This document shows positions 1 through 64,000 of a DNA stretch of 64,000 nt, in pieces. The notes under the pieces are model-generated. The model was given only the letters and a program-made list of their open reading frames with translations. It searched no databases and was not told where the DNA came from. The first letter of the stretch is position 1; each line of letters begins with the position of its first letter. The position numbers and the translations under genes were made by a program. Source of the stretch: Crambe crambe (taxonomy: Eukaryota > Porifera > Demospongiae > Poecilosclerida > Crambeidae); the NCBI GenBank assembly GCA_963924555.1, contig OZ004586.1:496001-560000 (forward strand). The letters are read 5' to 3'.

Positions 1-660
1 TGTCAACATGTTCTTTGCCAATGTCATCTGAGGGTGTAGCCAGGTGTTTTGTTGTATATCCTCCAACCATTCAGAATGTTGTTTGTTTGTTTGATTTTGG
101 CTTTCTAAATTTTAGAAAATGGGCTGTCGGTGATACATTAGCAAAGCCAGTGGCATATTTCTTGTCATATGCAGTTCCAATTAAATGTATGTATACCAAC
201 TGTATATTGGTGTTAGGGTGTTATACACCATAATTATGATAGTTTGACTTGCACATGGGGGTTGGTGAAGGTACATCTATTGCTCTGTATAGCTTTAGCT
301 ATGCTTTGTGGATTCATTTTTGTGGCTACAAATGAAGTGTCTTCACACCCTGGTACTTAGCATTTCTAACCCAATGAGCCCTTCAGGTATGTGTTGGCAT
401 ATTCATAACTTTATTGATATCCACCCTACAGGGCCGGCAGCGCAGATGGCTGCATCAAGAGGCAACTCTGGAGAGACAGGGCATACTCCCAAGCTGGCTC
501 ACATACCTATTGTCTTGTGTGGCTGTGATAGCTATTACATATTTGCCTTGTATCTCTACTCATGACTCTTTTAATAATTCATTATCAACAACTGATTACC
601 TTGTGGTCAGGTATGGATGTTCAATTGTTCATACAAAAAAGGTAGAGACGCATGTCTAGT
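1..660 (+). other. Unassigned sequence with one weak exon-like stretch
   Basis: No gene is recognised here. A candidate exon follows an acceptor-like AG near 429-432 and would encode a short Arg/Gln-rich helix-like peptide (RQRRWLHQEATLERQGILP). No partner exon or homologue could be assigned. It may belong to a gene outside the window or be chance. The remainder shows only short unrelated open frames. Confidence 0.2.
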
Positions 661-688
661 CTACCGCAACCGGCTGCCTTGATTGATA

Positions 689-907
689 CACCCATTTTCA
701 CTTCACTTTGAACGTGCTCCGGGAAGCGTATGGTTTGTTTTTTCAAGGCTGTTTCAATGGGCATCAATAGAACCCACAAAGCATAAACTTCCCGTAAGAT
801 TTTGGAACGTTATGCTTTGTACGTGCCGTTTAATGTTTATTGAAACTGCCCGAAAAAACAAACCATACGCTTCCCGGGGCACGTTCAAAGTGAAGTGAAA
901 ATCGGTG
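689..907. mobile_element. 219-bp foldback element (MITE) flanked by TA
   Basis: The two halves are reverse complements over about 100 bases each with few mismatches. The outer arms read CACCCATTTTCACTTC and GAAGTGAAAATCGGTG. TA dinucleotides flank both ends (687-688 and 908-909), as expected for a Tc1/mariner-type target duplication. There is no coding capacity. Assignment to that superfamily rests only on the TA and is inferred. Confidence 0.65.
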
Positions 908-1309
908 TAACAGCTGAAATTGTAGCGTGTGTGGCGCGCTTTCTACCGTTGGGAACAAAATGTATTTTGCATGAGTGTAACTTCAGTTCATGGTCTCAAA
1001 GATGGTGCAGAATTTAAGTCGTGGCCACTTACAGAAAATCCAGTTGCACCTCTACCGTCAAGGCACTTGTTTCCAAGTGATCGTGACTTCGTGTATCTGG
1101 AAGTAACAACTTTTTCACATAGTTAGATAGGTCTATGTGTGATCTGTTTGTGTGAAGTGTTTTACTTACTACACGTATAAAGTGTAAGAGTTATAGCAGG
1201 AATTATAAGTTAACTAAACAGGAAAATATTCCAAATGAAGAACTTCCGGTGCAAATAAAATTGTATGGGGCCCTATGACTTCCGGTTCCGCTGGCGTAAC
1301 GACTGAGTA

Positions 1310-1660
1310 AGAATACATTATTCATGAACCCCACCCAGCTATTAAAATGAGCATGCCATGTGGAGGTTATCGTGAAAATACCTAGCTAGTTAGTGAGTGT
1401 CCACTTCGCCATTCATGTCCACGATTTCTCCAGAACGGTACACCAGAAAACCGTCCAGAACTCCAAGATTACGTGTACACATGTCCTGTCTCTCGATCTC
1501 ATTCAGATCTGCTTCTGTGAAAGCAAATGTCACTTCTGGGAGGTTATCAGTCAAGAGTCTTCCTCTATTCAGTTGGTGTTGTGTGTCAAGATCAATAGGT
1601 ATGGGCATAAAGGTCATGTTGTTGATGAGTGCAAAGTAGTCAAAGATCAGTGAAGTGGTG
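1310..1660. repeat. Fragment of the array unit: 5'-flank block with conserved ORF-like element
   Basis: This stretch matches sequence found upstream of the 2A-Death-ANK genes, for example 32955-33265. Shared parts are the CCCCACCCAGCT block and a segment of about 230 bases containing ACACATGTCCTGTCTC. On the minus strand the segment is an open frame of 75 codons (1390-1617), containing LNEIERQDMCTR and LDGFLVYRSG. Similar segments occur at about 13325-13545, 22500-22820, 33010-33260, 40090-40400 and 56825-57045. The product is unknown. It could be a lost exon or a conserved 5' flank. Confidence 0.5.
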
Positions 1661-1739
1661 TTATTAAATTGTTAGCTTCGTGCCCCCTGAAATACCGAAG
1701 CAGCTATTTTGTCCCCCTTAAATCAAATCTTAAATGCAG

Positions 1740-1766
1740 CCCCCCCCCCCCCCCCCCCCCCCCCCC
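1740..1766. repeat. Poly-C tract
   Basis: An uninterrupted run of 27 C residues on the plus strand, immediately before the isoleucyl-tRNA synthetase relic. Such a tract is prone to length error in sequencing. Confidence 0.95.
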
Positions 1767-1794
1767 ATCCCATCCATCTGAGGGAATGGTACCC

Positions 1795-4735
1795 TTCGCC
1801 ATGTGTCAGAAGTCTTTGACTGCTGGTTTGAAAGCGGCAAGTATGCCCTACACTCAGAGCCACTACCCCTTCGAGAACAAGAAACCATTTGAGAACACCT
1901 TCCATGCTGATTTTATCACTGAAGGGATAGATCAGACGTGAGGATGGTTCTACACTCTCCTGTTCTTCGGGAAGCCACCATTAAAGAAATGGTCTTGTTT
2001 TTCAGGAAGCCACCATTAAAGAAATGGTCTTGTTTTGGCCAGGTATGGAACTGATAGTGGGTGTGTGTGTGGTTAGGAGATAGTGGGCGTATACATGTGG
2101 ACATGCTGCCAAATCATTCTTTAATTTTGGGACCAGAGAAAAGTGTCCTAATTAAAGGGGCATCCTCATTATAGGGATCAATTAATACAAATTAAGTGTC
2201 CTGATTAGAGGTCCCCTCTATAGAAGACGTCGATTAGAGATGGAAAGGGTCCTTTATAGAATGTGTCCTTTGAGGTACCCTCTCTCTGTATAGTGATGGA
2301 CAGAAGATGAGTAAGCATCTGAAGAACTACCCTGACCCTGTGAACGTGGTGAATAAGTTTGGTGCAGATGCCCTCCATCTCTACCTGGTGAACTCTCCCG
2401 TGGTCAGGGCAGAGACGCTCAAGTTTAAGGAGTCGGGTGTGAAGGACGTGGTGAAGGATGTCTTCCTTCCTTGGTTCAACGCTTATAGGTTCCTTATGCA
2501 GAATGTGGAGGGACTCAAGGAGGTGTGGCTTGATCATTGCCGAGCTTGACCTGTTTGTATTGAAATTTGATGTTGTTTAGGAGGACTTCATGCCCACCAA
2601 CATTATGGATTGATGGATTCTTCTCAGTTTTACCCAGTCCCTTGTCACCTATGTCAGAGAGGAAATGGCCAGTAAGTGGGGAGGGGGTGGGGTGGGGGAG
2701 GTGGTGGTGAGGGAGTGGGATGGGGGGTGGGGGGATGTGAGGTGTAAGAAAGGAAGGGGTGGTGTGTTATTGGAAAAGATTGTGTGGACGTGCTATAATG
2801 TTGTTTGGTTCCAATAATAATAATAATGGGCTCTTTTGATTCTCTGCCCCATAGAGTACCATCTCTACACTGTCATGCCAAGACTCGTCAAGTTCGTAGA
2901 ACAACTCACCAACTGGTATGTCCACTTCAACAGAAAAAGAATCAAGGTGAGTACTCAGTCCTCATAATTATTGGAAGGAACTAGACCTGATTTGAAAGGT
3001 ACTCTTCTTTCAAAGTTAGATGCAAGAATTCAGTAGGGAGCTGTCAGCTTGTGTGATATTTCATCTGGCTGTTCCCAATAGAGGGCCTATAGCATAGTCA
3101 CATGACAGGGGTGTGGTTATCCACATCTTAGAGGGCATTAGTCATATGATTATGACAGTCTCATTGACTTTTACTCATCATAACTCATGACTACTAGTGG
3201 CCATGGTCTAGAAATTTGGTGTATTAACAGAAGTTTGAAACAAATTCATTGAGAAATAGAGACAGAATGATATTTATTTGATTTCTTTATGGAACTATTA
3301 CATTATATAGACCACATGACAGAAATTTGGTTCATCAAAGAAATAGGATTTCTACAGGGTTGACTATACTCATCTTATTATGTGGGAGACCCTTTACCCA
3401 ACTGCCATAACGTCTATAGGGGGAGCAGGGAAGAGAGGACTGCCTCCAGTCAATGCAGACCCTGTGTTCCATGGTGTACCTGATGAAGCGCATGATGGCC
3501 CCCTTCACCCCCTTCTTCACTGAGCACATGTTCCAGAACCTCCGTCACCTCCAAGGCTGGGTTCTCTCCGAAGAGAATGCCAGCGTCCATTTCCTGATGC
3601 TCCAAAAACCAAGGCAAGTCAGATAGAAATAACTGCTCATTTTTTAAGGAATTGGTTTAGTGTTAAGAGTATTTGTATGTGTTGTCAACTTGAATGACCT
3701 GTACTTGTGCATGGAAACAAAAAATAAATAAATAAATAAAAAAATAAATAAATAAATAAATAATTAAATAAATAAATAAATGTAAAAACGTCGGATAGGC
3801 ATGTGCAGTACATGCAGTAGTATGAGTCCCTAATGATGATGACCCTTTACCTGACAATGTAATGTGGAGGTACTGATTTAATGAGTCTGAAGGGACATCG
3901 GAATTAACCATGTTAACATGGGGATCGATTCTTCTTCAATGTTTTGATTTTTTTATCCTTCCATTTTCCTCACTCTTGTTGAACAGGTCAGACCTGATTG
4001 ACGTAGGTATTGAGAGAATTGTGGCGAGAATGCAGTCAGTGATCGAGATGGGTCGTTACATAAATGTGAGAGGAGTGTCCTGATTTGAGAAGTGTCCTGA
4101 TCGTTTCAGGGGGGTAATATAGCAATGGAACACAGAAAAATGTCTTGATTAGAGAGGTGTCCCGATAAGAAATATCCTGATAAGAAGTGTCCTGATTAGA
4201 AGTGTCCTTATTAGAAAAAATCTCCTGATAAGAGAATTTCCTAAGTGCTATATTACTAAGAACTTTGAAGGGTCTCATCCTTGGATTAAGTAATATCAGT
4301 CTACTAAAACGTGAGAATGATACTTCTGTGTTTCCTATTTCTTTGTGCCAGATCTCATACACGGTAGACCCTGCCCTCTCCAGCAAGTACTGTGCTGACG
4401 CTGATGGAGAGCTATTGGTGCTGCTGGACGTGACCCCTTCCCAGGAAATGCTTGACGAGGGTGTAGCATGTGAGGTCATCAATAAGATCCAAAAACTGAG
4501 AAAGAAGGTAAAAAGGAAAGTTTTAATGGACTTTCCCATTTTAGGCGGGCTTGCAGCCTCGTGACGCAGTGGTAGTGATTTGGGAGGCACTGGGAGAGTT
4601 GGAACAGGCCCACGCACTCAGGAACGTCATTGGACAGTACAAAGACCACATTGAGGGAACAACCAAGGGTCCCATAGTGCAAAGGTCATCCAAAACTGAC
4701 CTCAGTAATGTGATGGAAAAAGATAAACAAAAGGT
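1795..4735 (+). pseudogene. IARS1-like: Cytoplasmic isoleucyl-tRNA synthetase pseudogene (C-terminal half, introns retained)
   Basis: Exon-sized matches to cytoplasmic IleRS occur in the right order. At about 1795-1990 is a block with [21 protein letters not shown] and EGIDQT; at 2307-2530 the class I KMSK signature (KMSKHLKNYPDP) followed by GADALHLYLVNSPVVRAE. Then come 2580-2672, 2853-2946 (LVKFVEQLTNWYV), 3420-3613 (MMAPFTPFFTEHMFQNL), 3985-4066 (RMQSVIEMGR), 4352-4507 (LLVLLDVTPSQEMLDEG) and 4545-4732. Lesions: a frameshift near 1835, TGA in place of the Arg codon after EGIDQT, and TGA at the start of the 2580 exon. Exons normally lying between 4066 and 4352 are missing. Retained introns show it is not a processed copy. 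The family normally charges tRNA-Ile in the cytosol; this copy cannot make a functional enzyme. Confidence 0.85.
3718..3782. repeat. (AAAT)n microsatellite
   Basis: Tandem AAAT/AATA units with a few interruptions, inside an intron of the isoleucyl-tRNA synthetase relic. Confidence 0.9.
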
Positions 4736-4739
4736 AAGA

Positions 4740-5150
4740 AATTGATAGTGATACAGTTGAGAACAATTTTTCAATTGCTGCAGATTAAAGGACTAAATGC
4801 ATCACTTAAGGTGTGTCCTGATTAGAGGTGTCCTGATTAGAGGTATCCTTTAGAAGCATTTTGATTAGGTGTCTCAAGGTACCTCATTAATAAGCACACA
4901 GTTAAATTAGGTCAATGGATCATTAATAATTTACACACATAGAGAGCCAGAAATGACTGCTGGTCACTGGTCATTTCCCAACCACTTCTTGGAAAATGAC
5001 CAACTAAATTTAAGTATTGCAGGATAAGGAATGTCCGACCTAATGACCAATGGAGTTCTACCTCTGCACACAGACTCTCAACAGACTTTCTTTGATGTCC
5101 TAAATTAAAGTTTTATTGTCTCCATTTCGTTCAGGTTGTCCTTGTGATGT
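4740..5150. other. Non-coding stretch shared with 33985-34255
   Basis: No gene is visible. From about 4860 the sequence (CTCAAGGTACCTCATT onward) matches 33985-34255, where it also precedes an ABCC exon. It is therefore the ancestral intron of the ABCC fragment. Short repeats related to GTGTCCTGATTAGAGG occur near 4810-4860 and in 4130-4250. Confidence 0.5.
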
Positions 5151-6191
5151 TTGCTGCATAAAATGCCAACAACCCAGAGGAGAGGCTAACAGCTGATAAG
5201 GCATTCGTGGTGCTCTCCCTCTTCAATGTGCTGAGATTTCCCCTTACCATGCTCCCACTAACTTGAAACAGGTGATTACTGCACAACATAGCCACCAGCT
5301 CGATAGAGATACAGGTTATATAGTGAACCTGTATTAAGAAACCACTCTATTTAGAGACCACCTCTCTTTAAAGACCACTTGGTTATGTCCCAATAGTGCT
5401 TGTATACTATTGATATGACCTCTGACCTTTTCCATTAAGAGACCACCTTTTGGTGGTCCAGAGGTGGTCACTATAGATGGTCACTGTATACATACCTACA
5501 ACCACTTGTGTGAAGTACACTTGAACTCACTTCAACTAGTTAAAGTGTGGGTGAGTGGGTTAAAGCACTGTCTGAGTGGGTGACTGAACTCTTGCTCTCT
5601 TGCAGATTGAGTGGTTGATCTGTTTGAGTGAGACACAATTAAGTTATAAGTTATACATATCATGTGATGTGTTGTGGTTACTAGGTGACTAGTAGTAAAA
5701 CCCACAGTATTTGTTGAAGTTACCCTTGTTTGTTCCATTTTTGGTTTGACTTGATAGTCCCTACCTATGCATCAGTTGTATATCTGCTGGTCTTGATGAC
5801 TGACTGTTTTCCTCCATGTATAGGCTAGTGTGTCTATGAAGTGACTCAAAATTAAGAATTGGATCCAGATGTCATTAACTGGACACCAGAAAACTGAAAA
5901 CCTACATTCGATGTATACAGAGCCCAGAAAGAAAGGACGACAGTAAGTGGACTTGTTTGGTGATATTAATATTGGAACCCTTTACCTATTATTGCAGTGG
6001 AGAGTTAGTTACACTAATATCAGGACTATTGACTAGATATCTCTCTCCCCTTCACTCCAGGTGGCTCTGTAACGCCCACCACAGCCAAGCCTAAGATAAA
6101 TTCCATGACTGCCATTGTTTGGAGTTTCTTTGAGAACATGTCCAAGTCTAAGAGTAGTGGTAACCACTCTGCTCAGCTGGAAGACAGGTAG
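5150..6191 (+). pseudogene. Chimeric relic: ABCC transporter exons joined to 3' end of DLK/LZK-like kinase gene
   Basis: At 5155-5278 the translation resembles the end of the first membrane domain of ABCC (MRP) transporters, with TADKAFVVLSLFNVLRFPL. A TAA interrupts it where the related copy at 34256 has a Tyr codon. At 5822-5888 a further ABCC piece (ASVSMK, then ELDPDVINWTP in another frame) carries a TGA and a frameshift. It runs directly into the kinase-gene segment for SPERKDDS (about 5915-5942). A final exon at 6060-6191 (INSMTAIVWSFFENMSK) is shortened relative to other copies. This is a joined set of gene fragments, not a functional gene. The 5280-5820 stretch between the ABCC pieces holds no recognisable exon. 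Confidence 0.7.
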
Positions 6192-6394
6192 AAGACTCAG
6201 CAATCTGAGTGTATCTCAATGATTATGCATTGTCTTTTGATGCAGAGTCCTCAAGCTGGTATCCTGAATGATATATGACTATTCAGTTAAAAATGATGAA
6301 ATTCATTGTTTTGTGTAATACCATGATTAATTATATGAAGCTCCACCCACCAGGGGAATTAAACTAGAATATGACACATCAAGCATTCTGTTCA

Positions 6395-6540
6395 CGTCAA
6401 AGGAAGTTCTCCACATCAAAGGATCTACCACCAGAGTTTCAGAGGGGTGATTAAGACACAAAAAATTCACCACATCAAAGGAAGATACAACCACATCAAA
6501 GGAAGGGATGACCACATCAAAGGAATTTAAGTCTTGCATC
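6395..6540. repeat. Degenerate minisatellite between convergent genes (CCACATCAAAGGAA units)
   Basis: Imperfect tandem units of about 15-20 bases built on CCACATCAAAGGAA lie between the kinase tail and the end of the first 2A-Death-ANK gene. Read on the minus strand they give a repeated Ser-Phe-Asp-Val-Val frame. Equivalent arrays with different copy numbers occur at every convergent junction in the window. Confidence 0.8.
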
Positions 6541-6732
6541 ATGTGAATGTCACTTTTTGGCGCTTTATTTTGAAATAATTATATAAACAAAATCCACAAA
6601 ATTATAATGTGAGAAGTGAAACAAAAAGTGTAAGTGAAGCAAATAGAACTGACCATGTGAGTGAGGGGAACCAAAATTATTACAAAATGAACACGACAAT
6701 AACTAGTGGTAAGTACATAGTTATGGAGGAGA

Positions 6733-9700
6733 CTAACAGTGTGAGTGGAAATAATCCACCACTTCACTCTGACCCTCTGCTTGGGCCAGCTGGAGTGGAG
6801 TCTTGTTAAACATGTTTTTGATGCTTGGGGAGCAATGGAAATGTTCGATGAAATACTTGATAGTTGCGAGCTGACCAAACTCTGCTGCCCAGTGGAGTGC
6901 AGTGCCTCTATTCTTGTCTTGTAACATAGCGTTGCATCCTTTGACTTCAGTTAGATATCGGATGATGGATAGGCGTCCATTCATGGCTGCAATATGTAAA
7001 GGTGTAGTGTTCCAGTCATCCAGAGAATTGGGATCGCAGGCATGATTCTCTATGAGATTCTTGACGAGGTGGAGGTGACCTTCTTGTGAAGCATCGTGAA
7101 GTGGTCGTCTTCCATACTGACCAGGAACATTAGGATTGCACTGCATAATGTTTATTAAATAGTCACAAACATCACTATGTCCATAAAGGGCTGCAAAGTG
7201 AAGTGGTGTGTTGTTCTGCTTGTCCCTACAGAGAGGATCACACCTCATGTCTTCACATAGATATTGCACTATTGATAAGTGCCCATTTTGTGCAGCAAGA
7301 CCTAGGGGGGTGCCATGCTCATCATTTCTACTCTCAGGGTCACACCCACACTCCATTATCAGGAACTTTACAATGGACAAGTGACCCTTCTGTGCAGCAG
7401 AAAAAAGAGGTCCTCCACCATGCTTACCACCATCTGGAAGGTTGGGGTCACAATTGCAGTCGTGGATAAAATATTTCAATGTTTCGATGTGACCAAATTG
7501 AGCTGCAACATGGACGGGAGAAGTCTGATACTTTGTGAAATCCTTGAAAATATCTTCCATCTTCATGAAGGTCAGCATTGTCTCCATCAAGTACTTCACT
7601 ACTTTTAAATTTCCACCCTGACAAGCACTGTGTAGAGGTGAGTAACCTTCCTCGTCCTGCTCAAGGGGATCGACTTGGTGCTTTTCGACTAGATACTGTA
7701 CTATGTTGATATGACCTGCTGCAGCTGCTTGGTGTAATGGTGTCATTCCATATTGACCTGATGCCGCAGGGTTGCATAGCTCACTTTCGATCAGGTGCTC
7801 CAGCACTTCCAATCTTCCATTGCTTGCTGCATAATGTAGTGATGTATTATTGTTTGCATCTTTTGTTAAGGGGTTGAGTCCCTTTGTGATGAGACGCTTC
7901 ACTTCTTCCAGGTCTCCTATTGCGGCAGCACGATGCAATTCAAAGCTCTGCTTGGTGGTGGTTTCTGCTGAGACTATCATGTCCAGTCGTGGGTCCTTCA
8001 AGTCTCTCCCAACATAGTCCTGTCATGTGAGGGAAGGAAATTCTCACTCTAGTACTAACATAATAGAGGAATTGTTGACTTATTAGCTATAGAAGTCTGG
8101 AAATTTATGGATTGTGCCACAGACATTACAACCATTGTTTACAAGTAACAGCAATTAAAAAATACATGGAAATTAAATTAATCAAATACAAGTAAGCTGT
8201 AACCATGGATATTAAAATTAGTAAACATTAGGTGTGAGTAAAATTACTATGCTCCATTGTTTTCTTGATCTCCAATTCTACCTATTAAGCTTCTTAAACA
8301 TTGTTCTATATGTAGCAATAAATTTATCAGCATTGAAGATATTCTTCTCTCAGTAAATGAAGTGACAAAACCCTTTCATAAGCTGTGTAGATGAGGGTTG
8401 ACTAAGAGGACTCTCTTGAAAAGGGAAAACAATGAGGGTAATTCATCCTGGCTCACTGAACCTCAGAAAGGTCTATGAGTAATTGCCTATTAAGCTCAAT
8501 TATGCCCTAAAGTTATTATGTCTAAATGTAAAAGAATATGCTACATCATTTATTCCTCCCTAATTATTGAATTAGGTAGAACTAGTAGCACGTTGATATT
8601 CTTATGTTAGGGAATGATGATTTTAAAATCCTTACCTGGAACACAGACATTACAACCATTGTTTACAAGCAACAGGAATTAAAAAATACATGGAAATTAA
8701 ATGGATATTAAAATTAGTAAAAACCTGATGTAAATGAGCTATTACTCTGAAATTTCCAAATGATATCAGTAGCAGGTTGATGCTTTTATGTTAGGGGAAT
8801 GATGACTTGTAAAATCCTTACCTGAAACTCATCAGAGATATTGGTACCGAGTCCTGATGTGAATATACTTCCACCATCATCTGAGTGAGTGGCAATACCT
8901 GTTCCAGTGATGTCACTAACTGTACCAAATGCTGAGTCAGCATCATCATCACCATCAATACCCTTCACCTTAAGGGCAGCCATTTCCCCCACTAGAGAGA
9001 GGACAGGGTCTGGGTAGGAGAAGAGATATCAGATGATGTCTAATACCAATGGAGAGAACTCACCTTTTCCCTTGTCATCAGTTGTGACCTGAGAAGAAAG
9101 ATTGAGACTCTGATCTCCATAGCTGATATTCACAAACCCCAGACTTTGCAAAGCAAGTTGTTGTTCTTCAGTAATAGCATCTATTATGCCATCATCCAAA
9201 ACTCGATATTTCAGCTCAATGCAACCTTCGTCAATATGCAGCAGTCGTAACACTGGACCTCCCAATGCTCTTCTCATAGCATACTCCAGTTTCTCAAACT
9301 CTTCAACAGTTGTTTTATCAATTTCCATTTCACTTTTGAGAGCGAATGTTTTTTCAGATTCTTCTCCACTGCCAAATGTATTTCTCGGACATTCACAAAC
9401 TCGCCTCTTGGAATAATCTTGAAAACTGTTCCTGAAATCTTCGAGTGCTTCTTTATTTCTTGGTGTACCAAATTTGTTTATCAAAAGTCTGATCAGATTA
9501 CGGTCATAGAAAGACCAAAACTTTGATGCTTTGCGAAATGCTTCTGCTATGGTTTTGCAACCTTGTAGTAATTCTTCAAACTTTGCTTCGTGGAAGGTTA
9601 GGAAGCTGTGAAAGTCATCTAGTTTGCACTTTTCTTCGACAGACTTTTGAAGGTCAAAGACGAGGTTAGTAAATTCAGCTTTCAAATATTCAGTTTCTTC

Positions 9701-10789
9701 CTGCAACTGTCTCATTTTAAACCTTTTCTCTCTTTCTGACATCCCATCGGTAGGTAAGAATGGAAAACATGGAATGAGATCCACAGCACTCATATCTGAA
9801 ATTTCAAGTAACACGCTTGAATAAATTGATCTTAACTTCCCTCAGAACAGTACCTGAACTAGAGGATGAGCTGACTGTGGAAGGAGCAGGTTCGATATTC
9901 AATTGATCTAAAGACATAAAATGAAGATAAAGTCACTTATCAAGTATCATTCCTCCTTACCTTCAGTACTCATGTCAGATGGTGTGGGAGTGTCTGATGT
10001 CAACTGTTGAACACCTGTAACAAAATAAGCCCCGAAAATCATTAGCTAACTGGTTATATTGACTGGCATTATGAGATCATGTATTTCAGTTGATCTTTAG
10101 AATGGACCTTTATTTTATCAGAAGCTCACAACTAGTTGATTTGGATACTGAGTAGTTACTAGTCCAGAATTAGCTGTAGCTAACTACCTTGTGCAATCTT
10201 TTGAGTGAGTCCTTCATGACCAATAGTTCTGAGTGCTTTCATCAAGCTCTCCCAGGTGGGTTTACCACTCTTCTTCATCACATTATCTTGCTGATTGAGC
10301 CAAGCTAAAACCATATCTCCACGAAGAGGGTTCATCATCTTCAAGTTGGTATACTGGAGACCCAGTGCTAAACCCAATTGTATCAAATCTTCTGGAAGTA
10401 GGGTTTTCAAAAATTGAGTTACTTCAAAGAGATCATCCACTGTTAGTTGTGCTACATAATTAATAAGTAACAGTGTATGGGAACTTGATATTGTTAGACT
10501 TACTCTCTGGGCCTGGGTTAGATTCGACATCACCACAGAGTATCAAGAGAGAGGGGAGAACTGTCAGTGCAAAGGACAGGTTGAGAAGGGAGCCATGATC
10601 CCCCAGATCAGATTGAACACAGAAGGTTTTTGATGTGGGGGAAGAGAGATCACCAACAAGCACTGGATAAAGAAAGGATGAGTGTCTAGTTATCACTAAA
10701 GGAAGTTGGAGAATACTTATTGTTCTTCTGTGTAGACAGGAAATAAAACATAGTTGCATACCTTTGAGGGTTATTTCAGCTTCTTTCAT
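6733..10789 (-). CDS. 2A-Death-ANK gene 1: putative death-domain/ankyrin receptor with 2A leader
   Basis: My model is complement(join(6733..8019, 8822..9009, 9064..9795, 9854..9907, 9961..10014, 10188..10451, 10504..10662, 10762..10789)): 2766 bases, 921 residues, every junction GT-AG and in phase. Residues 1-53 are a leader with a hydrophobic run (LSFALTVLPSLLILC), and 54-61 are the 2A motif DVESNPGP. Residues 64-149 form a death domain ending PTWESLMKALRTIGHEGL, and 151-186 a Thr/Ser/Pro linker. Residues 187-430 are a conserved unnamed domain (FWSFYD, KRRVCECP, HIDEGCIELKY), 431-493 an acidic Gly/Ser-rich stretch, and 494-921 about eleven ankyrin repeats in one exon. Death domains normally make homotypic signalling contacts in the cytosol, and ankyrin repeats bind proteins. 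The receptor role is inferred. The start is the first Met kept in all copies. AATAAA lies at 6564-6569. The large intron 8020-8821 shows no other gene. Confidence 0.85.
8020..8821 (-). other. Large intron with an internal duplication and vestigial donor
   Basis: A block around CAGACATTACAACCATTG, with the following tract TTACAAG, occurs at about 8120-8180 and again at 8640-8700. At the second site, reading on the minus strand, TTCCAG|GTAAGG forms a splice donor equal to the one ending the real upstream exon. All paralogues keep this arrangement. It may be a dead duplicated exon end. Confidence 0.4.
10508..10531 (-). other. 2A ribosome-skipping motif, gene 1
   Basis: The eight codons encode DVESNPGP, matching the 2A consensus D-(V/I)-E-x-N-P-G-P. 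A Gly precedes it and a hydrophobic stretch lies upstream, as in known 2A sequences. The predicted break falls between the last Gly and Pro. The motif ends four bases from the exon's 3' end, and the death domain begins almost at once in the next exon. Confidence 0.85.
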
Positions 10790-10899
10790 GCTTGCATAAT
10801 GAAATCCTCTCACTAGATTAGTGGTAGTTATTATAATGTAGCTGTTTATTGCAGAGTTCATACCTTCTGGTACGAGCCCCACCCCCTTAGCAATCTGCA

Positions 10900-10970
10900 G
10901 TAGCTTGGTCCGAACAAAGTTCCGGAAACTAGTAGCAATAATCCGGAAACTAGTGCTATATAACTATCAC
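10900..10970 (-). promoter_or_regulatory. Possible core promoter of gene 1 (TATATA plus CCGGAAAC repeats)
   Basis: TATATA at 10958-10963 lies about 170 bases upstream of the assigned start codon. Two copies of TCCGGAAACTAGT lie just beside it on the plus strand; the GGAA core resembles an ETS site. The same block is kept upstream of genes 2 and 4 and of the truncated copy (around 22260-22290, 39835-39870 and 54405-54445), but not clearly upstream of gene 3. A transcription start cannot be fixed from sequence alone. Confidence 0.35.
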
Positions 10971-11352
10971 TGAGTTTATCAGTTCGATGGCAATTCCAGA
11001 GCTGTGATACAAAACTGGGACAAAAAAAGATAAATAGGGCGTTCCTTAAGTAACAACTTAATGCGCATGTGCAGTTTTATTCATGAGCCCCACCCAGCTA
11101 CATGGTGCGCATTGTAGAGTAGAAGTTGGTCTACTTAACTAGCGCCTAGGGAGAGGAACGTTGCCAGTTGACCTTTGACCCCAAGTAAGCTTTTTAATCG
11201 CGCATGCTCTAGAGTGATGTGTATGGCCGGCTGCAATTATTATGTACAGTATGAAGGTATATCAACACTCTAACTTTAAATGTGTATGAATTACAATTCT
11301 TCTTTCTTCATTGGAATATAAAAAAAGCAACAAAATAAATAAAAAGGGCTGA

Positions 11353-11600
11353 CTACAAAAGACCGTCCAATTCAGGGGGTAGGGTTGGCTGGCGGTGCAG
11401 CCATAGACTTGCATTCCCGTGCCACAGAGCAATGGTGACACGCCCGAAGAGGTGCTTGGTGGATGAGGCAGGATCAGGCGAACCAGTCCTCTGTCCGATT
11501 GCACGGATGGTGGTGATAGCATCCTCCGCAAGGCCACCTAGAGTTTCAGCCACAAGAGGAATAAATTCAATTCCCGCAGAGCGGCAAGAGATGGGAAGTC
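11353..11600 (-). mobile_element. Fragment resembling the C-terminal region of retroelement ORFs
   Basis: The minus-strand translation contains CRSAGIEFIPLVAETLGG, then DAITTIRAIGQRTG and HLFGRVTIALWHGNASLW. This resembles the short C-terminal segment often found at the end of invertebrate reverse-transcriptase-bearing element ORFs. An in-frame stop precedes the segment, and the upstream sequence continues only in another frame. No reverse transcriptase core is present. A copy is at 54839-55086. Assignment is from remembered pattern only. Confidence 0.45.
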
Positions 11601-12900
11601 AGCTTGCGGCGAACTCCAACTTGAAGTGCGTGGCCAGGAGTGGAAGCAGCTTCTGCTATTGTCTGTTGTTGGAGAGGTGAAATGACATGAACATCCACAG
11701 CAGCTGGCCATCCGTCGCTCCAATTTGGGGAGCAGGACATCTCCTGGGCGTTCAGAATATGTACATATTATAGTAGCTGTTGAAATTCAATTCCAGGATG
11801 TAGCCGTCTTTTATAACATCATAACCTACGAAAGAACAACTCTGGATTTGAGACACCTGGATGGTTAGACAGAATAATTATAATGACCACTGTTAACTGT
11901 ATTACATTTTAAACCAGGGGGCGTGCTTGTGTGAGAAAAAATGTGCTATATAAAGACACATTCAATTTCAGGATCTCAATCAGAGGGGATCTCCCCCTTT
12001 CCTCCTCCGCTGTATGAAACCCTGATAACTTATGGAGAGCAAGCAGATGCAAATAAATTTGATATAGGTCTGATGAAAAGTATGTACATGTATGAAAAAT
12101 GAGCAACACTTCTTAGTAATGACTTTTTAACCAAGTACATGTACATACCTTTCCTGGTTTAACATTTTTCATGTTGAATTAATTTCATATCTACTAATTG
12201 ACTTTAATACTACTTACACACTTCTTTTGTAAATAATTTTCGTCATTTAACATGATACGAAAATATTTTAACAATGAAATAAAAGTGATTTAAGGGTATG
12301 AAGAGAAAAGTAAGTCAAATTCTGCCAATTACATTAAAGTATAAGCAAACTATTATAGTTTCTTCATCCAGACAACAGTAGTCAAATCTTATTTTGAGAA
12401 TGAGCTTTCTTTTTTGTAAGTGGCATGGACCTACTAGCAGTGTTCTCCCCAAATATTAGTGAAGGAATAGGAGTGATTTCACACATCAAAGGCTAGTATT
12501 CTATTGACCACATAGAAGGGAAGATGGCATAGTGGACTACCCTGCATAAGACTTGTAACAGGAGCTTTAAAAAAAACCCAAATTTTATTGTTCTCCAGCA
12601 GGCGGAGCTGCTGGAGAACCTATACAAGACAGAACCTCCTACAGAGATGGAAATCATCATGCTAATGATATCAACACAGTCAAAGACAACAAATCCCTGA
12701 TCAATACAGCTGTGAAAGCCAAAGAGAACACCCTCACAGTATTGCCAGTATACCAAAACAAGACCTTCTGAGATCTTTTTTGAGAAAAAGGAAACCTCAG
12801 GCTTGTAAAGCCAATCTCCCAACTGAATCCTCAATGCTAAAATCAATCCTGTGTCCTATAAAACTGATCGAGTATACTTGGCCTAAACAAATTTTCATAC

Positions 12901-13200
12901 CTTTTTTCTATATTGGATGCTTTTGCAAGAAGATGGCAGTTCAAGGACTTCTCCTCAGGCAGGAACTGATATCTTTCTAACATCCGGTCAGAGATCAGTG
13001 AGAACACATTGCAGGGCAGCTGTGGAAAAAAGGTAGGCAACTATCAGGTGGAAAGAGGGGGTATTGTCACCTGTCGGTAATCAAAGCCTATAATTATACA
13101 AATCCCAGGTCTAGTTATCCTTACCTCATTGTCCTGTAGTCAAGCTGCTCCAAAATAATGCGACAAATGGAGCCACTGGTCAGTTAGTAGGACTGAAGTA
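12901..13200 (-). pseudogene. Captured gene fragment: two exon-like pieces of an unrecognised gene
   Basis: On the minus strand an exon ending at donor GTAAGG (exon base 13127) encodes LQDNE after a TGA. It joins in phase to an exon at 12901-13019, bounded by CAG and GTATGA, that encodes LPCNVFSLISDRMLERYQ and LNCHLLAKASNIEKR. Clean splice signals and a protein-like composition suggest a real source gene that I cannot name. The stop just before LQDNE and the position inside an inverted-repeat element suggest a captured relic. The open frame at 12493-12846 downstream has no recognisable product. Confidence 0.4.
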
Positions 13201-13324
13201 GGAAGAGCAGAGTCCAGAGTTTATTATGACGTTATTATACGCATGCGCATAATAGAGAACCCTATTATAGGGGTCGAAGGTCAACTGGCAACGTTCCTCT
13301 CCCTAGGCGCTAGTGTCTAACTTA

Positions 13325-13545
13325 CGTTCATGTCCGTGAAGGCTCCAGAACGGTACACCAGAAAACTGTCCAAAACTCCAAGAGTACGTGTACACATGTC
13401 CTGTCTCTTGATCTCATTCAGATCTGCTTCTGTGAAAGCAAAGGTCACCTCTGGGAGGTTATCAGTCAAGAGTCTTCCTCCATTCAGTTGGATCAATAGG
13501 TATGGGGATAAAGGTCATGTTCTTGATGAGTATAAAGATCAGTAA
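13325..13545. repeat. Array-unit ORF-like element, second copy
   Basis: Copy of the 1390-1617 segment, shortened near its right end (the GTGTTGTG...AGGATC part is missing). It begins right after the 2.2-kb inverted-repeat element, so that element appears inserted at the boundary of this block. Function is unknown. Confidence 0.5.
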
Positions 13546-13709
13546 AGTGGTGTGGACTGTTTCTTTAAAAGTCAAGGTCATATGGTTAGAAATAGGGCAA
13601 TTTGATGTCCATGGAGTTCTCCTTTAGTGAGTGGAGGACAGGTGTATTGTTCTAGCAGTTTATCTAGTGACTTGTGAGTGTAACTTTGCATGGTTTTCTT
13701 ACTTGTTAG

Positions 13710-16686
13710 TGCTGTGTTCGTTAGTGACTATTTGAGTGAGAAAGTTGCTGTTAAGAAGATGAAGGATGTGGCATATTGAGGAAGTGGGAGTCATCAAACT
13801 ATTTGAGTGTGTTAAAAAGGTGAAGGATGTGTTATATTTCCAGGAGGTGAGTCACCAGTGAAAGTTTCTATGTATATATAATATTTGTACAACAGGAAAG
13901 TTGACATCAATACTGAGGAAGAAGAGTCATCCAAACATGGAAACAGTTTGCAGTTTCTGTACAATGAGAAGTGATTGTTAGCAAGTACATTAGTGGTTCT
14001 ATGAGGTCAATAAATATCTTTAAGTTGTGCTAGCAAATGATGTCAAATGCTGATCTCAGCAATGTGCTTATATCAGGTGGTGCATTAGTGTCTCCAAATA
14101 AAGTTCTTATCATGCCACTTGTTTAGGGACATGTTTGATAGTCCCTTTACAGATGTGTCTTTGTTTCCTTGTAGAGGAATTTGCACGAAGCCTTCTTGCT
14201 TCTGCTTGGTCCTTGAATACTGCCCTGGGGGCATGCTCTATGACTACATACGATTGGACATCGAGATCCTCCCCCATTGAGTGGTCAGTGGGCGAGAGGC
14301 AGATCGGATCTGGCATGCTCTATCTCCACTCCAAGAAATCATACACAGAGACCTGAAGTCACTCAAGTGAGTCATGACATGCAACACAATGGGGAGAAAT
14401 GGAGGACTGGGTGGTATTGTTTATAAGAAATTTCAGCCAATCTCAGCAGCAGTCGAGTCAGTACTGCACATTCCAGTAAAAGAGGTTCACTCGAGCACAC
14501 TCCATCACTTAGAGGGTCAGGTTCTGGAATTCTATATTCCAAGATGGATTCGTCCGATTCTGAGTCCAGTAGTTATAAAGAATCGAACATATCTACGTCT
14601 GTTGGCATCGGAAGTGGACTACAAGACTCAGTGGCCAATCACTCTACTGGAGAGGACAGCAGTGGCAATCCCCCCTAATGACTCAGAACTGATCCAGCAG
14701 AGGGAGGAGGAACTTAAACATGCTCAAGACGTCCGAGTCGTGTACGAACAGAAGCTGCAGACGGCAGACAAGCTCTACAAGGAACTCAAGTCCTGCAAGA
14801 GTCAATTGGATGTGAAGGAGTTGGAACTGACAAGGTGAGAGAGTTTGTTAAAGGTAACTATGTTCCCGCTGGAACAGGATAAGCACATCCTTCCTGTGTC
14901 CACTCAAGCGTCATCCTGTAGGTGGGGGTTTCCCCCATCACATAGCCACACCCCCACTAGATTGTGGGATAACTGACAACAGTGATAATGAAGAGGATGG
15001 GACGTTCCAACCACACGTGCCCACAGTCAAATCATATGACTCAGCAAGAGGGTGTGGCGTCGAAAGAGAAAATCAAGCCAGTCCAAGGAAGATAAAGCTA
15101 AAGAGTCATCAGGATTTCTGGACAGGGTTCAGAACTCTGACCTCCTCGCTTGGAGAGAGTCCCTCCCCCCACTCAGTAGTCTGATGACAACCACACATGC
15201 CCATCACCACCTCTCCAAGCACAACCCGTCCACTCACTCCCTCCTCGATGAACCAGCTGTGTTGGACACCTTCAGTCGAGACTCCACCCCCCGTCCAAGA
15301 CACCCGACCACACCCCTTGCACCAGATGGCAGTTTCTCTCCTGAAGTGACTGAACTGATCGAAAGTGTTCGTCACCCACGTGGTCACCGTAGAAACGAAT
15401 CCAATGGTTCCTTGAGGACTCATAAGAGACAAGGGTCAAGTGGATCGACCACTAGTTCCAAGGGAGTGTCCGCAGATACCATGCCCCTCAGACCTCAGTC
15501 TCTTTCCAGTACCAATCTGAATAATACTCCAGTCAGACCACAGTGTGGTACCAATCTCAGTCGAGTCAATACTGCACATTCCAGTAAAAGAGGTTCACTT
15601 GAGCACACTCCATCACGTAGAGGGTCAGGTTCTGGAATTCCATATTCCAAGATGGATTCGTCCGATTCTGAGTCCAGTAGTTATAAAGAATCGAACATAT
15701 CTACATCTGTTGGCATTGGAAGTGGACTACAAACTCGGTGGCCAATCACTCTACTGGAGAGGACAGCAGTGGCAACGTGGGAAGCAAATCTTCCTCCACC
15801 GAAGACAAGAAGTCACCTCCTAAGGTTACCAGTCATCAGGGTCTCTATAGCAACGAGAGCAGCATGGATACCCACGGGTCAGATGGAGATGGACACGATG
15901 CTGATGGAGAGTCCACCAGTGATGGCTATAAAAACCGGTTTGACCAGTTCAGTGGGACAGAGCCTAATGAGACCACAGAGTCTAATATCGAGTCTTCAGT
16001 AGCATCTCCCTCCTAAACAGAAAGTGACGAATTGACCTCGTGTTCCACTCCAGACATAACAGAATCAGACAACACCTCCAATCTCATTCCAAAAATCTAT
16101 TCCAGTAGAACTGATTATAAGAATGTAACTGTGATGAGTACGACTGTATCCAGTCATCCACCCCCACCAACTAATGAAAGGGGCTCCCCTGGAACTACCC
16201 ACAAGACTGATCTCTTTGTCTCAGGGAACATGCTCTCATACACACCACAAATAGTACATTCCAACAGCTGGCAGGAGCTCACACCCCCTAGCAACCCCCA
16301 TAGCAACCTCCAAGTCTCCTCTCTTGTGTCGCAGTTTGAGAATAGTGGGCTACAATCATTGACTGAGCCAACAAGTTCAACCAGTTTGACCATTCCTGTG
16401 CACATTCGACGTGTGCGGAGCCCAGAAAGAAAGGACGACAGTAAGTGGACTTGTTTGGTGATATTAATATTTGAATTGCTACTATTGACTAGATATCTCT
16501 CTCCCCTTCACTCCAGGTGGCTCTGTAACACCCACTGTAGCCAAGCCTAAGATAAATTCCATGACTGCCATTGTTCGGAGTTTCTTTGAGAACATGTCCA
16601 AGAAGTCTAAGAGTAGTGGTAACCATCTCCAACACTCTGCTGAGCTGGAAGACAGTGGCTTCCAGGTAGAAGACTCACAGGATTAG
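13710..16686 (+). pseudogene. DLK/LZK-like MAP3K pseudogene b, rearranged
   Basis: The N-lobe appears at 13710-13779 (GAVFVSDYLSEKVAVKKMKDV, including the VAVKK lysine) and 13893-13966 (LRKKSHPNMETVC). The C-lobe start is at about 14195-14366, where the HRDLK segment is broken by one missing A. A piece of the Ser-rich tail (14428-14668) is then fused to the coil exon 14669-14834 (QREEELKHAQDVRVVYEQKL), a family hallmark of MAP3K12/13. The tail reappears at about 14990-16440, with a one-base deletion near 15730 (LQDSV becomes LQTRW) and a TAA at 16014. The last exon is 16517-16686. A functional parent would act upstream of JNK/p38; this copy has no intact catalytic domain. The tail piece is therefore present twice within one copy. 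Confidence 0.75.
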
Positions 16687-16689
16687 CAA

Positions 16690-17090
16690 TCTGAGTGTAT
16701 CTTTATGATCATGCATTGTCTTTTGATGCAGAGTCCTCAAGCTGGTGTCCTGAATGATATATGAACCCTTTCCACTTTTCTGTTATAAGTAACATGACTG
16801 TGTGAAATTCATTGTTTTGTATAATACCTATGAAGCTCCACCCACCAGTGATTCAGAGGGTAATTAAACTAGAATATGACACATCAAGCATTCTGTTCAC
16901 CACATCAAAGTTCTCCACATGAAAGGATCTATCCACCAGTGTTTCAGAGTGGTAAGACACATCAAAAGAATTCACCACATCAAATAAAGTTCTGACCACA
17001 TCAAAGGAAGTCATGACCACATCAAAGGAAGTTATGACCACATCAAAGGAATTTAGGTCCTGCATCATGTCAATGTAATTTTTTGGCGCT
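16690..17090. other. Convergent intergenic region with CCACATCAAAGGAA minisatellite
   Basis: This lies between the stop of kinase relic b and gene 2. Tandem CCACATCAAAGGAA-type units occupy about 16905-17060. The AATAAA signal serving gene 2 is at 17090-17095 on the minus strand. Nothing else is recognised. Confidence 0.7.
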
Positions 17091-17416
17091 TTATTTTGAA
17101 ATAATTTTAATAATTATACAAACCAAATCCACCAAATTATAATGTGAGAAGTGAAACAAAAAGTGTAAGTGAAGCAAATAGAACTGACCATGTGAGTGAG
17201 GGGAACCAAAATTATTACAAAATGAACACAAGACAATAACTAGTGGTAAGTACATAGTTATGGAGGAGACTAACAGTGTTTCCTCCACAGTATTGGAAGT
17301 TTATCAACCTGGCAGAGTATACCAGGAACAAGTCAAAGATGAGTAATAAAAGGGTGCATGTGGTGGTATAGGAGACCGTCTTCAAGGAGTGCTATCTACA
17401 CTTGCTCTGGCTATAT

Positions 17417-20400
17417 TCAGTAGAAGAAAAGTAGTGAGTAGAAATAACCCACCACTTCACTGTGACCCTTTGCTTGGGCCAGCTGGAGTGGAGTCTCGTT
17501 CAACCTGTTTCTGATGTTTGGGGAGCAATGGAGATGTTCGATGAGATACTTGACAGTTGTGAGCTGACCATATGCTGCTGCCCAGTGAAGTGCAGTGCCT
17601 ATTGTCTTGCTTTGTAACATAGCGTTGCATCCTTTGACTTCAGTTAGATATTGGATGATGGATAGGTGTCTTTTGATGGCTGCAATATGTAAAGGTGTAG
17701 AATTGCTGTCATCCAGAGAATTGGGGTCGCAGGCATGATTCTCTATGAGATTCTTGACGAGGTGGAGGTGACCTTCTTGTGAAGCATCGTGAAGTGGTCG
17801 TCTTCCATACCAACCAGGAACATTAGGATTGCACTGCATAATGTTTATTAAATAGTCACAAACATCACTATGTCCATAAAGGGCTGCATTGTGAAGTGGC
17901 ATGTCGTCATACTTGTCCCTACAGAGAGGATCACACCTCATGTCTTCACATAGATATTTCACTATTGATAAGTGCCCAAACTGTGCAGCAAGACCTAGGG
18001 GAGTGACATGCTGACTATTTCTACTCTCAGGGTCACACCCACACTCCATTATCAGGAACTTGACAATGGACAAGTGACCCCTCTGTGCAGCATCAAAAAG
18101 AGGTCCTCCACCATGCACACCACTAGGAAGGTTGGGGTCACAATTGCAGTCGTGGATAAAATATTTCAATGTTTTGATGTGACCAAATTGAGCTGCAACG
18201 TGGACGGGAGAAGTCTGATACTTTGTGAAATCCTTGAAAATATCTTCCATCTTCATGAAGGTCAGCATTGTCTCCATCAAATACTTCACTACTTTTAAAT
18301 TTCCACCACCACAAGCTCTGTGTAGAGGTGAGGTACCTTCCTCATCCTGCTCAAGGGGATCGACTTGGTGCTTGTCGACTAGATACTGTACTATGTTGAG
18401 ATGACCTGCTTCAGCTGCTTGGTGTAATGGTGATGTTCCTTGCCAGCCTAACACAGAAGGGTTGCATAGCTCATTCTCAATCAGGTGCTCAAGCACTTCC
18501 AACTTTCCGTTGATAGCTGCATAATGTAGTGATGTATTATTGTTCGCATCTTTTGTTAAGGGGTTGAGTCCCTTTGTGATGAGACGCTTCACTTCTTCCA
18601 GGTCTCCTATTTCGGCAGCATGATGCAGTTCCAAGCTCTGCTTGGTGGTGGTTTCTGCTGAGACTATCATGTCCAGTCGTGGGTCCTTCAAGTCTCTCCC
18701 AACATAGTCCTGTCATGTGAGGGAAGGAAATTCTCACTCCAGTACTAACATAATAGAGGAATTGTTGACTTATTAGCTATAGAAGTCTGGAAATTTATGG
18801 ACTGTGCCACAGACATTACAACCATTGTTTACAAGTAACAGCAATTAAAAAATACATGGAAATAAAATTAATCAAATACAAGTAAGCTGTAACCATGGAT
18901 ATTAAAATTAGTAAACATTAGGTGTGAGTAAAATGACTATGCTCCATTGTTTTCTTGATCTCCAATTCTATCTATTATGCTTCTTAAACATTGTTCTATA
19001 TGTAGCAATAAATTTATCAGCATTGAAGATATTCTTCTCTCAGTAAATGAAGTGACAAAACCCTTTCATAAGCTGTGTAGATGAGGGTTGACTAAGAGGA
19101 CTCTCTTGAAAAGGGAAAACAATGAGGGTAATTCATCCTGGCTCACTGAACCTCAGAAAGGTCTATGAGTAATTGCCTATTAAGCCCTAAAAGTTATTAT
19201 GTCTAAATGTAAAAGAATATGCTACATCATTTATTATTGAATTAGGTAGAACTAGTAGCACGTTGATATCTTTATGTTAGGGGAATGATGATTTTAAAAT
19301 CCTTACCTGGAACACAGACATTACAACCATTGTTTACAAGTAACAGAAATTAAAAAATACATTGAAACTAAATACAAATAAGCTGTAACCATGGATATTA
19401 AAATTCATAAAAATCTAATAATGCTATCATCCCTAATTATGAGCTATTACTCTGTAATATCAGTAGCAGGTTGATGCTTTTATGTTAGGGAATGATGATT
19501 TTAATATCCTTACTTGGAACTCATCAGAGATATCGGTACCGAGTCCTGATGTGAATATGCTTCCACCATCATCTGAGTGAGTGGCAATACCTGTTCCAGT
19601 GATGTCACTAACTGTGCCAAATGCCGAGTCAGCATAGTCATCACCATCAATACCCTCCACCTTAAGGGCAGCCATTTCCCCCACTAGAGAGAGGACAGGG
19701 TCTGGGTAGGGCAAGAGATATCAGATGACGTCAAATACCAATGGAGATAACTCACCTTTACTCTTATCATCAGTTGTGACCTGAGAAAAAAGATTGAGAC
19801 TCTGGTCTCCATAACTGATATTCACAAACCCTAGACTTTGCAAAGCAAGCTGTTGTTCTTCAGTAATAGCATCTATTATGCCGTCATCCAAAGCTCGGTA
19901 CTTCAGCTCGATGCAACCTTCATCAATATGTAGCAGTCGTAACACTGGACCTCCCAATGCTCTTCTCATAGCATGCTCCAGTTTCTCAAACTCTTCAACA
20001 GTTGTTTTATCGATTTTCATTTCACTTTTGAGAGCGAGCATTTTTTCAGATTCTTCTTCACTACCAAATGTATCGCTCGGACATTCACATATTCGCCTCT
20101 TGGAATAATCTTGAAATCTCTTCCTGAAATCTTTGAGTGCTTCTTTATTTCTTGACGTACCAAATCTGTTCATCAAAAGTTTGATCAGATCACGGTCATA
20201 GAAAGACCAAAACTTTGATGCTTTGCGAAATGCTTCAGGTATGGTTTTACAGCCTTGTAGTAATTCTTCAAACTTTACATCATGGAATGTTAGGAAGCTG
20301 TGAAGGTCATCTAGTGTGCACTTTTCTTCAATGGACTTTAGAAGATCAAAGACGAGGTTAGTAAATTTAGCTTTCAAACGTTCAGTTTCTTTCTGCAACT

Positions 20401-22112
20401 GTCTCATTTTAAACCTTTTCTCTTTTTCTGACATCCCATCGGTAGGTAAGAATGGAAAACATGGAATGAGATCCACAGCACTCATATCTGAAATTTCAAG
20501 TAACACGCTTGAATAAATTGATCTTAACTTCCCTCAGAACAGTACCTGAACTGGAGGATGAGCTGACTGTGGAAGGAGCAGGTTCTGGACATTCAACATT
20601 CAGTTGATCTAAAATGAAGATAAAATCATTCCCTTGTTAAGAATTTTTTTTTGATTTACCTTCAGAATTCATGTCACATGGTGTGGGAGTGTCTAATGTC
20701 AACTGTTGAACATCTGTAACAAAATAAGCCCCGAAAATCATTAACTGTTTTGTTATATCAACTGGCATTATGAGACCATGTATTTCAGTTGATTTTTATC
20801 AGAAGCCAATCATATCCACAACTAGTTGATTTGGATACTGAGCATAGGCGTAGGAAGCATGGGGGCCATGGGGGCCATGGCCCCCATGCCTAGTTATAAT
20901 GAAATTTTTTTTTACACTAGCATCAAAACCACAAGCTCAATAGTTATAGAATGCATGACTGTATAGAGTCAGCTGATTCATTCCCACAACTATTGCTTGT
21001 GATTTTGATACCTCTTTAGCAGCTGCTGCACTGTATTAGCTAACTACTGTAGCCAGGAGTTTCTAAAACCAGTCATGAAAAGACAGCTAAGTCTAAGCCA
21101 ATTGTTCAGGTGGAAAAAAGGCCAGCGTGCCATCCTGAACCCTCTCTCAGGTGAGGTTTTTTTATTAGTAGGTCCCAGACTGAGAGTCAAGATTGAATAA
21201 TGTTATGCTTCTCCATACACACAAAGACGTCACGGATGACTTAGACATTATTAAAATTGCTAAAGAATTTATTTCAGAAGATTGAACTATTTTGCATTGC
21301 CTTAGCTAATTGATTAATTTTTAGTAATTGTTACATGTAGTCGCATGTGCATGATCCCTACCCAACTTTGTGCCCCCATGCTTAAAATCATCTTCCTACG
21401 CCTATGCTGAGTAGTTAATAGTCCAGTATTAGCAGTAACTACCTTGTGCAATCTTTTGAGCGAGTCCTTCATGACCAATAGTTCTGAGTGCTTTCATCAA
21501 GCTCTCCCAGGTGGGTTTACCACTCTTCTTCATCACATTATCTTGTTGATTGAGCCAAGCCAAAACCATGTCTCCACAAATGGAGTTCATCAGCTTCAAG
21601 TTGCTGTAGTGAAGACCCAATGCCCCACCCAACTGTATCAAGTCTTCTGGAAGAAGAGTCTTCAAATATTGAGTAACTTCGAAATGGTCATCCACTGTTA
21701 GTATTGCTACAAACAAACAAACAAACAAACAAACAAACAAACAAACAAACAAACAAGGTGAAGAGATGGATGAGCTAAAGTAACAGTGTATGGGGAGCTT
21801 GATATCAATAAATATTGTTAGACTTACTCTCTGGGCCTGGGTTAGATTCGACATCACCACAGAGTATCAAGAGAGAGGGGAGAACTGTCTGTGCAAAGGA
21901 CAGGTTGAGAAGGGAGCCATGATCCCCCAGATCAGATTGAACACAGAAGGTGTTTGGTGTGGGGGAAGAGAGATCACCAACAAGCACTGGATAAAGAAAG
22001 GATGAGTGTCTAGTATCACTAAAGGAAGTTGGAAAATACCTATTTTTCTCCTATGTAGGCAAAAAATAAAACATAGTTGCATACCTTCGAGGGTTTTTTC
22101 AGCTTCTTTCAT
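17417..22112 (-). CDS. 2A-Death-ANK gene 2
   Basis: My model is complement(join(17417..18709, 19514..19701, 19756..20487, 20546..20608, 20660..20713, 21443..21706, 21828..21986, 22085..22112)): 2781 bases, 926 residues, all in phase. The domain order is as in gene 1: leader with QTVLPSLLILC and DVESNPGP, death domain, linker (three residues longer than in gene 1), unnamed domain, acidic exon, ankyrin exon. One splice donor follows CAA rather than CAG (exon edge 19514), a mild weakening. The intron between the linker and death-domain exons carries a 564-bp insertion, and the death/2A intron carries an (ACAA)n repeat. The ankyrin repeats differ from gene 1 mostly at surface positions, for example LHYAAINGKLEV against LHYAASNGRLEV. 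The C-terminus is extended (FYSLLFFY). Function is inferred as in gene 1. Confidence 0.85.
20843..21406. mobile_element. 564-bp inverted-repeat insertion in an intron of gene 2
   Basis: It starts CATAGGCGTAGGAA and ends TTCCTACGCCTATG, perfect terminal inverts. CTGAG flanks both sides (20838-20842 and 21407-21411). Genes 1 and 3 have the uninterrupted site GGATACTGAGTAGTTA, which proves insertion. An internal GGGGGCCATG repeat sits near the left end. There is no obvious coding capacity, so it is probably non-autonomous. Confidence 0.75.
21708..21757. repeat. (ACAA)n microsatellite in intron of gene 2
   Basis: A near-perfect CAAA/ACAA tetranucleotide array sits directly beside the death-domain exon acceptor. 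On the minus strand it reads TTTG/TGTT and replaces the usual pyrimidine tract upstream of the acceptor. The equivalent intron of gene 4 has a shorter related array near 39325-39360. Confidence 0.9.
21832..21855 (-). other. 2A motif, gene 2
   Basis: Encodes DVESNPGP preceded by Gly and the same hydrophobic stretch as gene 1. The residues around the motif are conserved, although the leader upstream differs by substitutions. Confidence 0.85.
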
Positions 22113-23261
22113 GTTTGCACAATGAAATCCTGTCACTAGATTAATGGTAGTTATTATAATGTAGCTGTTTATTGTAATTAATAGAGTTTATACCTTCTTA
22201 TACGAGCCCCACCCCCTTAGCGATCTGCAGTAGCTTGATCAGAACAAAATTCCGGAAACCAGTAGCAAAAATCCGGAAAATAGTGCTATATAACTAGATT
22301 ATCACTGAGTTTATCAGTTCGATGGCAATTCCAGAGCTGTGATACAAAACTGGCAGTTATCTGGACCAAAAGGAAAAAAAAGGGCGTTCCCTTAAGTAAA
22401 CAAACATAATGCGCATGTGTAGTTTTAGTTCCATTATTCATGAGCCCCACCCAGCTACATGGTGCGCATTCGCAGAGTAGCTGAGTGTAAAATACACACG
22501 TCCAGAACTTCAAGAACACATGTCCTGTCTCTTGATTTCTGGGAGGTTATCAGTCAAGACCTTTCTTCCATTCAGTTGGTGTTGTGGTTCAGGATCAATA
22601 GGTATGGGCATGAAGGTCATGTCATTTTTTTTTGTGTGTTATTTAGGCCTGATGTGTCATATTTCCTTTATGTTCTATTTAAGGGAAGGGGAGTGTAGTA
22701 ATTATTTCCTGTTGTGGTTAAATCATTACATCATTTTTATACTAGTGTAGAGTAATTGAAGTTGTTGTTCAGTTGTTCAGTGTATGTTGTTGATGAGTAC
22801 AAAGTAGTCAAAGATCAGTGAAGCAGTGTGGACTGTTTCATTAAAACTCAAGGTCATATAGTAGTCTTGTGTGCCAGACGTATTTCTTGCAAGGAGGGGA
22901 GAGGGGAAAATAAACGATCGCCAGGTTTCTGTTCTTTCAAAGAATGCGCATCACGTGACTTGTGGGATAATAATTTACCACATGTGCGTGTGCACACAAT
23001 TCAAATTATTAGTTTCTTAGGCAATTTTTTCAGAAAGTCGTGCGGGATGCGTGTTTTTATTTATTTTTATCGAAACTACACCCACTTCCGGTCAACCGTA
23101 TATATTTAGCGTGCACATCCTCCAAGGGACATGCTATGAGCCGCGTGCACGTGTTATTGAATTTTTGTGGTGGCAACAACATTCTATCATATGTCAAGAA
23201 AACCTGGCAATTGTTACCAGACATACTTTCCCCCCTAGTACAGATTTCAGTTGGTCCTTAC
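22113..23261. other. 5' flank of gene 2 shared with gene 4's flank
   Basis: No intact gene. It contains the TATATA/CCGGAAA block near 22255-22295 and a shortened copy of the array ORF-like element (about 22500-22820). A block with TCACGTGACTTGTGGGATAA (about 22951) is shared with 40400-40730. This flank is closely similar to 39706-40740, linking units 2 and 4, whereas unit 1 pairs with the truncated unit at 52593. Confidence 0.5.
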
Positions 23262-23352
23262 TAGCCTCGTCCCCAGGCGATTCCACGCACAATTATTATA
23301 GCTTGTGGAAGCTAATTATTATTGTGCGTGGAATCGCCTGGGGACGAGGCTA
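23262..23352. mobile_element. 91-bp MITE with long perfect inverted repeats and 9-bp target duplication
   Basis: Left arm TAGCCTCGTCCCCAGGCGAT and right arm ATCGCCTGGGGACGAGGCTA are perfect inverts that continue inward. The element is bounded by GGTCCTTAC on both sides (23253-23261 and 23353-23361). Nine-base duplications are typical of Mutator-like elements, but family assignment is inferred. Confidence 0.8.
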
Positions 23353-23879
23353 GGTCCTTACATGATGAACAAAAAGTGTAAGTGAGTGAGGGAACCAACA
23401 CTTCTTCTAATAGTTGTGAGGTTTTCCTGTTTTGAAACCCAATACAACGACAGAGTCTCTCCTGTTATACTGTAAGTGCTTTGGACTGAGCACAGTTCCT
23501 CAAGTGTGCAATATATTGCAGCTTTAAGAAATTTAAAGCACACTTTTCAGAGGATCTGATTGGTCACAAGTCATGTGACCAGCACTAAATGTCTAACAAT
23601 GAGGTCAAATGCTGAGCTCAGCAATGTGCTTTCATCAGGAGTGGTTATCAGCATCTCCAAATAAAGAGCACTTGTTCAACCAGTTGAACCAGTTCCAGTC
23701 ATGCCACTTGTTAGGGGACATGTTGGATGTATTCATCTAGTCCCTTTAAGGAATTGAATTGCTTTAAAGAAAGTGTTTGATAATTAAATCTCCCTCAGTC
23801 TGAAAAATAATCAACACATTCTCATCATAATGTCCTACCAACTCCTTTTAGAGAATAATTTATAATGTATATTTTCCTT

Positions 23880-26800
23880 GTAGAGGAGTTTGCACTAAGC
23901 CTCCTTGCTTCTGCTTGGTCCTTGAATACTGCCCTGGGGGCATGCTCTATGACTACATACGATTGGACATCGAGATCCTCCCCCCTCAAGTGGTCGGGTT
24001 GGCAAGGCATATCGGATCTATCTCCACTCCAAGAAAATCATACACAGAGACATGAAGTTACTCAAGTGAGTCATGATATGCAACACAGAAAAGTCTGAAA
24101 TAAGTGACTTGAAGATTGCATCATCCCATGGGAGGACTGGGTGGTACCGTTTATTAAAAAAAAAAAAAACTGGAGTGAGGATATCAATCCACACCTCCTT
24201 ACCATTGTATTAAGTCCATAATAAGGTAATAACTATTGAAGTGTCCACAATAGGGTACAGGTATTCACTATTGGGTATTCATAATCCCACATCAGTATTG
24301 TAGTCTTATTTGGTGTAGAGGCAGTCACAATAGGGTTAGTGTCAGTGTAATTCATTACCTTTGTATGTGGTCACCATAGTTACCAAATTATAAATATTTA
24401 TGCCCGTTGCCATGAGATCAAGTCCTAAAGCAATTCATGGAGGTGTTGTTGGTCACAAGGACCACATACAGTGGTTTAATGAACCTAATGAATATCAAGA
24501 AGGAGCTATGAATGATTATGACCTCTCATCTCTGTCATAGTATTCTTCTCTGCAATAATGATGTCCTGACTTTGGAGTGAGTCGTCATTTTGGTGAGAAG
24601 AGCATGAAGATGACTTTTGTTGGAACGGTTGGGTGGATGTCTCCTGAGATGATTAGACACGAGTTGTGCTCGGAGAAGGTGGACATCTGGTCCTACGGAG
24701 TCCTGCTCTGATGCAGTAAGTAAAATATAATGGAGTAACTCTTAACATATAGGAAGTTAGGAATTTGGAGTCTTCCTTTACTGACTTTCAACACATTGAC
24801 AGCATTAGGTGTATCGCTATAGCAACCTTTGACTTTACTTTGTATACTTGCAGAATGTGAGTTCCTCTGCAGTGATTTGGGGCGTTGGTAGTAACAGTCT
24901 CCACCTCCCCATCCTCTCGGACTGTCCAGTGGGTCTCAAAGTCCTCTTGGAAATGTGTTGGTAACGAGGGGCAGAGTCAGTGGAGGGTAAATATGGGTAG
25001 TTCACAACATGGAGGAGTTGTTAGCAAGACCTTATGCAGTTCAGCATTCAATGGACAGTAATTAACTCTTATCAGTTTATGTGGTGGGCATTCTTTATTG
25101 CTGTGGGCTACTCCAAGGCTTTTGATACCAGCAGCTGTGAAAAAACAGCCCTCAGGTATTTTGCAGTGTCAGCACAGTCTTGTTTATATATATCTTGTGC
25201 TTAATCAGTAATAAAAACATCTGTTTGATTGCATTCTCCATTTCGTTTCCTAGGCAACCCAAGCCTAAAAACAGACCATCTTTCCGGCAGATTCTGATGC
25301 ATCTTGATCTCGTAGCTGGAGCATTTCTAACCATCCCTCCAGACACTTACCTCATGTCCCAGGCAAGTTTCAGCTCACAATAATTATGTTGGATGTAGCT
25401 ACAGTGATATTGTTTTGTTTGCAGGAGAGTTGGAGAGGAGAGATAGAGGAGTGTCTTAGCAAGCTTCGTATCGAGGGGATCCCCCCTAATGACTCTGAAC
25501 TGATCCAGCAGAGGGAGGAGGAACTGAAACATGCTCAAGACATCCGAGTCATGTACCAGCAGAAGCTGCAGACGGCAGACAAGCTCTACAAGGAACTCAA
25601 GTCCTGCAAGAGTCAATTGGATGCAAAGGAGTTGGAACTGACAAGGTGAGAGAGTTAGTTAATGGTAACTAGGCTCCCTTTCAAACCTCTGGAACAGGAT
25701 AAGCACGTCCTTCCTGTGCCCACTTATTATGACCTTAAAGAGTATACAGAAACACTATATATATATGCATCCATGCCATGACCTCATTGGATCCCATCTT
25801 CTCTATTTTAAGAAGAAGGGCTACATCACCATTGAAAGTTTTCTAGTGATGGTGGGTGGAAAAATGAACCAGAAATGATCTTCATTACTTGTTTGCTGTT
25901 TCCAGACGGGAGAGACAGCTGAATGACACAGCATATAAGATGAAGCCTCATTCTGTAGGTGGGGGTTTCCCCCATCACACAGCACTTGATTGTGGGACAA
26001 CTGACAGCAGTGATAATGAAGAGGATGGGACATTCCAACCACACGTGCCCACCATCAAATCATATGACTCACCAGGAGGACGAAAGAGGGTGTGGCGTCG
26101 GAAGAGAAAATCAAGCCAGTCCAAGGAAGACAAAGTTAAAGAATCGTCAGGATTTCTGGACAGGGTTCAGAACTCTGACCTCCTCGCTCGGAGAGAGTCC
26201 CTCCCCCACTCAGTAGTCTGATGACAACCACACATGCCCCTCACCACCTCTCCAAGCACAACCCGTCCACTCACTCCCTCCTCGATGAACCAGCTGTGTT
26301 GGATACTTTCAGTCGAGACTCCACCCCCCGTCCAAGACACCCGACCACACCCCTTGCACCGGACGGCAGTTTCTCTCATGAAGTGACCGAACTGATCGAA
26401 AGTGTTTGTCACCCACGTGGTCACCGTAGAAACGGATCCTTGAGGACTCATAAGAGACAAGGGTCAAGTGGATCAACCGCTAGCTCCAAGGGAGTGTTCG
26501 CAGATACCATGCCCCTCAGACCTCAGTCTCGTTCCAGTACTAATCTGAATAATACTCCAGTCAGACCTCAGTGTGGTACCAATCTCAGTAGCAGTCGAGT
26601 CAGTACTGCACATTCCAGTAAAAGAGGTTCACTTGAGCACACTCCATCACGTAGAGGGTCAGGTTAAGGAATTCCATACTCAAAGATGGATTCGTCCGAT
26701 TCTGAGTCCAGTAGTTATAAAGAATCGAACATATCTACGTCTGTTGGCATCGGAAGTGGACTACAAGACTCAGTGGCCAATCATTCTACTGGAGAGGACA

Positions 26801-27686
26801 GCAGTGGCAACGTGGGAAGTAAATCTTCCATCGAAGACAAGAAGTCATCCCCTAAGGCTACCAGTCATCAGGGTCTCTATAGCAACGAGAGCAGCATGGA
26901 TACCCACGGGTCAGATGGAGATGGACATGATGCTGATGGAGAGTCCACCAGTGACGGCTATGAAAACCAGTTTGACCGGTTCAGTGGGACAGAGCCTAAT
27001 GAGACCACGGAGTCTAATATCGAGTCTTCAGTAGCTTCTCTCGTGTTCCACTCCAGACATAACAGAATCAGACATCACCTCCAGTCTCATTCCGAAAATC
27101 CATTCCAGTAGAACTGATTATAAGAATGTAACTGTGATGAGTACGACTGTATCCAGTCATCCACCCCCACCAACTAATGAAAGGGGCTCCCCTGGAACTA
27201 CCCACAAGACTGATCTCTTTGTTTCAGGGAACATGCTCACATACACACCACAAATAGTACACTCCAGGAGCTCTCACCCCCTAACAACACCCATTGAGAA
27301 TAGTGGACCACAATCATCGACTGAGCCAACAAGTTCAACCAGTTTGACCATTCCTGTGCACATTCAACGTGTGCAGAGCCCAGAAAGAAAGGACGACAGT
27401 AAGTGGACTTGTTTGGTGATATTAATATTGGAACCCTTTACCTATTATTGCAGTGGAGAGTTAGTTACACTAATATCAGGACTATTGACTAGATATCTCT
27501 TTCCCCTTCACTCCAGGTGGCTCTGTAACACCCACTTCAGCCAAGCCTAAGATAAATTCCATGACTGCCATCGTTCGGAGTTTCTTTGAGAACATGTCCA
27601 AGAAGTCTAAGAGTAGTGGTAACCATCTCCAACACTCTGCTGAGCTGGAAGACAGTGGCTTCCAGGTAGAAGACTCACAGGATTAG
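23880..27686 (+). pseudogene. DLK/LZK-like MAP3K pseudogene c (most complete C-terminal part)
   Basis: Pieces in order: 23880-24067 (LEYCPGGMLYDYIRL, broken before IIHRDMK); 24537-24719 activation loop, with a 10-base deletion removing KISD of the DFG region; 24854-24960 ([18 protein letters not shown]). Then 25253-25363 (PKPKNRPSFRQILMHLDL), 25425-25645 coil (QREEELKHAQDIRVMYQQKL), 25905-27090 Ser-rich tail, 27390-27402 and 27518-27686 (stop at 27684). Lesions in the tail are a one-C deletion near 26208, TAA at 26666 in GSGSGIP, and a deletion near 27040. No N-lobe is present. Order and motifs match MAP3K12/13. The 24068-24536 stretch is degenerate intron with nothing recognised. Confidence 0.8.
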
Positions 27687-27894
27687 CAATCTGAGTGTAT
27701 CTTTATGATCATGCATTGTCTTTTGATGCAGAGTCCTCAAGCTGGTGTCCTGAATGATATATGAACCCTTTCCACTGTTCTGTTAATAATAACATGACTG
27801 TGTGAAATTCATTGTTTTGTATGATTAATTCTATGAAGCTCCACCCACCAGTGATTCAGAGGGTAAACTATATAGAATATGACACATCAAGCAT

Positions 27895-28045
27895 TCTGTT
27901 CACCACATCAAAGGATCTACCCACCAGTGTTTCAGAGGGGTAATTAAGACACATCAAAAGAATTCACCACATCAAAGGAAGTCACAACCACATCAAAGGA
28001 AGGTACGACCACATCAAAGGAATGCAAGACCACATCAAAGGAATT
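27895..28045. repeat. CCACATCAAAGGAA minisatellite, third junction
   Basis: Tandem imperfect units between kinase relic c and gene 3, followed by the minus-strand AATAAA at 28082-28087. Confidence 0.8.
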
Positions 28046-28261
28046 TAGGTCCTGCATCATATGAATGTCATTTTTTGGCGCTTTATTTTGAAATAATTTT
28101 AATAATTATACAAACAAAATCCACAAAATTATAATGTGAGAAGTGAAACAAAAAGTGTAAGTGAAGCAAATAGAACTGACCATGTGAGTGAGGGGAACCA
28201 AAATTATTACAAAATGAACACAAGACAATAACTAGTGGTAAGTGCATAGTTATGGAGGAGA

Positions 28262-31200
28262 CTAACAGTGTGAGTGGAAATAATCCACCACTTCACTGTG
28301 ACCCTCTGCTTGGGCCAGCTGGAGTGGAGTCTTGTTAAACATGTTTCTGATGTTTGGGGAGCAATGGAGATGTTCGATGAAATACTTGATAGTTGCAAGT
28401 TGACCATACTCTGCTGCCCAGTGAAGTACAGTGCCATACTTCTTGTCTTGTAACATAGCGTTGCATCCTTTGACTTCAGTTAGATATCGGATGATGGATA
28501 GGTGTCCATCCATGGCTGCAATATGTAAAGGTGTAGAATTGCTGTCATCCAGAGAATTGGGGTCGCAGGCATGATTCTCTATGAGATTCTTGACGAGGTG
28601 GAGGTGACCTTCTTGTGAAGCATCGTGAAGTGGTCGTCTTCCATACTCACCAGGAACATTAGGATTGCACTGCATAATGTTTATTAAATAGTCACAAACA
28701 TCACTATGTCCATTAAGGGCTGCATGGTGAAGTGGCATGGCGTCATACTTGTCCCTACAGAGAGGATCACACCTCATGTCTTCACATAGATATTGCACTA
28801 TTGATAAGTGCCCAAACTGTGCAGCAAGACCTAGGGGGGTGACATGCTCATCATTTCTACTCTCAGGGTCACACCCACACTCCATTATCAGGAACTTGAC
28901 AATGGATAAGTGACCCCACTGTGCAGCATCAAAAAGAGGTCCTCCACCATGCACACCACCAGGAAGGTTGGGGTCACAATTGCAGTCGTGGATAAAATAT
29001 TTCAATGTTTTGATGTGACCAAATTGAGCTGCAACGTGGACGGGAGAAGTCTGATACTTTGTGAAATCCTTGAAAATATCTTCCATCTTCATGAAGGTCA
29101 GCATTGTCTCCATCAAGTACTTCACTACTTTTAAATTTCCACCACCACAAGCACTGTGTAGAGGTGAGTAACCATCCTCGTCCTGCTCAAAGGTATCGAC
29201 TTGGTGCTTTTCGACTAGATACTGTACTATGTTGAGATGACCATGTTCAGCTGCTTGGTGTAATGGTGTTGTTCCTTGCCAGCCTAACACAGATGGGTTG
29301 CATAGCTCATTCTCAATCAGGTGCTCAAGCACTTCCAACTTTCCATGAAAAGCTGCTTCATGTACAGGTGCATTATTGTTTGCATCTTTTGTTAAGGGGT
29401 TGAGTCCCTTTGTGATGAGACGCTTCACTTCTTCCAGGTCTCCTATTTTGGCAGCATGATGCAATTCCAAGCTCTGCTTGGTGGTGGTTTCTGCTGAGAC
29501 TATCATGTCCAGTCGTGGGTCCTTCAAGTCTCTCCCAACATAGTCCTGTCATGTGAGGGAAGGAAATTCTCACTCTAGTACTAACATAATAGAGGAATTG
29601 TTGACTTATTAGCTATAGAAGTCTGGAAATTTATGGATTGTGCCACAGACATTACAACCATTGTTTACAAGTAGCAGCAATTAAAAAATACATGGAAATT
29701 AAATTAATCAAATACAAGTAAGCTGTAACCATGGATATTAAAATTAGTAAAGATTAGGCGTGAGTAAAATTACTCTGCTCCATTGTTTTCTTGATCTCCA
29801 ATTCTACCTATTATGCTTCTTAAAATTGTTCTATATGTAGCAATAAATTTATCAGCATTGAATATGTGACAGTACTTGGGAAAAGGTACCTTTTCGCGCA
29901 AAACATTAAAAGCTGTTAAACACTTGTAAAGTTTACAAGTTACATATAAAATGTACAAGAGATGATAAATTCAATTAAGTATAACTCAGGAACAAAGTGG
30001 TGTATAAATTTGATTTAAAAGCCATGTAAATCTCTAGATTAAGAGCTTTAAAATGATACAATAACTCAATTTTGAATTTTTGCGCGAATAGGTACCTTTT
30101 CCCAAGTACTGTCACATATATTCTTCTCTCATTAAATGAAGTGACAAAACCCTTTCATAAGCTGTGTAGATGAGGGTTGGACTAAGAGGACTCTCTTGAA
30201 AAGGGAAGACAATGAGGGTAATTCATCCTGGCTCACTGAACCTCAGAAAGGTCTATGAGTAATTGCCTATTAAGCTCAATTATGTTATTATGCCTAAATG
30301 TAAAAGAATATGCTACATCATTTATTCTTCCCTAATTATTGAATTAGGTAGAACTAGTAGCACGTTGATATTCTTACGTTAGGGGAATGATGATTTTAAA
30401 ATCCTTACCTGGAACACAGACATTACAACCATTGTTTACAAGCAACAGGAATTTAAAAATACATGGACATTAAATGGATATTAAAATTAGTGAAAACCTG
30501 ATGTAAATGAGTAATGCTATCATCCGTAATTATGAGCTATTACTCTGAAATTTCCAAATAATATCAGTAGCAGGTTGATGGTTTTATGTTAGGGGTGAAT
30601 TATAATTTTTAATATCCTTACCTGGAACTCATCAGAGATATTGGTACCGAGTCCTGATGTGAATATGCTTCCACCATCATCTGAGTGAGTGACAATACCT
30701 GTTCCAGTGATGTCACTAACTGTGCCAAATGCTGAGTCAGCATCATCATCACCATCACTACCTTCCACCTTAAGGGCAGCCATTTCCCCCACTAGAGAGA
30801 GGACAGGGTCTGGGTAGGAGAAGAGATATCAGATGACGTCAAATACCAATGGAGAGAACTCACCTTTTCCCTTATCATCAGTTGTGACCTGAGAAGAAAG
30901 ATTGAGACTCTGGTCTCCATAACTGATATTCACAAACCCTAGATTTTGCAAAGCAAGCTGTTGTTCTTCAGAAATAGCATCTATTATGCTGTCATCCAAA
31001 GTTCTGTACTTTGACTCGATGCAACCTTCGTCAATATGTAGCAGTCGTAACACTGGACCTCCCAATGCTCTTCTCATAGCATGCTCCAGTTTCTCAAACT
31101 CTTCAACAGTTGTTTCATCGATTTTCATTTCACTTTTGAGAGAGAGAGTTTTTTCTGACTCTTCTTCACTACCAAATGTATCGCTCGGACATTCACAAAT

Positions 31201-32651
31201 TCGCCTCTTGGAATAATCTTGAAATCTCTTCCTGAAATCTTTGAGTGCTTCTTTATTTCTTGTCGTACCAAATTTGTCCATCAAAAGTTTGATCAGATCA
31301 CGGTCATAGAAAGACCAAAACTTTGATGCTTTGCGAAATGCTTCTGCTATGGTTTTGCAGCCTTGTAGTAATTCTTCAAACTTTACATCATGGAAGGTTA
31401 GGAAGCTGTGAAGGTCATCTAGTGTGCACTTTTCTTCAATGGACTTTAGAAGATCAAAGACGAGGTTAGTAAATTTAGCTTTCAAACGTTCAGTTTCCTT
31501 CTGCAACTGTCTCATTTTAAACCTTTTCTCTTTTTCTGACATCCCATTGGTAGGTAAGAATGGAAAACATGGAATGAGATCCACAGCACTCATATCTGAA
31601 ATTTCAAGTAACAAACTTGCATAAATTGATCTTAACTTCCCTCAGAACAGTACCTGAACTAGAGGATGAGCTGACTGTGGAAGGAGCAGGTTCTGGACAT
31701 TCAACATTCAGTTGATCTAAAATGAAGATAAAATCATTCCCTTGTTAAGAATTTTTTCTGATTTACCTTCAGAACTCATGTCAGATGGTGTTGGAGTGTC
31801 TGATGTCAACTGTTGAACACCTGTAACAAAATAAGCCCCGAAAATCATTAACTAACTGGTTATATTGACTGGCATTATAAGATCATGTATCTCAGTTGAT
31901 CTTTAGAATGGATCTTTATTTTATCAGAAGCTAATCATATCCACAACTAGTTGATTTGGATACTGAGTAGTTACTAGTCCAGTATTGGCAGTAACTACCT
32001 TGCGCAATCTTTTGAGCAAGTCCTTCCTGACCAATAGTTCTGAGTGCTTTCATCAAGCTCTCCCAGGTGGGTTTACCACTCTTCTTGATCACATTATCTT
32101 GCTGATTGAGCCAAGCCAAAATCATGTCTCCACAGAGAGGGTTCATCATTTTCACGTTGCTGTACTTGAGCCCCAATGCCCCACCCAAGCGTATCAAGTC
32201 TTGTGGAAGAAGAGTTTCCAAGTATTCAGTGACTTCAAAATGATCATCTATCGTCAGTTGTGCTAATAAAGGAGTGAAAAGAAAAGGTGATTTGAGGGTG
32301 ATATAGTACCATAATTCTAAGCATGCATGTTCCTGCAGCTAAGTTCAGTATCTAAAGATCATTCAAATTTTAGACTTACTCTCTGGGCCTGGGTTAGTTT
32401 CAACATCACCACAGAGTATCAAGAGAGAGGGGAGAACTGTCTGTGCAAAGGACAGGTTGAGAAGGGAGCCATGATCCCCCAGATCAGATTGAACACAGAA
32501 GGTGTTTGGTGTGGGGGAAGAGAGATCACCAACAAGCACTGGATAAAGAAAGGATGAGTGTCTAGTTATCACTAAAGGAAGTTGGAAAAGCTATGTAGGT
32601 GGGAATAAAACACAGCTACATACCTTTGAGGGTTTTTCCAGCTTCTTTCAT
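28262..32651 (-). CDS. 2A-Death-ANK gene 3
   Basis: My model is complement(join(28262..29545, 30622..30809, 30864..31595, 31654..31716, 31767..31820, 31999..32262, 32380..32538, 32624..32651)): 2772 bases, 923 residues, all junctions in phase. Domains are as in gene 1. The 2A motif is DVETNPGP here (Thr for Ser), still within the consensus. In the ankyrin exon the first repeat changes to PVHEAAFHGKLEV, and several later surface positions differ. The large intron carries a 250-bp inverted-repeat insertion. The 5' flank (32660-33000) diverges from the other copies and lacks the TATATA/CCGGAAAC block, so its regulation may differ. Confidence 0.85.
29866..30115. mobile_element. 250-bp inverted-repeat insertion in the large intron of gene 3
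   Basis: Termini GTGACAGTACTTGGGAAAAG and CTTTTCCCAAGTACTGTCAC are perfect inverts. ATAT flanks both ends (29862-29865 and 30116-30119). The paralogous introns have the empty site GCATTGAAGATATTCTTC, which differs from the reconstructed empty site by one base. The duplication may be ATAT, or TA with a slightly longer inverted repeat. No coding capacity. Confidence 0.8.
32384..32407 (-). other. 2A motif, gene 3 (Thr variant)
   Basis: Encodes DVETNPGP. The Ser-to-Thr change is at the freely variable x position of the consensus, so skipping is expected to be retained. Confidence 0.85.
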
Positions 32652-33478
32652 GCTTGTACAATGAAATCCTGGAAATGACTTCACTAGATCTATGACAACT
32701 ATTATTATGGGATAAATAGTTTATTCTAGATCAGATGTTCAACGAGCCCCACCTCCAAGACGTTTAAGTTCAGGAGACTAACTGAGTTTGTCGTAGGATT
32801 TCAGTTCGATGGCAATTTCCAGAGCTGTGATACAAAACTGGCAGTTATTTCAGGACAAAAAAAATGCATGAAAGGAAGAAAATCAAGGGCGTGGTGCAGT
32901 CGGGAGATTCCCTTATGTAAACAAACTTTATGCGCATGTGAAGTTAGATACATTATTTATGAACCCCACCCAGCTATTAAGGAGGTTAGAGTTCACAAGC
33001 TAGCTAGATATCCACTTCAACATCCATGAATTGATGGCTCGAGAACGGTACACTAGAAAACAGTCCAGAACTCCAAGAGTACGTTTACACATGTCCTGTC
33101 TCTTGATCTCATTCAGATCTGCTTCTGTCTGTCACTTCTGGGAGGTTATCAGTCAAGAGTCTTCCTCCATTCAGTTGGTGTTGTATGTCAGGATCATTAG
33201 GTATGGGTATAAAGGTCATGTTGTTGATGAGTGCAAAGTAGTCAAAGATCAGTGAAGTGGTGTTATTAAAATATTAGCTTCATGCCCCCTGAAATATTGA
33301 AGCAGCTATTTTGTCTCCCTTAAATCAAATCCTAAATGCAGCCCCTTGAGTGACTGCTTCACATAATACAGATTCCTCTATGACTACATAACAATACATC
33401 ACATACCTTATTTGGTAAGAATCAACTTCTCCCTTGTTTTTTTAAATCATAACTGAACATATTCCTTCATCCTCACAG

Positions 33479-35230
33479 GTGATCAAGTCAAGACCCCACA
33501 AAATTCCCAATGCTGAGCTCAATATCTTGAAGAAAGCAGCCATACTTGACTCCTTCACAACATCTACTTGGACACTTTTCATTGTACGTACTTCATATGA
33601 CAACAAAACCCTTCAAACCTTTATTATGTCATGAGAGAACTTAATAAAAGATATATCACATCACTCTCTTATTCGGAGACTGTATTTTGACATGCACCAT
33701 GCATACTTTACCTAGCCACCTGCTTTACCTCTGCTTTCACTTGATAAAGACTGCACAGGATAAAGATTTCTGTAGCTACCGTCCAACTTTATAGTCATCA
33801 CTAAGGAAGCATGCTCTTGGTAAGGCTATGCCATGGTCCTCACCTACGTCAGGTGTCCCACCCTCACCTACGTAGATCCCCACCCTCACCTATGTAGACC
33901 CCCACCCTCACCTACGTAGATCCCCACCCTCACCTATGTAGACCCCCACCCTCACCTACGTAGATCCCAACCCTCACCTACGTAGGTGCCTCAAGGTACC
34001 TCATTGATAAGCACACAGTTAAATTAGGTCAATAATTTATACACACAGAGAGAGCTAGAAATGACTGCTGGTCACTGGTCATTTCCAACCACTTCTTGGA
34101 AATGACCAACTAAATTTCAGTATTTAAGTATTGCAGGATAAGGAATGTCCGACCTAATGACCAATCGAGTTCTACCTCTGCACACAGACTCTCAGCAGAC
34201 TTTCTTAATTAGAGATATCCTAAATTGAAGTTCTATTGTCTCCATTTTGTTCAGGTTGTCCTAGTGATGTTTGCTGCATACAATGCCAACAACCCAGAGG
34301 AGAGGCTAACAGCTGATAGGGCATTCGTAGCAACCATCTTGATAGAGGTACGTAACTAAGTACATGCCAGCTGGATACAGGTAATTGTGATGATGACCTT
34401 TGACCCTCATATGCAGACATATAAATATGTACTTATATATCTTGTATGTCCTAACATTGTAGTTTATTTCCATGATGACCTTGGGTAAACAGCCTGTGCA
34501 CTCACCCCACAATGCTCTAGTGTAGTGGAACCTGTATTAAGGGGGGTGGGGTTCCCTGGGTCCAAAACTTGCTCACATTCACAAATGTATTAACGTAAGT
34601 TATAGGTATCATGTGATGTGTTGTGGTTGCTAGGTGACTAGTAGTAAACCCACAGTATTTGTTCAACAATGTTGAAGTTACCCTATTCTGATTTTGTTTG
34701 TTCTATTTTTGGTTTGACTTGATAGTCCCTACCTATACATAAAAATATTCAGTTGTATGTCTGCTGGTCTTGATGACTCAACTGTTTCCTCCATGTATAG
34801 GCTAGTGTGTCTGTGAAGTGGCTCAGTAAGTTTCTGCAGAAATGAAGAATTGGATCCAGATGTCATTAACTGGACACCAGAACTGGACCTTAACTTAAAA
34901 CCTACATTCGATGTGTGCAGAGCCCAGAAAGAAAGGACGACAGTAAGTGGACTTGTTTGGTGATATTAATATTGGAACCCTTTACCTATTATTGCAGTGG
35001 AGAGTTAGTTACACTAATATCAGGACTATTGACTAGATATCTCTCTCCCCTTCACTCCAGGTGGCTCTGTAACGCCAACCATAGCCAAGCCTAAGATAAA
35101 TTCCATGACTGCCATTGTTCGGAGTTTCTTTGAGAACATGTCCAAGAAGTCTAAGAGTAGTGGTAACCATCTCCAACACTCTGCTGAGCTGGAAGACAGT
35201 GGCTTCCAGGTAGAAGACTCACAGGATTAG
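33479..35230 (+). pseudogene. Chimeric relic: ABCC exons joined to kinase 3' end
   Basis: ABCC-like exons at about 33479-33584 (IPNAELNILKKAAILDSF) and 34256-34347 (ANNPEERLTADRAFVA) have proper AG and GT edges. A third at about 34800 (ASVSVKWLSKFLQK) ends in a stop and a frame change. The sequence then becomes the SPERKDDS segment of the kinase gene (about 34915-34943) and its last exon at 35061-35230. This is a less damaged version of the 5150-6191 chimera: the TAA there is a Tyr codon here. No complete transporter or kinase domain is present, so a functional product is unlikely. Confidence 0.7.
33838..33985. repeat. 22-bp minisatellite (CCTCACCTACGTAGATCCCC)
   Basis: About six tandem units of roughly 22 bases alternate between CTACGTAGATC and CTATGTAGACC variants, suggesting higher-order duplication of a two-unit block. 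It lies in the intron of the ABCC fragment. Confidence 0.85.
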
Positions 35231-35444
35231 CAATCTGAGTGTATCTTTATGATCATGCATTGTCTTTTGATGCAGAGTCCTCAAGCTGGTGTCCTGAATG
35301 ATATATGAACCCTTTCCACTGTTCTGTTAATAATAACATGACTGTGTGAAATTCATTGTTTTGTATGATTAATTCTATGAAGCTCCACCCACCAGTGATT
35401 CAGAGGGTAAACTATATAGAATATGACACATCAAGCATTCTGTT

Positions 35445-35590
35445 CACCACATCAAAGGAAGTTCTCCATATCAAAGAATCTACCCACCAGTGTTTCAGAG
35501 GGGTAATTAAGATACATCAAAAGAATTCACCACATCAAAGGAAGTGGCGACCACATCGAAGGAAGTTATGACCACATAAAAGGAATTTAG
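35445..35590. repeat. CCACATCAAAGGAA minisatellite, fourth junction
   Basis: Short imperfect array between the kinase tail and gene 4. The minus-strand AATAAA for gene 4 is at 35624-35629. Confidence 0.75.
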
Positions 35591-35803
35591 GTCCTGCATC
35601 ATGTAAATTTCATTTTTTGGCGCTTTATTTTGAAATAATTTTAATAATTATACAAACAAAATCCACAAAATTATAATGTGAGAAGTGAAACAAAAAGTGT
35701 AAGTGAAGCAAATAGAACTGACCATGTGAGTGAGGGGAACCAAAATTATTACAAAATGAACACAAGACAATAACTAGTGGTAAGTGCATAGTTATGGAGG
35801 AGA

Positions 35804-38800
35804 CTAACAGAGTGAGTGGAGATAATCCACCACTTCACTGTGACCCTCTGCTTGGGCCAGCTGGAGTGGAGTCTCGTTAAACATGTTTCTGATGTTTGGG
35901 GAGCAATGGAGATGTTCGATGAAGTACTTGACAGTCGCTAGTTGACCAAACACTGCTGCTGTGTGGAGTGCAGTGCCTGATATCTTGTCTTGTAACATAG
36001 CGTTGCATCCTTTGACTTCAGTTAGATATCGGATGATGGATAGGTGTCCTTTCTTGGCTGCAATATGTAAAGGTGTAGAATTGCTGTCATCCAGAGAATT
36101 GGGGTCACAGGCATGATTCTCTATGAGATTCTTGACGAGGTGGAGGTGACCTTCTTGTGAAGCATAGTGAAGTGGTCGACTTCCATACTGACCAGGAACA
36201 TTCGGATTGCAATGCATAATGTTTATTAAATAGTCACAAACATCACTATGTCCATAAAGGGCTGCATAGTGAAGTGGTGTGCTGTTACGCTTGTCCCTAC
36301 AGAGAGGATCACACCTCATGTCTTCACATAGATATTGCACTATTGATAAGTGCCCACACTGTGCAGCAAGACCTAGGGGGGTGACATGCTCATCATTTCT
36401 ACTCTCAGGGTCACACCCACACTCCATTATCAGGAACTTGACAATGGACAAGTGACCCCTCTGTGCAGCAGCATGGAGAGGTCCTATACTTTCCACACCA
36501 CTAGGAAGGTTGGGGTCACAATTGCAGTCGTGGATAAAATATTTCAATATTTTGATGTGACCATGCAGAGCTGCAAGGTGGATGGGAGAAGTCCGATGCT
36601 TTGTAAAATCCTTGAAAATATCTTCCATCTTCATGAAGGTCAGCATTGTCTCCATCAAGTACTTCACTACTTTTAAATTTCCACCCTGACAAGCTCTGTG
36701 TAGAGGTGAGTAACCATCCTCGTCCTGCTCAAGGGGATCGACTTGGTGCTTGTCGACTAGATACTGTACTATGTTGAGATGACCTGTTTCAGCTGCTTGG
36801 TGTAATGGTGTCGTTCCATATTGACCTAACGCCGCAGGGTTGCATAGCTCACTTTCGATCAGGTACTCCAGCACTTCCAATCTTCCATCGCTAGCTGCTC
36901 GATGTAGTGATGTATTATTGTTCGCATTTTTTGTTAAGGGGTTGAGTCCCTTTGTGATGAGACACTTCACTTCTTCCAGGTCTCCTATTGCGGCAGCACG
37001 ATGCAATTCCAAGCTCTGCTTGGTGGTGGTTTCTGCTGAGACTATCATGTCCAGTCGTGGGTCCTTCAAGTCTCTCCCAACATAGTCCTGTCATGTGAGG
37101 GAAGGAAATTCTCACTCTAGTACTAACATAATAGAGGAATTGTTGACTTATTAGCTATAGAAGTCTGGAAATTTATGGATTGTGCCACAGACATTACAAC
37201 CATTGTTTACAAGTAACAGCAATTAGAAAATACAATGAAATTAAATTAATCAAATACAAGTAAGCTGTAACCATGGATATTAAAATTAGTAAATATTAGG
37301 TGTGAGTAAAATGACTATGCTCCATGATTGTTTTCTTGATCTCCAATTCTACCTATTATGCTTCTTAAACATTGTTCTATATGTAGCAATAAATTTATCA
37401 GCATTGAAGATATTCTTCTCTCATTAAATGAAGTGACAAAACCCTTTCATAAGCTGTGTAGATGAGGGTTGGACTAAGAGGACTCTCTTGAAAAGGGAAG
37501 ACAATGAGGGTAATTCATCCTGGCTCACTGAACCTCAGAAAGGTCCATGAGTAATTGCCTATTAAGCTCAATTATGCCCTAAAAGTTATTATGTCTAAAT
37601 GTAAAAGAATATGCTACATCATTTATTCCTCCCTAATTATTGAATTAGGTAGAACTAGTAGCACGTTGATATTCTTACGTTAGGGGAATTCTAAAATCCT
37701 TACCTGGAACACAGACATTACAACCATTGTTTACAAGTAACAGCAATTAAAAAATACATGGAAATTAAATAATAAGTTGTAACCATGGATATTAAAATTA
37801 GTAAAAACCTAATGTAAATGAGTAATGCTATCATCTCTAATTATGAGCTATTACCCAAATAATATCAGTAGCAGGTTGATGGTTTTATGTTAGGGGAATG
37901 ATGATTCTTATATCCTTACCTGGAACTCATCAGAGATATTGGTACCGAGTCCTGATGTGAATATACTTCCACCATCATCTGAGTGAGTGGCAATACCTGT
38001 TCCAGTGATGTCACTAACTGTGCCAATTGCCGAGTCAGCATCATCATCACCATCAATACCCTTCACCTTAAGGGCAGCCATTTCCCCCACTAGAGAGAGG
38101 ACAGGGTCTGGGTAGGAGAAGAGATATCAGATGACGTCAAATACCAATGGAGAGAACTCACCTTTTCCCTTATCAACAGTTGAGACCTGAGAAGAAAGAT
38201 CGAGACTCTGGTCTCCATAGCTGATATTCACGAACCCCAGATTTTGCAGAGCAAGCTGTTGTTCTTCAGTAATAGCATCTATTATACCGTCATCCAAAGT
38301 TCGGTATTTCATCTTGAAACCTTCATCAATATGTAGCAGTCGTAACACTGGACCTCCCAATGCACTTTTCATCCTCTTCTCTAGTTTTCTGAATTCTTCG
38401 ATGGTCATTTTGTTAAGCTCTATTTTACTTTCCAGAGAGAGAACCTTTTCTGGTTTCCTTGCTTTACCAAATGCATTACTTGGACATTCACAAACTCGTC
38501 TTTTAGAATACTCCTGGATCTTTTGTTTAAAGCTTTTAAGTGCCTCTTTATTTTTTCTTCCACCAAATTTCTTAATCCAAAGCTTTATGATATGATGATC
38601 ATGAAAAGAACAAAATCTAGACACTCTGCGAAAAGCTTCAGTCATTGTATCACAACCTTCCCATAATTTTTCTTCGAAATTCATATTATGCAATTCAAGG
38701 AGGCTTAGAAAGTAATCGAATGTGTACGATTTTTGTAGAGACTCTAGAAGACCAGAGATGAGGTCAGCAAATTTTGTTTTCATCTTTTCAGTTTCTTGAT

Positions 38801-39705
38801 AAAGCTGACTCATTTTAATCTTTTTTTCATCTTCTGACATTCCATGAGTTGGGAGAAAAGGAAAATGTGGAATAAGGTCCACAACACTTAGCACTGAAAA
38901 ATTAGTAGTTATTAACACTTAGCATAGAAACACTTCAAATAACATACCTGAACTGGCGCATGAACTGACAGTAGAGGCAGCAGATTCTTGATATTGAGTT
39001 TTCAGTTGACCTGTTAAAGTAACAATGAGAATTGTACTTCATAGTTAGCCAATCTTTACCTTGTGCAATCTTTTGAGCAAGTCCTCCATGACCAATAGTT
39101 TCGAGTGCTTTCATCAAGCTCTTCCAGGTGGGTTTACCACTCTTCTTCATCACATTATCTTGCTGATTGAGCCAAGCCGAAGCCATATCTTCACGAAGAG
39201 GGTTCATCATCTTCAAGTTGTTATACTGAAGACCCAGTGCTAAACCCAACCGTATCAAGTCTTCTGGAAGTAGAGTTCCCAAATATTGGGTGACTTCAGA
39301 GAGATCATCCACTGTTAGTTGTGCTACAAAAGACAAAACAAAAACAAAAAACAAAACAAAATGAAGAGATGGATGAGCTGAAGTAACAGTGTATGGGGAT
39401 CTTGATATTGTTAGACTTACTCTCTGGGCCTGGGTTAGATTCGACATCACCACAGAGTATCAAGAGAGAGGGGAGAACTGTCTGTGCAAAGGACAGGTTG
39501 AGAAGGGAGCCATGATCCCCCAGATCAGATTGAACACAGAAGGTATTTGATGTGGGGGAAGAGAGATCACCAACAAGCACTGGATAAAGAAAGCAGGAGT
39601 GTCTAGTATCACTAAAGGAAGTTGGAAAATACCTATTTTTCTCCTATGTAGGCAGAAAATAAAACATAGCTGCATACCTTCGAGGGTTTTTTCAGCTTCT
39701 TTCAT
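35804..39705 (-). CDS. 2A-Death-ANK gene 4 (mosaic variant, one linker exon absent)
   Basis: My model is complement(join(35804..37087, 37920..38107, 38162..38893, 38948..39010, 39060..39323, 39421..39579, 39678..39705)): 2718 bases, 905 residues, in phase. The 54-base linker exon seen in genes 1-3 (TSDTPTPSDMSTE) is missing, and skipping it keeps the frame. The unnamed-domain exon is strikingly divergent in its first two thirds (for example FCSFHDHHIIKLWIKKFG). It becomes nearly identical to the paralogues from ALGGPVLRLLHIDEG on. The EGCIELKY motif of the others is EGFKMKY here. The 2A motif DVESNPGP and death domain are intact. The ankyrin exon has its own set of surface substitutions (LHRAASDGRLEV, LHTAAVFGQLAT). 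Confidence 0.85.
39425..39448 (-). other. 2A motif, gene 4
   Basis: Encodes DVESNPGP with the same hydrophobic upstream stretch, in spite of the strong divergence of this gene's unnamed domain. Confidence 0.85.
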
Positions 39706-41344
39706 GCTTGCACAATGAAATCCTGTCACTAGATTAATGGTAGTTATTATAATGTAGCTGTTTATTGTAATTAATAGAGTTTATACCTTCTTGTACGAGC
39801 CCCACCCCCTTAGCGATCTGCAGTAGCTTGATCCGGAAACCAGTAGCAAAAATCCGGAAAATAGTGCTATATAACTAGATTATCACTGAGTTTATCAGTT
39901 CGATGGCAATTCCAGAGCTGTGATACAAAACTGGCAGTTATCTGGACCAAAAGAGAAAAAAAGAAAAAAGAAAAAAAAAAGGGCGTTCCCTTAAGTAAAC
40001 AAACTTAATGCGCATGTGTAGTTTTAGTTCCATTATTCATGAGCCCCACCCAGCTACATGGTGCGCATTCGTAGAGTAGCTGAGTGTAAAATGCGAACTT
40101 CAAGAACACATGTCCTGTCTCTTGAGGTTATCAGTCAAGACCCTTCTTCCATTCAGTTGGTGTTGTGTGTCAGGATCAATAGGTATGGGCATGAAGGTCA
40201 TGTGATTTTTTTTGTGTGTGTTATTTAGGCCTGATTTTGATTGTGTGTCATATTTCCTTTATGTTCTATTTAAGGGAAGGGGAGTGTAGTAATTATTTCC
40301 TGTTGTGGTTAAATCATTACATCATTTTTATATTAGAGTGTAGAGTAATTGAAGTTGTTGTTCAGTTGTTCAGTGTATGTTGTTGATGAGTACAAAGATC
40401 AGTGAAGCAGTGTGGACTGTTTCTGTTCTTTCAAAGAATGAGCATCACGTGACTTGTGGGATAATAATTTACCACATGTGCGTGTGCACACAATTCAAAT
40501 TATTAGTTTCTTAGGCAGAAAGTCATGCGGGATGCGTTTTTATTTTATTTTTATCGAAACTACACCCACTTCCGGTCAACCGTATATATTTAGCATGCAC
40601 ATCCTCCAAGGGACATGCTATGAGCCGCGTGCACGCACGTGTTATTGAATTTTTGTGGTGGCAACAACATTCTATCATATGTCAAGAAAAATTGTTACCA
40701 GACATACTTTTCCCCCTAGTACAGATTTCAGTTGGTCCTTACTAGCCTCGTCCCCAGGCGATTCCATGCGCAATTATTATAGCTTGTGGAAGCTTATTAT
40801 TATTGCACGTGGAATCACCTGGGGACGAGGCTAGGTCCTTACATGATGAACAAAAAGTGTAAGTGAGTGAGGGAACCAACACTTCTTCTAATAGTTGTGA
40901 GGTTTTCCTGTTTTGAAACCCAATACAACGACAGAGTCTCTCCTGTTATACTGTAAGTGCTTTGGACTGAGCACAGTTCCTCAAGTGTGCAATATATTGC
41001 AGCTTTAAGAAATTTAAAGCACACTTTTCAGAGGATCTGATTGGTCACAAGTCATGTGACCAGCACTAAATGTCTAACAATGAGGTCAAATGCTGAGCTC
41101 AGCAATGTGCTTTCATCAGGAGTGGTTATCAGCATCTCCAAATAAAGAGCACTTGTTCAACCAGTTGAACCAGTTCCAGTCATGCCACTTGTTAGGGGAC
41201 ATGTTGGATGTATTCATCTAGTCCCTTTAAGGAATTGAATTGCTTTAAAGAAAGTGTAAATCTCCCTCAGTCTGAAAGATAATCAACACATTCTCATCAT
41301 AATGCACTGCCTACCAACTCCTTAGAGAATAATTCATAATGTAT
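39706..41344. other. 5' flank of gene 4, similar to flank of gene 2, with MITE copy
   Basis: No gene is recognised. It matches 22113-23879 with small deletions and includes the second copy of the 91-bp MITE at 40743-40833 with the same GGTCCTTAC flanks (40734-40742 and 40834-40842). The MITE thus predates duplication of these units. Confidence 0.6.
40743..40833. mobile_element. 91-bp MITE, second copy
   Basis: Same ends (TAGCCTCGTCCCCAGGCGAT) and identical target duplication as the 23262 copy, with several substitutions in both arms. It was copied with its host block rather than inserted independently. Confidence 0.8.
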
Positions 41345-42535
41345 ATTTTCCTTGTAGAGGAGTTTGCACTAAGCCTCCTTGCTTCTGCTTGGTCCTTGAA
41401 TACTGCCCTGAGGGCACGCTCTATGACTACACACGATTGGACATCGAGATCCTCCCCCCTCAAGTGGTCGGGTTGGCGAGGCATATCGGATCTATCTCCA
41501 CTCCAAGAAAATCATACACAGAGACATGAAGTTACTCGAGTGAGTCATGATATGCAACACAGAAAAGTCTGAAATAAGTGACTTGAAGATTGCATCATCC
41601 CATGGAGGACTGGGTGGTACCGTTTATTAAAAAAAACGAAACTGGAGTGAGGATGCCACCCATTTCCCATCCACACCTCCTTACCATTGTATTAAGTCTG
41701 TAATAGGGTATCCATAATAAGGTAATAACTATTGAAGTGTCCACAATAGGGTACAGGTATTCACTATTGGGTATTCATAATCCCACATCGATCAGTATTG
41801 TAGTCTTATTTGGTGTTCACACTAGAGGCAGTCACAATAGGGTTAGTGTCAGTGTAATTCATTACCTTTGTATGTGGTCACCATAGTCACCAAATTATAA
41901 ATATTTATGCCCGTTGCCATGAGATCATCAAGTCCTAACGCAATTCATGAGGTGTTGGTCACAAGGACCACATAGAGTGGTTTTATGAATATCAAGAAGG
42001 AGCTATGAGTGATTATGACCTCTCTCTCTATCATAGTATTCTTCTCTGCAATAACGATGTCCTGAAGATTTCCGACTTCGGAGTGAGTCGTCATTTTGGT
42101 GAGAAGAGCATGAAGATGACTTTTGTTGGAACGGTTGGGTGGATGTCTCCTGAGACGAGTTGTGCTAAGAGAAGGTGGACATCTGGTCCTACGGAATCCT
42201 GCTCTGGGAGATGCTCATGCAGGAGAAACCATACAATGTAAGTGAAATATAATGTGGAGTAACTCTAGCATATAAGGGAGTTAGGAATTTGGAGTCTTCT
42301 TTTAGACACAGCATTGACATTTTGTTGAACATAGCATTAGGTGTATCGCTATAGCAACCTTTGATACTGTTTGCATATTAGCTTATGAAACAAACCACCC
42401 TTCTTTCCAAGCTTATTTCTATTAAATTTTTTAATCATGTTAGCTGAGAAAAATAAGCAGTGTTTGCATATTATTTTGCAGAATGTGAGTTCCTCTGCAG
42501 TGATTTGGGGTGTTGGCAGTAACAGTCTCCACCTG
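41345..42535 (+). pseudogene. DLK/LZK-like MAP3K pseudogene e, truncated at an ankyrin junction
   Basis: Kinase C-lobe pieces are at about 41345-41536 and 42030-42240. The second keeps the activation loop [18 protein letters not shown] and [10 protein letters not shown] 10-base deletion then shifts the frame before the DIWSYG-type motif, and the LWEMLMQEKPYN segment survives in another frame. The next exon starts at 42481 ([15 protein letters not shown]) and is cut at 42535, where ankyrin sequence begins. The rest of the gene is absent. It is non-functional by these lesions. Confidence 0.75.
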
Positions 42536-42727
42536 GGGAGCAATGGAGATGTTCGATGAAATACTTGATAGTTGCAAGTTGACCATACTCTGCTGCCCAG
42601 TGAAGTGGAGTTCCAAGATCTTTATCTTGTAACATAGCGTTGCATCCTTTGACTTCAGTTAGATATCGGATGATGGATAGGTGTCCATTCATGGCTGCAA
42701 TATGTAAAGGTGTAGAATTCCTGTCAT
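42536..42727 (-). pseudogene. Ankyrin shard of a 2A-Death-ANK copy
   Basis: This 192-base piece matches the ankyrin exon of the paralogues (LHIAAMNGHLSIIRYLTEVK, LHWAAEYGQLATIKYF). It is cut on the left by the kinase exon and on the right at CTGTCAT, after which unrelated sequence starts. The last ankyrin repeat and the stop are missing. Confidence 0.85.
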
Positions 42728-43224
42728 GAATGTGAATGGAATTATTGTAGCTAATTGACATCTACCATAATAGCTACTGGCATCTGACTATAATATTGAA
42801 ACCTCCCTAATAGTAGAATATTAGAGGCTCTCCCCTCTTTCAGAGGTGAAAATCTATTAGCAGTCACTCTTAGCATGCTTTAGGTTGTTGAGACTGTCCT
42901 TTATCAGAGGTTGAATTGTGAGCACCGTACATGCAGTGAAATGAGTAGCTACATTCAATTGTACCAGTGAATTAAATGAATCATGAATTATGCAATTGTC
43001 CATAGTTATGCAGCCTTTTTGGTAATGAAAACAATTTAGTGTGAAAATTGAATGAATCAATGGGAAGGTGGGATGACTGTACGTATACACTCCATGTAAT
43101 CAGAGCATAGATAAGACATTATTGTACAGGAAGAGAAGGTGGAGGAAGAGTAGAAGGTAGGGGAAGAGTATAATAGTCTAAGTAACTATAGCTAGCTACG
43201 TACAATAATTCCATTCATAGGCTT
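42728..43224. other. Unassigned sequence between ankyrin shard and Helitron-like element
   Basis: No gene or repeat family is recognised. It may be the outer part of the Helitron-like element or unrelated unique sequence; the left boundary of the element could not be fixed. Confidence 0.3.
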
Positions 43225-43322
43225 GATGTAGGGATGATAATAAGTCAAACCTTTTTCTTTCCACAATTTCTTCCCTTGTTTCTTTATTTTTTTGTACACT
43301 GTTTTTTGTCATCCCTACATCA
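43224..43322. repeat. 14-bp perfect inverted repeat with T-rich interior near the element's left end
   Basis: TGATGTAGGGATGA at 43224-43237 pairs with TCATCCCTACATCA at 43309-43322 around a pyrimidine-rich spacer. The core TCATCCCTAC recurs at the right end of the element, making it a candidate terminal signal. Confidence 0.6.
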
Positions 43323-43506
43323 CCTTTCATTTTTTTAAAATGTTTTTTTCCCTTACTTGTTTTCTCTCTTTTTTTAAATTAAATGTTTAGCACTAGCTCC
43401 CCTGCTTAAGTCCTTGGTAGCTACATGTCAAAGGGTGGACTAGCTACATATATAAGATCATGAAACTTTGAGGAGACATAGCTATTATTATGACAAATTG
43501 CTCCTT

Positions 43507-43529
43507 CCCCACATGCAGCGCATGTGGGG
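43507..43529. repeat. Perfect 10-bp stem, 3-nt loop hairpin
   Basis: CCCCACATGC and GCATGTGGGG are separated by AGC. It lies downstream of the Rep/helicase gene, on the side where Helitron-like elements carry a 3' hairpin that signals the end of rolling-circle transfer. No CTRR follows within 20 bases. Confidence 0.6.
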
Positions 43530-43898
43530 TATGAAATATAAATTTTGTACTTGGTAACCATGGACAATCGACCACACAGCATGCATTATAAGCATGGTGT
43601 GATTGATTGCCCCTCTGTTAAAGAGGAAAGTGGCAATTCGACTGTTTCGCTCTATTTGGAGCTCTTCAGCATGGTGCAACCAAGTACATAGAACACATTC
43701 AGGTTTATAAAATTGTCTCAGTACTCTTCTAATCACTGTCAGAGCAGTCAAGTTCTCTGCCCTCCGCTTTAATTCATATGTACAAGTTAAAATCAAAATG
43801 TTCGCACAATTAAATTTCATTTTTGATAGAATAACTGAATCTGACATAATAATGCCTTGCATTTTTGCATGAATAGCCAGCTGCAAACCTTGACATGC

Positions 43899-44049
43899 AT
43901 GACCCTCCATAGGACTAATAGCTATAAAATGAAGTTGGATTTTCTCAGGAAACAGTAAGATGTAGCTGCTATGACTGCTTACCCCGTATTCTTATAAAAT
44001 ATAATTTTGGAGCCTGAAAGATTAAACACTGAAGAACAGTGAAAATGCA
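43899..44049. repeat. Left subterminal inverted repeat of the Helitron-like element
   Basis: Aligns with the reverse complement of 52406-52566, sharing ATGACCCTCCATAGGACTAA, AATGAAGTTGGATTTTCTCA and GTAGCTGCTATGACTGCTTA blocks with a few indels between. The open frame of 140 codons on the minus strand across 43488-43910 has no recognised product. Confidence 0.75.
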
Positions 44050-44619
44050 TTAGCTATAGCTGTAAACCCGAGTTACTTGATGTGCATGAGCACAAACGTT
44101 AAATGCGAAATAAATTTTGCACGAATGGTTTGATTTTAACTTGTACTGTATGTTACCATACAGTGGCACCAAGTTTTTTAGCCTGTGAGTCTGTGTTAAG
44201 TACTGTTGCCTATACAGAGAAAGGATCAGTGCTCGTTGGGACTTTTACATATATCCATATCCATACATATACAGTTAAACTGGAAGTGAATGACATCTGG
44301 CCTATGTGTTAATGTGCGCCAGTACACTATAATGATGCCATTCTTTATGCAACACCACCTTTTTACTTCCAGCTGTGTCCCAACGTTTCAAGTGGCACCC
44401 CCCTGCACTGTTGTAATCATTATCCTTCTCTACAGTACTTCTTCCTTCAATCATATAAATAAGCTGGGAAGTGCCATTGTGGTGTTGCTCCTGGTGCTTA
44501 TACACAGCAGGCTATACATGATGATGCTGTATAACAACTGGCATAATTGCCAAGTATACTTTGTGATGTGCAATAAGTAGCACTGACACACAATCATCAT
44601 AGCGAAGGTATTCAAGTAA

Positions 44620-47600
44620 TTATAAGACTGAGCATACGACTTCAAAGTGTTCAGAATGAAATCTTATGTACATTGCCTTTTGTGTGACATCATCACATGT
44701 GACATCATCATACATGGTTAGATTTATCCGGGAGGGGGGATATTTATGCCAATCATTTAAATTTTTAACAAATGAATATATTGGAGTATTTAGCAAATGT
44801 GCAAAAGCAAACATTTCGATATCAGTACCCCAAGTGTTTATTTTGTCCATATTGGTTCTATTCAAGTAGTCATTAACACTTTTATAGCCATAGGTGCCCA
44901 AGAACCCAGGAATTCTTTGCAAGTGTTCTATTATGGCCAAACGTACAGCTACATGATGTCTTTGAGTTCCCGTTACTATGTGGGAAAGACACCGAAACAG
45001 ACAATTGCCATCTGCTATAATTTTTTGCATCTTATCTGGACGTGTCAGAATTACATTGGCACCACCCTGACTTAATCCATTTTTGCAATGATATGGAATA
45101 TTTAGTACACCACATGCAACTTTTTGCCACTCTTCGTCCACTGAATGGAATCTACACTCTGGCCACTCTTCCTGTAATATTATGTTTCCATCTATGTGAT
45201 TGCTTGTGGGAATGCTGTTACTACTGCTATGGTCTGCTTTCTTTTCATCTGGTTCATTGGGTTGAGGTGGGTTTGAATTTATCAAAGGTTCAACAGCAAG
45301 AACAACCTCATAATGAGCTTGTGGGTGTCTTAGATACAGGGAATTTGATGCTAAGTCTGTTTTCACTGTCTTGTCTACGCTGCTAGGTTTGAACCTATCC
45401 CAGGTGTCTCTTTGTGTGTCATAAGAGAATATGCATGTTTTTAGTAAGTGGGCAAGGGTTAGTAATTCAATATCAGTGCCCCACACACCAGTTTTGTCCA
45501 TTCCACTGCCCTGTATGTATTCCCCAACAGTGGTGTATCTATCTTGAGAACGGCCCCTGATATGTCCTATAATAAGGGGAGCGATATCATGCATGTGCTG
45601 AATAATTTTTGTACGTAGCCTCTCATGTTGGGCTTGTGAACCCGTGATAATATAAGACAGAGATCGAAACATGCAATTTCCGTCTCCAACTATTGTCTTA
45701 ATTTTATTCTTGTCTGGACAAGTGAGAGGCAAACTGCCACTACCTGGACTCGCTCCATTGCTTCTCTCAAACTGGAGACCAAGGGAGGCACAAGCATTGC
45801 GCTGCCATTGCTCATCGACTGAATGAAATTTGAAAGGCCATACCCTTTGTTCCAGCTGAGAGTTGATAGGATTGGCTTTGATAGGGTTGTCAACCCTTCT
45901 CTTCTTAGCATTGGGCTCAATTTGTTCAGAAGTACCAGTAAGCTTGCGCTTGGAGCGAGTTCTTGGTGCTGGCACATCATACAGAGGAAGGTCTTTTCTA
46001 TACATTTCCCTCAGTCTATTGATTTCCATGATGCTTTTCCTATTGACCCTGATTGAGTCTTTGTCCAGAGAAATTAGGTGCAACCCAAGAAGCGATTTCA
46101 CCCTTGAGAGTGCTACGTAAGCCATGCCATCAGCAAATACCTTGCTTGATAATTCTATGATAGCACAATCCAAGGATAAACCTTGGCATTTGTGAATTGT
46201 AACTGCATAGGCAAGGATAAGGGGAAATTGCTCACGGTAGACAAAGTAATTTTTCATCACCATGAACTTTGTCTTTACCTTTTCAATATCACATGGATCA
46301 TTGATGTGGTCAAATTGAACAGAGATACATCTTGCTGAGATTGCTATAACTGTGCCAATGGCTCCATTGACCAAACCTGCTTCTATATCAATGTTACGTC
46401 TCAGCATAACACGTGCACCAACAGCTAGTTTTAGCACTGCTTCTAATCCTGCAGTATTATTGCAGTCTTTGTTTAGTTTCTCTAGCTTCTCAGCTGCTTT
46501 CTTGTTCCACTTGCTTTTGCTCTTTGTTTCATCAACTTCGTCAGTGCACGATATTTTGTATATTTCTGAGTCCAGGCTTCCAAGCATTTCATTGTTGACT
46601 CGGTCGCACTGCTCTCTGGTGGGGAAAAGACAGACAGGATTCATGTCTGAGTTCTTAAGATCACGAAAGAGTTCAGGTACAGAACGGTCAGTAACACGTT
46701 CTTGGAGTGTGCATAGTGTTTCCTCAGTTGGAGAACCTCGCCTCACACTGTCCAGCATTTGTGAGAACTCCCTGTCTTTCTTTTGTCTCTCATTGATGGT
46801 GAGCTCATCGTATTTGATGGAACTTTTCCATATGTTCACTGATGTCGTACAGCCAAGTTTGTGACATAGTGATTTTTTGGATATCATTTCAAACACAGGA
46901 CTACCGTTAACAGGCTGCAACTGAAGCAAATCACCTACAAATATAACATTTTTCCCACCGAACCAACTGTGTCCACCAAATAGTTCCTCAAGTCTCAGGT
47001 GCATGTATGCAAGGTTGAGACTGGAAACCATGGACACTTCATCTACAATAATCATTTTGAGACCACGAAGCACGGTCTTCATTATTTTCTGTGAGGCTTT
47101 TGAAAGAGACCAGTAACCAGCCTCTTTGCCTTCATGTTCTATAGGCAATTGAAAGAGCCTATGGATGGTTACTCCACCAACATTGAAGGCAGCCAAACCA
47201 GTAGGTGCAGCAACTGCACACGTCAAATCATCAGATGTCCAAATGCCATCTATGAGCTGTTTCAGAGCTTCAATGAGAAACGATTTGCCAGTTCCTCCGA
47301 CACCACTTATGAACATGCAAAGTGGTTCAAATTCACAATTACATTCGTCAGCTTCATGCTGTACTTGATGAAGGAGGTGGTCCTTTACACGTTCAAAGAT
47401 CCTCCTCTGATCAGAATTCAACATCATGACTCTTTCTTGTAAGGTGAGTTTATCAGGCTTTTTGGCGTTCATGTGCAATGCATCCAGCATTGCTGACTTT
47501 GCCTGACCTAACAACTCTGGTTCGTCATGATCTTCCTTGTTGGTTCCCTCATTATCATTATTTGCCTCTCTTGCATCATTGATTTTCTTCAGAGCCTCCC

Positions 47601-50600
47601 GTGCTTTCAATATCTTCTGCAATCTAGAGTGATACTCTGAGCAGCTCTCATTGGAAGGTAAGAGGCGGTTGAATGCTTCCTCTGGTTTTTCATTCTCCTG
47701 GAGCAAGGAAGTCTCATTTCTAAAGGGAACGAAAAGAAGTACGAGGGAATAATAGAAGTCTTCCCTCTCCTCTTCTTTGTTTGGATCATAGAGCTTGTGA
47801 TTCACAAGTCTAGGTTTTGTCAGCCTCCTGTAAATCCTATCGCCATTACGATCCTTGCTGTACCAATCATAATTGGCTACAAAGTCATGCAGGCAGACGT
47901 CCTCCAGATCAGCTGGTCTTTTGGGATAGTGGGTATTGAAGAGGTCATCCTCAAAGATGTCCTCACTCTCTGGATTGTTGTCTGCAATTTCCTGCAACAC
48001 ACTATGGTTTTTCAACCTGCGACTTCTCTTGTGAGGCATCTTGACACAGATCCACTTCACAGTGGTCGATTTTTCACATAGGTGATCACCTATTAATAAA
48101 TCGCTGGCTTCATATAAACCACATTCTCGAGAGCGGAGGGCTCTCACACCAAAGCTCCACAAACGACTGTAGACACTCTTGTTATCACTTACCTCATTCC
48201 ATACTTCCTGCAAGGTGCTTCTTTCAGCTTTGGTAACATAGGCAGTGACATAATAGCTGAGAGCCAAGGAGGACTCGGCCACAAACTGTATGTCAATGTT
48301 AGCCTTCCACAGCAACAAAAGAAGGGGATTATAATCATTCACCCTTGTCTCGGACTCTGTCCGTGGGAGCTGATAAATTTTTTGGCGCTTTTTGAGCTTT
48401 TCTTCCACACAATGTAGCACTGCATTTTCACAGGGCTCACGAGGAAAATTGAATTTGCAAGTGGTTGTATAGATAGAACCACGCTTGACTCGTCGTCTGC
48501 AATAAGCACTGCACTTGTGCATTTGGTATCTCGTGACCAGTGAATTCAGTTCAGGATTACTTTCCTTTTCTGGGATGTGGCAAGTAATTCTTTCCTGAAT
48601 CCAGGCCAGGATTTTGTCTGGATCGTCCTTACCAATCACAGGTGCATCACGTATCCACAAAAGTACGTGGAAATGGGGAGCACCACGTGCTTGGTACTCT
48701 TTTTTCCAAAAGTAATGGTCTACACAGCCCAAAACCTCACCTTTGATCAACACTTTTTGGAAGAAAGCATGAAATTTGTGCGAAAACTGCCTAGAGACAG
48801 AAACAGGGTCCTCTGTGCATAGCTTTCCTATATTGTAACTATCAGACACATCATTCAAAGACCTGAGATAGCTTACAATGTCATAAGATTCATACTCGGC
48901 ACAGCTGAATGTGAGGAAGAGAGTTGGTGAACCGTATTCGCGTACCATACACCTCAGATCACTCTGCCGCACATACCAATACTGCTTTGTGCCACGGACT
49001 GACTGAAGCATAGTGGATAAATTGGATTCCAGGTGTTCGTCATTTGCTCCCACCTTGTCCAATAAGTTGCCAACGGTCATTGAGTGTGATTTTGAAGATT
49101 TCAGTAGGTTGTAAACACCCGCTGAAATTTCCCTCATTTCTTTCTGCCAAAGCAAGTAAAATATGTAGCGAGGCTCCTTTCTGAATCGAGGGTCTTTATT
49201 AAAGAGGCGGGACTTTATATATTCGCTGTGGGAAATTTTCACACTGCGAGGGTGATACTTTCCAAACTTTCCATCTGGGAAAAGTGTTGGAAAACACATA
49301 ACATCAAGGAACTTTTGACGATTGTCTAAAGGTTCCTCCTCAACGTGCAAAAGCTTATACTGTTCTATGTCAGAATCAGTATTCAGCTTGTTGTTCAAAT
49401 TTCTTATCGTGTAACATTGCAATCCAGATATGTCATTATCTGAAGCTTTCTCAAGTATAGTGCTAGAAGCGTTACTTACTACTTCTACGACTTCCTTGAG
49501 TGTTGTGTCTAGAGAACTGTCATCTACGTCTTTGTAAAGCCAGTTGATTTGTCTGAGCTTCTCTACAGCTCCCTTGATATCTTTGACATTCACAAGGCTG
49601 CGCCACACCATTTTGTTAGTGGTAGGCTTACCATTGACTATGATATAGAGTTCAGGACTGGCTAGAGATGTAACTGGATGGTTAACCTGATCTAAAGTCT
49701 CTAGGGTCTTTCCCAGAGGCAAAGGAAGGAAGAACATTGTACCCTTGCATGCCTGTAATGAGTTGTATGTGGGTACTTTATTTGTGTAAGTGCCTAACCT
49801 AACAACAGTTTGATAACTTTTGGCACGTTGAATGAACTGCTTACTCAAGCAATCCAAATTTTTCAGCTCTTCTGGAATGGGAATCACCTCTAAACCATTG
49901 AGCACACAGCGTGGTGGCATTTTATCATGTTTCATACTAGATTTACAGTAGTTGCACATGAAATGTGTCTCATCTGCAGCTTGTTTGTTGTCTCTTAGCA
50001 TGAACTGTTTCAGCGCAGGCCACACAGTGTTTCCCAATTTATTTGAGAAATTAACTTTGGTTACGTTTCTGCGTTGATGTAACTGCTGACAGCTACAGCA
50101 TGGATTCTGAGGATAGTCCTCAACTGCCTTTTGATACTCAGCTATTAGCCCAGCATGAGTGACCTGAAGATGCAATTCTAGATCTCTCCTTCTCAGGACT
50201 GAGTGTGCTATTTCAGTAAGCTCATGAGTTTTTTCCACATCATTACTCAAAAGAGATTCAGAATCACCATCTAAATTGTTCATTAGAAAGGCAAAGTCAC
50301 CAGACTTGAGTGCTTCATCAAGCTTAGATACGCTGTGCAGGCTATTAATAGTAACATACACAGCACGTAATAAAGAACGCAAAATAGGATAATGAGTGGC
50401 AGCTGATCTCAGAATCCTAAGTCTGCTTTTGCATTCTGTACCCGTGTAACAGAGCAAGCTGTGCCCTTTGAGTTCTCTAGATTGACTACTTAAATCCTTA
50501 CTGTAATGGTAGTTTGGACAACCACCATCAATATTGTCCAAAACCTGTGACAGTTCATGAATCCGGTTCTCGAACTGTGACTTAAAATCAAGTATACTAC

Positions 50601-51708
50601 TCACTTCTGACTCGGTGAGAGGTTTGCACTTTGTACTACATTTCCATGTATGTGGGATATTACTAACAGTACTCTCAGAAACATTCTCTTCTTGCCTACA
50701 TATCCCACTTTGGTCTATAGTCAAAATATCAGGCCTTTTTACAAAGAGGTATGCAGAATCGTAGAAGTATGGCTCACTATGAGCCGAGTGCAAACCCTCA
50801 CCAAAGTCTGCCATTTCTTTGATTTTAAGTGCATTTATATATCTGACAGCTTTGAGCAAGGCACCGACATATTGCTTGCGTACCTGTATAGCTTTGCATA
50901 CGACTCTCTGTGCTGCCAGATTAGAAATTGCAGTCTTGCGATTGCCTTTTGGTATCTTATTGGATGCACTGGTATGCTCGTTTTCAAAAGTGTCTATTAG
51001 TTTAGACAACAATCTAGTATTGCACATCAGATTTTTCTTTATTTTGTGTACATAAAACATTTTAGCCAGTGGCTTTGGTTCTGCTAATTCATACTTTCGC
51101 CTTTGATTAGCACAAATGTAGGCTCTGTTCTTGGCATAGTACTGTCTAGCTCTTTTTATAACAGCTTTTGCCTTCCTTGAATAGGCAGCTTTCCTTGCTT
51201 CAGTGTTAGATCTATAGTAGGCACAACTAGCTGCTTTCATTTTGTCACAGTTTTTTCGGTAATTTTTTCTCCTGAGAGAGCAGAGACGTTCTTTATTTTT
51301 TTTATAATATGCATTCATTTTGGATTTAATAGAAAATTTGTGCTTTTTATTGTACTCTTTCATTTTTTGGGTGAGGGCATCTATGTTCTTTGCATAATGC
51401 TGTTTAAATTCAGATTTCATGGCATCTTTGTTTTTTTCATAATACAGTTTAAATTTAGACTTCATGGCATTTTTGTTCTTTTCATAATTTAGCCTAGATT
51501 TGTATTTTGCAGCATCTTTTCTCTCTTCGTAATTTTGTTTGAACTTTGATCTCATATCTTCTTTGTTCTTTTCATAATATTGTTTAAATTTGGTTTTCAT
51601 ATCATTTTTGTGCTTATCATGGTACTGTTTCATTGTAGACCTTTCTGCATCTTTATTCATCTCATACCTCTTTTTTCGCTGTGCCCTCTTTTTCTTTGCC
51701 GAAGCCAT
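44620..51708 (-). CDS. Helitron-like Rep/helicase with two C-terminal OTU domains (2362 aa)
   Basis: One exon of 7089 bases with no interruption. Residues 1-210 are Lys-rich, with a repeated motif of about 16 residues (KNKDAMKSKFKQYYE). Residues about 535-690 have a Cys-rich segment (CNYCKSSMKHDKMPP) of the kind preceding Rep domains. A Helitron-type Rep/HUH nuclease spans about 800-1165, with PHFHVLLW (His 1012 and 1014) and two candidate catalytic tyrosines in YYVTAYVTK (1153, 1157). A PIF1-type helicase spans about 1420-1900: Walker A GVGGTGKS (1469-1476), Walker B IIVDE, GDLLQLQPV, TIHKCQGLSLD. Two OTU cysteine-protease domains follow: about 1957-2140 (DGNC, Cys 2012, His 2132) and 2182-2362 (DGNC, Cys 2236, His 2354). 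Rep nicks and transfers DNA and the helicase unwinds it; an OTU role in removing ubiquitin from host factors is speculative. The start is the first Met of the frame. Confidence 0.9.
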   Translation of the reverse strand: MASAKKKRAQRKKRYEMNKDAERSTMKQYHDKHKNDMKTKFKQYYEKNKEDMRSKFKQNYEERKDAAKYKSRLNYEKNKNAMKSKFKLYYEKNKDAMKSEFKQHYAKNIDALTQKMKEYNKKHKFSIKSKMNAYYKKNKERLCSLRRKNYRKNCDKMKAASCAYYRSNTEARKAAYSRKAKAVIKRARQYYAKNRAYICANQRRKYELAEPKPLAKMFYVHKIKKNLMCNTRLLSKLIDTFENEHTSASNKIPKGNRKTAISNLAAQRVVCKAIQVRKQYVGALLKAVRYINALKIKEMADFGEGLHSAHSEPYFYDSAYLFVKRPDILTIDQSGICRQEENVSESTVSNIPHTWKCSTKCKPLTESEVSSILDFKSQFENRIHELSQVLDNIDGGCPNYHYSKDLSSQSRELKGHSLLCYTGTECKSRLRILRSAATHYPILRSLLRAVYVTINSLHSVSKLDEALKSGDFAFLMNNLDGDSESLLSNDVEKTHELTEIAHSVLRRRDLELHLQVTHAGLIAEYQKAVEDYPQNPCCSCQQLHQRRNVTKVNFSNKLGNTVWPALKQFMLRDNKQAADETHFMCNYCKSSMKHDKMPPRCVLNGLEVIPIPEELKNLDCLSKQFIQRAKSYQTVVRLGTYTNKVPTYNSLQACKGTMFFLPLPLGKTLETLDQVNHPVTSLASPELYIIVNGKPTTNKMVWRSLVNVKDIKGAVEKLRQINWLYKDVDDSSLDTTLKEVVEVVSNASSTILEKASDNDISGLQCYTIRNLNNKLNTDSDIEQYKLLHVEEEPLDNRQKFLDVMCFPTLFPDGKFGKYHPRSVKISHSEYIKSRLFNKDPRFRKEPRYIFYLLWQKEMREISAGVYNLLKSSKSHSMTVGNLLDKVGANDEHLESNLSTMLQSVRGTKQYWYVRQSDLRCMVREYGSPTLFLTFSCAEYESYDIVSYLRSLNDVSDSYNIGKLCTEDPVSVSRQFSHKFHAFFQKVLIKGEVLGCVDHYFWKKEYQARGAPHFHVLLWIRDAPVIGKDDPDKILAWIQERITCHIPEKESNPELNSLVTRYQMHKCSAYCRRRVKRGSIYTTTCKFNFPREPCENAVLHCVEEKLKKRQKIYQLPRTESETRVNDYNPLLLLLWKANIDIQFVAESSLALSYYVTAYVTKAERSTLQEVWNEVSDNKSVYSRLWSFGVRALRSRECGLYEASDLLIGDHLCEKSTTVKWICVKMPHKRSRRLKNHSVLQEIADNNPESEDIFEDDLFNTHYPKRPADLEDVCLHDFVANYDWYSKDRNGDRIYRRLTKPRLVNHKLYDPNKEEEREDFYYSLVLLFVPFRNETSLLQENEKPEEAFNRLLPSNESCSEYHSRLQKILKAREALKKINDAREANNDNEGTNKEDHDEPELLGQAKSAMLDALHMNAKKPDKLTLQERVMMLNSDQRRIFERVKDHLLHQVQHEADECNCEFEPLCMFISGVGGTGKSFLIEALKQLIDGIWTSDDLTCAVAAPTGLAAFNVGGVTIHRLFQLPIEHEGKEAGYWSLSKASQKIMKTVLRGLKMIIVDEVSMVSSLNLAYMHLRLEELFGGHSWFGGKNVIFVGDLLQLQPVNGSPVFEMISKKSLCHKLGCTTSVNIWKSSIKYDELTINERQKKDREFSQMLDSVRRGSPTEETLCTLQERVTDRSVPELFRDLKNSDMNPVCLFPTREQCDRVNNEMLGSLDSEIYKISCTDEVDETKSKSKWNKKAAEKLEKLNKDCNNTAGLEAVLKLAVGARVMLRRNIDIEAGLVNGAIGTVIAISARCISVQFDHINDPCDIEKVKTKFMVMKNYFVYREQFPLILAYAVTIHKCQGLSLDCAIIELSSKVFADGMAYVALSRVKSLLGLHLISLDKDSIRVNRKSIMEINRLREMYRKDLPLYDVPAPRTRSKRKLTGTSEQIEPNAKKRRVDNPIKANPINSQLEQRVWPFKFHSVDEQWQRNACASLGLQFERSNGASPGSGSLPLTCPDKNKIKTIVGDGNCMFRSLSYIITGSQAQHERLRTKIIQHMHDIAPLIIGHIRGRSQDRYTTVGEYIQGSGMDKTGVWGTDIELLTLAHLLKTCIFSYDTQRDTWDRFKPSSVDKTVKTDLASNSLYLRHPQAHYEVVLAVEPLINSNPPQPNEPDEKKADHSSSNSIPTSNHIDGNIILQEEWPECRFHSVDEEWQKVACGVLNIPYHCKNGLSQGGANVILTRPDKMQKIIADGNCLFRCLSHIVTGTQRHHVAVRLAIIEHLQRIPGFLGTYGYKSVNDYLNRTNMDKINTWGTDIEMFAFAHLLNTPIYSFVKNLNDWHKYPPSRINLTMYDDVTCDDVTQKAMYIRFHSEHFEVVCSVL

Positions 51709-52405
51709 AATTATCGTAATAGATAGGTAATATAGCTATGAATTGTTGTTTTATAGTGTCTAGCTATACAGGCTGTATAGGCCTCGCTAAGTAAAATATG
51801 ATATATCATACAATGTATAAGGTAGGTAATATTATAGCTACATGAATTGCTGTTGTTAGTTTGTTTGTTAGTTGTTTAATAAATAGTGTAAATACAGGCT
51901 ATAGGCCTTGCAATTAAAGTATGATGCAATTAGAGCTAGCAACTAGCCAGCTAGTAAATGTAACTTCCTGTGTATTTCACAGGTAGCTACCTAGCTAGTT
52001 AGCTGGCTTGGGAGTTTTTTTAATATAGCTAACTAACTTATCTCAAAGGTTAGCTATAGATAGCTAGTAACTTATCTCAAAAATTGTCAAGTTACGCTTT
52101 GGAAGTCAAGAAATACACCACACTCGCTCGAAAGACAGCTGAGCTACGTTATGTCATGGCAACTATTATACGCACGCATGCGCGTTCGTGCTTAATGGCT
52201 GCTCGTTAGTTGGCAGGCTATTAAGAAAGCGGCTTTTTTCTGAGTGAACTAGAAGCTAAACCGATGGGACGTGGACCTGGTCCGAGTAAAATGGAACAGA
52301 TTCATATATAGAACATGACCCAAGCACGGCCCAATTTTTCTGCAGATCGTGCCATTATTATGAATATTATGATTAAGAACAAGAAAATAAGAAATCATGA
52401 AAAAG
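51709..52405. other. Upstream region of the Rep/helicase gene
   Basis: No coding evidence. It is rich in TAGCTA-type repeats (51900-52080) and has a near-palindromic ACGCATGCGCGT near 52175. It probably holds the promoter of the transposon gene, but no clear TATA element could be singled out. Confidence 0.35.
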
Positions 52406-52566
52406 TGCATTTTTACTGCTCTTCCGTGTTAAGTCTTTCAGCCTCCAAAATTCTCCTGCATGATAAGAATGTGCATGAAATACAGGGTAAGCAGTCATAG
52501 CAGCTACAACTTACTGTTTTCTGAGAAAATCCAACTTCATTTTGTATTAGTCCTATGGAGGGTCAT
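52406..52566. repeat. Right subterminal inverted repeat of the Helitron-like element
   Basis: Reverse-complement partner of 43899-44049. It ends 26 bases before array sequence resumes, the gap being a CT-rich stretch (CTACTCTCTCTCTC). Confidence 0.75.
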
Positions 52567-52592
52567 AGGTCATCCCTACTCTCTCTCTCTCG

Positions 52593-54275
52593 ACTCTGAT
52601 CTCCATAGCTGATATTCACAAACCCCAGACTTTGCAAAGCAAGCTGTTGTTCTTCAGTAATAGCATCTATTATGCCATCATCCAAAACTCGATATTTCAG
52701 CTCAATGCAACCTTCGTCAATATGCAGCAGTCGTAACACTGGACCTCCCAATGCTCTTCTCATAGCATACTCCAGTTTCTCAAACTCTTCAACAGTTGTT
52801 TTATCAATTTCCATTTCACTTTTGAGAGCGAGTGTTTTTTCAGATTCTTCTCCACTGCCAAATGTATCGCTCGGACATTCACATATTCGCCTCTTGGAAT
52901 AATCTTGAAAACTGTTCCTGAAATCTTCGAGTGCTTCTTTATTTCTTGGTGTACCAAATTTGTTTATCAAAAGTCTGATCAGATTACGGTCATAGAAAGA
53001 TCAAAACTTTGATGCTTTGCGAAATGCTTCTGCTATGGTTTTGCAGCCTTGTAGTAATTCTTCAAACTTTGCTTCGTGGAAGGTTAGGAAGCTGTGAAAG
53101 TCATCTAGTTTGCACTTTTCTTCGACAGACTTTTGAAGGTCAAAGACGAGGTTAGTAAATTCAGCTTTCAAATATTCAGTTTCTTCCTGCAACTGTCTCA
53201 TTTTAAACCTTTTCTCTCTTTCTGACATCCCATCGGTAGGTAAGAATGGAAAACATGGAATGAGATCCACAGCACTCATATCTGAAATTTCAAGTAACAC
53301 ACTTACATAAATAGATCTTAACTTCCCTCAGAACAGTACCTGAACTAGAGGATGAGCTGACTGTGGAAGGAGCAGGTTCGATATTCAATTGATCCAAAGA
53401 CATAAAATGAAGATAAAGTCACTTATCAAGTATCATTCCTCCTTACCTTCAGTACTCATGTCAGATGGTGTGGGAGTGTCTGATGTCAACTGTTGAACAC
53501 CTGTAACAAAATAAGCCCCGAAAATCATTAACTAACTGGTTATATCAACTGGCATTATGAGATCATGTATTTCAGTTGATCTTTAGAATGGACCTTTATT
53601 TTATCAGAAGCTCACAACTAGTTGATTTGGATACTGAGTAGTTACTAGTCCAGAATTAGCTGTAGCTAACTACCTTGTGCAATCTTTTGAGTGAGTCCTT
53701 CATGACCAATAGTTCTGAGTGCTTTCATCAAGCTCTCCCAGGTGGGTTTACCACTCTTCTTCATCACATTATCTTGCTGATTGAGCCAAGCTAAAACCAT
53801 ATCTCCACGAAGAGGGTTCATCATCTTCAAGTTGGTATACTGGAGACCCAGTGCTAAACCCAATTGTATCAAATCTTCTGGAAGTAGGGCTTTCAAAAAT
53901 TGAGTTACTTCAAAGAGATCATCCACTGTTAGTTGTGCTACATAATTAATAAGTAACAGTGTATGGGAACTTGATATTGTTAGACTTACTCTCTGGGCCT
54001 GGGTTAGATTCGACATCACCACAGAGTATCAAGAGAGAGGGGAGAACTGTCTGTGCAGAGGACAGGTCGAGAAGGGAGCCATGATCCCCCAGATCAGATT
54101 GAACACAGAAGGTTTTTGATGTGGGGGAAGAGAGATCACCAACAAGCACTGGATAAAGAAAGGATGAGTGTCTAGTTATCACTAAAGGAAGTTGGAGAAT
54201 ACTTATTGTTCTCCTGTGTAGACAGGAAATAAAACATAGTTGCATACCTTTGAGGGTTATTTCAGCTTCTTTCAT
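52593..54275 (-). pseudogene. Truncated 2A-Death copy lacking the ankyrin exon
   Basis: The exons match gene 1 at an offset of 43486: start exon 54248-54275, 2A exon 53990-54148, death-domain exon 53674-53937, then linker exons and the unnamed-domain exon up to 53281. The last is cut at 52593 by the Helitron-like element, so the acidic exon and ankyrin repeats are gone. A TGA at 53001-53003 replaces the Trp codon of the conserved FWSFYD motif. The 5' half, including DVESNPGP and the death domain, is still open. A short leader-plus-death-domain product remains possible but is unproven. Confidence 0.85.
53994..54017 (-). other. 2A motif in the truncated copy
   Basis: Encodes DVESNPGP, as in gene 1. 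The hydrophobic stretch reads AQTVLPSLLILC here, as in genes 2-4, where gene 1 has ALTVLPSLLILC. Confidence 0.8.
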
Positions 54276-54623
54276 GCTTGCATAATGAAATCCTCTCACT
54301 AGATTAGTGGTAGTTATTATAATGTAGCTGTTTATTGCAGAGTTCATACCTTCTGGTACGAGCCCCACCCCCTTAGCAATCTGCAGTAGCTTGGTCCGAA
54401 CAAAGTTCCGGAAACTAGTAGCAATAATCCGGAAACTAGTGCTATATAACTATCACTGAGTTTATCAGTTCGATGGCAATTCCAGAGCTGTGATACAAAA
54501 CTGGGACAAAAAAAGATAAATAGGGCGTTCCTTAAGTAACAACTTAATGCGCATGTGCAGTTTTATTCATGAGCCCCACCCAGCTACATGGTGCGCATTG
54601 TAGAGTAGAAGTTGGTCTACTTA

Positions 54624-56814
54624 ACTAGCGCCTAGGGAGAGGAACGTTGCCAGTTGACCTTTGACCCCAAGTAAGCTTTTTAATCGCGCATGCTCTAGAG
54701 TGATGTGTATGGCCGGCTGCAATTATTATGTACAGTATGAAGGTATATCAACACTCTAACTTTAAATGTGTATGAGTTACAATTCTTCTTTCTTCATTGG
54801 AATATAAAAAAAGCAACAAAATAAATAAAAAGGGCTGACTACAAAAGACCGTCCAATTCAGGGGGTAGGGTTGGCTGGCGGTGCAGCCATAGACTTGCAT
54901 TCCCGTGCCACAGAGCAATGGTGACACGCCCGAAGAGGTGCTTGGTGGATGAGGCAGGATCAGGCGAACCAGTCCTCTGTCCGATTGCACGGATGGTGGT
55001 GATAGCATCCTCCGCAAGGCCACCTAGAGTTTCAGCCACAAGAGGAATAAATTCAATTCCCGCAGAGCGGCAAGAGATGGGAAGTCAGCTTGCGGCGAAC
55101 TCCAACTTGAAGTGCGTGGCCAGGAGTGGAAGCAGCTTCTGCTATTGTCTGTTGTTGGAGAGGTGAAATGACATGAACATCCACAGCAGCTGGCCATCCG
55201 TCGCTCCAATTTGGGGAGCAGGACATCTCCTGGGCGTTCAGAATATGTACATATTATAGTAGTTGTTGAAATTCAATTCCAGGATGTAGCCGTCTTTTAT
55301 AACATCATAACCTACGAAAGAACAACTCTGGATTTGAGCCCACTGCTTCAGAAACACCTGGATGGTTAGACAGAATAATTATAATGACCACTGTTAACTG
55401 TATTACATTTTAAACCAGGGGCGTGCTTGTGTGAGAAAAAATGTGCTATATAAAGACACATTCAATTTCAGGATCTCAATCAGAGGGGATCTCCCCCTTT
55501 CCTCCTCCGCTGTATGAAACCCTGATAACTTATGGAGAGCAAGCAGATGCAAATAAATTTGATATAGGTCTAATGAAAAGTATGTACATGTATGAAAAAT
55601 GAGCAACACTTCTTAGTAATGACTTTTTAACCAAGTACATGTACATACCTTTCCTGGTTTAACATTTTTCATGTTGAATTAATTTCATATCTACTAATTG
55701 ACTTTAATACTACTTACACACTTCTTTTGTAAATAATTTTCGTCATTTAACATGATACGAAAATATTTTAACAATGAAATAAAAGTGATTTAAGGGTATG
55801 AAGAGAAAAGTAAGTCAAATTCTGCCAATTACATTAAAGTATAAGCAAACTATTATAGTTTCTTCATCCAGACAACAGTAGTCAAATCTTATTTTGAGAA
55901 TGAGCTTTCTTTTTTGTAAGTGGCATGGACCTACTAGCAGTGTTCTCCCCAAATATTAGTGAAGGAATAGGAGTGATTTCACACATCAAAGGCTAGTATT
56001 CTATTGACCACATAGAAGGGAAGATGGCATAGTGGACTACCCTGCATAAGACTTGTAACAGGAGCTTTAAAAAAAACCCAAATTTTATTGTTCTCCAGCA
56101 GGCGGAGCTGCTGGAGAACCTATACAAGACAGAACCTCCTACAGAGATGGAAATCATCATGCTAATGATATCAACACAGTCAAAGACAACAAATCCCTGA
56201 TCAATACAGCTGTGAAAGCCAAAGAGAACACCCTCACAGTATTGCCAGTATACCAAAACAAGACCTTCTGAGATCTTTTTTGAGAAAAAGGAAACCTCAG
56301 GCTTGTAAAGCCAATCTCCCAACTGAATCCTCAATGCTAAAATCAATCCTGTGTCCTATAAAACTGATCGAGTATACTTGGCCTAAACAAATTTTCATAC
56401 CTTTTTTCTATATTGGATGCTTTTGCAAGAAGATGGCAGTTCAAGGACTTCTCCTCAGGCAGGAACTGATATCTTTCTAACATCCGGTCAGAGATCAGTG
56501 AGAACACATTGCAGGGCAGCTGTGGAAAAAAGGTAGGCAACTATCAGGTGGAAAGAGGGGGTATTGTCACCTGTCGGTAATCAAAGCCTATAATTATACA
56601 AATCCCAGGTCTAGTTATCCTTACCTCATTGTCCTGTAGTCAAGCTGCTCCAAAATAATGCGACAAATGGAGCCACTGGTCAGTTAGTAGGACTGAAGTA
56701 GGAAGAGCAGAGTCCAGAGTTTATTATGACGTTATTATACGCATGCGCATAATAGAGAACCCTATTATAGGGGTCGAAGGTCAACTGGCAACGTTCCTCT
56801 CCCTAGGCGCTAGT
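54624..56814. mobile_element. 2.19-kb inverted-repeat element, second copy
   Basis: Same 45-bp inverted ends (54624-54668 and 56770-56814), same flanks and the same captured pieces (retroelement C-terminal fragment at about 54839-55086, exon-like piece at about 56401-56519) as the 11138 copy. It was moved by the segmental duplication, not by independent insertion. Confidence 0.7.
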
Positions 56815-57209
56815 GTCTAACTTACGTTCATGTCCGTGAAGGCTCCAGAACGGTACACCAGAAAACTGTCCAAAACTCCAAGAGTACGTGTACACATGTC
56901 CTGTCTCTTGATCTCATTCAGATCTGCTTCTGTGAAAGCAAAGGTCACTTCTGGGAGGTTATCAGTCAAGAGTCTTCCTCCATTCAGTTGGATCAATAGG
57001 TATGGGGATAAAGGTCATGTTCTTGATAAGTATAAAGATCAGTAAAGTGGTGTGGACTGTTTCTTTAAAAGTCAAGGTCATATGGTTAGAAATAGGGCAA
57101 TTTGATGTCCATGGAGTTCTCCTTTAGTGAGTGGAGGACAGGTGTATTGTTCTAGCAGTTTATCTAGTGACTTGTGAGTGTAACTTTGCATGGTTTTCTT
57201 ACTTGTTAG

Positions 57210-58368
57210 TGCTGTGTTCGTTAGTGACTATTTGAGTGAGAAAGTTGCTGTTAAGAAGATGAAGGATGTGGCATATTGAGGAAGTGGGAGTCATCAAACT
57301 ATTTGAGTGTGTTAAAAAGGTGAAGGATGTGTTATATTTCTAGGAGGTGAGTCACCAGTGAAAGTTCCTATGTATATATAATATTTGTACAACAGGAAAG
57401 TTGACATCAATACTGAGGAAGAAGAGTCATCCAAACATGGAAACAGTTTGCAGTTTCTGTACAATGAGAAGTGATTGTTAGCAAGTACATTAGTGGTTCT
57501 ATGAGGTCAATAAATATCTTTAAGTTGTGCTAGCAAATGATGTCAAATGCTGATCTCAGCAATGTGCTTATATCAGGTGGTGCATTAGTGTCTCCAAATA
57601 AAGTTCTTATCATGCCACTTGTTTAGGGACATGTTTGATAGTCCCTTTACAGATGTGTCTTTGTTTCCTTGTAGAGGAATTTGCACGAAGCCTTCTTGCT
57701 TCTGCTTGGTCCTTGAATACTGCCCTGGGGGCATGCTCTATGACTACATACGATTGGACATCGAGATCCTCCCCCATTGAGTGGTCAGTGGGCGAGAGGC
57801 AGATCGGATCTGGCATGCTCTATCTCCACTCCAAGAAATCATACACAGAGACCTGAAGTCACTCAAGTGAGTCATGACATGCAACACAATGGGGAGAAAT
57901 GGAGGACTGGGTGGTATTGTTTATAAGAAATTTCAGCCAATCTCAGCAGCAGTCGAGTCAGTACTGCACATTCCAGTAAAAGAGGTTCACTCGAGCACAC
58001 TCCATCACTTAGAGGGTCAGGTTCTGGAATTCTATATTCCAAGATGGATTCGTCCGATTCTGAGTCCAGTAGTTATAAAGAATCGAACATATCTACGTCT
58101 GTTGGCATCGGAAGTGGACTACAAGACTCAGTGGCCAATCACTCTACTGGAGAGGACAGCAGTGGCAACGTGGGAAGTAAATCTTCCTCCACCGAAGACA
58201 AGAAGTCACCTCCTAAGGTTACCAGTCATCAGGGTTTCTATAGCAACGAGAGCAGCATGGATACCCACGGGTCAGATGGAGATGGACATGATGCTGATGG
58301 AGAGTCCACCAGTGATGGCTATAAAAACCGGTTTGACCAGTTCAGTGGGACAGAGCCTAATGAGACCT
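57210..58368 (+). pseudogene. DLK/LZK-like MAP3K pseudogene f, 5' part
   Basis: N-lobe exons at 57210-57279 (EKVAVKKMKDV) and 57393-57466, and a C-lobe start at about 57695-57866 broken in the IIHRDLK segment like copy b. The Ser-rich tail piece runs 57928-58368 (DSSDSESSSYKESN, ESTSDGYKNRFDQFSG). It is cut after GTEPNET, where foreign sequence begins at about 58369. It cannot encode a kinase. Confidence 0.75.
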
Positions 58369-58378
58369 CCTATAAATA

Positions 58379-59280
58379 GCGCCCTCGTAGACCACGTGGC
58401 CGAAATCGTCAAATCACCGAACGTCGAACGGAAGATGCAGTCAATCAAAGTGTACGTGGATGGGCTTCCAGTAACACTGGATATCCACGAGGGCGACGAT
58501 GTATCATCAATCGCATGCGAGCTGGAGGGGAAGGGCTACAACGTCAGCGCTGCCTTTCCCAAGGTCAGCGCTGACGGGAAGAAGCTGTCATTTGAAGACC
58601 TCTTCCAGAAAGTCAACCTGAGCAGAACCTACGAGTTTGGTAAGTAATGCGTACTCTGTCTTTACTCTTTGAATTTAGATCTTATTCTTTTCTAGTCACC
58701 GAGTCAGCACCATCCTCTGACCAGACCCTCGACCCCAACGCTGCAGGCTCTGCAGCCTCTGGCGCAACTACCGACCATCAAACTCCACAAACTCCAGCCG
58801 ACAAACAGGCTCAAGCTCCCCAACATCCAACTCCATCCTCTCAAACTCCCCCGATCATCACGACCATCAAACTCCACCAGCCTCCGATAAACAGGCTCAA
58901 GCTCCCCAACATCCAACTCCATCCTCTCAAACTCCACCATCCTCCGATAAACAGGCTCAAGCTCTCCATCATCCAACTCCATCCTCTCAAACTCCCTCTC
59001 AAACTCCCAATCATCACAACCACCAAACTCCACCAGCCTCCGAACCTGCCTCAGCCTCTGACCCACCGAAACCCAACAGTCCACCGGTCTCGACAACAGC
59101 CTCTCAACAAGCCAACACCGGACACAAAAAGGGTAAGAGTATATTGTACAGGGTAGGCTCGATGGTTATCCAGCTGCTCATGTCATATGCAGAGAGGTAC
59201 TATCTGTGTCAGGTTCCAGGGTGCAACGCAAAGATCAAGAGGCCCTGGAATCACATCAGCCAGGGCCGGTTGCACGGAGA
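58379..59280 (+). pseudogene. Inserted GC-richer gene fragment: novel domain, Pro/Thr/Gln repeat, C2H2-like finger
   Basis: Three exon-like pieces join in phase. 58379-58639 (AG acceptor, GTAAGT donor) encodes VDHVAEIVKSPNVERKM, then IKVYVDGLPVTLDI and FEDLFQKVNLSRTYEF, a compact alpha/beta-looking domain I do not recognise. 58696 to about 59133 encodes Thr/Pro/Gln-rich repeats (DKQAQAPQHPTPSSQTPP), with a one-base frameshift in a C run near 58850. After acceptor TATGCAG near 59191, the last piece encodes YYLCQVPGCNAKIKRPWNHI, a zinc-finger-like Cys/His pattern. Base composition is richer in G+C than the surroundings. The fragment lies inside kinase relic f. It is broken only by the frameshift, which might be a sequencing error. 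Confidence 0.55.
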
Positions 59281-59299
59281 TCTTATAAAAATGTAACAA

Positions 59300-62105
59300 C
59301 TGTAGTGAGGATACCACCCATTTCCCATCCACACCTACTTACCATTGATTAAGTCCTTAATAGGGTATTCATAATAAGGTAATAACTATTGAAGTGTCCA
59401 CAATAGGGTACACACAAATAAGGGTATTCACTATTGGGTATTCATAATCCCACATCAGTATTGTAGTCTTATTTGGTGTCCATACTAGAGACAGTCACCA
59501 CAGTACAAAATTATGCCCACTGCCATGAGATCATCAAGTCCTAAAGCAATTCATGAGGTGTTGGTCACAAGGACCACATATAGTGGTTTTATGAGTCTAA
59601 TGAATATCAAGAAGGAGCTATGAATGATTATGACCTCTCTCTATCATAGTATTCTTCTCTGCAATAGCGATGTCCTGAAGATCTCTGACTTCAAAGTGAG
59701 TCGTCATTTCGGTGAGAAGACCATGAGTTGGAATGGTTGGGTGGATGTATCCTGAGATATTAGACATGAGTTGTGCTGAACATCTGGTCCTACAGAGTCG
59801 TGCTCTGGGAGATGCTCATGCAGGAGAAACCATACAATGTAAGTGAAATAGAATCACCACAAAAGAAGGTTGGAATAAGTCTAGCATGTAGGGAGTTAGG
59901 AATTTGGAGTCCTCCCTTAGAACAGACCATCTTTCCGGCAGATTCAGATGCATCTTGATCTCGTAGCTGGAGCATTTCTAACCATCCCTCCAGACACTTA
60001 CCTCATGTCCCAGGCAAGTTTCAGCTCACAATAATTATGTTGGATGTACAGTGATATTATTTGGTTTGCAGGAGAGTTGGAGAGGAGAGATAGAGGAGTG
60101 TCTTAGCAAGCTTCGTATCAAGGGGACCCCTCCTAATAACTCTGAACTGATCCAGCAGAGGGAGGAGGAACTGAAACATGCTCAAGACATCCGAGTCATG
60201 TACGAGCAGAAGCTGACAAGCTCTACAAAGAACTCAAGTCCTGCAAGAGTCAATTGGATGCAAAGGAGTTGGGACTGACAAGGTGAGAGAGTTAGTTAAT
60301 GGTGCCCACTCATTATGACCTTAAAGAGTATACAGAAACACTATATATTAATGCATTCGTCCTATGACCTCATTTGATCCCATCTTCTCTATTTTAAGAA
60401 GAAGGGCTACATCACCATTGAAAGTTGTCTAGGGATGGTGGGTGGAAAAATGAACCAGAAATGATCTTCATTACTTGTTTGCTGTTTCCAGACGGGAGAG
60501 ACAGCTGAATGACAAGACATATAAGATGAAGCATCAATCTGCAGGTGGGGGTTTCCCCCATCACACAGCACTTGATTGTGGGACAACTGACAGCAGTGAT
60601 AATGAAGAGGATGGGACATTCCAACCACACGTGCCCACCATCAAATCTCACCACCTCTCCAAGCACAACCCGTCCACTCACTCCCTCCTCGATGAACCAG
60701 CTGTGTTGGATACTTTCAGTCGAGACTCCACCCCCCGTCCAAGACACCCGACCACACCCCTTGCACTGGACGGCAGTTTCTCTCCTGACGTGATCGAAAG
60801 TGTTCGTCACCCACGTGGTCACCGTAGAAACAGATCCAATGGTTCCTTGAGGACTCATACGAGACAAGGGTCAAGTGGATCAACCGCTAGCTCCAAGGGA
60901 GTGTTCGCAGATACCATGCCCCTCAGACCTCAGTCTTGTTCCAGTACCAATCTGAATAATACTCCAGTCAGACCTCAGTGTGGTACCAATCTCAGCAGCA
61001 GTCGAGTCAGTACTGCACAATGACATTCCAGTAAAAGAGGTTCACTTGAGCACACTCATCACGTAGAGGGTCAGGTTCTGGAATTCCATACTCAAAGATG
61101 GATTCGTCCGATTCTGAGTCCAGTAGTTATAAAGAATTGAACATATCTATGTCTGTTGGCATCGGAAGTGGACTACAAGACTCAGTGGCCAATCATTCTA
61201 CTGGACAGTCATCAGGGTCTCTATAGCAACGAGAGCATGGATACCCACGGGTCAGATGGAGATGGACATGATGCTGATGGAGAGTCCACCAGTGACGGCT
61301 ATGAAAACCAGTTTGACCGGTTCAGTAGGACAGAGCCTAATGAGACCACGGAGTCTAATATCGAGTCTTCAGTAGCTTCTCCCTCCCAAGCAGAAAGTGA
61401 CGAATTGACCTCTTGTTCCACTCCAGACATAACAGAATCAGACATCACCTCCAGTCTCATTCCGAAAATCCATTCCAGTAGAACTGATTATAAGAATGTA
61501 ACTGTGATGAGTACGACTGTATCCAGTCATCCAGCCCCACCAACTAATGAAAGGGGCTCCCCTGGAACTACCCACAAGACTGATCTCTTTGTTTCAGGGA
61601 ACATGCTCACATACACACCACAAATAGTACACTCCAACAGCTGGCAGGAGCTCACACCCCCTAGCAACACCCATAGCAACCTCCAAGTCTCCTCACTGGT
61701 GTCGCAGTTTGAGAATAGTGGACCACAATCATCGACTGAGCCAACAAGTTCAACCAGTTTGACCATTCCTGTGCACATTCGACGCGTGCAGAGCCCAGAA
61801 AGAAAGGACGACAGTAAGTGGACTTGTTTGGTGATATTAATATTGGAACCCTTTACCTATTATTGCAGTGGAGAGTTAGTTACACTAATATCAGGACTAT
61901 TGACTAGATAGCTATCTCTCTCCCCTTCACTCCAGGTGGCTCTGTAACGCCAACCATAACCAAGCCTAAGATAAATTCCATGACTGCCATTGTTCGGAGT
62001 TTCTTTGAGAACATGTCCAAGAAGTCTAAGAGTAGTGGTAACCATCTCCAACACTCTGCTGAGCTGGAAGACAGTGGCTTCCAGGTAGAAGACTCACAGG
62101 ATTAG
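59300..62105 (+). pseudogene. DLK/LZK-like MAP3K pseudogene f, 3' part
   Basis: The 59300-59640 stretch is intron-like and matches 41640-42000. The activation loop at about 59650-59845 reads [17 protein letters not shown], so the DFG glycine is Lys, and several small deletions follow. The GSNSLHL exon is absent. 59932-60014 encodes RPSFRQIQMHLDL, and 60072-60281 the coil (QREEELKHAQDIRVMYEQKL), shortened by a deletion. The tail from about 60490 to 61815 has a deletion joining VPTIKS to HHLSK, a TGA near 61020, and a missing base near 61058. The last exon is 61936-62105, open to the stop. Non-functional. Confidence 0.75.
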
Positions 62106-62319
62106 CAATCTGAGTGTATCTTAATGATCATGCATTGTCTTTTGATGCAGAGTCCTCAAGCTGGTGTCCTGAATGAACCCTTTCCACTGTTCTGTTAAAA
62201 ATAACATGACTCTGTGAAATTCATTGTTTTGTATCATACCATGATTAATTATATGAAGCTCCACCCACCAGTGATTCAGAGGGTAATTAAACTAGAATAT
62301 GACACATCAAGCATTCTGT

Positions 62320-62510
62320 TCACCACATCAAAGGAAGTTCTCCACATCAAAGGATCTACCCACCAGTGTTTCAGAGGGGTGATTAAGACACCAAAAGAAT
62401 TCACATCAAAGGAAGTTATGAACACATCAAAGGAAGTTATGAACACATCATGTCCACATCAAAGGAAGGTATGACCAAGTCATGACCATATCAAAGGAAT
62501 TTAGGTCCTG
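62320..62510. repeat. CCACATCAAAGGAA minisatellite, last junction
   Basis: Imperfect tandem units including the GAAGTTATGAACACATCAAAG variant. The minus-strand AATAAA for the following gene is at 62538-62543. Confidence 0.8.
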
Positions 62511-62717
62511 CATCATGTGAATGTCATTTTTTGGCACTTTATTTTGAAATAATTTTAATAATTATACAAACAAAATCCACAAAATTATAATGTGAGAAGT
62601 GAAACAAAAAGTGTAAGTGAAGCAAATAGAACTGACCATGTGAGTGAGGGGAACCAAAATTATTACAAAATGAACACAATACAATAACTAGTGGTCAGTG
62701 CATAGTTATGGAGGAGA

Positions 62718-64000
62718 CTAACAGAGTGAGTGGAAATAATCCACTACTTCACTGTGACCCTCTGCTTGGGCCAGCTGGAGTGGAGTCTTGTTAAACATGC
62801 TTCTGATGTTTGGGGAGCAATGGAGATCTTCGACGAAATACTTGATAGTTGCGAGCTGACCAAACTCTGCTGCCCAGTGAAGTGCAGTGCCTCTATTCTT
62901 GTCTTGTAACATAGTGTTGCATCCTTTGACTTCAGTTAGATATCGGATGATGGATAGGTGTCCATTCTTGGCTGCAATATGTAAAGGTGTAGAATTGCTG
63001 TCATCCAGAGAATTGGGATCGCAGGTATGATTCTCTATGAGATTCTTGACGAGGTGGAGGTGACCTTCTTGTGAAGCATTATGAAGTGGTCGTCTTCCAT
63101 ACTGACCAGGAACATTAGGATTGCACTGCATAATGTTTATTAAATAGTTACAAACATCACTATGTCCATAAAGGGCTGCAAGGTGAAGTGGTGTGTTGTT
63201 CCTCTTGTCCCTACAGAGAGGATCACACCTCATGTCTTCACATAGATATTTCACTATTGATAAGTGCCCTAACTGTGCAGCAAGACCTAGGGGGGTGCCA
63301 TGCTCATCATTTCTACTCTCAGGGTCACACCCACACTCCATTATCAGGAACTTGACAATGGACAAGTGACCCTTCTGTGCAGCATCATAAAGAGGTCCTC
63401 CACCATGCACACCATTAGGAAGGTTGGGGTCACAATTGCAGTCGTGGATAAAATATTTCAATATTTCGATGTGACCAAATTGAGCTGAAATGTGGATGGG
63501 AGAAGTCTGATGCTTTGTGAAATCCTTGAAAATATCTTCCATCTTCATGAAGGTCAGCATTGTCTCCATCAAGTACTTCACTACTTTTAAATTTCCACCT
63601 ATACAAGCTCTGTGTAGAGGTGAGAGACCTTCCTCGTCCTGCTCAAGGGGATCGACTTGGTGCTTTTCGACTAAATACTGTACTATGTTGAGATGACCAT
63701 GTTCAGCTGCTTGGTGTAATGGTGTCACTCCATATTGACCTAACGCAGCAGGGTTGCATAGCTCACTTTCAATCAGGTACTCCAGCACTTCCAATCTTCC
63801 ATAGCCAGCTGCTAGATGTAGTGATGTATTATTGTTCGCATCTTTTGTTAAGGGGTTGAGTCCCTTTGTGATGAGACGCTTCACTTCTTCCAGGTCTCCT
63901 CTTCTGGCAGCACGATGCAATTCCAAGCTCTGCTTGGTGGTGGTTTCTGCTGAGACTATCATGTCCAGTCGTGGGTCTATCAAGTCTCTCCCAACATAGT
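62718..64000 (-). CDS. 2A-Death-ANK gene 6, terminal ankyrin exon only (cut by window edge)
   Basis: The exon is open from the right edge to the stop at 62718, equivalent to the last 427 residues of gene 1, with about eleven ankyrin repeats. The first visible codons correspond to DYVGRDLIDPRLDM, right at the expected exon start. Upstream exons, including any 2A and death domain, lie outside the window. Surface residues again differ from the paralogues (LHLAAGYGRLEV, LYDAAQKGHLSI). Confidence 0.8.
   Translation of the reverse strand, partial: YVGRDLIDPRLDMIVSAETTTKQSLELHRAARRGDLEEVKRLITKGLNPLTKDANNNTSLHLAAGYGRLEVLEYLIESELCNPAALGQYGVTPLHQAAEHGHLNIVQYLVEKHQVDPLEQDEEGLSPLHRACIGGNLKVVKYLMETMLTFMKMEDIFKDFTKHQTSPIHISAQFGHIEILKYFIHDCNCDPNLPNGVHGGGPLYDAAQKGHLSIVKFLIMECGCDPESRNDEHGTPLGLAAQLGHLSIVKYLCEDMRCDPLCRDKRNNTPLHLAALYGHSDVCNYLINIMQCNPNVPGQYGRRPLHNASQEGHLHLVKNLIENHTCDPNSLDDSNSTPLHIAAKNGHLSIIRYLTEVKGCNTMLQDKNRGTALHWAAEFGQLATIKYFVEDLHCSPNIRSMFNKTPLQLAQAEGHSEVVDYFHSLC

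Follow-up and report, generated by a model that had tools for sequence, protein, structure and literature searches.

Can one mRNA of a sponge multigene family give rise to two separate proteins by means of a ribosome-skipping (StopGo or 2A) motif near its N-terminus? The question is raised by five copies of such a motif in the window, i.e. the whole stretch of 64,000 nucleotides that was analysed (C9:496001-560000 of the 143-Mb, 119-contig assembly of Crambe crambe). StopGo relies on the nascent peptide within the exit tunnel, and its use by cellular genes has been called rare, with sea-urchin proteins given as the example (excerpts of PMC12846837). In the case of the sea urchin, some 35% of the NLRs (85/241) were described as having 2A-like sequences, on leaders that count 26 residues in all and of which 12 out of 14 score as signal peptides (2016; excerpts of PMC4981915). 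The motif is found furthermore in APE-type non-LTR retrotransposons (Odon et al. 2013, cited in excerpts of PMC12846837).

A six-frame search recovered the motif at all five positions that had been annotated, on the minus strand, as GDVESNPGP in four copies and as GDVETNPGP in copy 3 (Table 1). All five obey the core octapeptide rule (D/G/C/N)(V/I)ExNPGP and combine a Gly at p11 with an Asp at p12. The span 10504-10662, marked in the first-pass annotation of this DNA as a leader, coincides precisely with one predicted exon of copy 1, 159 nt long; in all five copies this exon is flanked by an AG acceptor and a GTAAGT donor, and since both borders are in phase 1 it could be swapped without loss of frame. 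The same annotation had placed a short leader in each start region, which requires revision: the 2A exon holds no in-frame ATG, and the start codon is found in all five copies on a separate 28-nt exon (ATGAAAGAAGCTGRAAWAACCCTCRAAG, coding for MKEA..., with a GTATGY donor; in copy 1 MKEAEITLK plus one base, with GTATGC). By the gene model, the leader of the window family thus spans two exons and 60 residues up to the Gly, which is above the 25-30 or so in-frame residues that StopGo/2A needs upstream of the core. In each of the five copies the start, 2A and death-fold exons form a single open frame with canonical splice sites, and the spliced protein of copy 1 is predicted to begin as MKEAEITLKVLVGDLSSPTSKTFCVQSDLGDHGSLLNLSFALTVLPSLLILCGDVESNPG^PETQLTVDDLFEV.... 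The gene model thereby bears out an in-frame 2A that stands N-terminally, ahead of a death-fold domain, in ankyrin-repeat genes. The accompanying claim that the death domain stands right behind the 2A is true of the spliced protein, where the junction reads ...NPGP-ETQLT[V/I]DD... (ETILTVDD in copy 2), and not of the DNA, where an intron of 52-121 nt intervenes. No interruption was seen in the checked exons of copies 1-4; the ankyrin assignment was made by Pfam for copy 1 and by ORF for copies 2-4.

Table 1. Positions in the window of the exons, motifs and related reading frames of the five gene copies
Feature	Position	Strand	Basis or remark
Copy 1 start exon	10762..10789	minus	MKEAEITLK + one base
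Copy 1 2A leader exon	10504..10662	minus	159 nt, phase 1 at both ends
Copy 1 2A core DVESNPGP	10508..10531	minus	motif search
Copy 1 death-fold exon	10186..10451	minus	gene model, profile comparison, predicted fold
Copy 1 middle region	9098..9784	minus	no Pfam family at E 0.1
Copy 1 ankyrin-repeat exon	6736..8022	minus	429 aa, Ank_2 1.3e-89
Copy 2 start exon	22085..22112	minus	gene model
Copy 2 2A leader exon	21828..21986	minus	core 21832-21855
Copy 2 death-fold exon	21441..21706	minus	gene model
Copy 2 middle region	19790..20476	minus	
Copy 2 ankyrin exon	17420..18712	minus	ORF; repeat family with copy 1
Copy 3 start exon	32624..32651	minus	gene model
Copy 3 2A leader exon	32380..32538	minus	core DVETNPGP 32384-32407
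Copy 3 death-fold exon	31997..32262	minus	gene model
Copy 3 middle region	30898..31584	minus	
Copy 3 ankyrin exon	28265..29548	minus	ORF
Copy 4 start exon	39678..39705	minus	gene model
Copy 4 2A leader exon	39421..39579	minus	core 39425-39448
Copy 4 death-fold exon	39058..39323	minus	gene model
Copy 4 middle region	38196..38882	minus	
Copy 4 ankyrin exon	35807..37090	minus	ORF
Copy 5 start exon	54248..54275	minus	gene model
Copy 5 2A leader exon	53990..54148	minus	core 53994-54017
Copy 5 death-fold exon	53672..53937	minus	gene model
Copy 5 middle region	52566..53327	minus	stop codon inside
Ankyrin exon remnant, probably of copy 5	42474..42761	minus	beyond Helitron-type ORF
Alternative-frame ORFs from 2A-internal ATG	10180-10542, 21429-21866, 38935-39459, 53666-54028	minus	

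The label 'death domain' proved to be right, on the basis of profile comparison and not of Pfam alone. Single window death-exon sequences are missed by Pfam Death, five of 13 window-type members reach it weakly (best E 0.023, under the cut-off), and a search of PDB sequences with the death exons yielded no meaningful match (best E 0.9). In a profile-profile comparison, the window death exon matched five other death exons of the genome (96.2%, E 2.1e-9), among which L040 and L057 pass Pfam Death, and this demonstrates death-fold homology. For the C10-type death exon (L070) the values were 97.4% and E 1.5e-11, and it is 30% identical to L040. The C8-type contributes two members to the five-exon profile, and two C8-type places (C9:1486685 and C9:1557490) coincide with Pfam Death places. 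The predicted fold of the window death exon, at modest confidence, would be compatible with the six-helix bundle of a death domain.

A DNA search of the genome with the 2A exon recovered 27 copies on C9, four fragments on C5 and five distant relatives on C10. The codons of the octapeptide are kept in all 27 C9 copies and the exon is open into the core in 26 of them (L025 is frameshifted upstream), with exon length changes of 3 and 9 nt in L024 and L027. The start exon was found in 24 of the 27 (28 nt, in some 9 nt shorter), and a death exon lies within 1.5 kb downstream in 26 (13 by script, 13 by eye). Constraint was estimated from tree-based counts over the 24 C9 copies with a 159-nt exon, which comprise few changes and are open to distortion by gene conversion between the tandem copies: over codons 1-28 there are 36 nonsynonymous and 16 synonymous changes (omega 0.83; no significant departure from neutrality, p=0.32), 7 and 10 in codons 29-52 (omega 0.26, p=0.006), and 2 and 7 in the last ten codons (omega 0.09, p=0.001). 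Pairwise omega for the same three stretches is 0.95, 0.23 and 0.08, and codons 1-28 and 29-52 differ from one another (Fisher p=0.048). The contrast implies that constraint acts on the hydrophobic-plus-2A stretch, with no measurable effect on the remainder of the leader. The constrained stretch has approximately the length that is needed for 2A activity (about 25 aa; excerpts of PMC11512398).

The five C10 relatives (L031-L035, C10:0.59-0.86 Mb), which have about 70% DNA identity to the window exon, were considered as divergent 2As and rejected, as the core has decayed in every one of them (DIKMNPGP, NIKMNPGQ, DIKMNPAGP, some with stops). An open C10-type death exon is present 379-581 nt beyond the decayed core in all five, which implies that the 2A motif can be lost from such genes. 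The core is absent from L036-L038, the three C5 fragments that were examined among the four. Among the C9 copies, L018 (minus strand) has no death exon and is followed, some 200-1500 nt after the 2A, by an unrelated 436-aa ORF in which SETVD segments recur and N-x-S/T sites are numerous, and for which there was no Pfam match at E 0.01.

At the level of the whole 143-Mb genome, there are 150 exact coding sites of the form D(V/I)ExNPGP (98 GAT, 52 GAC), where about 0.2 would be expected by chance (a hand estimate with equal base frequencies). The reversed pattern is found at no site in the whole genome, and on this control (0 versus 150) chance or a repeat artefact was rejected as the source of the sites. 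Allowing one mismatch gives 212 sites (149 exact plus 63 near-misses; control 0), so that decayed or variant 2As must exist as well. The context of the core is uniform, even though neither the preceding Gly nor the [A/C/S]G was required by the initial search pattern: Gly precedes Asp at 149 of the 150 sites and, among the 58 of which the sequence was examined, the core follows [A/C/S]G in every case, and in 57 no fewer than three of the four residues ahead of that are hydrophobic, a context that belongs to the leucine-rich class discussed below. The sites are spread over 13 contigs with the largest clusters at C9:0.31-0.57 Mb (23), C10:4.68-4.98 (18), C8:0.60-1.09 (15) and C5:5.78-6.37 (11), and the leader sequences differ between clusters.

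The association of 2A and death-fold exons extends over these clusters. We searched with three death types (window, C8 and C10) that were taken from 2A loci, chosen after the Pfam-Death result described below, and represented by their best 150 places each. A death exon of one of these types lies within 3 kb downstream and on the same strand at no fewer than 90 of the 150 2A sites (median 369.5 nt), and among the matches listed there is none upstream or on the other strand. Other death exons occur at four more sites (C1:4423311, C5:4672866, C5:4695419 and C5:9022716; that of C5:4672866, L042, is under the Pfam cut-off), which raises the number of sites followed within 3 kb by a same-strand death-fold exon to at least 94 out of 150. 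At the other 56 no death exon was found among the matches listed, sequence having been examined for 58 of the 150. Of the 150 best window-type death places, 41 have a 2A within 1 kb upstream, where random placement (with approximate lengths for some contigs) gave a mean of 0.2 and a maximum of 3 in 1,000 trials; 15 of these 41 lie outside the window family, on C8, C9, C11, C12, C20 and C21. In addition, a profile made of three further-site death exons matches ORFs downstream of 14 out of 30 sampled sites at E <0.05 (3 seeds), with 0.7 as the best antisense control. The first-pass annotation had described the pairing for a single family; the pairing is real, yet it is found genome-wide and includes NLR-type genes.

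The reverse does not hold, as most of the listed death exons have no 2A: taking the three types together, 91 of 450 places (42+23+26) have one within 3 kb among the matches listed, and among the best 150 Pfam Death places a 2A is present within 1 kb upstream of one and, on the wrong side, within 3 kb downstream of one. A listed NACHT place is found within 20 kb downstream of 2 of the 150 2A sites (among the 103 best NACHT matches), so that an exact 2A is missing from the vicinity of most top-scoring NACHT genes. Together with the decayed C10 cores, this means that the 2A marks a subset of the death genes and can be lost.

What follows the 2A-death pair varies. L070 (C10:4.70 Mb) has a 2A, a death-type exon, an Ig domain (Ig_2 7.4e-7) and then a single ORF with both NACHT (2.5e-12) and LRR (LRR_6 1.8e-43), and is as such of NLR type. 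At L057 (C5:9.02 Mb) the 2A is followed by Death (5.9e-10) and by the start of a NACHT (1e-8), and at L012 (C9:0.80 Mb) a window-type 2A and death exon precede a B-box (1.7e-6) and a filamin match (7.3e-5, just under the cut-off). Ankyrin repeats follow the 2A at L058 (C6:8.36 Mb), and at L051 (C5:6.04 Mb) a window-type death exon is preceded by a C8-type leader. From the same-strand exon order we infer that each of these five sets represents one gene. A different arrangement is seen on the minus strand at the C5 leader L045, where an ORF that we take to be a piece of a RecQ-type helicase begins about 440 nt after the 2A and no death exon was seen within 1.5 kb.

With respect to function, the canonical core, the Gly at p11 and the leucine-rich hexapeptide together make StopGo activity likely. 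The upstream hexapeptide of the window, LLILCG, falls in the leucine-rich StopGo class when compared by eye, rather than by the published motif matrices, with the motifs given in excerpts of PMC12846837, according to which this class goes with Asp at p12 and a motif-6 example is active in vitro. The likeness is to viral motifs 2 and 6 (Li et al. 2026, same excerpts), which share D(V)ExNPGP, the Gly at p11 and an L-rich stretch ending in (A/S/C)G; Ser is found at p15, as in these viral motifs, in four of the five window copies. The proposed 2A identity is thus upheld at the level of sequence by the core, the Gly before Asp, the leucine-rich upstream class and the confinement of constraint to the 2A stretch. 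The explanation that we prefer, and regard as probable, is that the exon provides this death-fold/ankyrin multigene family with a functional N-terminal StopGo/2A leader and that the skipped product would be cytosolic; a single mRNA would then give rise to both a receptor protein and a short leader detached from it. The ribosome would complete the 60-residue leader, skip the Gly-Pro bond and release the leader, after which translation would resume to give a cytosolic protein that starts with Pro-Glu-Thr and comprises the death fold, the middle region and the ankyrin repeats, and a fused minority product would retain the hydrophobic leader. The likely use would be to provide a signalling-competent receptor with a fixed N-terminus, in a set ratio to the fused form, within an immune-type repertoire. 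Against this explanation stand the many death exons that have no 2A nearby, the 2A sites at which no death exon was found, the decayed C10 cores, the small number of changes behind the constraint estimate, the negative protein search described below and the state of copy 5: its 2A is intact although the gene is broken by the stop in the middle region and separated by a Helitron-type ORF from an ankyrin remnant that is probably its own, which recent damage would nevertheless allow.

The leader might do more than prime the skipping, as in the sea-urchin NLRs, where dual targeting has been assayed for SpNLR2A6 (excerpts of PMC4981915): it would then double as a signal sequence that sends the fused form into the secretory route, the skipped form staying in the cytosol. 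By this analogy a signal-sequence role is plausible, though weaker in the window family. A hydrophobic run does precede the core, starting at residue 38 (best 15-residue Kyte-Doolittle mean 1.83-2.31, computed for two copies), and it is stronger in L070 (2.61) and L040 (3.53); moreover, the Ig domain behind the death exon of L070 and the ORF rich in N-x-S/T that follows the L018 leader in place of a death exon speak for this reading. In the window family, however, 37 residues stand ahead of the run, and codons 1-28 show no significant constraint, so that this part gives no sign of a tuned signal peptide; the stretch that is constrained is about what the 2A itself needs, and hydrophobicity is weak in the C8-type leader L060 (1.63; 0.79 as its best mean over 19 residues). 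On balance we consider dual targeting possible but doubtful. Transmembrane domains have been reported in sponge NLRs, first in A. queenslandica (2026, excerpts of PMC12909245), and it is our guess that 2A leaders could be part of these. The unconstrained upstream part of the leader would fit with a role as mere waste, the point of skipping being the new N-terminal Pro (Pro-Glu-Thr in the window family), which would set the stability or acetylation of the death-fold protein and is possibly destabilising (excerpts of PMC12846837). The residues after the Pro nevertheless differ by family (E, G, K, A, T, Y), leaving no common degron beyond the Pro itself, and we regard such N-end control as unlikely.

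It is very improbable that the exon goes unused, with transcription starting downstream or with the death protein starting at an out-of-frame ATG. Such an ATG is present in the 2A codons on the minus strand (ATG TCG AAT) and, with intron 2 retained, opens a frame (MSNLTQAQR...) into the death exon in copies 1, 2, 4 and 5, and three of the 27 C9 copies are those in which the start exon was not found; in copy 3, however, the alternative frame is not open from the 2A exon, the start exon, splice sites and 2A frame are kept in all five window copies, and the strong constraint on the 2A frame falls in exactly these codons. Least probable of all is that the leaders are functionless relics of a virus or of a 2A-bearing non-LTR retrotransposon that were spread by duplication. 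Two of the 150 2A sites lie within 6 kb of one of the 143 reverse-transcriptase places listed, one of them on the same strand, and none of the listed places lies in the window, where no reverse-transcriptase ORF was seen with the leader. At all of the 30 sites examined outside the C9 family the reading frame ends no more than 70 codons past the core, and 18 of the 30 have GT[A/G]AG within 60 nt, as at the end of an exon, which argues against a polyprotein; the constraint on the core and the lack of a death type on the wrong side of any of the 150 sites (among the matches listed) likewise fit poorly with drift. A working leader may still have arisen anciently by domestication.

The system that comes closest is that of the sea-urchin NLRs (excerpts of PMC4981915), with which the sponge genes have in common a 2A at or near the N-terminus, a hydrophobic leader, an N-terminal DEATH domain and membership of large immune-type families. 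The sea-urchin proteins are DEATH-NACHT-LRR receptors with 26-residue leaders of which activity and targeting were assayed; the window family, in contrast, encodes ankyrin-repeat proteins (copy 1 has these instead of NACHT and LRR, and is therefore not an NLR) with a leader of 60 rather than about 26 residues on two exons, and the sponge genome adds NLR-type, NACHT and B-box/filamin exon sets. Unlike viral StopGo motifs, which stand between two viral proteins, the 2A of the window is cellular, N-terminal and on a spliced exon. With the 2A of APE-type non-LTR retrotransposons (excerpts of PMC12846837) it shares the core and the occurrence in animal genomes and not, given the two of 150 sites mentioned above, the proximity to reverse transcriptase. 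In the open-licence PMC literature we found neither 'NPGP' together with 'death domain' nor any 2A in sponge death-domain genes. What is new, as far as we searched, is the presence of the 2A on death-fold genes other than NLRs, ankyrin genes among them, together with the leader on two exons and the number of sites across the genome; a survey of eukaryotic 2As in viral and cellular proteomes by profile HMM exists (Rao et al. 2025, Cell Rep. 44:115822, as described in excerpts of PMC12846837), which makes priority uncertain. A protein search with region 1-400 of the joined gene model (885 aa) yielded no relatives at E <= 0.001 among the 7,993 best word-sharing candidates from about 5.8 billion proteins.

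Set against the 'rare' cellular use (excerpts of PMC12846837) are thus 150 exact sites, of which at least 94 precede a death-fold exon, and several kinds of receptor module. If the leaders are active, this lineage would routinely employ translational recoding to make its innate immune receptors, a step that would escape any gene model in which the 2A exons are omitted or given a wrong start; the differing leaders with the same core would form a natural test set. A wider reading, which we put forward as improbable, is that of a cellular StopGo regulon, i.e. a portable 2A-plus-death N-terminal cassette on some 100 or more immune-type genes with varied sensors (ankyrin, NACHT-LRR, B-box/filamin) and with a logic common to the sea-urchin NLRs. 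Such a common logic would imply that the cassette is very old in animals or has evolved more than once. If true, the ratio of skipped to fused product could act as a control point that is sensitive to ribosome state, with infection or stress on translation altering the form in which the receptor is produced.

Several further features of the window can be mentioned. The middle region of copy 1 is distantly similar to the part of L070 that precedes NACHT (L070:7569-8228; 25% over 126 aa, pairwise E 3e-10), which suggests a common unnamed module. The ORF inside the remains of copy 5 (44623-51735, minus, 2371 aa) has Helitron_like_N (7.1e-29), a PIF1 helicase and two OTU stretches. Identical 120-aa ORFs are present on the minus strand at 12493-12855 and 55993-56355, at matching distance from copies 1 and 5, and the DNA upstream of these copies is nearly identical as well, which indicates that the surroundings of copies 1 and 5 arose by segmental duplication in the recent past, the two lying about 43.5 kb apart. 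SNORD57, a snoRNA that is usually hosted in NOP56 introns, is the sole Rfam match in the window at the gathering threshold (3828-3893, plus strand, 53.7 bits).
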